Origin: Ascidia mentula
Taxonomy: Eukaryota > Chordata > Ascidiacea > Phlebobranchia > Ascidiidae
Assembly (NCBI GenBank): GCA_947561715.1
Contig: OX387199.1
Span: 17,861,001-17,925,000, forward strand
Direction of reading: 5' to 3'
DNA length: 64,000 bases
Shown: piece by piece, positions 1 through 64,000 of the stretch
Numbering within the stretch: position 1 is the stretch's first letter
Layout: each line of letters starts with the position of its first letter
Translations under genes and position numbers: made by a program
Notes under the pieces: generated by a model
Told to the model about the DNA's origin: nothing
Seen by the model: only the letters and a program-made list of their open reading frames with translations
The model's database searches: none

Positions 1-441
1 ATATAAACACATGAAGTGGAAACAATATGACCTTGGAAATTCTACGGAACATCTAACCCTAACATAAGGTATAATGTTATTGACTCTCTGCAAACGTTTC
101 ACACAAATATTCATCCGATTTATTGTTTATTTGTGACAAAAGATTTTCAATAGAATTGTTGAAAATTGCTGTGATAATTACAGAAACAATTCAGATCATC
201 GATTATAAAACTTCTGTTATGTTGCACGATGCGAATCTAGTTGCCGTATTTACGTACTGGCTACATGCAAATTTCGTCGACTAAACATTTATTTAATATG
301 GTGGCCTTGAAAAAGCATCGAAACGAACGTTCACTGTTTGCTCGTTAAAATGTGTACCAAAAACTGGTTTTAGTGATCAATTGATTTACGAAACTTGTTA
401 TTCCCGTTCTTTTCGACGTAATCCAACAGCAGGTCGAATAT
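1..441. other. Unassigned A+T-rich flank
   Basis: No reading frame with recognisable features was seen on either strand. The stretch lies downstream of the minus-strand precursor relic that ends at 442, so part of it may be that gene's former 3' untranslated region. Confidence 0.4.
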
Positions 442-911
442 TTAATTTCCAACATTCCTTTTCTCACGATTCTGCATGTAGTATTTAAATCCAGGTAATC
501 CTGCTGGTGGAAGTTTTCCTGAATTCCTCTTTTGGCGATTTTCAATATCACTGGTGAATTTACCTGGATTTTGTGTATTACTGATAAATTTACCTATCAT
601 TTTCTAAATTCCTGGTGAATTGATGTAGTTTTTATTACTGATGAATTTAACTACATTTTGTAAATTAATGGTGACCTGGTGGAGGCAATCCGTTTTCCAA
701 TTCCCTTCTTCGACGATTTTCAAAATTTCTTTTGAATCCAGATAAGGAAGGAAAGATTTGATTTTTGGCATTCCTTCTCTGGAGATTTTGTGAAAGCTTG
801 ACATCCAAGTGGAGACCTGCGATTTTCTGCATTCCTCTTTTCAACATTGGAACATAACCACAATCCACACAACAACAACACGACTGGAGCTTTGTTGACT
901 TTGCTCCCCAT
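442..911 (-). pseudogene. Furin-site precursor paralog A, frame-broken
   Basis: The minus strand starts at 911 with MGSKVNKAPVVLLLCGLWL, a leader very like that of gene B (MGSKVNIALVMLLFCGMWL), then a VEKRNAENRR stretch. After that, the family pattern lies in other frames: LQRRNAKN, FENRRRRELENGLPPPG, and further down IENRQKRNSGKLPPAGLPGF and MQNREKRNVGN before a stop at 442-444. The units have the family layout: an N-R-x-K-R basic site, a short linker, then a Pro-Gly-Phe segment. Between about 560 and 680 the unit degenerates into short repeats. The parts are no longer one open frame, so I call it a decayed host gene. Introns could rescue some of the breaks, but I saw no convincing splice sites. 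The function of the family is unknown; secretion and proteolytic processing are inferred. Confidence 0.6.
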
Positions 912-1090
912 TTTCGGACAAATTACAATGTAAGTCTGGCAGCAATGCTCGTTTATCCTAACACCGCAAACTGAACAGGTTTGGGCCTAAACCTTCATAA
1001 ATGAACTAATTTTAGTCGTTGTTGTCTTTTAGCGCCACCTAGTGATCTAATAATTTTTTGGGAGAATTAAACAAAATAATACTGCATGTT
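912..1090 (-). promoter_or_regulatory. Upstream region shared by paralogs A and E
   Basis: Read on the minus strand, this stretch shares an ordered series of blocks with 19,030-19,222 on the plus strand: CTAGGTGGCGCTAAA, ACAACAACGAC, a shared AAATTAGTT, CTGTTCAGTTTGCGG, and ACATTGTAATTTG just ahead of the leader sequence. Conservation of order and spacing suggests copied promoter DNA. A TATA-like run (ATAATAAAA) is visible in the E copy and a weaker one (GGATAAAC) here. Promoter function is inferred. Confidence 0.45.
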
Positions 1091-1384
1091 GAAAACATCT
1101 TGTTGCAACGTAAGTTCAATTTTCCTGATTCCTGGTTAGCACAGGGTCTTGAGTTCAAACATTAACGGGAGATTGATTTTGAAATCTCGCACCGATTTGT
1201 CATTAAAAAGTGGCTGATCCAGGTACACTGCAATGTCTGGGCTTCGAATCCTGTAAACCTAATGATCTCGATACGATAGCTGTGATCAACAAGTAAGGGA
1301 CCTGCGCAGTGGGGCGATGCTGCCAATCTTGCCATTGCATGAAACCTTACTGCCATTCGATAGGCGCACATATAGGTTAAAATC

Positions 1385-1462
1385 AATTGTTACTGATGCT
1401 GCCAGGCATATTTATTGCTTAATACTGCTCTTCTGGCAAACTTTATTGTATTTACGTTTCTC
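1385..1462 (-). repeat. Penelope terminal direct repeat, 3' copy
   Basis: It matches 4039-4116 in the same orientation and matches the inverted copy's end near 5153-5230. It behaves like the pseudo-LTR typical of this family. The ribozyme-like core at 1453-1496 overlaps its edge. Confidence 0.8.
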
Positions 1463-1496
1463 GACGTTTCGGCTATTATGCAACAGCCTTCATCAG
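1453..1496 (-). ncRNA. Hammerhead-ribozyme-like motif of the element
   Basis: On the minus strand: CTGATGA, one extra A, a GGCT/AGCC stem, GAAA, an ACGT/ACGT stem, then A at the expected cleavage position. These are the conserved hammerhead boxes in the right order, and Penelope-like elements are known to carry such motifs. No convincing stem I was found, so activity is uncertain. Confidence 0.5.
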
Positions 1497-4038
1497 GAGG
1501 AAGTATCTAAGTCTACCACAGTGGACGATTTGAGGCACATAAACAGAAACGCTAAAAAGAAAGAAGAAGTGAAACAACGAAAAAGCGATAAGGGCGAACA
1601 CATCTGCACAGTATACTTATCACTAACCGCACGGTTTTATCACGGTTTTTGAAGTGCGTAATGTCTATCGGCATAATTTTTCTCTAGCAAGTGTCGATAC
1701 ACCGGTGGAAACAGAGTTTGTTTCTTGTCATTGAGTGATGACGCATGCGTATTGATGTTTAACGACTCTAAAAACATCCTCTTGTGCCTATCGGACTCGC
1801 GTTCCAAAATGATCGTTTTTGTAAAGTCCACCGCATGTCCTGATTCGGCCGCATGTTGCGAAAGAGCCGTTTTTTCCTCATGGTTTCTCACGTCCCTTTG
1901 GTGCTCTTTTAATCTTGTTCTTAGCGCACGGCCAGTTTCACCAATGTATACGCCGCTGCAACCACCGCAGGGAATACTGTAGACCACACCCCTCGTGTCG
2001 AGCTTGTCGTGCATGCGGTCTTTTGGGTGCGATATTAAGGAACGTAGGGTGACGACCGGACGTTCAAAAACCTGAATATTAAAGTCGCCAAGCAGGCGTT
2101 TAAAGTTTCCGAAAGTTCAGAAACATATGGTAGTACAACTACACCCGCAGGTTTCCCCTCATCACTTCTCCGAGTCAAACTTCGATTATGCCGGAGAAAA
2201 GAACGACGATAACCGTTAGCAAGAAGGGCTTTATTAACATAACCCACCTCTTGCTTTCGTTCAGCGTCATCAGTTATCAATGATTCGGCACGATTATGTA
2301 ACGAGCGTACTACCGCCCTCTTGTGTGCGATCGGGTGCGCCGAGCGAAACGACAGGTACCTGTTGGAATGGGTGGGCTTGCGGTACACCCTGGTGGAGAG
2401 AGTCCCCTGATCTTCTTTCCGAACCAGAACGTCTAAAAATGACAACTCACCCCCTCGCTCGCGCTCCATTGTGAACCCGATGCTCGGTTCAATGGAGTTA
2501 AGATGCGTGAGCAGTGATTGGACGTCATCCCGTCGTACGACCACGAATGTGTCGTCCACATAACGTCTCCAAAAACTAGGAGGGTTAACAAACGTTGCCA
2601 ACGCCCTGTTCTCAACCGATTCCATGGCAATGTTTGCGACCACAACGGAAAGTGGGGATCCCATAGCAGTACCAAAAATTTGTTTATAAAATTTACCTCT
2701 AAAGGCAAGATAGGTTGCATCCAGGCACAACTCAAGACAATGCATAACGTCCGACAACGGCCACGAGCAACGTTGTTCCAATGTCTCGTCCATGCGTAGT
2801 CTCTCCGCTGCTTCGTCCAGCGCTAGCTTTATCGGTACGTTGGTAAACAAGGAAACCACATCAAAAGACACCATTTCCTCTTCTTCATGCACACACAGCT
2901 CTTTTATCTGCGTAACAAAACTGGCAGAATTCTTAACGGTTTTATCCGTCTTCCCCACAAGGGGCACCAAAAACTGTGCCACGTGTCTAGCCAGATTATA
3001 TGTTGGCGATCTGATAAACGAAACTATCGGCCGTAAAGGGACACCTGGCTTGTGAATTTTGGGCAATCCATTATAGCCTGGGGGTCCGACCATCAGTACT
3101 GTGCAATTCGAAAAATTCTCGCATTGACAACACCTGTCTGTCCCTGTATAGGCGCCCAACTTTCTCATTGATCCTCCGCTCTACAGCATGACATGGGTCC
3201 CGTTTTACTTCGCGGTAAGTTTCTTTGTCTCTCAACATAACATTGAGTTTGTCGTCGTAAACTTCTCTATCTAAGACAACGGTAACGTTCCCTTTGTCAG
3301 CGGGGACAATCACAATGTTTTCATCTTCACGTAACTGCTTCACAGCGACGCATTCTTCGCGTGACAAGTTGTGCTGCACACGGCGATGGCTTCTAATGCA
3401 GTTCACGACCTTGCTCTGTATCAATGACCTTATGTGGGCTGGCTGGTGAGCGATACCTTTCTCCACTGAAGCAACCACCTGTTTCCAAGGCACGTGGGAT
3501 TCCGCGATCGCATAGTTCAAACCGAGGGATAGTACGTGTGATTGCCCAGGCGTGAGCGTGCGACTAGAGAGATTTAAAACCCATTTCGCGTTATCTGTCG
3601 TAGGCCTTTGTTGTGTGGATTCCTTCTTGCATAACATCATTAACCGCAGTAAACCTTTCTCCTTGGCCCTTTCATACGCCTTCGTACCGCCAATCTCGGC
3701 ATAAGCGTTTATGTTTGCCCACACATCGTCTCGCAGGGTCTTTTGCATATTCTTTCGTAACCACGACATCTCTTTCGCGTTCTGTTCAATTGCTAAGTGG
3801 GATGATCTTATTCGAAGGTTTATAAATTTAAAACCAGCTCTGCGCATTATGTTTCTGCCCTCCCAAGATTTCAACGGAGGTCGAAAGCGTAGGTTATGTG
3901 GTAAGACCTTTTCCCTCAAGCAAGCATGATTAAAATGCAGATGCGCTCGATGTTGTGCACTGACCACGGCTAGACGTACATATCTTCGTAACTGGCCCAG
4001 TATATCAGACCCATACGTGTCTTTAACTTCTTTAAATA

Positions 4039-4116
4039 AATTGTTACTGATGCTGCCAGGCATATTTATTGCTTAATACTGCTCTTCTGGCAAACTTTAT
4101 TGTATTTACGTTTCTC
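4039..4116 (-). repeat. Penelope terminal direct repeat, 5' copy
   Basis: A 78-base copy of 1385-1462. It stops abruptly at about 4114-4116, where the inverted truncated copy begins. The two sequences share a two-base TC at the join. The presumed start codon of the element lies within this repeat. Confidence 0.8.
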
Positions 4117-5230
4117 TTAACTCCATTGAACCGAGCATCGGGTTCACAATGGAGCGCGAGCGAGGGGGTGAGTTGTCATTTTTAGACGTTCTGGTTCGGA
4201 AAGAAGATCAGGGGACTCTCTCTACAAGGGTGTACCGCAAGCCCACCCATTCCAACAGGTACCTGTCGTTTCGTTCGGCGCACCCGATCGCACACAAGAG
4301 GGCGGTAGTACGCTCGTTACATAATCGTGCCGAATCATTGATAACTGATGACGCTGAGCGAAAGCAAGAGGTGGGTTATGTTAATAAAGCCCTTCTTGCT
4401 AACGGTTATCCTCGTTCTTTTCTCCGGCATAATCGAAGTTTGACGCGGAGAAGTGATGAGGGGAAACCTGCGGGTGTAGTTGTACTACCATATGTTTCTG
4501 AACTTTCGGAAACTTTAAAACGCCTGCTTGGCGACTTTAATATTCAGGTTTTTGAACGTCCGGTCGTCACCCTACGTTCCTTAATATCGCACCCAAAAGA
4601 CCGCATGCACGACAAGCTCGACACGAGGGGTGTGGTCTACAGTATTCCCTGCGGTGGTTGCAGCGGCGTATACATTGGTGAAACTGGCCGTGCGCTAAGA
4701 ACAAGATTAAAAGAGCACCAAAGGGACGTGAGAAACCATGAGGAGAAAACGGCTCTTTCGCAACATGCGGCCGAATCAGGACATGCGGTGGACTTTACAA
4801 AAACGATCATTTTGGAACGCGAGTCCGATAGGCACAAGAGGATGTTTTTAGAGTCGTTAAACATCAATACGCATGCGTCATCACTCAATGACAAGAAACA
4901 AACTCTGTTTCCACCGGTGTATCGACACTTGCTAGAGAAAAATTATGCCGATAGACATTACGCACTTCAAAAACCGTGATAAAACCGTGCGGTTAGTGAT
5001 AAGTATACTGTGCAGGTGTGTTCGCCCTTATCGCTTTTTCGTTGTTTCACTTCTTCTTTCTTTTTAGCGTTTCTGTTTATGTGCCTCAAATCGTCCACTG
5101 TGGTAGACTTAGATACTTCCTCCTGATGAAGGCTGTTGCATAATAGCCGAAACGTCGAGAAACGTAAATACAATAAAGTTTGCCAGAAGAGCAGTATTAA
5201 GCAATAAATATGCCTGGCAGCATCAGTAAC
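4115..5230 (+). mobile_element. Penelope-like element, inverted 5'-truncated copy
   Basis: The plus strand encodes the last part of the reverse transcriptase (from FTMERERGGELSFLDVL onward) and the whole GIY-YIG region, in one uninterrupted frame from 4149 to 4979. It then runs through the same 3' untranslated region to CAGCATCAGTAAC at 5230. It lacks the N-terminal region and most of the polymerase motifs. It lies head-to-head with the minus-strand copy, an arrangement common in Penelope elements. Protein identity to the other copy is nearly complete, so both probably arrived together and recently. No clear target-site duplication was found. Confidence 0.88.
5123..5166 (+). ncRNA. Hammerhead-ribozyme-like motif, inverted copy
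   Basis: Same boxes as in the minus copy: CTGATGA at 5123-5129, the GGCT/AGCC stem, GAAA at 5149-5152, an ACGT/ACGT stem ending at 5165, and A at 5166 as the possible cleavage base. Stem I is not evident. Confidence 0.5.
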
Positions 5231-7630
5231 ATTTATTATGTAAGGTTATCAATCCGTTGTTTTTTGGTGTCGGGATGGTTTTCAAGAATACGTTCTTTCG
5301 CCTAGTTGTCATACCATCGGCGAGCGTTCAAAACAAAAAGCGGATGCAGATATGGCACAACTGCAACTGCAAAAGCACAATGCGCCCAAAACTACTTGAA
5401 TAGCTTTCAGACGGACTTGTCTACAAGCAACCAAACGGAACCCCGAGGAAGAATCGTTTTACTTCATTTTTATTCCCTGTCATTTAATCTAATTAGTAAT
5501 TATGTACTTATAATGACAAAATCGCGTGTTTATTTTAATGAACCGTTACTGTATCCATAAGATTTGTTTTCTGTTCACTGAGTAACTGTAGCGTTACGAA
5601 TCTCGGCCAGGTTTTCTTTTTTGTATATGGGTCGGGCGCTTGACCTATTTCAGCTGTAAATCACCGATGCACGAAAGTCCCCCACCTAGATTCAGCAGTT
5701 ACCTAAAAAAAAGCCCACATGGTAGCGCCATTGGACTGAAAACACACTGGTCAACTCACGTACAAAACATGTATCCCTCTATAAAAACCATTGTGCCCAT
5801 ACAACTACTTCATGATCAGCATTGCATCCAAAATTATGAAACAATCCTTAGCATTTTAAGCTTTGGAATTATACAAACCGATTAAGATAAACTGCTTCAG
5901 AATAATTGCTTGGTAATGCTGGGCTAAAGCTTGGTACACAACGGGAGTCAAACACAAATAGTTGATAGAAATGTAATCTCTAAAGTAGACAGAATCTAGC
6001 CCCTGATGCGGCACGATCACTTTGAGTTAATTGTCTTTAGATATAATCATTAAAGTGATGAAATATTATAAACTCATGTCAAAGTCATATTCAACGAAAA
6101 AGATCCAGCAATCAGTCAAAACAGGGATAGCAGCAGGTCAAGGTTGTGTCTGGAGAAAAGCGAATGCAAAAGTAGAATTTAACGCACCAGTAGCCCGCGG
6201 CAGAATAAGGTGCAGTCAAGTGCAATCCAATTTTTTGCAGCGAATGTGTGTTAGATCATGAAATTTATAAACGTTAAATTTTTTCTTCTGAAGTGTAATA
6301 AAAGATTTTTAATTTAAATAAATCATTGCATTGAGTAATATTCATCCCACCTCCTAAAAAATTTATGCCTTATCTAACATATGTACAGAGCTGCTTATCG
6401 ATGTGAAACAGAAAATATGGGTGATTGATTAAGGAATTTGATTTACCTCCATTGACGCTACATTGCACATTTGAGACAAAACATATTAAAAAACAGCCTT
6501 CAAAAAAATGATATAGCAAAATCAAAATATTGACTATATTGCAAATACGTTAGACAACTCATCAGTATTTCAATGAAATTTATTTTTGTGGGAGGGTTTA
6601 CGTTTTTTCTCTTCTTGTTCCCATTCAGCTCGCGTTCAGTTCACGGTCGATTGACCAATATGAGCGGGCAAACCTTAAAATGTGGTGTCAAGCTCATGCT
6701 AGGTGAACGCCTAGTCAGCAACCACAAAATATCTTCGCCAACACAAAGTACTTTGTGACGGACCAATCGGCGTCAGTACAAATGATCTAAGATAGATTCT
6801 AACTTTTATTTCCACCCAAGAAAAGCATTGAATCTAAGCGTTTGTTTATCCACAAAAAGTTCTCCCAACCTTTGTCATGTCTGTGATGTCGTTGCATTTA
6901 TGTATTTATACAAACAGATCTCGCACCACAACAAATTATGTAATTTGTATTATTCATGTACACCAAAGTTAAGAGAAAAATGTATCGTTTCCTTTAGTCA
7001 CACATCAATAACATGATCACGACTGAAAAAGTCTTCTAACAACGACTGTGATATTTTCTTTTTTGGCGATAAGCTTTTTAATTTCGCAGGAATTTTACCC
7101 AAAGTTCTTTATTGTGAATGACAGTGACAAAAAAAACAAGAAACGTAATAATTTACTGTGTCGGTACAGGACTGTGTTTGTGTTGATAAAGCTTGACAAG
7201 TTTGACGTCAAGACGGCACTGATTATGTCGATTTGGGATGAATGGATAAATCTATTTAAAATTTTAGATACTTCAACTTAAAACATAGCATAGGACATAC
7301 ATAAACATGCAGAATATCTTTTTAGGCAACAAAGTAACTAGCTTTTGGGATACTAGTCATGTAGGTGTAACCTCTATTTGTGCGCATCAAAACGCCTTGT
7401 CGCTTGTTTACGTCACTGCCTTTTACCTTATTTTATGTTTAAGACTAGAACCTTGTGTGCATTTCTCTCCACAGATAAGATACCGAGGGGTTGTCGCGCC
7501 GCTCGCAGTTTTTTGTGTTGGTTTTAGATGTAGAATTTTATCGTTTTTTATCGTCCATATTTAGTCAGGCAGTCGGATAATTTTGTTCAATATTCAACGT
7601 TTAGCTTGTTTTATTTTACTAAACACTTCG
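5231..7630 (+). repeat. Duplicated upstream block, copy 1
   Basis: This block precedes gene B. It is collinear with 10,990-12,720, with patchy similarity: TATGTAAGGTTATCAATC at the start, the GGCGAGCGTT and GACGGACTTGTCTACAAGC segments, then ATATGTACAGAGC, ACAGATCTC, AATTTGTATTAT, GTTCTTTATTGTGAATGACA and the GGTTGTCGCGCC segment just before the leader exon. Copy 1 is longer because of unmatched DNA around 5.6-6.3 kb. It is probably a segmental copy of a gene's upstream region. I saw no gene inside it; small open frames here look incidental. Confidence 0.6.
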
Positions 7631-7727
7631 TTCTCTTAGGACGAAAACTGACGATATCAGGCACAATTATTGGTTCTTACTGACGTTCTTCGCCCACAAA
7701 TTTTTGTGTTTACTCAAAGTACACAAA

Positions 7728-8168
7728 ATGGGAAGCAAAGTCAACATAGCGTTGGTCATGTTACTGTTTTGTGGAATGTGGTTAATTTCCAATGGCGAAA
7801 ACTGTAATGCAGAAACCAGCCAAAAGTTTGAAAAAAAACATCCTCCAATGGGATTTATCAGTAATGCCAAAAATCGTCGAAAGCGGAATTTAAAAAACGC
7901 CGATTCTCCCATGGCTGAATTTAAAGGTTATATGGAAAACCGCCAAAAATGGGATGAGGAAAATGTCGCATCTCTTTTTGGTGGATTCAACAGTAATTTT
8001 GCATATCGACGAAGAAAGAATTTAAATAAAAGAATTCTACCAGCAGAAGACAGATTAAAAAGTGGTATTAAGAATCGCCAAAAAAGGAATCCGGAAAATC
8101 GTCAACCTCGACCTCGACGTCGACCTCCAGCTGCTGGATTTAATGATTTAAAACAGATTTTGCAGTGA
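7728..8168 (+). CDS. Secreted precursor with furin-type sites, paralog B
   Basis: 146 residues. A leader (MGSKVNIALVMLLFCGMWL, about residues 1-24) is followed by four imperfect units of about 22-25 residues. Each begins with a basic site: NRRKRN, ENRQKW, YRRRKN, KNRQKRN. Each then runs into an acidic/polar linker and a Phe-containing end (MAEFKGYM, FGGFNSN). The tail is Arg/Pro-rich (RQPRPRRRPP). RRKR and RQKR fit the furin rule R-x-K/R-R, so secretory processing into short peptides is inferred. The second and third sites are eroded. The ATG at 7728 is chosen because the leader starts there and matches paralog A. A polyadenylation signal lies at 8393-8398. No known family is recognised; it could equally be a structural secreted protein. 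Confidence 0.65.
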   Translation: MGSKVNIALVMLLFCGMWLISNGENCNAETSQKFEKKHPPMGFISNAKNRRKRNLKNADSPMAEFKGYMENRQKWDEENVASLFGGFNSNFAYRRRKNLNKRILPAEDRLKSGIKNRQKRNPENRQPRPRRRPPAAGFNDLKQILQ

Positions 8169-8392
8169 AGAAATTGTGGAAAAGAAAGCATTTCCCCGAT
8201 TACGAAGTTAATTGAAAACTGGGTTTGGAACATTCTTTTCCGGTTTTCGAATGTATATATTTTAGACTTAAAATGGAAGCATAGGTCAACTAGTTTTAGT
8301 TAAATATTGGATTATGTAAACACACCTGTGCATAAAAGCTGCCATGGATATCGGCACCTTGTTGTGTTAAATACACAACTAACTCATGTGAC

Positions 8393-8398
8393 AATAAA
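8393..8398 (+). terminator. Polyadenylation signal of paralog B
   Basis: AATAAA about 225 bases after the stop codon of the plus-strand precursor gene ending at 8168. Confidence 0.45.
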
Positions 8399-8399
8399 A

Positions 8400-10100
8400 A
8401 AAATATGTAATATGCTTTTATGTCGAAAGGAGAATGTTGACAAATATTAACAATTAAATGACGTGCATATCGTGTTCATCGCAACATGGGTATAAATTAA
8501 TTGTAAAAAAGGTATTGCAAATCACGTAGATATTTGTTTGTTCACATTTTCTGGAGCAAAGAACCGAAGTTTAATATTTCTTTATAATTTGCTAGTACAA
8601 AGGGTTTGTCTGCATATAAGATCGTCACAACGGTGTGTCAGTGGTTTTTAGCGAATTATTTTGTGGTTGCCGACCCTGTATATATATTTGACCAATAATG
8701 TAATTATCAATGAATGACCAGAAAACATTTCGCAATAAAATTATGATGTTATAATAGTTTCAGCTTGCTTTGCGTTGCAACGAGCATTGCGGTAATGTAC
8801 GTAATGTATTCAACCCCAAATGCAATACGTCACCCAAATTTAATATTCACAGGGGCCGATTTATTCGGTATCAACTAAGCGAAGCTTGGTATTCATTCCA
8901 GATCCACAAAAAAATTTCCGTTATTTGTTGAAAGTTGTTTTACGCCATCGCGATCAAAGTCAATTTAATTGATGAGTTTCAACAATAAATGCTGAAGTGC
9001 ACTCAAAATCTAATTCGTTGCTTACCAGGTGTTGACCCAGCAGTGCTTCGCACAAACTTTTGGGGTTTGTCAGCTGGCTTTTAAACTTGTGCATTCAACC
9101 GTAACCAAGTCTGCAACCCCCTTTTTTGATAGCAACCAAGCGAAGCGTTCCATCCCCTGAAGATTCACGAAGATCTTCCGTCGATATTATTGAAACAAAG
9201 TTTATCTTTCATGCGACAGCATTTTAATTATATTTAAGGCAACAAATTGCACCATTATCTGTCTTGTGTCTTGAACTAAGACAAACTTATGCTTTGTGAC
9301 GAAGGTCGGCGACAAACATTTTCTTAATCATTGTTATATTCACAAGCACAAAAGCGTACTGACGAATTCCAAAAATTGGTGCCGAAGCACTGTTGGTTAA
9401 AAAATCAGTTGTGTATGTACAAAGAAAACAAAGTCTCCTTGTTTTTCGCAAATTGAGAGACGTGTTGTATTTGTGTTTAAAACATGACGTAGGTCCATTA
9501 TAGTGCCTCGGCCCCATATTTTTTTGTGTGTTTTTGCATTTGACCGTGACGCTGGTAAAGCAGTGGGTGGGAATAATATTAATGTCATGGTCAAATGCGA
9601 AACAGACGTGCGTTGACACACAATTAAATGCCGTATATAAAGTACTGCAAAGTCAAGTTCAAGTCAGCAACTAAGCAAGCTCATTTGAAAGCAACCAAGC
9701 AAAACGTTTGATACTCTGTGGCTCCAGAAGGAAATGCTGCTGTAATTTTTGAAACAAAGTTTTTCTCGTATGTAAAATCTTTTTAGCCAACGTCTTTTTG
9801 ATGACATGTAAAGTAACGAAAAACGAAAGAATTTTGACAAACAATGTTTAGGATTTGACCGCGCAGTAGTTTTAGGTAGGCTTTTTGTGTTTGTCTGCTT
9901 GTGTATTAGTTGTTCATTCATGCTTATATACATCGATATCATAAAGTGTTGCGACATCAATTTGGCGAAAAATACGATAAGGTCCAATACCTTACTTGGT
10001 TAAAAATGAAAGTCAGAAGCTATCTTACGACCACGTATACAAGGGTTGTTACATCGCCACCAAGTAGTTTTTAGCGGCGTTGAAATGATGTTGTGTTTGC
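8400..10100. repeat. Spacer with three diverged short repeat copies
   Basis: Three related stretches begin at about 8870, 9125 and 9685, marked by (A/G)CAACCAAGCGAAGC-like starts; the last two also share TTGAAACAAAGTTT. Other open frames here look incidental. No gene is supported. Confidence 0.35.
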
Positions 10101-10139
10101 AGACTTGGCGTTGACCCAGCACAACACGACACGACTTGT

Positions 10140-10870
10140 GCTTGTTTTAACTCAATGCGTTGTTTTTTTTGTGTGTCAGTTTTGTTCATAAGAACACGTT
10201 TTCTCTCCAAGTTGTCATACCACCAGCGAGCGTTTAAAGTAATTAACGGATGAACAACTGCAAATATAAGATGACAGACAGAGAACGTTGAGTTTTCTGC
10301 CAATGCAATTCTTCACGGTTAAGTCCGCAACCACAAAAACACAGTTCTAGTTCTCGCAACCCTTTGGGGTGTCGATATAATAAAATACTTATATAAACAA
10401 CCCAAGCAGATCTCCGCGCACCACAACATATTCAAGTAATTTGTATTATCCATGTATACAATAGTAAAAGAAAAATTAGTGTCGTTTTTTGCATCAGTGC
10501 ATAATCGCAAATGTAAAAGTCTTCAAATAACGATTGTGATTTTTTTTCTTTGTTTTTTTGGAAGATTTTTTTCGCTGGAAGTTTTTCATGCAAGTTTTAC
10601 ACAAAGTTCTTTATTGTGAAAGACAGTGACAAAAAAACACATTTACTGTTTGGCGGTAAAGGACGGTAACAACTGTACTTGATTCGTTTATAAAGCGTGA
10701 CAACTTTGTATTTAAGACTGTACAGATTGTGGTGATTTACGATGCATGTACATCCCTATTTAAAATATCCATTACTTTTGGGATACTAGTCATGTATGTG
10801 TAACCTCTATTTGTGCTCATCAAAACGCCCTATAGCATTTACACCACTGCCTTTTACCTTATATTATGTT
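10140..10870 (+). repeat. Partial copy of the duplicated upstream block
   Basis: It shares CATACCACCAGCGAGCG, TTCTCGCAACCCTTTG, GGTGTCGATATAAT and GATCTCCGCGCACCACAAC with the later copy (10,990-12,720), and related text with 6.84-7.45 kb. It has no leader exon at its end. It seems to be a third, shortened copy. Confidence 0.5.
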
Positions 10871-10989
10871 TAAGACGAGAACCTTTAGGTAATGGTGATG
10901 AAATGGTATTTTCGACGCAAAGGATTTGCCATACATATTGCTTTTTGCAAAATATGTGGTTATGCTGTAAACATACTTAAACATATGAA

Positions 10990-12720
10990 AATTATGTAAG
11001 GTTATCAATCTGTTGTTTTTTGGTGTCGGGATGGTTTTCAAGAATACGTTCTCTCGCCTAGTTGTCATACCACCGGCGAGCGTTTAAAATAAAAAGCGGA
11101 TGCAGATATGGCACAACTGCAAATATGAGATAATAAAAACGAAAATGTCGGGTTTTCTACCAAGTCAATTCTTCATGGTCAAAAACACAATGCGCCGAAA
11201 ACTACTTGAATAGCTTTCAGACGGACTTGTCTACAAGCAACCAAACGGAACCCCGAGGAAGAATCGTTTTACTTCATTTTTATTCCCTGTCATTTAATCT
11301 AATTAGAAATTATGGGTTTTTAATACCTTAATGCGTTGTTTATATCAATGACAAAATGCATGTTAATTTTAATGAACAGGTACTGTATCCAAAATATTTC
11401 TTTATTGTTCACTAGGTCGCATCAGCACCACCTAAATTTAATGATTAAACACCGAATCGTCAAAAAAAGATCGTTGGAAAATAAAAAATCCAGATGATAA
11501 TTGTGTCGAGAATAGCGTACTGGAATATAATAATTTTTTCTTGAAAAAATGATATCATTTATTTACTCTACTTCTCCAAATACTATCACGGAAAACAGTC
11601 GCTAATTTTACGGAACAAAACTAAATTTGAATATATACCCACAAACATCAAATTAATTCATCCAAAGTTTCTTAAAACATTTAAAATTGTTTGTATAAAT
11701 CATTGCAGTGAATAATAACCCAATGTAACTCATAACAAAATTGCACGGTACGTAAAATATGTACAGAGCAGCTCACCGATGCGAAACATCAAGTAAGGGT
11801 GATCAGCTCGCATTCCGGTCACGGTCGAGTGGCAACGTGAGCTGACAAACCCAAAAATGCGCCCTGCTAGGTTAATGACAAGTGAGCAACCGCAAAATCA
11901 CTAAGCCACCACAAGGTATGGGGCTGAAGACATATCGGCGCCAGTATATGGGGTCCTAAGACAGCTTCTGACTTTCATGTCTGCCAAAAGAAAGCATTGA
12001 ATGTTAACGTTTTTTTTCTAGAATTAGTTCTCGCAACCCTTTGAGGTGTCGATATAATTATGTACTTATATAAACAACACAAACAGATCTCCGCGCACCA
12101 CAACATATTCAAGTAATTTGTATTATCCGTGTGTACTAAAGTTTAAGAAAAATGAGTGTCGTTTCCTACATCAGTGCAAAATCGCAAAAGTAAAAGTCTT
12201 TTTTCTTTGTTTTTTTTGTGAGATTTTTTTTTTTTTTAAGTTTTACACAAAGTTCTATATTGTGAATGACAGTGACAAAAACACATTTGCTGTGTGGCGG
12301 TAAAGGATGGTAACAACCGAAATTAATTCGTTTATAAAGCTCAACAAACTTCACGGCAAGACATTTACGATGCATGTACGTCCCTATTTGAAATTTCCGT
12401 TACTTCAACTTAAAGCATAGAACATATATTGACATGCAACACATCTTTTTCAGCAACAAAGTAACTAGCTTCAAGTAACTAGCTTTGGGATACGCATCAA
12501 CACGCCTTATCGCAAGTTTACGTCACTGCCTTTTACCTTAATTTGTAGTGAAGACTGCAACCTGTGTGCATTTCTCTCCTCAGACGAGATACCGAGTGGT
12601 TGTCGCGCCTCTCGCAGTTTTTAGTGTTGGTTTCTGTTGAAGAATTTTATCGTTTTTTATCGTCGATATTTGGTCTGGCAGTCGGATAATTGTGTTCAAT
12701 ATTCAACCTTTACCAATATT
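10990..12720 (+). repeat. Duplicated upstream block, copy 2
   Basis: Collinear with 5231-7630 and ending in the decayed leader of relic C. The stretch 10,995-11,300 is the best conserved part relative to 5237-5490. The GTTGTCGCGCC...CTCGCAGTTTT...GAATTTTATCG segment at about 12,600 matches about 7490. Confidence 0.6.
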
Positions 12721-12865
12721 TCTGAGTATCCTCAAAGTAGACAAAAAGGAAAGCAAAGCCAAAAGCGCAAGTCATGTTGCAGTTGTAAGGCCTCCAATGG
12801 CGAAAACAGTAATGCAGAAAATAGCCAAAATCGTCAGAAGATGATCTTAAAAAATATTTGATAAT
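12719..12865 (+). pseudogene. Relic of a furin-site precursor, paralog C
   Basis: It aligns with gene B from CTCAAAGTA(G/C)ACAAAA through GGAAAGCAAAG and GTCATGTT to CCAATGGCGAAAAC, then AGCCAAAATCGTCAGAAG. The equivalent of B's start codon is gone (AAAAAGGAAAGC instead of AAAATGGGAAGC), and only a trace of one basic unit (QNRQKM) remains before a stop. It is a dead copy of B that was duplicated with its upstream block. Confidence 0.6.
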
Positions 12866-13433
12866 ACAAAGGTAATGGATACGGAAAAAACAGAAAATTG
12901 TTTCGAATTCCTTGTTTAGGCGAAATTTTAACAATATTTTCATACATTTTTTTATAAATATGTTGGCAATCCGTTGGCGCTACCTAGGTGGAGAGTTGGC
13001 GTGTAGTGGCGGTTCGCAGCTGCAATAAGTAGGGGTGTTTATGGCGGGCAATTGGCAACATCGGTCAAGCGCTCGACCCTTTGGTATCCTTGCACTTATA
13101 CACACTATTCTTTACCAGTGGACACGCAAGAGCATTAACGAACAGCATCAACAACAAGGATACCCAAAAAAACACAGCTAAAAAACTATGCAAGCACTAT
13201 TCAATACAGAAAAAAAAAGAAAAAAGTCTAAAATGGCTCACACGGTGGCGCTAAGGGACTACCAGCACGTAAGTGAAATGGCTTTTAAAACTCGTCTTGG
13301 TACCCGAACTATGTAGTCTAAAATGTAGAGGATATGATCAAACTGGGAAAGCACTTGATCAAAAAACAAAAACTATAATCAATCGGAATAAATGTGCAGT
13401 TATCTTACAGAGAAAACTAGAACTGATTCAAAT

Positions 13434-15653
13434 ATGAAAAGTACAACTTACATTATGTACGTCGTGCTACTGTTGTTGGGACTGTGGAAATGCTGCAACT
13501 CGGAAGAGATAAACATCGAAAACCGTCAAAAAAGGAGTTTGGGACATCAATCAGATCTACAAGACCTACCAGGTGGTCGATTCAACGGCAACATCGAAAA
13601 CCGTCAAAAAAGGAGTTTGGAACATCAATCAGATCTACAAGACCTACCCTATGATCGATTCAACGGCAACGTCGAAAACCGTCAAAAAAGGAGTTTGGAA
13701 TTTCATTCAGATCTACAAGACCTACCCGGTGGTCGATTCAACGGCAACGTCGAAAACCGTCAAAAAAGGAGTTTGGAACATCATTCAGATCTACAAGACC
13801 TACCCGGTGGTCGATTCAACGGCGACGTCGAAAACCGTCAAAAAAGGAGTTTGGAACATCATTCAGATCTACAAGACCTACCCGGTGGTCGATTCAACGG
13901 CAACGTCGAAAACCGTCAAAAAAGGAGTTTGGAACATCATTCAGATCTACAAGACCTACCCGGTGGTCGATTCAACGGCAACGTCGAAAACCGTCAAAAA
14001 AGGAGTTTGGAACATCATTCAGATCTACAAGACCTACCCGGTGGTCGATTCAACGGCAACGTCGAAAACCGTCAAAAAAGGAGTTTGGAGTTTCATTCAG
14101 ATCTACAAGACCTACCCGGTGGTCGATTCAACGGCGACGTCGAAAACCGTCAAAAAAGGAGTTTGGAACATCATTCAGATCTACAAGACCTACCCGGTGG
14201 TCGATTCAACGGCAACGTCGAAAACCGTCAAAAAAGGAGTTTGGAACATCATTCAGATCTACAAGACCTACCCGGTGGTCGATTCAACGGCAACGTCGAA
14301 AACCGTCAAAAAAGGAGTTTGGAACATCATTCAGATCTACAAGACCTACCCGGTGGTCGATTCAACGGCAACGTCGAAAACCGTCAAAAAAGGAGTTTGG
14401 GACATCAATCAGATCTACAAGACCTACCCGGTGGTCGATTCAACGGCGACGTCGAAAACCGTCAAAAAAGGAGTTTGGGACATCAATCAGATCTACAAGA
14501 CCTACCCGGTGGTCGATTCAACAGCGACGTCGAAAACCGTCAAAAAAGGAGTTTGGGACATCAATCAGATCTACAAGACCTACCCGGTGGTCGATTCAAC
14601 AGCGACGTCGAAAACCGTCAAAAAAGGAGTTTGGAATTTCATTCAGATCTACAAGACCTACCCGGTGGTCGATTCAACAGCGACGTCGAAAACCGTCAAA
14701 AAAGGAGTTTGGGACATCAATCAGATCTACAAGACCTACCCGGTGGTCGATTCAACAGCGACGTCGAAAACCGTCAAAAAAGGAGTTTGGGACATCAATC
14801 AGATCTACAAGACCTACCCGGTGGTCGATTCAACAGCGACGTCGAAAACCGTCAAAAAAGGAGTTTGGAATTTCATTCAGATCTACAAGACCTACCCGGT
14901 GGTCGATTCAACGGCAACGTCGAAAACCGTCAAAAAAGGAGTTTGGGACATCAATCAGATCTACAAGACCTACCCGGTGGTCGATTCAACAGCGACGTCG
15001 AAAACCGTCAAAAAAGGAGTTTGGGACATCAATCAGATCTACAAGACCTACCCGGTGGTCGATTCAACAGCGACGTCGAAAACCGTCAAAAAAGGAGTTT
15101 GGGACATCAATCAGATCTACAAGACCTACCCGGTGGTCGATTCAACAGCGACGTCGAAAACCGTCAAAAAAGGAGTTTGGAATTTCATTCAGATCTACAA
15201 GACCTACCCGGTGGTCGATTCAACAGCGACGTCGAAAACCGTCAAAAAAGGAGTTTGGGACATCAATCAGATCTACAAGACCTACCCGGTGGTCGATTCA
15301 ACAGCGACGTCGAAAACCGTCAAAAAAGGAGTTTGGAATTTCATTCAGATCTACAAGACCTACCCGGTGGTCGATTCAACAGCGACGTCGAAAACCGTCA
15401 AAAAAGGAGTTTGGGACATCAATCAGATCTACAAGACCTACCCGGTGGTCGATTCAACAGCGACGTCGAAAACCGTCAAAAAAGGAGTTTGGGACATCAA
15501 TCAGATCTACAAGACCTACCCGGTGGTCGATTCAACAGCGACGTCGAAAACCGTCAAAAAAGGAGTTTGGAATTTCATTCAGATCTACAAGACCTACCCG
15601 GTGGTCGATTCAACGGCAACGTCGAAAACCGTCAAAAAAGGAGTTTGGAATAA
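13434..15653 (+). CDS. Secreted polypeptide precursor with 27 tandem units, paralog D
   Basis: 739 residues. The leader is MKSTTYIMYVVLLLLGLWK, a signal-peptide-like stretch. Then come 27 complete 26-residue units and a partial 28th. Each unit begins ENRQKRS, contains SDLQDLPGGRFN and ends NGNV, NGDV or NSDV. RQKR followed by S is a textbook furin site, so the product would be cut into many nearly identical peptides. By the residues after the site, heads are LGHQ (12), LEHH (7), LEFH (7) and LEHQ (1). The ATG at 13,434 is preferred over 13,392 because the leader starts there. A possible splice acceptor (TTATCTTACAG) ends at 13,410. The frame ends at TAA 15,651-15,653, inside a unit, while family-like sequence continues in the same frame. 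The function is unknown; neuropeptide, antimicrobial or matrix roles are all possible. Confidence 0.7.
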   Translation: MKSTTYIMYVVLLLLGLWKCCNSEEINIENRQKRSLGHQSDLQDLPGGRFNGNIENRQKRSLEHQSDLQDLPYDRFNGNVENRQKRSLEFHSDLQDLPGGRFNGNVENRQKRSLEHHSDLQDLPGGRFNGDVENRQKRSLEHHSDLQDLPGGRFNGNVENRQKRSLEHHSDLQDLPGGRFNGNVENRQKRSLEHHSDLQDLPGGRFNGNVENRQKRSLEFHSDLQDLPGGRFNGDVENRQKRSLEHHSDLQDLPGGRFNGNVENRQKRSLEHHSDLQDLPGGRFNGNVENRQKRSLEHHSDLQDLPGGRFNGNVENRQKRSLGHQSDLQDLPGGRFNGDVENRQKRSLGHQSDLQDLPGGRFNSDVENRQKRSLGHQSDLQDLPGGRFNSDVENRQKRSLEFHSDLQDLPGGRFNSDVENRQKRSLGHQSDLQDLPGGRFNSDVENRQKRSLGHQSDLQDLPGGRFNSDVENRQKRSLEFHSDLQDLPGGRFNGNVENRQKRSLGHQSDLQDLPGGRFNSDVENRQKRSLGHQSDLQDLPGGRFNSDVENRQKRSLGHQSDLQDLPGGRFNSDVENRQKRSLEFHSDLQDLPGGRFNSDVENRQKRSLGHQSDLQDLPGGRFNSDVENRQKRSLEFHSDLQDLPGGRFNSDVENRQKRSLGHQSDLQDLPGGRFNSDVENRQKRSLGHQSDLQDLPGGRFNSDVENRQKRSLEFHSDLQDLPGGRFNGNVENRQKRSLE
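13518..15650 (+). repeat. 78-bp coding minisatellite
   Basis: 27 units of exactly 78 bp (13,518-15,623) plus a 27-base partial unit. The period is a multiple of three. Units differ at only a few bases, for example GGCAAC, GGCGAC or AGCGAC near the end, and GAACATCATT, GAATTTCATT or GGACATCAAT after the basic site. Early units are mostly LEHH/NGNV, and units from the twelfth on are LGHQ or LEFH with NSDV. This shows local amplification by unequal exchange. Confidence 0.95.
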
Positions 15654-15755
15654 CATTCAGGACCACGAAACCCACCCGGGGGTCGATTTAACAGCAAGGT
15701 CGAAAACCGCCGAAAGAGAAACTTGAAAAACGCCGTAGCTTCTCCTGCGGCCTAA
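15654..15755 (+). pseudogene. Cut-off C-terminal end of paralog D
   Basis: Directly after the stop of gene D, the same frame stays open for 33 residues. It reads HSGPRNPPGGRFNSKV, then ENRRKRNLKN, then AVASPAA and a stop at 15,753-15,755. It is a diverged final unit plus a normal-looking tail, very like NRRKRNLKN in paralog B. The TAA at 15,651 replaces a codon that reads CAT or TTT in other units, so the stop looks secondary. Confidence 0.6.
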
Positions 15756-15759
15756 GTCT

Positions 15760-18700
15760 TAACAACAACGATATAGATTTTCAAATACATGAACTTATGT
15801 GTGCTAATATAAAAACAGTTAATCCACTGACATAGGAGAGAGTTTATAATTTACTATTATTGCTCTTTAATGTGATTTTTAATACTCGCTAAAATTACAA
15901 ATAAGTATACTTGCCTCGTAAAGATAATCCTAATATTTGCCACATGTTACATATTCTCGACAACATTAAAATAAGTGCACGCACGCCTAAGATTTTTTGG
16001 ATAAACTACATTGAAAGTGTGATCAGGTTGTTACGAACAAGTCACAGTTAAAGATACAGTATATTTACAGGAATGAGCCAATATGTTTCCAGGCATTTTA
16101 AACTGAAAAATTCATTTTTTGCAGCGTATGAGCACCATCGTCGCAATCTGATCATTGTTTTTTGTTTCAAAATATAATTTCAAAAACCCCCGGGCAAAAA
16201 AAGGTTCTTAATGTGTATATTTCGGAAGGCATTTTAAGCCCGAAAACAGTGGCTATGTCGTATTTAACATTTCATTGAAGGTATTTTGAACAGTTTTAAG
16301 CATGGACAATGTGTCATCAGACTTGTCTGTAGTCCATTAGTTATTTAAATAAACTGTCGCGTTAAAACCGATAACACATTTACACCAACCAAATTTAAGC
16401 AACCTCAAAAGTGACCGATTGTTCAAATATACCAGAATTTGTCGCACAAAGGTTGCAGTATTTCACATAAACTTTAAAATGTTTAACGGATCGCATTAAC
16501 GTGCACAAAATCAAAGTTACCAGACATTCATGTACAGGATTGGTCGCTTCAGGGCACTAGCAGAACGAGCTTTAAACCGCAGGATGAAACCGCAGAATGC
16601 TAGACCGCAGCTTGTGTACATCGCTCTCTCAAAAAACTGCTTGTCGATATCGCATTTGTGGAAGACGTATTTCACGTTTGCAAACCTTGCCAATTTTGCT
16701 CAGTACAAAAGCCCATTGGTTTAACTCGTTGGGATTTTTGAACACATGCACTTCAAACCTATTTGTATTGGTGTACTCTACCTTCACGAACTATATAGTT
16801 ACTCACAAGTTATGATTATCGCGTTAAGGTTTTTCGCTGTGATGATATTTGCTCTACAGTGACCTCACGTGGCATTAACGTTGTCCCTCTTGCGACTGTA
16901 AGCACGAGAAATTTATTGTTATGTCCCTTGTACAACCTGTAAAAGCAAAAGCGATTTATTAACTGCTATTATCGTTATACATTTTACCTGTGTATTATAA
17001 CTTTTATGTGTTGTGTATTTTATCAAAATAACATGAGGCTTAAACGTAACTGCAAGGATGTTCGAGTTTTGTTTAAGATACGTACAGATCAAGAACCAAC
17101 ATTGATGTTTAAGTCTGAGTGTTCACAGCACAGACATCTAAATATATGCGATTGGACATCACAACGATCCCCGACGGTTTTGAGAGTTCGAGCAACGCAT
17201 ACTAGAAGACGTTCCACATTCACATTTCCACGTTCACCACCGGTTTCACACATGCGGGAGTCAATCATTCAAGTACGATATCATACGAATGCAGCAGAGC
17301 TGATCAGGAAATCACGTCAAAATACATGGACAACTCATCCAAGAGCCGGAATGCAGTTTGAGAAAAGGGGGAGTTATACGTATCGTCAAACGTTATATTT
17401 GCAAATTATTGTGTTGTGTTTTACAGTATTACGGCGGTCTGGTATCACGTAATTGCTTTGTCCTGTCACCAACCAACATTCAATATTTTCATTCAGAAAT
17501 TGACCTTTTCTAACGCCACTTGTTGTGCGTGACACAGGTGGAAACTTCACGTTTGCATAATTACAATAAAAACATGTATTCTTTACAATAAATGCGTTTG
17601 ACACAAGGTTATTTTATATTGTAATTTTGTCACCAACCAGTTTTAATTGACTTCAGGCGATAATTTCATTGCCACAAACTCAGGGCACCTCACTTAACGA
17701 TGAACGAACCAATAGCCGACTTCAATTAAAGAAATAGTTCGCTCATTAACTATCAATATCACAGCATCTTATGCCCACATAAGAAAGAGGTTTTTCGTAA
17801 TGGCCGCAGAATGACTCGAATCTAGTTTTCTCAGGCGAATACCGAAGTTTGTTGTTATGCGTGGCCGTATGTAACGTGACAGACATTCGTACGGATGGGC
17901 GCCTGACTTAATAACCTTCATGGTTTTATTGGTGCCCATTCCATTTTATTTCTTTCGTATATGTTCATCTCCGTTTTTGTTTTTTGCGCAAAATACACTT
18001 GATTTTATTTTGATTTGGTATGAAGTTTTTTTAGTAATCCTCGCGCGATTGTTAATTATGTACTAAACGGATTGATGGATTTTAGGTTTGATAGTAGCCT
18101 TTTTATCAGGAATCAGAAATACGGCAGTTTTATAATTCTGTAGACGTTTTAATATATGGTTTCTACATCTTCACCATTGATCGATTAACTTGAATATCAT
18201 TCCGGTTTATAATAACAACCTAATAAATTCCGTGACTTTCCTTTAGCGGGACTTATTTATATCTTTTAAAACAAGTATTATCACATTTTTTGCTACTTTA
18301 CTGAAAAGTAGTAAACAAAAATGTTATATTTTGGTGTTTGCCCTTTTCGCTTAGAATGCAGTTACATCTGCAAATGATTTTTCTGAGTAAAAAAACATAA
18401 CTTTATTATCTGGGAAAATTATTCGCTTAAATACACGACGCTGTGCGTAGCGTATCTCACTCCTTCACGAAACGTAAATTGTAAATGCTCCACTCGTAAA
18501 GATTTTAGCGTGAATTCATTACCAGTAAAGCATTTCCAATTACATTTCGAGCATGTTGCAGCGAGTTTTGCCATTTAGGTTTTCGACAATTATCTAACAT
18601 CGCAATGTTCTCAGTTTTTCCGGAGAAACCTCTAGTATTTCGATTCAAAAGTTTTTTAATGGTCGCTATAGTGAAATGCAACAGATTTTGCATTGTGCAA

Positions 18701-19030
18701 CATTATGTAATTTTTAAAATTGATGATTTAAATTATATTACATTTTGCACACTGTTACAATTAAGTAATTTTGAGAATGTATGTTTTACAGCTTTCTTCC
18801 TCAAGTTGTAACTGTAATTGGAATGTTTACTACTAATACATAACCAACCCAATGTATATTTGTGTTGAATTATGTCAGAGTTTGTCAACAGATAAAATTT
18901 TCAAATCCGGAGAAACACACGAACATTTCATTTTTTTCAGAAAAATTAATATGATTAACCACACTTGTGCTAATGGAATGGAGAACAAATCAGAAAATAC
19001 TATTTTTGAATGTAAGACCAGTTGGAACGA
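15760..19030. other. Intergenic, no supported gene
   Basis: The longest open frame, 17,006-17,452 (148 codons, plus), shows no leader, domain or family resemblance and I do not call it. One copy of a small dispersed repeat lies at 17,895-17,939 and is described separately. Otherwise the stretch is low-complexity A+T-rich DNA. Confidence 0.4.
17895..17939 (-). repeat. Small dispersed hairpin repeat, copy 1
   Basis: On the minus strand, ATGGGC and GCCCAT arms enclose an AACC/GGTT stem. Copies lie at 27,688-27,725 and 60,915-60,961 with the same layout, followed in plus orientation by CCATTTTATTT or CTATTTTATTT. The layout recalls a worn hammerhead: a stem I, a CTGATGA-like box, then a stem II. 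Confidence 0.4.
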
Positions 19031-19074
19031 GAGGTTGTTGACATTCAGTATAATTTTGTTCAATTCTTAAAAAA

Positions 19075-19290
19075 ATGTTACAGATTACTAGGTGGCGCTA
19101 AAGGACAACAACGACCGAAATTAGTTGATTTATAAAGATCGTTTCGAGCCAAAAACTGTTCAGTTTGCGGAGTTATAATAAAAGGACATTACTGGTAGAC
19201 ATATATTGTAATTTGACGAAACAAGGGAAGCAAAGTCAAGCAACATGTTAGTCGTGTTGTTGTTGTGTGGTTTGTGATCATGTTTCAATG
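19075..19290 (+). pseudogene. Promoter and leader relic of a precursor gene, paralog E
   Basis: It shares with paralog A the CTAGGTGGCGCTAAA, CTGTTCAGTTTGCGG and ATTGTAATTTG blocks, then GGGAAGCAAAGTCAA and the leader-like GTCGTGTTGTTGTTGTGTGG. The position of A's start codon reads ACAAGG instead of AAATGG. The leader frame stops at once (GGTTTGTGA), and no basic repeat units follow. It is a dead or truncated member of the family. Confidence 0.6.
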
Positions 19291-19299
19291 GTCAAGACT

Positions 19300-21840
19300 G
19301 CTTGGTTTGGTTTTATGTATCTTATGTTTTTCTACTTGGTCATAAAATTTTCCTTGTTCTTCAAACAAATGATATTTTGTGATAGAGATTGCATGTTAAA
19401 TGCGACCGAATCTGTGTTAACATGTGTGATGCATTTGGCGCTGTGGTTTGTTTACATTAAACCACAAATCCATAAAATACTGCATTGTAGACCATATGAG
19501 TATATAACGGCCTGGCGTTTTTCGTCAAGCCCATGACCCTTATTCAACAAATTTTATGTGCAGCTTTTTAAAAACCATTGCTGTCGCCAGGAATTTCACT
19601 TTGTCAGAAGAGGACAGGATGATCATAATAAACTTATTTATTTTTATAGACGGACAACACGTTTATTTTAAGCCTTAACGTCATTAAAAATATGTTGGAT
19701 GCAAATGTTTTGTTGTGTACCCTACTATAACATCGGTCGCACGCCTTCTTTCGCTTGGACAAAGGCAAACAAAACTTGTTATGTTGATGAAATGCTTCGC
19801 GTCTATCGTATTTTGGTTGTGCATTCTACTGTGATCATAAGGCAATGTTAAAGCAGGTAATCTGGTCTGACAAACCGCCTACTTACTGAAGTTGAATAAA
19901 ATAACAGTTCGTGAACTGGTTCCGCTCGGTTGTCCGAAGATAAATCTGTCGAAAAGCTGTATGAGACGTAATGTTTCATTTGCGGTGGCTGACTTGGCGT
20001 TGACCCAGCAGGCCAAACAGACATTCGTAGGTATTTTTTTATATGTAAAGAAAAACGTTATGTAATTGTTGGTTCAATTCTGTTATTCTTTGAACAACCA
20101 CTTTGAAATTTGTTTTTGGATATTTATTTCAAACATCGGACATCCACTGCAACTACAAATTATTTTTGAACTGTTAAATACAAACGCATATGAAACCAAA
20201 GAATTGATGTTCGTGATTACACAACCATGTCAACGCTGTGTAAGTGTTTTTTAGTATTTTTATAGCAGGCTTGTGTTGAAATTGAATGGGTTATGGAGAC
20301 TAATATCCTGAAGCATTATTGTTTTTATTGTGGTTGTTAAATGACGTTGACTAAACATGAACTTGGTACGAAAAATTTCGGTTCATCAGTGTTACGTAAT
20401 GACTTATGGTATTCACTTCACATGGACAAATGAACTGTATATGTTTGCGAGAGAGACGCTAGATTGTCTAGGGAATGTTTCATTACAAGTTAATTTGAAT
20501 AGCCGGCGATATGTTGTTCGAGACGTTGAATTGATCTTGACTCACAGTGATTTTCATGTTTCATAAAACGCAGCTGAGATATTGTCTATTCCCATGAGAG
20601 ATTTCTTAATGTCAGCTTGTGTTCATATGTTATTGTCAACAAGTGTTCATGTAATAATGTCAGCATATGTTCAACTCAGAAAGCTTGTCACATTTTTACT
20701 TTCCTGAGAACATGTATAAAATCCCGTGCGATAATAGACCTGAGATCAGAGGGAGTTTTAGTTGTGCTTTTGATTGTGAAGTAACTCTGTTCCCAAACCC
20801 TGTTGTTAAACTTTTGTCAATGAAACTTTTTTAATTTTGATTGCTCTAGCGTGTTTGTAACCAAAACCTATATGGTAAATAAGTATGGAATTACAACATA
20901 AGTTGCGTCAATATATTTTTGTAAGCAATAAGACTTACTAAAATTTCTAAGAAAGGAAGTTAGTTTATTTATCTGGCAAAGCCAAAGTTAGTAAAATACT
21001 AACATCCACACTTGCAATACGACTTAAAAAGCACTTACATAGCGTTGCGACCTACTTAATTGTAAGCAATCAAGCGGAAAGCCAGGACAGTCAGAAAAAA
21101 TTATTTAATCTAGTATCCTCAAGTCCCCAATGCAATTGTTCTTCGACATATTGTGAGTCATCATTTATACACTGGTTCATGTCACCCATTTGTTAAAACC
21201 TGACTCATGTTTCTACATTGCCGAGCAGTATGGTGAATCTGTTGTGCGTTTGGTGTTATGAACAAATAGCAATTCTAAGTGTATATTATGCGGGCTACCT
21301 AATATTATTACAAACACATGGTTTGACAATTACCATACTTTACAAAAACACAACCGCATACCACAAAAACTCGTTTCTCTGCCGAGTCAATTCTTCGGGA
21401 TGAAGTTCGTATCCACAGAAACCAAGTGTCGCCTAAAATTACTTGCGCTTCGTGACGGACTTGCCCACAAGCAACCATGCGGAACCTTGTAGTGTGATGA
21501 GAAGAAGGCATGTTGCTTCAAATTTATTCACCCTTATAATGTGATTAAAGTACCACAACCCGCATGTCGTGAACAATGACGCCACTTCATTTTATGTCAC
21601 GCAAAGGTAATTATTTACACGGAAACGTATTCTTTGAAGGAGTTCCCTAATTTCCCATTGAGTTTAAGCTGGCATCTTCTCAATAAATTCAGATTAACTA
21701 CGGAGCGGATTTAAATATAAAAAATGCATGTAAATTAATAGTTTTTGAAATCATACATTATTGCTTGGCAAAAACGTGTTTGTTACAATACCGCTTACGT
21801 ATTTTGACTCATCAGTGGAGCTTAGTTGACTTGCAACGAT
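19300..21840. other. Intergenic, with family flank relics
   Basis: No gene is supported. At 21,360-21,500 a stretch with GAGTCAATTCTTC, GACGGACTTGCCCACAAGC and CGGAACC is a worn relative of 11,140-11,260. At 19,985-20,010, GACTTGGCGTTGACCCAGCA is shared with about 10,100. So fragments of the upstream block extend this far. Confidence 0.35.
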
Positions 21841-21844
21841 CATG

Positions 21845-21916
21845 CTAGCTAAATAACCAAGCAAGACATCTACTATGTGCCGATTATGCACAGGTCTTGC
21901 TTGGATATCTTGCTAG
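21845..21916. ncRNA. Pre-miRNA-sized hairpin
   Basis: The arms 21,845-21,867 and 21,894-21,916 pair over 23 positions with only three mismatches, including an unbroken 11-bp run CCAAGCAAGAC/GTCTTGCTTGG. The loop is 26 nt and contains a further GTGC/GCAC pair. Size and shape suit a microRNA precursor. A short palindromic transposon remnant is an alternative. The strand is not decidable by eye. Confidence 0.4.
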
Positions 21917-21919
21917 AAC

Positions 21920-23770
21920 AATTATTGGCTCTATTGCTTGTGAAAGCTTTTCATAAAGGAAAAGAGGTACACCATGCTATTTCTGCGTGAGTTTCTAAAT
22001 GACACGCATTAACACAAAGTCTTGTTCAGACCAAGTGCGAAAACAGATGAAACCAATACTCGGTCCAAAGGTTCAATATAAAGATCAAAGAAATCAGCGT
22101 GAACCTAACTGACGAGCTAAAACAAATTAACTTTCGTCTGACTAAACCGTGCGCGCAAGGCTCTTAAAAATTAACTTTTCTTTTTTCCTGGCAAACACAC
22201 TATTGGTTGAGCATTGCTTGGCCATAGTGTTTCCACCTTGTTTTCTCGGATGACGGTGATTATATGGTCACCACAAAGTGGAAGTCTTTGCTTGGCCGTT
22301 TGGCCGCGAAGTCGTCTGATTGTTACCTAGCTGCACTGATGAGAACTTATAGGTCGAAACAGTCACTTACACAATTTCTTACACTGATAAACGCATTCAA
22401 CTATTGTTTTCATAAAACACCGCATTGCAATGTTTCTTAAGCGGGAGAATGAACTTGCTTCAGGAGAGAATGAAAAAGAAAAACATTATTTGTTGAGAGC
22501 CAGCGTCAGTCGTTCTTATTTTTGAGATTTGTTCCAACATTTGACAGTTTGCAATATTTGATACTCTTGAAACGTATCGCATAGTGAATGAAAGGACGCA
22601 AACTTCTGGATTGGGATGCAGTGATTTAGGGCATTGTATTTGACCGTGACTACATGTGAAGTACCGTGTTTGTCAACGCTGTTTAAATATGACACTCCAA
22701 ACGTTTTGAATACCACATTTAATCAAAGACTTCCCGAACGTTTCTATTTCCTGGCTCAAGTGCATTTTATTAGACGGTTTGTGGCCCACTGACTAGGACG
22801 GTGGTGATCTTTTAATTAGGTTTGTTTGGTAAATGCCGACCTGATTATTTTTATGGTCAAAAGGTGAAATTGGAAAAATATACAAGGACTAAAAAAGTTT
22901 AGGCCATTCTAATAGATCGTTAGCCCACAACTGGACCACGGCGTGCAGTTCGTGTATCAGTGGTCTAGACTTTGTTAATATCCGTAAATTTGTTCTTTTA
23001 AAGGCTAAGACTTCGTAACCTTTTGACTTGACACTTAAAAATCGTGAATTAAAGATGATTTGATAAAGTTTGCTTGTAGCTTTAGCCAGCCAGATAACTT
23101 TGAAACAAAATGTATCCGTTGCAGCCAGTCTCTGTGTTAATCTGAATCTAAACGTGACACAAAGCAGTGACAAATCTTCGAACCAGTCTTAACAATAAAT
23201 CCCAAAGTGGTCAAGTCATGCAGTGTGAAAGTCACACGCAGTAAGTTTACTTTCTCTAGTTTTGAGTTAAAATGATTTAAAACAATTATCTGGTGTTTGA
23301 AGACGGGCAAATTGATATGTTAAAACCAATTGGTGGAAATTTGTACACGATAAACATACGTTGTCCAGCACGGGTTACGATATTTCCAGAAAATATCACA
23401 CATTTATATGTAGTTTTTAGATTATAGACTACATGCCATATATTTGTAGTCGCTGAAAAGTCACATGTTAAAAAAAAACATACGAGATATTATTAAGTAA
23501 ATTTTCATTGGTTTTTAAAATTCGAAAGATTTAAATATTTGACAAATATCAAAAAATTGCAGATTTCTTGGAACCTCTCCTACTACTTACAATGAAGGCA
23601 TTGGTTTGTATAATTTATTACTGGTAGATAAACGCCTTACAACCAAGGCCGCATCTTTGTTTTGTTGCAAAAAAATATGTTTATATTTCATGCTATACGT
23701 TAATTTTTAAATTTTAGTTCAGTAAAACAAATCTAAATTAATTCCTGGTTTTGACAAATCTCGTCATTTC
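21920..23770. other. Intergenic, probably containing the GTPase gene's 5' exon
   Basis: No clear coding exon was seen. The first coding exon of the GTPase gene must lie here or further upstream and must end after the first base of a codon. A short ATGAAGGCATTG followed by GTTTGT at about 23,592 was considered, but the phase does not fit. Confidence 0.3.
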
Positions 23771-23772
23771 AG

Positions 23773-26700
23773 TCAATAAAGTACACACTGGAAAACCTGT
23801 CCAACTGATTAAACCCAAACCAAAAAATAAAGAAGGATACGTCATTGACAATGGAGAACTTGAGAGTATTTTTGGAAACCGATACACCAGCAACACGCCA
23901 GTTGCGATTTATTCTCTAGCAGGAGCTTACAGAAAAGGGAAATCTTTCATGCTGAATTTTTTCCTGCGTTATTTATGGGCCGAAAATGATCACAAAGTAA
24001 GCAAATTCTGCCGTTACTTCTCTATAAATAAGGTTTTATTTGCATTTATTAGTCCGATGGTTGGCTTTCATCAAAAGAGGACCAAATAATAGAAGGTTTT
24101 GCTTGGAGAGGTGGAGCTGAAAGACACACACAAGGAATATGGATTTGGAGTGAGCCATTCTTTGTCAGCACTGCACAAGGAAAGGTTATTTAAGATTGTT
24201 TTACTTTTACTTCAATGCTAATGACAAAATGGTTAGGTTGCAGTGTTTCTCATGGACACACAGGGAGCATTTGACCCGTACAGCACGGTCAAAGATTGCT
24301 CTGCCATATTTGCTTTGAGCACGTTTATGAGCTCTGTTCAAATATACAATGTTCACAGTCAAATACAGGAAGATACGTTGCAAACCTTTCAGGTTGGGCG
24401 TGTTTATATTTGGCGAAAAGTTTTACATTATGCTGTAATTTTTGTTGTTTATTCTTAGCTTTTTACCGAATATGCAAAATCTGCACAACAGGGCTCTACT
24501 GGCAAATCCTTTCAGGTAATTTATTTTTTGATGATATTAAAACGTTTATCACATGTTCATTCACCTATATTTCAAGAATCTCATTTTTCTAATTCGTGAT
24601 TGGTCGGATCCATCATATTCCTATAACTTTGATGGTGGAAAGGAGGTGTTAAAAAAACTTCTACAACCTCCAGTAACACATCACGATACCGAGTCAGTCC
24701 GTGTCAGTTTGCGAGAATCGTTTGCAAATATTGAATGTTGCTTGATGCCACATCCAGGGTTTGCTGTAGCGGAGAGAAGGCAAGATACGGGGAGTACCCT
24801 AACTCTAAAAGGCAATTAAAGTTGTTTAAATTGAAGTTAAAAATTTAATATTGTGCTTGTTTCGCTGTCAGTCATACTACAATTTAAACAGGACTGTTCT
24901 TCTGGTATGTATTAATGCACTTTATTTTTCCAACGTTTCGTCTGCCATACTGCAAGACTTCTTCCATTTAAATTTAAAAATCTAAAATACAACTTAAAAT
25001 GTCAAAATATTTTATATGTTGGGAATGTGTTAGACTTCTGTCATTTTTATGTGAAAGATATTTGTTAGATGTTAGAGTTGATTTTCTCGACACCGCCGAT
25101 GTTTTGGTGAGAAAACTATTTTCACCTGAAGAAATTGTATTAAAAAGAATCAATAACAAACCAGTCACTGGGGATGATTTCATCGAACTTACTCTGAGAT
25201 ATTTCGAACAGTTTAGCAGCGGAAAAATGCCGGAAGTTATTACAATCTTTGAGGTAAACATTTTGTAATCAATGCCTGTCATCATAACGATTTGGTACTA
25301 CATCAAATACCGCCCAATCATTTTGTTTGCCTGATAATCTTTTACCACAGGCAACGTCCAAATCTTCTCTTTCGTCGATATGTCAAGACTGCAAAAGAGT
25401 CTACAAAACTTTAATGGACAAGGTTGTCCTCTTTCTTGCTTATTTTTGAGACAAGAGTTTGGTAATTTGTTGAATTTACTACAGAATCTTGAAGAAGCGT
25501 ATAAGTGCCGAGACAAATTGCAAGAATTTCACCAAATTTGTAATAAAGAGGCTTTGACCAGCTTCGACAAACATCCAAAAATGGGAGGGGAAAAGTTAAT
25601 TGCTGAATATAAAAAATTTTTAGTTTCCAAACTAGAACAAGATTTTGACGTTTACAAGGCAAAATACGAAAGCTACTTGGTTAGTCGTTCATTTTTCCCT
25701 AAGAGTAACTCATAAATTCTTTCAAAACGAGTTTTCTCCTTTGCAAAACAACATTTTTTGTAGATTCTTGTTGTTTTTAACAAAATGGATTTTTTCGTTT
25801 TAGGATAGAAAACGCTTACAGATTGCAGAACATGTTGACAGAGTAAAGGAAGGGTATGCGCGATCACTACGAGAGGTAAAAAACCCACATTGAAGTAGAA
25901 GTTCATATTAATCGTAAATTGGCTTTTTTTTGTTGAGCGTGTATCATTTCATTTCTAAATAGAAAGGTGGGCGTTAATCACGTAAAATATACGACAGGCA
26001 AGGATCGTTTTAAACGTTATGGATAGCTGGTAGGCTATGGCATTACCCACCATCGAAGTAATCATTTTCAACCTTGACGGAATAATTAGCTATATACATT
26101 ACGCCTATCACAGTAAACCTCGGAAATTGACTTGATTGAAATTTTTGATCAGAAATTCCTGGACTATCCGAAGACGTCATGGTTGTGCCTTTTTTGTTTT
26201 GCGACTTAATTTATTGAAAAAAATTCCATCGCTTGACGTCTATACGCTTGAAAAATATCCAACTAAGCATTGCTGGCTTAAAATGGCTGTTTTGGCATTT
26301 TATGAAAATCATAGAAAATTATCCATGTAACGGCCCCAACAAAAGCCGATTTTGGGGACAAACCTTATGTTACTAATCGAACATATTTATTACTGGTATT
26401 ACTTTTTGTTTGTCGGTGCCTTTTGTTGGAGTTATAAAAGTATCACTTTTTAACAGCTCAGTGGTGGAAAATACGTTGGGAAGGCGGCGTTGAAAAAAAT
26501 TGAGCAAAAATGTCGAGAGGAAGCTTTGGCAATGTTTAAGGAAAACTTGCCAATAGATCTTGATCAAGAAAACCACTTGCGACTAACAAATCTGATGAAC
26601 AGCGAGTTGGAAAAGTTTACTGAATCTAATGAACAAACGTTTGTAAGTATGACAGTTTAATTAATTTGAGATTAAATAAATTCATAAGCGGGAACGGACG

Positions 26701-29700
26701 TATTTGTAAATCCCAAGGAAAAATCACTTGCGAATGTGTAATTACATGAAATGTACGTGCAAAAAGAGCCATTTGAGAGCTGCAATTTTTCGACCTGAAA
26801 GGTCTCATCAGTGCAGCTGTTGATTGTGGCGCTGTTCTAGCTTTTACACTAGCGGTCACACAGATTTCCACTTTGTGTTACCTTTCGGCCAGCCAAATTC
26901 GTTGGGCTCTATGACCAAACGACTGCTTGGTATCCGATTGTGCTACTGGCTCGGTTTACTCCAATTCAAATCTGTGCAAAAAGAGCCATAATATTCATTG
27001 AGAGCTGCAGACAGGGGGTACACCCTGTCTACAGCTTTCAGTGTGCATAAAATGTTTTTCCTCAATTTTTGATGTAATGCAACTCCTTCCATCGCCACTA
27101 ATTGTATAGCGCAACTTTGTGATCAATGCCTTGCATTCACGCAGTATATCTTCGCTTTTAAGTGCAAACATGCTGTTATATCTTCTGCAGAGGGAATTGA
27201 ATACCCGCGTAAAAATGCATTTCCTGACTGCTTTGACGAACTACAAAGTTTCGGTGTATCAGGTAAACTGCTTTGCTACAGAAATATGTTAAGAAAGTCG
27301 GGACATGTTTATCTGAATGACATCAATACCAAGTTTCTTTTACGTTGACTACATTTTTTTTCAGAAATGTGAAACAAATATTTTGAATGAAGAAGAGTTC
27401 GACGGGGCCCATAAAAGCGCTAGAGGTGAAGCAATACTTGCATTCGATCAATTAGATGTGGGAGAAAATACTGAAATAAAAAATAAGAAGAGAAATAAAT
27501 TGCTATCCAAAATTGAAGAGACGAAAGGCGCGCTTAAAGCAGCAAACGACGCAAAAAAGGTATTGCTCTCGTGCAAATAAATATTTCTGGGTTTTCATTG
27601 AAAATGGTCTGCAAACATTTACCGTGGGCTGATCATGTTAACAGAGCGCACGATGTAAGCCACAGTGTTGTATTCACATTTGTTTATCGCCAGACTCGAC
27701 CTTTACGGTTTCATCAGTGCCCATGCTATTTTATTTCACTGTGTTTGTTGTTTTGTGCAAAATACAAATTATTTGGTGATTATGTGTGCAGTTTTTGTCG
27801 ATAAACTGTTCTTTTTTGTTATTGAATATCTTGCGAGCCAACCTCGCTAGTTGTAATAATTTTTTTTATTTTTACAAAATGTCACAGACACGATCGAAAA
27901 ACTTAGAACAGGCCAGAAGGGAGTACAGATCAAGCATGAATAAAGTGAGATTTGCCGAAATTTCTCGTCGAATATCAAATATATTCTTTACGTTTGACAC
28001 ATTTTATAACACAACATATATAGGTGTGTCTCGAAGCCATGGATGAAGATGAGCTTATAAAGAATCACAAAAAGTATGAAGAGAAGGCAAGAGTCATGAT
28101 ATCAGATGAGTCATGCATTCCGGAGTTTCTGAAAATAATTAAATCTGAACTTGATGACATTCAAGACAACAACCGTCGTCTACAGGTTTAACCTTTCAGC
28201 ATAGTTCAAACATATTTCTTTACCACCGACAACGTTAATAGTTCTCATGTTGTACATAGTTGTAAGGTACGTTTTTGACAACCACTGCAACTAATGCAAA
28301 CCAAAATTCAATATCTAACATGTCATTACGATTATTTCTAATGCTCCCTTTGATGATAAACGAAGAACGCAAAACGTTGGCAAACAAAATCGACGATAAT
28401 TTGTGCGAAAGAGCAGTAAAAAAACACATAACCAGTTTTTTGAAACATACTTTTTCGGTCCCTGTCGCGACCTAATGTGAAACAAAGCCAACGTCACTAA
28501 AACAAAGCCAACGTCACTTCGCACTATAACGTCTTGCCGCTAAATACAACGCGACAAAAATATTGTCATTCATAATTACACCCATCACGTCCATCAGAAC
28601 ATGCAGTCAAAGCACGATATTGATGAATGCTAATTAATCTCAAAACAATCCTTACGCCTGCTTCTGCAGCGTTTTTTCACTGTTATAACAAGGCGACCTG
28701 GTTTTTCCCAATATTGTCGTGCTGTGTAACGAATTATAGCCCCGGCACACAGCGCTATCTGCACTGTGGATAGGACATGCCTACTATTTTTCCATCTCGT
28801 CATGTGTGCTGTAACGATATTTTTTTTAGAAAAATGCAGTGTCCATATTTGAAGAAAGAAGACATGTCGCATATGACATTTATTGTATCAAGATGGATGA
28901 GGTAAGCTCGAGAGAGCACAGGTCTTGAAACCTCCCTTGCTTTATGTTACATTTAGGTTGAGAAACAATTCATCGAAGCAAATGCCATGGAAAGTCTTCA
29001 CCGTAAGGAAAAAAGTGCTGCCAGTGAGCACTACAGCAAGGGAAAGCCAAAGTGCCTGTTACCACAATTTGAATCCCATCGTAAAGAATTGGAAAAACAA
29101 ATCGATGAGCGTTATCACTTTGCTTGCAAAAGCAACGAAGAAAACAAGGTTTTTTTTATAACTTAAATAAAACGAAATTGGTTTATGATGTTTGAAGTTT
29201 TGCACAGAAAAAACTCGATGATTTGGGAAAGAGTCTGGTTACGGAAATTGAAGCAGATTACAAATTGAATATGAACAAGGTATGTATGAAAGATATTTGC
29301 AGGTTATTGTTAGAACCTTGTTGCAGGACTTTTAATTACAATTTAGTTAACTGACGGAGCTCACGTTGATGAAAAGACCCTAGAGAATAGGCACGAAGAT
29401 AGTTTAAAAAATGCCCGACTTTTACTTTCGGCAAAACTGGATCGTTCGAGAGAAATCAAAACAAAATGGATAGAAGAATGCAAAACGAAACTTGAATATT
29501 ATTATGAAGATATAAAAAAAATCAATAAGGAAGCTGAAGATAAACATGCCAGAGAAAGAAACGAAAAAAACAGTACTAGTTGGAAAATGGCCACTTCGAC
29601 AACCGTGGGAACAGCTGGGGGCACTGCGGCAGGCGTGTTCGCAGCTGCAAAGTTGGGTGCTACGATTGGCTCCGTTGGAGGTGTTGCGGGAACCACACTT

Positions 29701-29757
29701 GGGGCAGTTGCTGGTTTAGGTGTCGGTTTTGCAATCGCAAAATGGAGAAATTGGTGA
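23773..29757 (+). CDS. Atlastin/GBP-like large GTPase with repeated stalk
   Basis: Eighteen exons: 23,773-23,996; 24,053-24,184; 24,237-24,392; 24,459-24,515; 24,577-24,811; 25,069-25,253; 25,351-25,422; 25,485-25,679; 25,804-25,875; 26,457-26,642; 27,191-27,262; 27,365-27,559; 27,888-27,944; 28,024-28,185; 28,830-28,901; 28,957-29,148; 29,208-29,279; 29,347-29,757. Frames join throughout, giving 914 residues without the missing first exon. The P-loop is GAYRKGKSF (51-59), the switch I Thr lies in RHTQGIW, G3 is DTQG (126-129), and the RD of the guanine site is in FLIRDW (197-198). [14 protein letters not shown] and MPHPG are atlastin-like. KMGGEKL in exon 8 matches the atlastin middle domain. 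Alternating exons of about 24 and 54-65 codons then repeat, all Lys/Glu-rich helix. The end (about 860-910) is Gly/Ala-rich and hydrophobic. Likely role: GTP-driven membrane tethering or host defence (inferred). Confidence 0.85.
24911..24970 (-). mobile_element. Penelope-type 3' end relic in an intron
   Basis: On the minus strand: GAAGAAGTCT, TGCAGTATGGC, AGAC, then GAAACGTTGG and AATAAAGTGC. This matches the layout of the 5123-5166 motif (GATGAAG, stem, loop, stem, GAAACGT, then AATAAAG) but is a different, older sequence. It lies in the intron between the fifth and sixth exons of the GTPase gene. Confidence 0.4.
26778..26818 (-). ncRNA. Hammerhead-ribozyme-like core in an intron
   Basis: On the minus strand: AGCTGCA, CTGATGA, GACC, TTTCA, GGTC, GAAA, then AAT and TGCAGCT. 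Stem I (7 bp, AGCTGCA/TGCAGCT) and stem II (GACC/GGTC) pair perfectly around the invariant boxes. Stem III is missing, so it is probably a worn, inactive copy. It lies in the intron after the exon ending at 26,642. Confidence 0.5.
27003..27036. repeat. Strong short inverted repeat in an intron
   Basis: AGCTGCAGACAGGG and CCCTGTCTACAGCT pair over 14 positions with a single G-T/A-C-type difference and a loop of six bases. The preceding TGCAAAAAGAGCCAT is also found at 26,758, just before the hammerhead-like core, so the two structures share a flank. Confidence 0.5.
27688..27725 (-). repeat. Small dispersed hairpin repeat, copy 2
   Basis: On the minus strand, GGGCA, CTGATGA (intact here), AACC, GTAA, AGGT, then CGAGTC. 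It corresponds to copies at 17,895 and 60,915. The intact CTGATGA box supports a hammerhead-like ancestry. It lies in an intron of the GTPase gene. Confidence 0.4.
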
Positions 29758-29813
29758 AATATTGAATCTGGGAGATGAAGTTATTCACAAGGCGCAAGAT
29801 ATGCCTGCATGTA

Positions 29814-29819
29814 AATAAA
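29814..29819 (+). terminator. Polyadenylation signal of the GTPase gene
   Basis: AATAAA 57 bases after the TGA at 29,755-29,757. A second AATAAA is at 29,839-29,844. Confidence 0.6.
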
Positions 29820-29849
29820 CCTGACTTTATTTCTGTTAAATAAAAGAGC

Positions 29850-30640
29850 ATTTCTTCATTGGCTTTAATTTCAATTTTGCTTGGTATTGTGACATTGTCT
29901 CCCGATGCGCTTTGTAAATATCCTGCACTTAAAGAAACTAGCACGCAATGTTTAGCTAATTGCCGTGCACACAACATCACTATTGTGATGGCCACTAATT
30001 GAATGTAAGTTATTAGTTGCTGTAATTACCCATGTTTTGTTTGTAAACATGTATTGACTTAACGTTCATATAAAAGAGCACACTTGTGCAAATTGTAATT
30101 AAATTAAGGCTTGGAAAAATAAAAATCCCTATTCAGTTATTATCAATTGTTTGGAAAGAATTACCTGACATTTTTGATGGGACCTCACTGAAAGGAAAAA
30201 ATTATGCAAAGGAAAATACCTAATCACGACGACGATAAATAATTGTATGCCAGCTCAACTTAGATTCACAAATTCTACAAAGACATTATATGCTCTATTG
30301 TGTCCGGTTCGATAGAGCATCATGGTTATTTGTGAACAAATTTTCAAACTTTTGAAGTATAATCGTAAAAAAACTTTGTATGCCTCGTTTTGTTCATCAA
30401 CTCACAGCTTGTAAAAAAAACAGTTTAGTTTTAAATCGGAAACCAAGCTGAAAAATGCCTGTTAAATCGGCACTGCTTAAATGGTTTCCTTAAGCCATTT
30501 AGCTGTCTGTTATGTCTTCAATGATCCGGCGATTCACAAAGACATTGACACATTAGTCTGAATAAGAAAGTTCAGTTTCACAAAATGTTCGAAACGCTTC
30601 AGGAAAAAGAAAAGTTACTTCAGTTAACAAGTTTTACAGA
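29850..30640. other. Convergent intergenic spacer
   Basis: It lies between the 3' ends of the plus-strand GTPase gene and the minus-strand P450 exon. No gene features were seen. Confidence 0.4.
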
Positions 30641-30646
30641 TTTATT
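30641..30646 (-). terminator. Polyadenylation signal of the P450 exon
   Basis: AATAAA on the minus strand, 24 bases beyond the stop codon at 30,671-30,673. Confidence 0.55.
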
Positions 30647-30670
30647 AGCGCAAACAGAATATCTACACAT

Positions 30671-30958
30671 TCATTTGTCTCGTTTGCGCAATACCACACA
30701 CAAGGGTTTGGGAGAGTAAAACAAAGTTGTGTAGGATTCATCAAGCGAAGGCTCGTCATCGAAAGCTGAAATAAAAAAACAACGAAAAAGTTTAGAGAAA
30801 GCCATAAGCAGTTCGAATCTGGCGAGTTGTTCTCCAACACAGTAACGGGGACCGATTCCGAACGAGGAGATTTTTTTACGATGATCAAAACTGCCGTCGT
30901 CGCGCAGGAATCGACTCGGACGGAAAACCTCAGGGCCCGAGCACCTGGTGGCGTCGTG
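30671..30958 (-). CDS. Cytochrome P450, last exon (CYP2-like)
   Basis: 95 residues read on the minus strand from a CAG acceptor at 30,961-30,959 to TGA at 30,673-30,671. The text HDATRCSGPEVFRPSRFL is the PERF-type segment. FGIGPRYCVGEQLAR is the haem-binding loop F-x-x-G-x-R-x-C-x-G, with Cys as the axial thiolate ligand. FELLMAFSKLFR is the L-helix, and YSPKPLCVVLRKRDK is a normal C-terminus. This is the catalytic core of an endoplasmic-reticulum monooxygenase, and family 2 is the best fit. A polyadenylation signal follows at 30,641. I could not find the upstream exons (I-helix AGxxT, ExxR) before the integrin-like exons. It is therefore either a gene with distant exons or an orphan fragment. 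In-frame sequence just above the acceptor (YIYAAQ) is also P450-like but meets a stop, hinting at decay. Confidence 0.8.
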   Translation of the reverse strand, partial: HDATRCSGPEVFRPSRFLRDDGSFDHRKKISSFGIGPRYCVGEQLARFELLMAFSKLFRCFFISAFDDEPSLDESYTTLFYSPKPLCVVLRKRDK

Positions 30959-30959
30959 C

Positions 30960-32608
30960 TGTGCGGCGTAAATGTATAATTACAGGAAGAACGTAAATTA
31001 AAGTTACATAACGTTTAAACCGTGTCGTTGCAAAAGAAAGATCAGCGCAACAGAAAACGAGCAAATTTATGTCAGACAACAGTCATTTTCTGCACCTACA
31101 GTGTATTGTTTTGAAATCTTAATTAGTGATGAACATGAAAACGAAACATTAGTATTTTGCTCGTGTTATATTGTGGCAAATGGCAATATGTCCTATAGGC
31201 TACCCGACAGGACTACAAATTTATTATTACTGAAATATTAATGGTTTCCTTAGTGACGTTTACCCTGAACTAGAACGCAAAAAGCAACTACCAAAAATAT
31301 TGCAAACCTGCAATTTTTATTTAAAAACAAATTGCGGCTACTTAAAATATAGCCAAAAACAATATTAGACCAAGCAATAAAATAACGCTTGCTTGGGCCA
31401 GGAATTCAGTTGATTTAGCAAACTTTAGCAACGCGAAACCCAACTAACAAGTTAACCACGCAAGCACATTAATTTGATCAATTGAAATCCTGGCGCACTT
31501 ACACCGTAAAAATAACTATACGTTAAATAATGTTTTTTTTTCTGGAAACGCAACACACACGTAAACCAGCAAAAATCGCAACATTCAGGTATGTCGGTAT
31601 TCCGAAAAACTTGACATAAACAACCATTTTTGCTGCAACATGAACTGTTATATGAATGGTATTTAACTCTCTAATTTTTCTAAAAATGACCGACATTTTA
31701 AATGAAGAAAGGGAAAAAAATACGCCTGTTTTTGTGTATCACTTTGTGTCATTTTTCAGTTGATGAAGCCAGGGTTACTCGCGAATGTTCGTGTGCTTTA
31801 TGCAGTTTTCGATGGAGTGCTTAACCATAATGCATCAAGCGCATAAAACACTAAAAAGGCAAGAAAAAGGAAATCGATAACACAGCTTGTATCGTCACGT
31901 GACCAGGTATGTAACGAGGCGTAACAATAACAACAAGTTGTTGTAAACTGCTGGAAAGTAGATGCATTGCTCCTTGTCATTCACGCAATGGTTGTTCTTG
32001 TGAATATGAAGCGTTTCCAGGAATGGACGACAACTTTGACAGTGATTCAATGGTGATATGGGTGACAAAAAGCACAACAACAACGTAAATATGAAGACCG
32101 CAAATATTATTAGTTATAGTCCGTTAATCCAGGAAATTGGATGATGTTGGGATTCTGATAAACGATTGCGTTAGAAGGGTAAACACCGGCCCAACGAAAG
32201 GGTGTGCAGCAGGTGCGGTGCACCAAATTTACAAGTGCAACCAAAATGTCTCACGATGTAAATGTAACATTAAATTAGGGTTTGGTGTATGTAGACAAGC
32301 TTTGTGCGTAACCTATTTGTTTTTTATTCTCAAAATTACCATTGTTTTCCACTTGCGCCTACACAACCTCAAAATAAAATTAAAAGATTGAAAAAATAAA
32401 ACAAAAGCTGTGTTTGTGGAGCTGGTCTAGGCGCAAGTGGAAAACGATGGTAATTTTGAGCTAGGCAGCATTAAAGTTTGCAAAATCTGCACTTTCAATG
32501 TTGAAAATCACCGAGAGTGATTCCTGGGGTTCTGCAAACAAAACAGAACAACTTTTGGTACGGGTAGATGCGCTAAAAACTAGGTTATATTCCAACATCA
32601 CTGCGTAC
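30960..32608. other. Unassigned region upstream of the P450 exon
   Basis: I searched the minus strand by eye for P450 I-helix and K-helix motifs, and for integrin tail motifs such as GFFKR, and found none. At 32,330-32,365 and 32,430-32,465 there is a short imperfect inverted repeat (AATTACCATTGTTTTCCACTT and its complement). Confidence 0.35.
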
Positions 32609-34121
32609 CTGCACTTGGCAAATAGACAGTGTCAGGGCGATCCCTTATTGGTCTTCCGTTTGTTGTCATTTCAATGTAGATCTTTTTCTTCGCGATGGAA
32701 TTGCCACGATTCGTAAACCTGAACTGAAACTCTACCCTTCCCAAAAAAACGATCTCTTGGGCCTCTATGTTGTAAATAGCATCGTCAACTTCAACTTCGT
32801 CGCTTGTAATCTTAATACACAGATTCCCGCCATTTCTGCATTGAACACAATAAAATGTTAGAAAATTAAATTCCATCAGACAAAGGAGTAACATATGCAG
32901 TTTCATAACCTTTTTCTGCTCTAGTTCTTCCATAAAAAACAAAAAAAATTAAATACGGTAATAAGGAGACGGAACAGATTAACAGCATATGTATACAACG
33001 AATCTAACCTTATGTTGAAGGTGGAATCATAAAAAACACGCCCATCGTCTGGGGTTGTACGGTACGGTTGTGTGAGAAACAGAATGGAGGCAACTCCTGT
33101 CTCGCCTCCGAAATTAGGATCCCGGCAAATCATTAAAGCATGTATCTCTAATAATTGCCTGTCACAAAATAATAAAAACCGCCATCAATAAATAAAACAT
33201 GTAGAGGCACAGTTTCTCACCTCGAACGGTCACTCATAGTTTCATGCTATCGAGACTCAACCACAATTTTTTACCACCAATACCTAAGTACAATCTACAA
33301 GCATGAAACACGTGATCACGAAAATATAATGTACAAGTAAAGCAAATACTTTGTACATGAAAACACATTGTTTACATCAACAAAGAGCTCACAAACATTT
33401 ACGTTGGCCAAAAGCCAGGAAGATATTTAACAGAAGCTACTAAATCATTTGACAATGTGACCCAAATGTTAAACGACCTTGGAACATATTTACAAGCAAA
33501 CAAACGCGTAAAAAAGTTACATAAAACTAACGATGAGCAAGCTATTTTTGTTTTACGTATCGCAAAAGATAATCACGTTATCGCAAAAAAATGTTTACTT
33601 GAATTTAAAATTCCAGTAAGGGTTGAAAAAATTAACTGTTGTTATTTATATAACCAAAATATTAATATGCGTTTCCAAAACTTTCATAAAACTATTTTAT
33701 TGATTTTACAATAGAAATAGCGCACTTTCTGTCAAAACTACATCCTTTTTTTTATAATTTAGCAACGTCTCTATACATTTTTTTTAAATACAATCAAGGC
33801 AAAGAAAAAATTAATTAACTGAAAATCATTACTTAATTAACTTGGCAAGTGATCATAGAAGGGTAAAAGAGAAATACACTGAACTACATGTACAAATGAT
33901 AATTGTTTTTCCACAACGTGTTTTTTTTTGTAGTCTAACAAGATATGTAGACTGGCTGATTTCTTTTGATCTTTACATCCACACAGACTCGGAGCATAAA
34001 CTTTTTGTTTTTGATGCTTTTTCCGTCCTTGCTTCTGATTTCAATAAAACCATTTTCCAGAATGCAAACGTTTACCTCATCACTCCAAATGCTGATATCC
34101 AAGTCGGAATTGTATTCTGGA
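32609..34121 (-). CDS. Three exons of an integrin alpha-like ectodomain
   Basis: Minus-strand exons: about 34,121-33,940, then 33,158-33,009, then 32,835-32,609. The last two have clear GT-AG borders and join in phase to read DSTFNI-R-NGGNLCIKI. Exon 1 contains NSDLDISIWSDEVNV and FMLRVCVDVKIKRN. This is like the end of an FG-GAP propeller running into the thigh domain. Exon 3 contains EIVFLGRVEFQFRFTNRGNS, like the L-x-V-x-V-x-N-x-G-E-D strand of a calf domain. No propeller, transmembrane or GFFKR exon was found nearby, so it is partial. The fold call rests on pattern memory only. Another secreted beta-sandwich protein is the alternative. Confidence 0.4.
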
Positions 34122-34129
34122 CTGCAAAA

Positions 34130-35890
34130 TAAATTAACATTTAACAAACATTGAGCGATGAACAGACAATGATCAGCTTCAGTACGCCATAACCTGTACA
34201 TAATAAATGGCAAAAAATTATTTCGCGAAGGCAAGTGACATTATCTTAAAAAGCATAAATTCCGCTATTCTGGAACTGCAACATATAGTGGAAAATACAA
34301 AACGTGTTTCAAAACGTAAAACTAAAGGTACATATACAGCAAAAATATTTCAAAAGTATTTCTGTTCTACGTCAACTAAAAAATGTAGAAAACTGCACCA
34401 AAAGTAGTGGCGACCAAAAATCGTAAACCTTTTTCGCTGCAGCGAATTTAACGCCACATAAGGCGCTCATGTCAAAAATATGCATTGTTTACATAGGAGA
34501 AGGCGCCCTTGAACGCATGATGCTGAAATACTAATCAGTAAAATTAAACAGTTGGACCTGAACCTGAAGTAGACAAATATACAACTGTAGACCGCGGCAA
34601 CTAAGAGACCGCAACCTAAATACTTAGGCGGCTGTTACAAAAAATGATTTTTTGACATTATCTTACAAATCATTACACAGAGAGCCTCTTCATCTGTTTG
34701 AAATGGTGTGCAACAAAAAATGACTGAGAGTATACAAGGTTTATGAATCTAATCATAATATAAAACATTAAAATTGCTTAAGAGTTACTGAAATGTGTGT
34801 GCGTCGCAACATAGGCCCCTAGTCCGTGGGTCAGGGGGGCAGGCCCTATGTTTTTTTTTCGAAAAGTTCAAGTAAGCAAGTAAACGCTCGGCTGTTGAAA
34901 CCACGTAACACATGTCATTCGTAATGATTGTAAATTAATCTGTTTAAACTCTAACCCCTTATCAAACTTTCGACGAGTAACAATTAAACCATCAATTGTT
35001 TCAAAACACTACAACGTTCTTTTCACTAGGTCTTGTGAAAAAGCGCAAGAGCCACAGCTGCAATCAAATGGCCAACGGACGGCTGCAATCTCGACATTCA
35101 CCGAAACTGCACATGGTAAATCCATCTCGGTCGACTAGATTCCGTTTATTATGTTTAGTTGTATACGATTATGTTCCACAAAAAATAACAAACATATGCC
35201 CTACACGACGCAAAAAAAAGTTTACCAAGATTTAGATTAGTTCACTTAGGTAGTTGAATTCGTTTTATTGCTAGGCAGAAATAACTGAGTGAATTTCTTA
35301 CTTCCACAATATTTCAGTTTTCAATAACCGACGTAATTTGCATGTACTTGTCATCTGTCCAGATATGATTATCTCCATTCTTTGCGACAGGGAATTCAAT
35401 TCAAGTAGAAGATTTAATTTTTTGAATGTTCTTTGAGACATTCTCATTGGTGGTTTGTCGAATAACTAAAAAACAAAGGGCGTTGCCGATGTTTTACTTT
35501 AACAGGGGACTTGCAAACAAACAAAAATAATTAAAGGCACTTTAAACAACATTTACACAGGATAAATAAATATTTTTGAATTTAAAAAATCATGGGGGTC
35601 CGCAGGAAACAAAGCAGGGGGGGGGGGCAATATTATCGTCACATCGCCGTTTTAGAAACGGTATTTCAGAAGAAAAATCATCTGACAATGCTACTCATTC
35701 TTGCCAATCCCGATATGGCAAAATAACACAACAAAAACAATATTAACCATCAATGAAGTATGTGGTGAAGTATTTTCTGCCCCTTTGCGTTTTTTTCTGT
35801 TTTCCAGGGGGGTCATGCGCCACCCCGTGCTCCTTCCTGCGGACGCCCATGCCAGGCTGGGTGGATTTTCAATCACCAAACAAAATTTTA
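34130..35890. other. Unassigned spacer
   Basis: No supported gene. It includes a run of ten G at about 35,620 and a G/C-rich patch at 35,800-35,870. Open frames here have no recognisable features. Confidence 0.35.
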
Positions 35891-37392
35891 TCACCATAAA
35901 GCACAAAACAAAATACAAAAGTAAACATTTAATTAAATCACATTATTATTTGTTGGGATGTATATCAGGTAAATGTTAAAATGCAAGCTAAATGTTAAAA
36001 ATATGCAGTAATTGTGTTGGTAAAGATTGATGTATGAATTGTGCCTTTCAAGTTGTGCACTGGGCACCAGTGTATTTTAACTACAATAAGCACCACAAAA
36101 AAGCTAAGCTCCCATAGCTGATTCGGTGGAGGGATTATACTGTTGGCATGATTAGCCAAGGTGATATATTTAAACCTCACCAGGAATTTACCTAAAATTG
36201 GACAGCTAAAGCAATTTGTTTTTTGCCTATTAATGGAAAAAAATTTACAACATAGCAATAAAACAAAAATAGTTTTTCTGTGTTCTAATGAAAGTCCTCT
36301 CACAACCCAACTCCTATGAACCAGTGTATATTCTATGAACCCATGTAAAAATTATGGCAGCTGCATTAAGACAGTCAACAGTATTGTAAAAACTTCCCAA
36401 AAAGCTAAATGTCTTATGCCACATATAAACATCCATGGCAGGGGCTACTACCAACTAATTTTGTTGCTACTGTGTACATAAGGGTTGGTAACATTTGTTA
36501 AATTACTGGACCAACATAGAAAAAAAAAACAATTTGTTATGTAAAATCTTAAACTTGGTCTAAATTAAGTTAAATCTGAAAGAATTTACACTCTGTAACA
36601 ACTGCTTTCATTTGATTTTCAAATTTTTTTTGCTGCATTGGCATTTATTTACAGCTAATTCACTTTTATTTGTTATATTAATGGATTATAACAAGTACTT
36701 AATGGAAATCATCTGTTGTTTGATAATTTTGAAACCCAAAATTTAAAAACAGCCCCAAATTTAGTTGATTAACTTTGATTTATAAACAAATTATTCTGAA
36801 AGTTAAAACAGCACTGCAAAACTCCAAAACATGCAAATTACACCTAGCTACCACAACCATTTGCAAAATTACAGAAATCTTACTACATAATAAGGGTTTA
36901 CTGTTGATACATTTGTTTAGTCAAAGCATATCATCAGCACCTTTACTGGGTAGGCTGTAACAGCTTTTGTGAATGATTGTAGTAGATTTTCCGGGAAAAA
37001 TGGTACATGTCGGCACATCTTAAAACAAAAAAATTTCTTTTTTTTTAAACAACGTAGGCCTCTTCATGGATAATCTCTAGATAAAAGCATAAAATTTAGC
37101 AATTAAAAACAGGGAATAGAAAAAATTTAAATTTTGACATTAGGAAAAACAAACTTGACTGTTCCTCTTCTTGTGAAGAGTGGAAATTAATTAGAAATCA
37201 TGTGTGTTTTAAATTATTAGATGAAGCAAAATTTATATCCCCGTGACATATGCAACCAATTTAAATGATTAACTGTCAACATATGAATTTCCACTGTTGT
37301 GTTTTCATGAATTGAAAAACAACAAGAATCCCTAAAAATATCCTAACTTAAATGTTATTTGGATTGTAGTAAACCCTTAAAGATGTCAACTA
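35890..37392 (+). repeat. Diverged module of the 4.35-kb repeat family, left flank
   Basis: It shares with the array TATTTGTTGGGATGTATAT, GTTGTGCACTGG(G/A)CACCAG, the tRNA-like core, CCCAACTCCTATGAACCA, TATGGCAGCTGCATTA and GATTTATAAACAAAT in the same order as about 40,115-41,090. Divergence is much higher than between the five array units, so this copy is older. Confidence 0.75.
36117..36185 (+). repeat. tRNA-like core, left flank copy
   Basis: TAGCTGATTCGG matches the Pol III A-box except for one base, and TATTTAAACCTCACCAGG resembles a B-box and T-arm about 50 nt later. The same core recurs at 40,277-40,345 in each array unit, and near 59,770, 60,302 and 62,561. Confidence 0.4.
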
Positions 37393-40300
37393 TTTACAAG
37401 TTTCTTTTCAGGATAAATAAATGACTAACCAAGAAGCTATTGTAGTTTGCCTTGTAAACTGTTTGTTTAATAATTTTGAAAACCCTAATTTGACAACAGC
37501 CCTTAATTTAATTCATTAACTTTGATTTATAAATAAATTACTTTGGATACTGAACCAAAATCAAAACATTTAAATTACATCTTGCTACAACAACCATTTG
37601 AAAAATTGCAATTAAAAATATCTTACTACATAATAAAGGCTTATTGTTGATACTTTTGTGTTTAATCATAGCAAATCATTAGCACCTCTTCTACTCTGGA
37701 GATTTTGAATTGTGGTTCCATGATTTTTTGTTGAGATTCCTCAATTCCACGTTGGTAAATCTTGAAACAAAAGTTTATTGAGAACAGGAATGGAATATTA
37801 GATAATAAAGATAAAATAACAAAAAAAAGCAAAAAAAACATAGGGAATGGAGACAATGTAAACTTTTTTATTAATCAAGCATTTTTGATTTCAAATTATT
37901 AGACTGTGGCGATGTTTATTTTTGTGCCACCAAAAATGCTTACTGGGCACTTCAACCAGAAGGACAAAATGAGACATGTAGAAAAAGGCAATCGACACAT
38001 GTCACAGTTATTCTAAACTAAATTTAACCCATTATGTCAGAAGCAAGTCATAATTTTATTGACAATAGAACTCACAACACCTGCCATTTAAGTTACAGGT
38101 CTACCAACTAACATTTCGGACATATAGCATGGTATCCCAAATCATTACTTCATTATACACCTGTGACTCACAACAAACTGTTTACTTACTAATAAATTTA
38201 CACTTCTACAAAATTCTAATACAAACATAGAATGGCTGATATGATCTCACCACCAGCAAATACAATAGGATAAATCTTAAATATTGCATCATAGAAACAA
38301 AATTCACAGGTCATAAAACAGTATTTGGAAAACAATTTTTAAATGGTAAAATAGTACCAAAACCATTTGAGAACAAAAAAAGTCTAAGAATCACTGCAAC
38401 AATTTTGATCTAACTGTGTATATACTGTTTGCAATACATCATATTGATTTTTCTGCTATATTATAGACTGTGTAACTGTTGCGCATGCAAACCCCTTGCC
38501 TTACATGGTAAACAGTGCTCAAAGCAAACTGATTCAAAATCACCAAGCTATTCAGATATAAGGTTGTTGCATAGACAGTAAATTTATATATTAATTGATG
38601 GTAACTGTATGAGAAGCAACACAAGCTTGTTTATGTAAGCAAGGGCTTCCTAAACTTGGGGGTGCCCCTCTATGGGGACAGTGGAAGGCTGGCAATGTGG
38701 GAGCCAAAAATTATCAGAATATTCGTCTAGCGACGAAATCAGTAAATCTATTTATAACTATACCTGCGTGCAGAGACCTTCGCAAAAGTTTGATCAATGC
38801 TTGTCAGTAACACACAACTACGAATGCTCATCTTAAAGTCTATTTAGTCAAAATGGTTAGTGTTATGCGATAATGATCATTATGTTGAGCATAGGGGTTT
38901 AGTTTTTCATATTTCCATGGGGCGGCAACATTCTGACATCAACAGAAATCTCGAAAAAGTTTCTAAACTTCAATACATAGTTAATTTGGTAGAGGGATAC
39001 TGTAAGCATGATTAGCCAAGACCATATGTTTAAACCTCAACAGGATTGTGCCTAAAATTTGAAAACTGAACAGATTTGGCTTTTATTTGTAATGGGTAAA
39101 AAGCACAACATAGCAAAAAAATCGAACACAATTTTTCTATGTTCTAAGGACAGTCCTATCACAACCCAACTCCTATGAACCAATGTATATTCTATGAACC
39201 ATGTAAAAATTATGGCAGCTGCATTAAGACAGTCAATAGTTATGCAAAGACTTACCAAAAAGTTTAATGTATTATGCCAGGTATAAACATATCTTAGGGG
39301 GGGCTACCATTAACCAATTTTGCTGCTATTATGGTCAGAAAGGTTAAGACCTTCATTGACTTGTGGGACCAATGGAGAAAAAAACAAAATGGTGTCTAAT
39401 GCCTTAAACTTGGACTAAAATAAGTTAAATCTGAAAGATATTATGCTTTGTAACTACTGGTTTCATTTGATTTTCAAAATTTATGTGCTGCATCTGCATT
39501 TATTTACAGCAAATTAACTTTATTTGTTAATTAAATATTTAATAAAAATTATTTGTTGTTCGATAATTTGGAAAACTTTAATTTGTTAACAGTGTGTGAC
39601 TCGCAACAAACTGTTCACTTACTAATTAATTTACACTTCTTCAAAATTCTAATACACACATAGAATGGCTGATATGGGGGTGACCCTCCAAGGGGCCAGT
39701 GAAAGGTTGGCAATGTGGGAGCCAAAAATTATCGGAATATTCGTCTAGCGACGAAATCAGTGAATCTATTCATAACTATACCTGCGTGCAGAGACCTTCT
39801 CAAAAGTTTTATGGGATAATGAACATTATGTTGAGCATTAGGGGCTAGTTTTCACATTTCCAGAGGGTAACAACATTGTGACATCATCAGAAATCTCAAA
39901 GAAGTCTCTGAACCTTAATGAATGAGGCATATTTGCTGAAAGGATGGTGTTTGTGATAAGTAGTCAAGGCAGTTGTGTGACAAACTGACAAACTGACCAA
40001 TTGGCATGACATACTGCGAAGCTGGCATGGCAACAAAACGAATTCATGCATGTAAGCCAACTTTTCTAAAACTAGGTCAACATATTTCACTTTATTATTG
40101 TTCGTTGGCACTATTTGTTGGGATGTATATGAGGTAAACATTGAAAAGGAGGCAAAACATTTAAAATATGCAAGAATTGTGGTGGTAGAAATCATATATA
40201 TAATGGTGGCCTGAAAAGTTGTGCACTGGACACCAGTGTATTTAGACCATAACATACACCACAAAACAGTTCCTTTAGCTGATTCGGTAGAGGGGTTATA

Positions 40301-41745
40301 CTGTGGGCATGATTAGCCAAGATGGTATATTTAAAACTCACCAGGCATTTACCTAGAGTTGGACAACCAAAACAATTTGTTTTTGCCTAGTAATGGAAAA
40401 TAATCGAACATAACAAAAAAAAAGATAGTTTTTCATGTTCTAAAGACAGTCCTCTCACAGCCCAACTCCTATGAACCAATGTATATTCTATGAACCCATG
40501 TAAAAACTATGGCAGCTGCATTATGACAGTCAACAGTTTTGTACACATATTCCAAAAAAGCTTAATGTCTTATGTCAGGTACAAACATCCCTGAGGTGGA
40601 CTATCATCAACTAATTTTGTTGCTATTGTGTAAAGAGGGGTGAAGACCTTTTTGACTTGCAGGACTAACAAATAAAAAAACAAATGTTAGGTTAAGCCTT
40701 AAAGTTGGACTAAAATAAGTTGAATCTCACAGAATTTTCGCTTTGTAACTACTGCTTTCATTTGCTTTTCAAAATTTTTATCCAAAGCAAAAACTTTTAT
40801 TTGTTATATAAATATTTAATAAAAATTATTTGTTGTTTGATAATTTTGAAACCTTCAATTTGATAACAGCCCAAAATTTTAAATGATTAACTTTGATTTA
40901 TAAACAAATCATTCTTGGAGTTAAACCAACACTGCAAAACTCCAAACCATTCAAATGACATATAGCTACAAAACCCGTTTGAAAAAATTCATTTACAAAA
41001 TCTTACTACATTATAAGGGTGTATTGTTGAGACTTTTGTGTTTAGTCATAGCAAATCATTCGCACCTTTTCTTCTGTAGTGATTTTCAATAGTTCCCCCA
41101 ATGGATGGTACCTCTTCTAAGAACATGGACGTAATATTAGAAAATAAAGATAAAATAACAAAGTATTTAGCAAAAAAACAAATGGGATGTAAACAATGTA
41201 CGTTTTCATTGATAATTTTTTTTTCAATTTTAAATTATTGGACTGTGGCGATGTTTATTTAAGCACCAACCAATAAGGCTGACTGGCATTTCAACCAGCA
41301 GCACAAAATGAGATGCCTGTAGAAAAAGACAATCGACACATGTCACAGTTTTCAAAACTAAATTTCATCTCAGAAGCAAGTCATAATTGTATTGACAACA
41401 GAACTCACAACACTTGCCATTTAAGTTACAGGTCTACCAACTAACATATTAGACCATATAACATGGTACCCCAAATCATTTCTTTCAGTATACACCTGAG
41501 ACAACAACATGTCCATTTACTAATTGATTTACACTTCTACAAAAATCTTAGACACGCATAGAATGGATGATATGATCTCACCACCAGCAACTACTATGGG
41601 ATGCATCTTAAATATTACATCATAGAAGCAAACTTCACAGGTAATAAAAAAATAATTGGAAAACATTTTTTTCTGGTAAAATAGTACCACAACCATTTAA
41701 GACTAAAACAGTCTAACAATCACTGCAACAATTTTAATGTATCTG
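37393..41745 (+). repeat. Array unit 1 (4353 bp)
   Basis: Differences from the others include TTCCTCAATTCC (others CTCCATTCC) near 37,738. It has the GGGGGTGACCCTCC version at about 39,677. Confidence 0.9.
40277..40345 (+). repeat. tRNA-like core inside array units (unit 1 shown)
   Basis: AGCTGATTCGGTAGAGG, then GATTAGCCAAG, then TATTTAAAACTCACCAGG. It repeats once in each unit at about 4.35-kb spacing. A weaker second version lies near 38,983-39,048 (TAATTTGGTAGAGGGATAC ... GTTTAAACCTCAACAGG). It is likely the remains of a tRNA-derived SINE head built into the module. Confidence 0.4.
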
Positions 41746-44700
41746 TTTACAAGTTTCTTTTCAGGATAAATAAATGACTAACCAAGAAGCTATTGTAGTT
41801 TGCCTTGTAAACTGTTTGTTTTATAATTTTGAAAACCCTAATTTGACAACAGCCCTTAATTTAATTCATTAACTTTGATTTATAAATAAATTACTTTGGA
41901 TACTGAACCAAAATCAAAACATTTAAATTACATCTTGCTACAACAACCATTTGAAAAATTGCAATTAAAAAAATCTTACTACATAATAAAGGCTTATTGT
42001 TGATACTTTTGTGTTTAATCATAGCAAATCATTAGCACCTCTTCTACTCTGGAGATTTTGAATTGTGGTTCCATGATTTTTTGTTGAGATTCCTCCATTC
42101 CACGTTGGTAAATCTTGAAACAAAAGTTTATTGAGAACAGGAATGGAATATTAGATAATAAAGATAAAATAACAAAAAAAAGCAAAAAAAACATAGGGAA
42201 TGGAGACAATGTAAACTTTTTTATTAATCAAGCATTTTTGATTTCAAATTATTAGACTGTGGCGATGTTTATTTTTGTGCCACCAAAAATGCTTACTGGG
42301 CACTTCAACCAGAAGGACAAAATGAGACATGTAGAAAAAGGCAATCGACACATGTCACAGTTATTCTAAACTAAATTTAACCCATTATGTCAGAAGCAAG
42401 TCATAATTTTATTGACAATAGAACTCACAACACCTGCCATTTAAGTTACAGGTCTACCAACTAACATTTTGGACATATAGCATGGTATCCCAAATCATTA
42501 CTTCATTATACACCTGTGACTCACAACAAACTGTTTACTTACTAATAAATTTACACTTCTACAAAATTCTAATACAAACATAGAATGGCTGATATGATCT
42601 CACCACCAGCAAATACAATAGGATAAATCTTAAATATTGCATCATAGAAACAAAATTCACAGGTCATAAAACAGTATTTGGAAAACAATTTTTAAATGGT
42701 AAAATAGTACCAAAACCATTTGAGAACAAAAAAAGTCTAAGAATCACTGCAACAATTTTGATCTAACTGTGTATATACTGTTTGCAATACATCATATTGA
42801 TTTTTCTGCTATATTATAGACTGTGTAACTGTTGCGCATGCAAACCCCTTGCCTTACATGGTAAACAGTGCTCAAAGCAAACTGATTCAAAATCACCAAG
42901 CTATTCAGATATAAGGTTGTTGCATAGACAGTAAATTTATATATTAATTGATGGTAACTGTATGAGAAGCAACACAAGCTTGTTTATGTAAGCAAGGGCT
43001 TCCTAAACTTGGGGGTGCCCCTCTATGGGGACAGTGGAAGGCTGGCAATGTGGGAGCCAAAAATTATCAGAATATTCGTCTAGCGACGAAATCAGTAAAT
43101 CTATTTATAACTATACCTGCGTGCAGAGACCTTCGCAAAAGTTTGATCAATGCTTGTCAGTAACACACAACTACGAATGCTCATCTTAAAGTCTATTTAG
43201 TCAAAATGGTTAGTGTTATGCGATAATGATCATTATGTTGAGCATAGGGGTTTAGTTTTTCATATTTCCATGGGGCGGCAACATTCTGACATCAACAGAA
43301 ATCTCGAAAAAGTTTCTAAACTTCAATACATAGTTAATTTGGTAGAGGGATACTGTAAGCATGATTAGCCAAGACCATATGTTTAAACCTCAACAGGATT
43401 GTGCCTAAAATTTGAAAACTGAACAGATTTGGCTTTTATTTGTAATGGGTAAAAAGCACAACATAGCAAAAAAATCGAACACAATTTTTCTATGTTCTAA
43501 GGACAGTCCTATCACAACCCAACTCCTATGAACCAATGTATATTCTATGAACCATGTAAAAATTATGGCAGCTGCATTAAGACAGTCAATAGTTATGCAA
43601 AGACTTACCAAAAAGTTTAATGTATTATGCCAGGTATAAACATATCTTAGGGGGGGCTACCATTAACCAATTTTGCTGCTATTATGGTCAGAAAGGTTAA
43701 GACCTTCATTGACTTGTGGGACCAATGGAGAAAAAAACAAAATGGTGTCTAATGCCTTAAACTTGGACTAAAATAAGTTAAATCTGAAAGATATTATGCT
43801 TTGTAACTACTGGTTTCATTTGATTTTCAAAATTTATGTGCTGCATCTGCATTTATTTACAGCAAATTAACTTTATTTGTTAATTAAATATTTAATAAAA
43901 ATTATTTGTTGTTCGATAATTTGGAAAACTTTAATTTGTTAACAGTGTGTGACTCGCAACAAACTGTTCATTTACTAATTAATTTACACTTCTTCAAAAT
44001 TCAAATACACACATAGAATGGCTGATATGGGGATGACCCTCCAAGGGGCCAGTGAAAGGTTGGCAACGTGGGAGCCAAAAATTATCGGAATATTCGTCTA
44101 GCGACGAAATCAGTGAATCTATTCATAACTATACCTGCGTGCAGAGACCTTCTCAAAAGTTTTATGGGATAATGAACATTATGTTGAGCATAAGGGGCTA
44201 GTTTTCACATTTCCAGAGGGTAACAACATTGTGACATCATCAGAAATCTCAAAGAAGTCTCTGAACCTTAATGAATGAGGCATATTTGCTGAAAGGACGG
44301 TGTTTGTGATAAGTAGTCAAGGCAGTTGTGTGACAAACTGACAAACTGACCAATTGGCATGACATACTGCGAAGCTGGCATGGCAACAAAACGAATTCAT
44401 GCATGTAAGCCAACTTTTCTAAAACTAGGTCAACATATTTCACTTTATTATTGTTCGTTGGCACTATTTGTTGGGATGTATATGAGGTAAACATTGAAAA
44501 GGAGGCAAAACATTTAAAATATGCAAGAATTGTGGTGGTAGAAATCATATATATAATGGTGGCCTGAAAAGTTGTGCACTGGACACCAGTGTATTTAGAC
44601 CATAACATACACCACAAAACAGTTCCTTTAGCTGATTCGGTAGACGGGTTATACTGTGGGCATGATTAGCCAAGATGGTATATTTAAAACTCACCAGGCA

Positions 44701-46097
44701 TTTACCTAGAGTTGGACAACCAAAACAATTTGTTTTTGCCTAGTAATGGAAAATAATCGAACATAACAAAAAAAAAGATAGTTTTTCATGTTCTAAAGAC
44801 AGTCCTCTCACAGCCCAACTCCTATGAACCAATGTATATTCTATGAACCCATGTAAAAACTATGGCAGCTGCATTATGACAGTCAACAGTTTTGTACACA
44901 TATTCCAAAAAAGCTTAATGTCTTATGTCAGGTACAAACATCCCTGAGGTGGACTATCATCAACTAATTTTGTTGCTATTGTGTAAAGAGGGGTGAAGAC
45001 CTTTTTGACTTGCAGGACTAACAGATAAAAAAACAAATGTTAGGTTAAGCCTTAAAGTTGGACTAAAATAAGTTGAATCTCACAGAATTTTCGCTTTGTA
45101 ACTACTGCTTTCATTTGCTTTTCAAAATTTTTATCCAAAGCAAAAACTTTTATTTGTTATATAAATATTTAATAAAAATTATTTGTTGTTTGATAATTTT
45201 GAAACCTTCAATTTGATAACAGCCCAAAATTTTAAATGATTAACTTTGATTTATAAACAAATCATTCTTGGAGTTAAACCAACACTGCAAAACTCCAAAC
45301 CATTCAAATGACATATAGCAACAAAAACCGTTTGAAAAAATTCATTTACAAAATCTTACTACATTATAAGGGTGTATTGTTGAGACTTTTGTGTTTAGTC
45401 ATAGCAAATCATTCGCACCTTTTCTTCTGTAGTGATTTTCAATAGTTCCCCCAATGGATGGTACCTCTTCTAAGAACATGGACGTAATATTAGAAAATAA
45501 AGATAAAATAACAAAGTATTTAGCAAAAAACAAACGGGATGTAAACAATGTACGTTTTCATTGATAATTTTTTTTTCAATTTTAAATTATTGGACTGTGG
45601 CGATGTTTATTTAAGCACCAACCAATAAGGCTGACTGGCATTTCAACCAGCAGCACAAAATGAGATGCCTGTAGAAAAAGGCAATCGACACATGTCACAG
45701 TTTTCAAAACTAAATTTCATCTCAGAAGCAAGTCATAATTGTATTGACAACAGAACTCACAACACTTGCCATTTAAGTTACAGGTCTACCAACTAACATA
45801 TTAGACCATATAACATGGTACCCCAAATCATTTCTTTCAGTATACACCTGAGACAACAACATGTCCATTTACTAATTGATTTACACTTCTACAAAAATCT
45901 TAGACACGCATAGAATGGATGATATGATCTCACCACCAGCAACTACTATGGGATGCATCTTAAATATTACATCATAGAAGCAAACTTCACAGGTAATAAA
46001 AAAATAATTGGAAAACATTTTTTTCTGGTAAAATAGTACCACAACCATTTAAGACTAAAACAGTCTAACAATCACTGCAACAATTTTAATGTATCTG
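41746..46097 (+). repeat. Array unit 2 (4352 bp)
   Basis: It carries the TTCATTTAC, ATTCAAATAC, GGGGATGACC and GGCAACGTGG variants at 43,965-44,070, shared only with unit 4. Confidence 0.9.
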
Positions 46098-49000
46098 TTT
46101 ACAAGTTTCTTTTCAGGATAAATAAATGACTAACCAAGAAGCTATTGTAGTTTGCCTTGTAAACTGTTTGTTTTATAATTTTGAAAACCCTAATTTGACA
46201 ACAGCCCTTAATTTAATTCATTAACTTTGATTTATAAATAAATTACTTTGGATACTGAACCAAAATCAAAACATTTAAATTACATCTTGCTACAACAACC
46301 ATTTGAAAAATTGCAATTAAAAAAATCTTACTACATAATAAAGGCTTATTGTTGATACTTTTGTGTTTAATCATAGCAAATCATTAGCACCTCTTCTACT
46401 CTGGAGATTTTGAATTGTGGTTCCATGATTTTTTGTTGAGATTCCTCCATTCCACGTTGGTAAATCTTGAAACAAAAGTTTATTGAGAACAGGAATGGAA
46501 TATTAGATAATAAAGATAAAATAACAAAAAAAAGCAAAAAAAACATAGGGAATGGAGACAATGTAAACTTTTTTATTAATCAAGCATTTTTGATTTCAAA
46601 TTATTAGACTGTGGCGATGTTTATTTTTGTGCCACCAAAAATGCTTACTGGGCACTTCAACCAGAAGGACAAAATGAGACATGTAGAAAAAGGCAATCGA
46701 CACATGTCACAGTTATTCTAAACTAAATTTAACCCATTATGTCAGAAGCAAGTCATAATTTTATTGACAATAGAACTCACAACACCTGCCATTTAAGTTA
46801 CAGGTCTACCAACTAACATTTTGGACATATAGCATGGTATCCCAAATCATTACTTCATTATACACCTGTGACTCACAACAAACTGTTTACTTACTAATAA
46901 ATTTACACTTCTACAAAATTCTAATACAAACATAGAATGGCTGATATGATCTCACCACCAGCAAATACAATAGGATAAATCTTAAATATTGCATCATAGA
47001 AACAAAATTCACAGGTCATAAAACAGTATTTGGAAAACAATTTTTAAATGGTAAAATAGTACCAAAACCATTTGAGAACAAAAAAAGTCTAAGAATCACT
47101 GCAACAATTTTGATCTAACTGTGTATATACTGTTTGCAATACATCATATTGATTTTTCTGCTATATTATAGACTGTGTAACTGTTGCGCGTGCAAACCCC
47201 TTGCCTTACATGGTAAACAGTGCTCAAAGCAAACTGATTCAAAATCACCAAGCTATTCAGATATAAGGTTGTTGCATAGACAGTAAATTTATATATTAAT
47301 TGATGGTAACTGTATGAGAAGCAACACAAGCTTGTTTATGTAAGCAAGGGCTTCCTAAACTTGGGGGTGCCCCTCTATGGGGACAGTGGAAGGCTGGCAA
47401 TGTGGGAGCCAAAAATTATCAGAATATTCGTCTAGCGACGAAATCAGTAAATCTATTTATAACTATACCTGCGTGCAGAGACCTTCGCAAAAGTTTGATC
47501 AATGCTTGTCAGTAACACACAACTACGAATGCTCATCTTAAAGTCTATTTAGTCAAAATGGTTAGTGTTATGCGATAATGATCATTATGTTGAGCATAGG
47601 GGTTTAGTTTTTCATATTTCCATGGGGCGGCAACATTCTGACATCAACAGAAATCTCGAAAAAGTTTCTAAACTTCAATACATAGTTAATTTGGTAGAGG
47701 GATACTGTAAGCATGATTAGCCAAGACCATATGTTTAAACCTCAACAGGATTGTGCCTAAAATTTGAAAACTGAACAGATTTGGCTTTTATTTGTAATGG
47801 GTAAAAAGCACAACATAGCAAAAAAATCGAACACAATTTTTCTATGTTCTAAGGACAGTCCTATCACAACCCAACTCCTATGAACCAATGTATATTCTAT
47901 GAACCATGTAAAAATTATGGCAGCTGCATTAAGACAGTCAATAGTTATGCAAAGACTTACCAAAAAGTTTAATGTATTATGCCAGGTAAAAACATATCTT
48001 AGGGGGGGCTACCATTAACCAATTTTGCTGCTAATATGGTCAGAAAGGTTAAGACCTTCATTGACTTGTGGGACCAATGGAGAAAAAAACAAAATGGTGT
48101 CTAATGCCTTAAACTTGGACTAAAATAAGTTAAATCTGAAAGATATTATGCTTTGTAACTACTGGTTTCATTTGATTTTCAAAATTTATGTGCTGCATCT
48201 GCATTTATTTACAGCAAATTAACTTTATTTGTTAATTAAATATTTAATAAAAATTATTTGTTGTTCGATAATTTGGAAAACTTTAATTTGTTAACAGTGT
48301 GTGACTCGCAACAAACTGTTCACTTACTAATTAATTTACACTTCTTCAAAATTCTAATACACATATAGAATGGCTGATATGGGGGTGACCCTCCAAGGGG
48401 CCAGTGAATGGTTGGCATTGTGGGAGCCAAAAATTATCGGAATATTCGTCTAGCGACGAAATCAGTGAATCTATTCATAACTATACCTGCGTGCAGAGAC
48501 CTTCTCAAAAGTTTTATGGGATAATGAACATTATGTTGAGCATAAGGGGCTAGTTTTCACATTTCCAGAGGGTAACAACATTGTGACATCATCAGAAATC
48601 TCAAAGAAGTCTCTGAACCTTAATGAATGAGGCATATTTGCTGAAAGGACGGTGTTTGTGATAAGTAGTCAAGGCAGTTGTGTGACAAACTGAAAACTGA
48701 CCAATTGGCATGACATACTGCGAAGCTGGCATGGCAACAAAACGAATTCATGCATGTAAGCCAACTTTTCTAAAACTAGGTCAACATATTTCACTTTATT
48801 ATTGTTCGTTGGCACTATTTGTTGGGATGTATATGAGGTAAACGTTGAAAAGGAGGCAAAACATTTAAAATATGCAAGAATTGTGGTGGTAGAAATCATA
48901 TATATAATGGTGGCCTGAAAAGTTGTGCACTGGACACCAGTGTATTTAGACCATAACATACACCACAAAACAGTTCCTTTAGCTGATTCGGTAGACGGGT

Positions 49001-50449
49001 TATACTGTGGGCATGATTAGCCAAGATGGTATATTTAAAACTCACCAGGCATTTACCTAGAGTTGGACAACCAAAACAATTTGTTTTTGCCTAGTAATGG
49101 AAAATAATCGAACATAACAAAAAAAAAGATAGTTTTTCATGTTCTAAAGACAGTCCTCTCACAGCCCAACTCCTATGAACCAATGTATATTCTATGAACC
49201 CATGTAAAAACTATGGCAGCTGCATTATGACAGTCAACAGTTTTGTACACATATTCCAAAAAAGCTTAATGTCTTATGTCAGGTACAAACATCCCTGAGG
49301 TGGACTATCATCAACTAATTTTGTTGCTATTGTGTAAAGAGGGGTGAAGACCTTTTTGACTTGCAGGACTAACAGATAAAAAAACAAATGTTAGGTTAAG
49401 CCTTAAAGTTGGACTAAAATAAGTTGAATCTCACAGAATTTTTGCTTTGTAACTACTGCTTTCATTTGCTTTTCAAAATTTTTATCCAAAGCAAAAACTT
49501 TTATTTGTTATATAAATATTTAATAAAAATTATTTGTTGTTTGATAATTTTGAAACCTTCAATTTGATAACAGCCCAAAATTTTAAATGATTAACTTTGA
49601 TTTATAAACAAATCATTCTTGGAGTTAAACCAACACTGCAAAACTCCAAACCATTCAAATGACATATAGCTACAAAAACCGTTTGAAAAAATTCATTTAC
49701 AAAATCTTACTACATTATAAGGGTGTATTGTTGAGACTTTTGTGTTTAGTCATAGCAAATCATTCGCACCTTTTCTTCTGTAGTGATTTTCAATAGTTCC
49801 CCCAATGGATGGTACCTCTTCTAAGAACATGGACGTAATATTAGAAAATAAAGATAAAATAACAAAGTATTTAGCAAAAAAACAAACGGGATGTAAACAA
49901 TGTACGTTTTCATTGATAATTTTTTTTTCAATTTTAAATTATTGGACTGTGGCGATGTTTATTTAAGCACCAACCAATAAGGCTGACTGGCATTTCAACC
50001 AGCAGCACAAAATGAGATGCCTGTAGAAAAAGACAATCGACACATGTCACAGTTTTCAAAACTAAATTTCATCTCAGAAGCAAGTCATAATTGTATTGAC
50101 AACAGAACTCACAACACTTGCCATTTAAGTTACAGGTCTACCAACTAACATATTAGACCATATAACATGGTACCCCAAATCATTTCTTTCAGTATACACC
50201 TGAGACAACAACATGTCCATTTACTAATTGATTTACACTTCTACAAAAATCTTAGACACGCATAGAATGGATGATATGATCTCACCACCAGCAACTACTA
50301 TGGGATGCATCTTAAATATTACATCATAGAAGCAAACTTCACAGGTAATAAAAAAATAATTGGAAAACATTTTTTTCTGGTAAAATAGTACCACAACCAT
50401 TTAAGACTAAAACAGTCTAACAATCACTGCAACAATTTTAATGTATCTG
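46098..50449 (+). repeat. Array unit 3 (4352 bp)
   Basis: Private changes include GTGAATGGTTGGCATTG near 48,405 and a one-base loss in the ACAAACTGACAAACTG stretch near 48,690, which shortens the minus-strand open frame there. Confidence 0.9.
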
Positions 50450-53400
50450 TTTACAAGTTTCTTTTCAGGATAAATAAATGACTAACCAAGAAGCTATTGT
50501 AGTTTGCCTTGTAAACTGTTTGTTTTATAATTTTGAAAACCCTAATTTGACAACAGCCCTTAATTTAATTCATTAACTTTGATTTATAAATAAATTACTT
50601 TGGATACTGAACCAAAATCAAAACATTTAAATTACATCTTGCTACAACAACCATTTGAAAAATTGCAATTAAAAAAATCTTACTACATAATAAAGGCTTA
50701 TTGTTGATACTTTTGTGTTTAATCATAGCAAATCATTAGCACCTCTTCTACTCTGGAGATTTTGAATTGTGGTTCCATGATTTTTTGTTGAGATTCCTCC
50801 ATTCCACGTTGGTAAATCTTGAAACAAAAGTTTATTGAGAACAGGAATGGAATATTAGATAATAAAGATAAAATAACAAAAAAAACATAGGGAATGGAGA
50901 CAATGTAAACTTTTTTATTAATCAAGCATTTTTGATTTCAAATTATTAGACTGTGGCGATGTTTATTTTTGTGCCACCAAAAATGCTTACTGGGCACTTC
51001 AACCAGAAGGACAAAATGAGACATGTAGAAAAAGGCAATCGACACATGTCACAGTTATTCTAAACTAAATTTAACCCATTATGTCAGAAGCAAGTCATAA
51101 TTTTATTGACAATAGAACTCACAACACCTGCCATTTAAGTTACAGGTCTACCAACTAACATTTCGGACATATAGCATGGTATCCCAAATCATTACTTCAT
51201 TATACACCTGTGACTCACAACAAACTGTTTACTTACTAATAAATTTACACTTCTACAAAATTCTAATACAAACATAGAATGGCTGATATGTTCTCACCAC
51301 CAGCAAATACAATAGGATAAATCTTAAATATTGCATCATAGAAACAAAATTCACAGGTCATAAAACAGTATTTGGAAAACAATTTTTAAATGGTAAAATA
51401 GTACCAAAACCATTTGAGAACAAAAAAAGTCTAAGAATCACTGCAACAATTTTGATCTAACTGTGTATATACTGTTTGCAATACATCATATTGATTTTTC
51501 TGCTATATTATAGACTGTGTAACTGTTGCGCGTGCAAACCCCTTGCCTTACATGGTAAACAGTGCTCAAAGCAAACTGATTCAAAATCACCAAGCTATTC
51601 AGATATAAGGTTGTTGCATAGACAGTAAATTTATATATTAATTGATGGTAACTGTATGAGAAGCAACACAAGCTTGTTTATGTAAGCAAGGGCTTCCTAA
51701 ACTTGGGGGTGCCCCTCTATGGGGACAGTGGAAGGCTGGCAATGTGGGAGCCAAAAATTATCAGAATATTCGTCTAGCGACGAAATCAGTAAATCTATTT
51801 ATAACTATACCTGCGTGCAGAGACCTTCGCAAAAGTTTGATCAATGCTTGTCAGTAACACACAACTACGAATGCTCATCTTAAAGTCTATTTAGTCAAAA
51901 TGGTTAGTGTTATGCGATAATGATCATTATGTTGAGCATAGGGGTTTAGTTTTTCATATTTCCATGGGGCGGCAACATTCTGACATCAACAGAAATCTCG
52001 AAAAAGTTTCTAAACTTCAATACATAGTTAATTTGGTAGAGGGATACTGTAAGCATGATTAGCCAAGACCATATGTTTAAACCTCAACAGGATTGTGCCT
52101 AAAATTTGAAAACTGAACAGATTTGGCTTTTATTTGTAATGGGTAAAAAGCACAACATAGCAAAAAAATCGAACACAATTTTTCTATGTTCTAAGGACAG
52201 TCCTATCACAACCCAACTCCTATGAACCAATGTATATTCTATGAACCATGTAAAAATTATGGCAGCTGCATTAAGACAGTCAATAGTTATGCAAAGACTT
52301 ACCAAAAAGTTTAATGTATTATGCCAGGTATAAACATATCTTAGGGGGGGCTACCATTAACCAATTTTGCTGCTATTATGGTCAGAAAGGTTAAGACCTT
52401 CATTGACTTGTGGGACCAATGGAGAAAAAAACAAAATGGTGTCTAATGCCTTAAACTTGGACTAAAATAAGTTAAATCTGAAAGATATTATGCTTTGTAA
52501 CTACTGGTTTCATTTGATTTTCAAAATTTATGTGCTGCATCTGCATTTATTTACAGCAAATTAACTTTATTTGTTAATTAAATATTTAATAAAAATTATT
52601 TGTTGTTCGATAATTTGGAAAACTTTAATTTGTTAACAGTGTGTGACTCGCAACAAACTGTTCATTTACTAATTAATTTACACTTCTTCAAAATTCAAAT
52701 ACACACATAGAATGGCTGATATGGGGATGACCCTCCAAGGGGCCAGTGAAAGGTTGGCAACGTGGGAGCCAAAAATTATCGGAATATTCGTCTAGCGACG
52801 AAATCAGTGAATCTATTCATAACTATACCTGCGTGCAGAGACCTTCTCAAAAGTTTTATGGGATAATGAACATTATGTTGAGCATAAGGGGCTAGTTTTC
52901 ACATTTCCAGAGGGTAACAACATTGTGACATCATCAGAAATCTCAAAGAAGTCTCTGAACCTTAATGAATGAGGCATATTTGCTGAAAGGACGGTGTTTG
53001 TGATAAGTAGTCAAGGCAGTTGTGTGACAAACTGACAAACTGACCAATTGGCATGACATACTGCGAAGCTGGCATGGCAACAAAACGAATTCATGCATGT
53101 AAGCCAACTTTTCTAAAACTAGGTCAACATATTTCACTTTATTATTGTTCGTTGGCACTATTTGTTGGGATGTATATGAGGTAAACGTTGAAAAGGAGGC
53201 AAAACATTTAAAATATGCAAGAATTGTGGTGGTAGAAATCATATATATAATGGTGGCCTGAAAAGTTGTGCACTGGACACCAGTGTATTTAGACCATAAC
53301 ATACACCACAAAACAGTTCCTTTAGCTGATTCGGTAGAGGGGATATACTGTGGGCATGATTAGCCAAGATGGTATATTTAAAACTCACCAGGCATTTACC

Positions 53401-54790
53401 TAGAGTTGGACAACCAAAACAATTTGTTTTTGCCTAGTAATGGAAAATAATCGAACATAACAAAAAAAGATAGTTTTTCATGTTCTAAAGACAGTCCTCT
53501 CACAGCCCAACTCCTATGAACCAATGTATATTCTATGAACCCATGTAAAAACTATGGCAGCTGCATTATGACAGTCAACAGTTTTGTACACATATTCCAA
53601 AAAAGCTTAATGTCTTATGTCAGGTACAAACATCCCTGAGGTGGACTATCATCAACTAATTTTGTTGCTATTGTGTAAAGAGGGGTGAAGACCTTTTTGA
53701 CTTGCAGGACTAACAGATAAAAAAACAAATGTTAGGTTAAGCCTTAAAGTTGGACTAAAATAAGTTGAATCTCACAGAATTTTCGCTTTGTAACTACTGC
53801 TTTCATTTGCTTTTCAAAATTTTTATCCAAAGCAAAAACTTTTATTTGTTATATAAATATTTAATAAAAATTATTTGTTGTTTGATAATTTTGAAACCTT
53901 CAATTTGATAACAGCCCAAAATTTTAAATGATTAACTTTGATTTATAAACAAATCATTCTTGGAGTTAAACCAACACTGCAAAACTCCAAACCATTCAAA
54001 TGACATATAGCTACAAAACCCGTTTGAAAAAATTCATTTACAAAATCTTACTACATTATAAGGGTGTATTGTTGAGACTTTTGTGTTTAGTCATAGCAAA
54101 TCATTCGCACCTTTTCTTCTGTAGTGATTTTCAATAGTTCCCCCAATGGATGGTACCTCTTCTAAGAACATGGACGTAATATTAGAAAATAAAGATAAAA
54201 TAACAAAGTATTTAGCAAAAAAACAAACGGGATGTAAACAATGTACGTTTTCATTGATAATTTTTTTTTCAATTTTAAATTATTGGACTGTGGCGATGTT
54301 TATTTAAGCAACAACCAATAAGGCTGACTGGCATTTCAACCAGCAGCACAAAATGAGATGCCTGTAGAAAAAGGCAATCAACACACGTCACAGTTTTCAA
54401 AACTAAATTTCATCGCAGAAGCAAGTCATAATTGTATTGACAACAGAACTCACAACACTTGCCATTTAAGTTACAGGTCTACCAACTAACATATTAGACC
54501 ATATAACATGGTACCCCAAATCATTTCTTTCAGTATACACCTGAGACAACAACATGTCCATTTACTAATTGATTTACACTTCTACAAAAATCTTAGACAC
54601 GCATAGAATGGATGATATGATCTCACCACCAGCAACTACTATGGGATGCATCTTAAATATTACATCATAGAAGCAAACTTCACAGGTAATAAAAAAATAA
54701 TTGGAAAACATTTTTTTCTGGTAAAATAGTACCACAACCATTTAAGACTAAAACAGTCTAACAATCACTGCAACAATTTTAATGTATCTG
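50450..54790 (+). repeat. Array unit 4 (4341 bp)
   Basis: About ten bases are missing from the A-rich run near 50,880. It shares the unit 2 variants at about 52,670-52,760. Confidence 0.9.
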
Positions 54791-57700
54791 TTTACAAGTT
54801 TCTTTTCAGGATAAATAAATGACTAACCAAGAAGCTATTGTAGTTTGCCTTGTAAACTGTTTGTTTTATAATTTTGAAAACCCTAATTTGACAACAGCCC
54901 TTAATTTAATTCATTAACTTTGATTTATAAATAAATTACTTTGGATACTGAACCAAAATCAAAACATTTAAATTACATCTTGCTACAACAACCATTTGAA
55001 AAATTGCAATTAAAAAAATCTTACTACATAATAAAGGCTTATTGTTGATACTTTTGTGTTTAATCATAGCAAATCATTAGCACCTCTTCTACTCCGGAGA
55101 TTTTGAATTGTGGTTCCATGATTTTTTGTTGAGATTCCTCCATTCCACGTTGGTAAATCTTGAAACAAAAGTTTATTGAGAACAGGAATGGAATATTAGA
55201 TAATAAAGATAAAATAACAAAAAAAAGCAAAAAAAACATAGGGAATGGAGACAATGTAAACTTTTTTATTAATCAAGCATTTTTGATTTCAAATTATTAG
55301 ACTGTGGCGATGTTTATTTTTGTGCCACCAAAAATGCTTACTGGGCACTTCAACCAGAAGGACAAAATGAGACATGTAGAAAAAGGCAATCGACACATGT
55401 CACAGTTATTCTAAACTAAATTTAACCCATTATGTCAGAAGCAAGTCATAATTTTATTGACAATAGAACTCACAACACCTGCCATTTAAGTTACAGGTCT
55501 ACCAACTAACATTTCGGACATATAGCATGGTATCCCAAATCATTACTTCATTATACACCTGTGACTCACAACAAACTGTTTACTTACTAATAAATTTACA
55601 CTTCTACAAAATTCTAATACAAACATAGAGTGGCTGATATGATCTCACCACCAGCAAATACAATAGGATAAATCTTAAATATTGCATCATAGAAACAAAA
55701 TTCACAGGTCATAAAACAGTATTTGGAAAACAATTTTTAAATGGTAAAATAGTACCAAAACCATTTGAGAACAAAAAAAGTCTAAGAATCACTGCAACAA
55801 TTTTGATCTAACTGTGTATATACTGTTTGCAATACATCATATTGATTTTTCTGCTATATTATAGACTGTGTAACTGTTGCGCGTGCAAACCCCTTGCCTT
55901 ACATGGTAAACAGTGCTCAAAGCAAACTGATTCAAAATCACCAAGCTATTCAGATATAAGGTTGTTGCATAGACAGTAAATTTATATATTAATTGATGGT
56001 AACTGTATGAGAAGCAACACAAGCTTGTTTATGTAAGCAAGGGCTTCCTAAACTTGGGGGTGCCCCTCTATGGGGACAGTGGAAGGCTGGCAATGTGGGA
56101 GCCAAAAATTATCAGAATATTCGTCTAGCGACGAAATCAGTAAATCTATTTATAACTATACCTGCGTGCAGAGACCTTCGCAAAAGTTTGATCAATGCTT
56201 GTCAGTAACACACAACTACGAATGCTCATCTTAAAGTCTATTTAGTCAAAATGGTTAGTGTTATGCGATAATGATCATTATGTTGAGCATAGGGGTTTAG
56301 TTTTTCATATTTCCATGGGGCGGCAACATTCTGACATCAACAGAAATCTCGAAAAAGTTTCTAAACTTCAATACATAGTTAATTTGGTAGAGGGATACTG
56401 TAAGCATGATTAGCCAAGACCATATGTTTAAACCTCAACAGGATTGTGCCTAAAATTTGAAAACTGAACAGATTTGGCTTTTATTTGTAATGGGTAAAAA
56501 GCACAACATAGCAAAAAAATCGAACACAATTTTTCTATGTTCTAAGGACAGTCCTATCACAACCCAACTCCTATGAACCAATGTATATTCTATGAACCAT
56601 GTAAAAATTATGGCAGCTGCATTAAGACAGTCAATAGTTATGCAAAGACTTACCAAAAAGTTTAATGTATTATGCCAGGTATAAACATATCTTAGGGGGC
56701 TACCATTAACCAATTTTGCTGCTATTATGGTCAGAAAGGTTAAGACCTTCATTGACTTGTGGGACCAATGGAGAAAAAAACAAAATGGTGTCTAATGCCT
56801 TAAACTTGGACTAAAATAAGTTAAATCTGAAAGATATTATGCTTTGTAACTACTGGTTTCATTTGATTTTCAAAATTTATGTGCTGCATCTGCATTTATT
56901 TACAGCAAATTAACTTTATTTGTTAATTAAATATTTAATAAAAATTATTTGTTGTTCGATAATTTGGAAAACTTTAATTTGTTAACAGTGTGTGACTCGC
57001 AACAAACTGTTCACTTACTAATTAATTTACACTTCTTCAAAATTCTAATACACACATAGAATGGCTGATATGGGGGTGACCCTCCAAGGGGCCAGTGAAA
57101 GGTTGGCTACGTGGGAGCCAAAAATTATCGGAATATTCGTCTAGCGACGAAATCAGTGAATCTATTCATAACTATACCTGCGTGCAGAGACCTTCTCAAA
57201 AGTTTTATGGGATAATGAACATTATGTTGAGCATAAGGGGCTAGTTTTCACATTTCCAGAGGGTAACAACATTGTGACATCATCAGAAATCTCAAAGAAG
57301 TCTCTGAACCTTAATGAATGAGGCATATTTGCTGAAAGGACGGTGTTTGTGATAAGTAGTCAAGGCAGTTGTGTTACAAACTGACAAACTGACCAATTGG
57401 CATGACATACTGCGAAGCTGGCATGGCAACAAAACGAATTCATGCATGTAAGCCAACTTTTCTAAAACTAGGTCAACATATTTCACTTTATTATTGTTCG
57501 TTGGCACTATTTGTTGGGATGTATATGAGGTAAACATTGAAAAGGAGGCAAAACATTTAAAATATGCAAGAATTGTGGTGGTAGAAATCATATATATAAT
57601 GGTGGCCTGAAAAGTTGTGCACTGGACACCAGTGTATTTAGACCATAACATACACCACAAAACAGTTCCTTTAGCTGATTCGGTAGAGGGGTTATACTGT

Positions 57701-59141
57701 GGGCATGATTAGCCAAGATGGTATATTTAAAACTCACCAGGCATTTACCTAGAGTTGGACAACCAAAACAATTTGTTTTTGCCTAGTAATGGAAAATAAT
57801 CGAACATAACAAAAAAAAAGATAGTTTTTCATGTTCTAAAGACAGTCCTCTCACAGCCCAACTCCTATGAACCAATGTATATTCTATGAACCCATGTAAA
57901 AACTATGGCAGCTGCATTATGACAGTCAACAGTTTTGTACACATATTCCAAAAAAGCTTAATGTCTTATGTCAGGTACAAACATCCCTGAGGTGGACTAT
58001 CATCAACTAATTTTGTTGCTATTGTGTAAAGAGGGGTGAAGACCTTTTTGACTTGCAGGACTAACAGATAAAAAAACAAATGTTAGGTTAAGCCTTAAAG
58101 TTGGACTAAAATAAGTTGAATCTCACAGAATTTTCGCTTTGTAACTACTGCTTTCATTTGCTTTTCAAAATTTTTATCCAAAGCAAAAACTTTTATTTGT
58201 TATATAAATATTTAATAAAAATTATTTGTTGTTTGATAATTTTGAAACCTTCAATTTGATAACAGCCCAAAATTTTAAATGATTAACTTTGATTTATAAA
58301 CAAATCATTCTTGGAGTTAAACCAACACTGCAAAACTCCAAACCATTCAAATGACATATAGCTACAAAAACCGTTTGAAAAAATTCATTTACAAAATCTT
58401 ACTACATTATAAGGGTGTATTGTTGAGACTTTTGTGTTTAGTCATAGCAAATCATTCGCACCTTTTCTTCTGTAGTGATTTTCAATAGTTCCCCCAATGG
58501 ATGGTACCTCTTCTAAGAACATGGACGTAATATTAGAAAATAAAGATAAAATAACAAAGTATTTAGCAAAAAAACAAACGGGATGTAAACAATGTACGTT
58601 TTCATTGATAATTTTTTTTTCAATTTTAAATTATTAGACTGTGGCGATGTTTATTTAAGCAACAACCAATAAGGCTGACTGGCATTTCAACCAGCAGCAC
58701 AAAATGAGATGCCTGTAGAAAAAGGCAATCGACACATGTCACAGTTTTCAAAACTAAATTTCATCTCAGAAGCAAGTCATAATTGTATTGACAACAGAAC
58801 TCACAACACTTGCCATTTAAGTTACAGGTCTACCAACTAACATATTAGACCATATAACATGGTACCCCAAATCATTTCTTTCAGTATACACCTGAGACAA
58901 CAACATGTCCATTTACTAATTGATTTACACTTCTACAAAAATCTTAGACACGCATAGAATGGATGATATGATCTCACCACCAGCAACTACTATGGGATGC
59001 ATCTTAAATATTACATCATAGAAGCAAACTTCACAGGTAATAAAAAAATAATTGGAAAACATTTTTTTCTGGTAAAATAGTACCACAACCATTTAAGACT
59101 AAAACAGTCTAACAATCACTGCAACAATTTTAATGTATCTG
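54791..59141 (+). repeat. Array unit 5 (4351 bp)
   Basis: It has a shorter G run near 56,695, CTCCGGAG instead of CTCTGGAG near 55,092, and GGCTACGTGG near 57,105. It runs out into the diverged flank without a break. Confidence 0.9.
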
Positions 59142-61315
59142 TGTATATACTGTTTGTCGTACATAATGTTGATCTTTCTGCTATATTATAGACTGTGTAA
59201 TTGTTGTACTCTCAGACCCATTGTTTTATAGGGTATAGAGTGGTCAAAGCAAACCGATTCAAAATCACCAAGCCTATTAGATATAAGGTTGTTGCATAGA
59301 CAATAAAGTAATATAATAAATTATGGAAACTGTATGAGAAGCAACACAAGCTTGTTTATTTAAGGAAGGGCTTCCTAAACTTGGGGGTGCCCCTCAATGG
59401 GGACAGTGGAAGGTTGGAAAGTGGGTGGCTGGGGCAAAAGTTTTCTGGATAATCGTCTAGCAACCCAATCAGCAAATCTATCCATAAGTATACCTTTGTG
59501 CAGAAACCTTCTGATAAGTTTAACCAATGTTTGTCAGTAACAAGTGCTCATATTAATGTAAATTTAAGCACAATGGTAACTGTGATGCGATAATGGTCAT
59601 TATGTTGAGCATAGGTACTTAGTTTTCATATTTTAGCAATATTGTGACATCATCAGAAATCTCAAAAATGTCTCTATATATGAATATATAAAGTGTGTCC
59701 GTAAAGTTGTGCACTGGTCACCAGTGTATTTTGATCATAATGTATGCCACAAAACAGCTAAGCTGTCATAGTTGATTTGGTATAGGGGTTATATTGTGGG
59801 TCTGATTAGAAAAGGCCATACGTTTAAACCTCACCAGGTATTTACCCAAAATTGAACAACTAAAATAGTTTATTTTTTAATTAGTAACGGGGGAAAAAGC
59901 ACAACATGGCGATGAAATGAACATAATTTTTCAATATTTTTAAAACAGTCCTCTCACAGTAATCTGTGAATGTTCAGTTCCAACCACCCATTTTTTATAA
60001 TTGGGGTCACTGTTTTCTGTTAGTGACTCGAAATTTTTAAAGCTTTTGGCTAGACCCAAATAAAAGAACGATAAAAACACTTTGTATTGGGGTCCCACAG
60101 AGTGTGATTGATACATGTGTTTAATCTAGGTTTGGGATTATTCAAATTAATCTCCCAAATAAGGGTGTTTTAGCATTAAACAAAAAAATATGCTGGAATT
60201 GGGGTGTTGGAGTTCATATATATGAAGGTCCCCCGGCTAGTTGTGCGTTGGGCACCAGTATATTTTGGCCACAATATACACCACAAAAGCCAAGTTACCA
60301 TAGCTGATTCGGTAGAGGGCTATACAGTGGGCCGGATTAGCCAAGGTCACATATTTAAACCTCACCAGGCATTTACCTAAAATTGGAAAACTAAAGCAAT
60401 TTCGTTTTTGCTTAGTAATGAAAAAAAATGTACAACATAAGAATGAAACAAACTTATCTTTTCTATGTTCTAAGGACAGTTGTCTCACAACCCAACACCC
60501 ATGAACCAATGTATGTTCTATGTACCCATGTAAAAATTGTGGCAGCTGCATTAAGACAGTCAACAGTTTTGTAAATACTCCCCAAAAAAGCTTAATATCT
60601 TATGTTGGGTATAAGTATCCCTAAGGTGGACTACCATTAACTAATTTTGTTGCTATTGTGTACAGAAGGGATAAGACCTTCATTGAATTGCGGGACCAAC
60701 GGGGAAAAAATGTTAGGGTTTGCATAACTGAGTTGGCATTGGCGTACCCGAGTTGGTGCTTGCTTTTCGATGAGTTTTGCTTTGGCCAACATAGCCGGGT
60801 GGCCACCTTCCATCACATGCAACCTGTTGCAGCCCGTTGCCAGGCACTCATGTAAAGGTAATTTCCTCACGATCCTACAACAGATGGTGATTCTTCATGA
60901 GGAAATCACCTTAACATGGGTGCCTGATTCCATAACCTTTATGGTTTTATGACTGCCCATGCCATTTTATTTTTTTATGTGGGTGCCTGACCCGCACAGT
61001 TCCTTTTTTACTCAAAAATTCACATGATTTGATTTGTTAAGTAAAGCTTGGACTAAACAATTTGAATCTGTAAGAATTTGCACTCTGCAACAACTGCTTT
61101 CATTTGCTCTTCAAAATTTTTGTGCTGCATCTGCACTTATTAACGGCAAATTAAATTAAAAAAATATAAAGAAAAATATTTGTTGTTTGATAATTTTGAA
61201 AACTTTAATTTAAAAACAGCCCTAATTTTGAATGATTAACTTTGATTAATAAACAAATGATTCTGGAAATTAAATCAACACACTAAAACTTCAGATCATT
61301 CATATTACATCTACA
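59142..61315 (+). repeat. Diverged modules, right flank
   Basis: It continues the module order after the array: CTGCTATATTATAGACTGTG, GGGCTTCCTAAACTTGGGGG, then GTTGTGCACTGGTCACCAG (59,714), a second GGGCACCAGTATATTTTGG block (60,250) and GACAGTCAACAGTTTTGTA. Two tRNA-like cores lie at 59,770-59,838 and 60,302-60,369. About 60,715-61,040 is an inserted stretch ending in the dispersed hairpin repeat at 60,915. Confidence 0.75.
60915..60961 (-). repeat. Small dispersed hairpin repeat, copy 3
   Basis: CATGGG and CCCATG arms flank a worn CTGATGA-like box and an AACC/GGTT stem, in the same order as copies 1 and 2. Confidence 0.4.
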
Positions 61316-61740
61316 GCAGTGGTTCTTAACCTTTTTTCTATCACGCCCCCTTTTAGTAACGGAAACCCCCCAAACTGTAAAAATGTTTCATACCAAAAGC
61401 AATTGTGTTTTTGTCAATCTATGTAAATAAGCTAGCTAGCTAAACACTGCAACACGATATAAACATAATATGTATCAATTTAAGTTTGCCTATTTTAACT
61501 AAAAAATTACGGGAACAATAAACGGTTTGTGACGAAACAGATGAATCATTACAAAAGGTATTTTGTGACGCAATGGTTTTTTTGTGACGTAACAGTAACT
61601 TAACTGCACAGGCGGAATTTTTTATTTAAAGTAAGATTTTTGTTCTGAAACTGTAAGAAAAATATAACAGACAGAGTATGACATTAAAGTCACTACAAAA
61701 AATGAAGTTTTGGCATAGAGCTTGCGCCCCCCATGAGAAT
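61316..61740 (+). mobile_element. Probable hAT-type non-autonomous insertion
   Basis: CAGTGGTTCTTAACC at about 61,318, followed by CACGCCCCC, is typical of hAT terminal repeats. The flanking text on both sides matches the repeat module (CATTCA.ATTACAT before; AATATTAGATAACAAAGATAAAATAAC after), so extra DNA lies between. The right end should be near GCGCCCCCCATGAGAATTGG (61,725) but is not a clean terminal repeat. No transposase is present. Confidence 0.4.
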
Positions 61741-62810
61741 TGGTTGACGCTAAATATGAACATAATATTAGATAACAAAGATAAAATAACAAAAAAATCA
61801 GTCAAAAAAACAGGGAATGCAAACAATTTCAATTGTTTTAAATTATTAATTTTTTTATTTAAAATTACTAACAAGACTGGCTGGGCACTTCCACCAGCAG
61901 CACGAAATGACACACATGTAGAAAAAGCAAAAACATCCCCTAGAAGGGCTACCATCAACTAATTTTGCTACTGGGGGTGGGGGGGGGCTATGAATTTCCA
62001 CTGTCATGTAAATTTCGTCAGTCAAGACACAATGATTGAAGGTTTGCTCACCTGTCGTGCACCTTGTGCTTTCATGACTGCAAGAATCTTCTTAACCAAG
62101 AAAATTTGTGGCTCCTAAAACAAAAAATATATTTTCTCTTCATAAAACAACAAGAATCTCTCTTAATATTGGCAATATTTATAATTTTAAACATTGAATT
62201 GCACAGGTTAAATGACTATTTTTTTATTTAAAATATTCAACATAAATTATAGTTTTCTAAAATAAAAAACTTTTTTTGGTTATATGGTTTTTCTATCTGC
62301 TTAACAAAATTTTATCAAAGTCATCAAAGCACAACACAAAATACAAAAGTAAATTTGAATCAATTCACTTAATTATTTGTTCGTTGGCACTATTTGTTGG
62401 GGCATACATAAAGTAAATGTTAAAATGCAGGCCAAATGTTAAAAATATGCTGGAATTTGAGTGGTAGAGATTGTATATACGAAGGTGCCCCAGCTAGTTG
62501 TGCACTGGGCACCAGTGTATTTTGACCACAATGTACACCACAAAACATCTAAGTTTCCGCAGCTAATTCAGTAGAGGGGTTATACTGTGGGCCTGATTAA
62601 GCAAGGTCATATATTTAAACCCCACCAGCCGTTTACCTAAAATTGGAAAACTAAAGCAATTCGGTTTTTGCCAAGTAATCGAAAAAAAGTATATACAACA
62701 TAGTAATGAACCTATGTAAAAATTATGGCAGCTGCATTAAGACAGTCAACATTTTTGTAAAAACTTCCCAAAAAGCTTTATGTCTTATGTCCGGTATAAA
62801 CATTACCACC
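61741..62810 (+). repeat. Diverged module, far right
   Basis: It includes the AATATTAGATAACAAAG block, TTCGTTGGCACTATTTGTTGGGG (62,378), GTTGTGCACTGGGCACCAG (62,500), a tRNA-like core at 62,561-62,629 and TATGGCAGCTGCATTA (62,724). These are the same modules in the same order as the left flank, much diverged. Confidence 0.65.
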
Positions 62811-64000
62811 TTTAAATAATTTTATTGCTATTTTGTATAAACTTGTGCTTAAATGTTGTTGTCCCTTAAATCAGTCTCTTTAATGTTTTACCTTTTCAAT
62901 TTGAAAATGATCAGTGAGTTCGTGTCGTAGGTTTTTTCCTTACCCAGCAGCAAAACCTACTTGTTTGCAAACTAATTTCCTAGAGTACAGATGGTTATGG
63001 ATGCTAAATTCAAAATTTCTGTATCAACTTAACCTTACTGGGTCAAAAAATATATTTAAAAAGCTATGAATACTAGCAGTTACTATTTGCAGTCATTTAC
63101 TAGTTCATGATAGCAAACATGTCCTTGACGAAGTTATTTTAAATACATTACTTCTTGCAACACTGTGAAAACCTCGAACTGGAAATCCCTGGGGAAAATG
63201 GCTGGTGCCCCTCCTAAAAAGTCCCGTGGTAAATTGAAGGGCTTTCACTGAAAAAAAACAACCCGGGTAATACCCTGGTGGCACAATCGGGACTGAAAAA
63301 CCATACAGGAGTATACTTTGGGATAACCATCAAAGGTTTTATCGGTACCCTCATTTTACCGTTAGCATGTAATGTTTCTTTGTGTTGTAATGTTTCGTTT
63401 ACACAAAATGATTTGACTTTGTAATTTTACATAACCATTGCTTTTCAAACCCACACACGAAGTCCGAGATCTCAACAACTTCCAAGATTAATGCAACTTT
63501 AGCCTACTCAACGATAATCGGCGACTGCTCACCAGTGGTGATCTGCGTTTTTGTTCGGCGTCGATGCCATTTTTTTTAAATTGAAAGACACGTTTGCAAT
63601 GTCAGGCGGCGTAAAGGCTTACGGCCATCGATATATATATACGGTTATTGAGATTACATAAAATAATGAATTCGACAGAATTAATAAAAATGTCGATGTG
63701 AAATCAAAACCCAAAGCCGATTTGCACATATGTCGGATAGACACGAAGCGATTAAAATAACATGTGCGCACGTACGCGAACTAATCAAATTGCACAATTT
63801 AACACAAAATGAATTTAATAATAAAGTTTTACTGCACACAAAACCATAAAAGCTTGTTGAAAGTACCAAGTTGTTTGTAGTAATTGAGTACCGCACTATG
63901 TTGAGATTAGCAAAGCAATCGGCCAAATAATCAAGGTATTAGCACTTGTGAAATGGTTGTAATTTTTTGGTATAAGTTATCGTTTTGATCAGAGTAGGCT
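62811..64000. other. Unassigned right end
   Basis: No supported gene. A short ATG frame at 63,198 (MAGAPPKKSRG) meets a donor-like G|GTAAATTG and might be a first exon, but nothing else supports it. Confidence 0.3.

What the first reader, a model, noticed from the sequence alone, without database searches (positions are those of the whole stretch)
442..19290. Cluster of paralogous secreted precursors with furin-type repeat units
Five loci (A 442-911 minus, B 7728-8168, C 12,719-12,865, D 13,434-15,653, E 19,075-19,290) share a leader (GSKVN...LLLCG.W) and/or units built on NR(Q/R/E)KRN or NRQKRS. Some are intact, some dead, on both strands. The basic site is conserved although the linkers have diverged, which suggests that cleavage matters. 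I recognise no known family. This is the best candidate here for an undescribed gene system, possibly peptide signalling, defence or a secreted matrix.
Basis: partly seen in the sequence, partly recalled or inferred. Interest (0 to 1): 0.75.

Follow-up and report, generated by a model that had tools for sequence, protein, structure and literature searches.

The report
Sea-squirt family of many-copy peptide precursors
A sea squirt carries dozens of related gene copies, many of them coding for a secreted protein that looks built to be chopped into several to many near-identical short peptides (one gene encodes 226 repeat units), in a family with no relative found in the databases searched and no known job.

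Summary
The genome is the ascidian Ascidia mentula (window = chr3:17,861,001-17,925,000). B and D are intact frames: a signal-peptide-like leader, then units ending in (E)NRQKR. A, C and E are broken relatives. I count 55 loci with a leader or leader remnant: 14 around the window, at least 37 at chr3 16.17-16.55 Mb, three at 15.57 Mb and one on chr4; a 56th (21.06 Mb) lacks the leader. Some are broken. The chr4 gene reads 5,014 aa with 226 consecutive 22-aa units. Between genes, cluster-1 leaders and RxKR sites look constrained (pN/pS 0.29 and 0.10); within arrays the peptides vary about as neutral sequence does. One upstream element occurs only at family loci (7 of 7), another mostly there (36 of 47). 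No credible known family was found. Most likely this is a proprotein-convertase-cut multi-peptide precursor, in the style of insect Baramicin or fungal KEPs, releasing linear, mostly acidic, Pro/Asn-rich peptides in bulk. Host defence is my first guess; pheromone or self-assembling coat are rivals. Transcription, cleavage and function were not testable here.

The parts
442..911 (-). Locus A: broken family member (leader plus units, split over several frames)
   Evidence: leader profile 56.9 bits; unit profile 25.0 bits at 517-558 and 15.4 bits at 689-739; 75-77% DNA identity to members at chr3 17.8427 and 17.7990 Mb
1026..1038 (-). Upstream box of A, GTGGCGCTAAAAG
   Evidence: alignment
7407..7427 (+). 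Upstream element of B, TTTACGTCACTGCCTTTTACC; 7 sites in the genome at up to 1 mismatch, 7 of 7 at family loci
7728..8168 (+). Locus B: intact frame, 146 aa: leader, degenerate units, Pro/Arg-rich C-terminal tail
   Evidence: AATAAA at 8393-8398
10348..10885 (+). Orphan copy of the B-type upstream region (element with 1 mismatch at 10,838-10,858); no gene was seen behind it
12517..12537 (+). Upstream element of C, same as that of B
12718..12865 (+). Locus C: broken member (AGG where others have ATG, frame short)
   Evidence: DNA homology to B and others; leader profile alone is at chance level
13245..13257 (+). Upstream box of D, GTGGCGCTAAGGG
13434..15653 (+). Locus D: intact frame, 739 aa: leader, 28 RQKR sites, 27 complete 26-aa units
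15654..15755 (+). Remnant beyond the stop of D: one more diverged unit and tail, same frame
   Evidence: unit profile hit 15,672-15,734, 36.8 bits; sequence
19021..19290 (+). Locus E: upstream region and leader remnant; box at 19,092-19,104
   Evidence: leader profile 21.3 bits; 79% to A over 272 bp; box

Best explanation
The loci are members of a duplicating ascidian gene family that codes for secreted multi-peptide precursors. Read from sequence: a leader of about 23 residues with a hydrophobic core, then from a few irregular units up to 226 head-to-tail units of 21-26 residues, each typically ending in (E)NRQKR followed by Ser, Asp or Asn. Inferred: the leader directs the chain into the secretory pathway; a furin-like convertase cuts after each RxKR; a carboxypeptidase trims the basic residues; the cell releases many copies of a linear peptide of about 19-24 residues, typically acidic and Pro/Asn-rich with a PP..GFN core. 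Array length sets the dose per transcript. Most likely use: bulk host-defence or surface-protection effectors, comparable to Baramicin's furin-cut IM10-like peptides, with gene and unit turnover keeping the peptide set changing.
For: Shared leader and units. Hydrophobic core (best 11-residue mean Kyte-Doolittle 2.8-3.1 in 6 of 6 leaders tried); 5 of 6 have Ser or Gly at -1 with Ser or Cys at -3 of a possible cleavage point. Leaders of 7 cluster-1/chr4 members with an intact start (D not among them): pN/pS 0.29, against 0.80 and 1.14 in the shifted frames. Between 13 genes the RxKR codons have pS 0.80 but pN 0.08 (inclusion asked for 3 of 6 site residues, which favours low pN but not high pS). 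Inside 8 arrays, 7 of 108 replacement variants fall in the RQKR columns, which are 32 of 177 columns (P 4.5e-4). Of 438 anchored sites 431 keep the dibasic pair and 431 have Ser, Asp or Asn after the cut (anchoring asked for 4 of 6 matches). The genome has 7 proprotein-convertase P-domain matches over the cut-off (exon pieces, so fewer genes). Shared upstream elements. Non-cationic furin-cut tandem peptides with a defence role have a precedent: IM10, IM12 and IM13, charges +1.1, +0.1, -0.9 (PMC8423362, passages read).
Against: No transcript or peptide was seen. Over the whole unit, replacement and silent variants inside arrays (108: 27) do not differ from the neutral expectation (33.8 silent expected, P 0.10), so the peptide body shows neither clear constraint nor proven diversifying selection. 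Leader constraint is weaker in the six 16-Mb-cluster leaders (pN/pS 0.60) and between the two clusters (0.58; one row of that second comparison was out of register). 75 of 227 sites of the chr4 gene read NCQKR and lack the P4 Arg. Predicted mature peptides are not cationic as a rule: 75 of 102 distinct ones are negative. Nothing ties any member to hemocytes, mucus or infection. Other frames of D and of the chr4 gene are open too. Several members are broken.
Confidence: 0.42

Rival explanations
1. The same precursors, but the peptides are signals or water-borne pheromones (spawning, settlement, gamete or larval cues); the conserved PP..GFN..EN part is the receptor-binding core and array number sets the output.
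For: 79 of 102 distinct peptides hold PP and 87 hold GF. Repeat number raises pheromone output in yeast, with diminishing returns (PMC5850478, abstract). Fungal KEPs include pheromones (PMC6339444, abstract and passages).
Against: No Gly next to the basic pair or before the site in 438 of 438 anchored sites, hence no amidation signal of the usual neuropeptide kind. At least 55 loci and a changing peptide body are unusual for one receptor's ligand (judgement). GFN and PPGF do not occur in the main text of the Ciona neuropeptide atlas (PMC12441681, term search and passages); this is weak, since its peptide table is a supplement that I could not see.
Confidence: 0.25
2. The precursors are cut and the peptides self-assemble into an extracellular coat (tunic, mucus, egg coat), as reported for Ustilago Rep1.
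For: Extreme copy number (226 units) suits a bulk material. [quoted passage not shown] the Rep1 paper itself not read).
Against: Predicted peptides are rich in Asn, Pro, Ser, Glu and Asp and have no Trp and little Tyr or Ile (composition), which does not suggest a fibril former (judgement).
Confidence: 0.15
3. The protein is not cut: the repeats form a secreted matrix protein and RQKR binds acidic polysaccharide.
For: Ascidian tunics are rich in acidic polysaccharide (recalled). The units can be highly regular: 226 of 226 in the chr4 gene are 22 aa long.
Against: The dibasic pair is kept in 227 of 227 chr4 sites while the Arg two places before it is Cys in 75, and the residue after the cut is Ser, Asp or Asn in 431 of 438 anchored sites. 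That fits a convertase better than equal basic contacts.
Confidence: 0.1
4. Most of the array sequence is expanding tandem DNA in decaying genes without current function.
For: Broken members A, C, E, m34071 and m1792 and a frame break in the 16.409-Mb member. Silent and replacement variants inside arrays are near neutral. Alternative frames are open. Leader pN/pS is 0.60 in the second cluster.
Against: pN/pS 0.29 in cluster-1/chr4 leaders and 0.10 at RxKR between genes. Upstream elements shared between clusters and chromosomes. 226 in-frame units without a stop in HiFi-based sequence.
Confidence: 0.08

Closest known systems
Drosophila Baramicin A (furin-cut multi-peptide immune precursor)
   Same: Tandem related peptides of similar size (IM10-like, 23 residues) separated by RXRR sites in a secreted precursor; peptides not clearly cationic (PMC8423362, passages)
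   Different: 3 IM10-like peptides against up to 226 units; no VxRPxRTV-type motif seen by eye in the 12 aligned members; IM24/IM22 homology not searched directly
Fungal KEX2-processed repeat proteins (KEPs)
   Same: Secreted proteins with repeated motifs bounded by convertase sites; motif size of 21-26 overlaps the 9-24 aa class named there (PMC6339444, abstract and passages)
   Different: Fungal. In that survey of 250 species the repeat number reached 129 once and 38 next; the chr4 gene here has 226. Sequence relation to KEPs not tested
Apidaecin-type multipeptide precursors and other Pro-rich AMPs
   Same: Many Pro-containing linear peptides per precursor; the C-terminal tail of B has a PRPRRRPP stretch
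   Different: Predicted units here are mostly acidic and their consensus shows no Pro-Arg-Pro repeat; apidaecin itself is from recall, the search listing and one sentence in PMC8423362
Multi-copy neuropeptide preprohormones (e.g. Antho-RFamide, 19-21 copies)
   Same: Many copies and basic processing sites (PMC9545775, passages)
   Different: No amidation Gly; at least 55 loci, mostly clustered; far higher copy number in the largest

Membership tests
Baramicin | Tandem peptides separated by RXRR/RXKR sites behind a signal peptide | tested here: met
   (architecture only; leader judged by hydropathy, cleavage itself not shown)
Baramicin | Sequence homology: IM24/IM22 domains, IM10-like VxRPxRTV motif | tested here: inconclusive
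   motif not seen by eye in the 12 aligned members; no Baramicin sequence was compared directly
KEX2-processed repeat proteins | Signal peptide, at least 3 near-identical repeats, convertase sites between them | tested here: met
   for the array members; short members such as B have few regular units
KEX2-processed repeat proteins | Fungal origin, cut by KEX2 | tested here: not met
   genome is Ascidia mentula
Cationic or Pro-rich antimicrobial peptide | Net positive mature peptide | tested here: not met
   of 102 distinct predicted peptides from 17 proteins, 75 negative, 10 neutral, 17 positive
Cationic or Pro-rich antimicrobial peptide | Antimicrobial activity | not testable with these tools
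   needs synthesis and assay
Amidated neuropeptide precursor | Gly before the basic site for C-terminal amidation | tested here: not met
   no Gly at the residue before RxKR, nor at the residue before the dibasic pair, in 438 of 438 anchored sites
Known Pfam, NCBIfam or PDB family | Credible profile match | tested here: not met
   Pfam: B and D and 12 members; NCBIfam: 5 proteins; PDB: B only. D's DUF4019 total (29.9 bits) is above its cut-off (26.5) but 0 stretches pass on their own; I judge it and the other low E-values in repeat proteins to be sums of weak matches over tandem units

The most novel reading that the evidence does not exclude
An undescribed chordate system in which dozens of clustered genes, with changing array lengths and unit sequences, give each animal its own blend of convertase-cut peptides, used as a chemical identity or self/non-self label at the body surface or at fertilisation; its largest precursor (226 units) would exceed the repeat numbers reported in the KEP and cnidarian papers of which I read passages.
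Probability: 0.07. Interest if true: 0.9.

Novelty: new variant of a known kind. Interest (0 to 1): 0.62.

Why it matters
If expressed and cut, this is a large family of multi-copy secreted peptide precursors in a close relative of vertebrates, with one gene encoding more peptide copies than the precursors named in the passages read here. It would make a concrete test of how repeat number, gene clusters and shared upstream elements tune bulk peptide output, and it supplies exact peptide sequences that can be synthesised and sought by mass spectrometry straight away.

Tried and rejected
Low E-values in Pfam (DUF4019 for D, whole-protein score above its cut-off but 0 single stretches; Tal_Pri and RbcS in two members each; MenC_N, COG2p_C, DUF1720 and others in one each) and in NCBIfam (fimbrial, curli and lyase models, 0 single stretches) were judged to be sums of weak matches over tandem units and set aside.

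Open-frame length as evidence of coding was rejected, because shifted frames of D and of the chr4 gene are open as well.

A claim of diversifying selection on the peptides was considered because pairwise pN/pS inside three arrays exceeds 4. It was dropped after counting distinct variants: 108 replacement against 27 silent, 33.8 silent expected, P 0.10. The GF ratio is not used, since [GR]F was required for inclusion. The first leader test of cluster 1 (0.44 for 11 leaders, 0.45 with D) contained an out-of-register row (m34071); it was repeated without m34071, A and D and with one of each near-identical pair (0.29).

My frame filter asked for Asn before the site and so printed 7 of the 11 stretches of the 16-Mb cluster; one search shows units in the other four too, mostly AEDRQKR. 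Those four were not in the counts.

A splice-acceptor-like stretch upstream of several B-type genes (TTTCTCTCCACAG) could mark spliced-leader trans-splicing; it is lost in m10898, and the matching CAG in the second cluster reads CCG in L051 and L057, so no claim is made. A likeness of PPGF to bradykinin was noticed from memory and not pursued.

Relatives outside this genome: none by tblastn among 89 pattern matches in viral contigs and 83 in prokaryote contigs. No other animal genome could be searched. Ten paper searches listed no paper whose title or abstract start describes this family; that covers only the held open-licence library.
Full report
Source. The window is G000:C52:17,861,001-17,925,000 of a 195.8-Mb genome in 79 contigs. 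The spliced leader ATTCTATTTGAATAAG (known from Ciona, recalled) occurs exactly 1,091 + 1,066 times against 0 for the reversed control. The window is therefore on chromosome 3 of that ascidian. The assembly is HiFi based.

The five loci. B (7728-8168) and D (13,434-15,653) are intact frames. D holds 28 RQKR sites and 27 complete 26-aa units in a 78-bp array. A, C and E are broken relatives: A and E by leader profile (56.9 and 21.3 bits against at most 10.9 in shuffled or reversed DNA) and by DNA; C by DNA only. A and B lie divergently, with a Penelope-like element between them; three other neighbouring pairs in cluster 1 are divergent too (coordinates). The stretch holding one such pair is duplicated (3,031 bp at 96.3% plus 755 bp at 94.4%); yet the two minus-strand copies have 12 and 69 RxKR sites, so array length can change fast.

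The family. Protein searches of the whole genome find members at chr3 17.797-17.880 Mb (14 loci with a leader or leader remnant: 13, E among them at only E 1.2, plus C), chr3 16.17-16.55 Mb (37 listed matches that start at leader residue 1 or 2; the list was cut and only 150 of 328 candidates were scored, so this is a lower bound; one of the 37 has a stop inside), three at 15.57 Mb, one on chr4 at 7,459,626, and one at 21.06 Mb without a leader match: 55 plus one. I read the DNA of only part of them: cluster 1 whole, 11 stretches of the 16-Mb cluster, and the chr4 gene whole. All 11 stretches carry frames with units: seven with NRQKR-type sites and four mostly with DRQKR, one of these with its frame broken. 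The chr4 gene codes for 5,014 aa: leader, 227 sites, 226 units of exactly 22 aa in 21 variants; 145 sites read NRQKR, 75 NCQKR, 7 NRPKR.

Constraint. Leaders of seven cluster-1/chr4 members with an intact start have pN/pS 0.29, against 0.80 and 1.14 in the shifted frames. Six leaders of the 16-Mb cluster give 0.60 on low divergence (pS 0.21), and the comparison between clusters 0.58 with one row out of register, so constraint is clear only in the first set. Between 13 genes (one segment each), RxKR codons differ at 80% of silent and 8% of replacement sites, the four residues before EN at 80% and 37%, EN itself at 21% and 15%. The inclusion rule favours low pN at the site, but not the high pS. 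Within eight arrays, 7 of 108 replacement variants fall in the RQKR columns (32 of 177 columns, P 4.5e-4), while the total of 108 replacement to 27 silent variants is near neutral. Of 438 anchored sites in 18 genes, 431 keep the dibasic pair, 359 keep a basic P4 residue (75 of the 79 losses are the chr4 NCQKR units) and 431 have Ser, Asp or Asn after the cut (anchoring required 4 of 6 matches).

Upstream elements. TTTACGYCACTGCCTTTTACC with up to one mismatch occurs 7 times in the genome, 7 of 7 at family loci (B, C, an orphan copy at window 10,838, two other cluster-1 genes, 15.574 Mb and the chr4 gene), 0 in the reversed control. RTGGCGCTAAAGG occurs 47 times against 4 in the reversed control; 35 lie in the 16-Mb cluster, one at locus E and 11 elsewhere. 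For 22 of those 35, a leader start listed lies 116-140 bp downstream of the box start; five lie 0.8-1.1 kb before one; the other eight are placed otherwise. Diverged forms precede A, D, m18322, m61659 and the 15.58-Mb gene. Separate clusters thus share upstream sequence, which suggests common regulation; no expression was measured.

Peptides. Cutting 17 predicted proteins at [RKHC]x[KR]R, leaving out the first and last pieces, gives 409 predicted peptides, 102 distinct, mean length 21.7 for the distinct ones; 75 of the 102 are negative, 10 neutral, 17 positive; 79 hold PP and 87 hold GF; Cys appears only in the NCQ forms of the chr4 gene. Seven convertase P-domain matches exist in the genome, so a processing enzyme is probably at hand.

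What it is. The anatomy is that of a convertase-cut multi-peptide precursor. This is seen in the sequence; secretion, cutting and release are inferred. Defence is the use I find most likely, because of clustered birth and death, bulk dose, changing peptide body, and the Baramicin precedent of furin-cut, non-cationic tandem peptides (PMC8423362, passages). The defence step is the weakest link. A recent Ciona-specific hemocyte peptide, CiEMa (PMC10888236, part 1 of 6 read), shows that ascidians do make lineage-specific secreted peptides, but its sequence is not related by eye.

Comparison. The KEP survey of 250 fungi reports repeat numbers up to 129, next 38 (PMC6339444, passages); sea anemone Antho-RFamide precursors carry 19-21 copies (PMC9545775, passages). 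The 226 units here exceed these; I do not claim a record beyond what I read. No credible relative was found in Pfam, NCBIfam, PDB (B only), viral contigs or prokaryote contigs. Other animal genomes and annotated ascidian proteomes could not be searched, so novelty is relative to these libraries and to ten paper searches.

Noticed in passing
window 1381-5237: Penelope-like retroelement (reverse transcriptase match just over its cut-off; the class name and GIY-YIG-like end are recalled) between A and B, with a 1.12-kb inverted copy of its end at 99.0% identity (1381-2503 against 5237-4115).
   Followed up: partly
window 37,383-59,142: Five head-to-tail copies of a 4.35-kb unit, about 99.4-99.5% identical, with no stop-to-stop frame longer than 138 aa listed inside; its function is not known.
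   Followed up: no
window 23,742-29,757: Exons that look like a large GTPase of the atlastin/GBP kind (judged by eye from [18 protein letters not shown]).
   Followed up: no
G000:C1 about 15.239-15.298 Mb: The spliced-leader sequence recurs every 719-720 bp in runs, on the minus strand in the hits listed there (the list was cut).
   Followed up: no
chr3 16.227-16.247 and 16.433-16.447 Mb: Members with the same E-values and identities about 205.4 kb apart: probably a recent segmental duplication within the second cluster.
   Followed up: no
chr3 16.18-16.51 Mb: Four members have the RTGGCGCTAAAGG box about 1.03-1.07 kb, and one 0.84 kb, before the leader start instead of about 0.14 kb, which hints at an intron or insertion in their 5' region.
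   Followed up: no
window 8094-8165 (tail of B): The C-terminal tail of B (ENRQPRPRRRPPAAGFNDLKQILQ) is Pro/Arg-rich, unlike the mostly acidic units; two relatives have PRPR.PP.GFN- or RPRPP.GFN-like tails.
   Followed up: no
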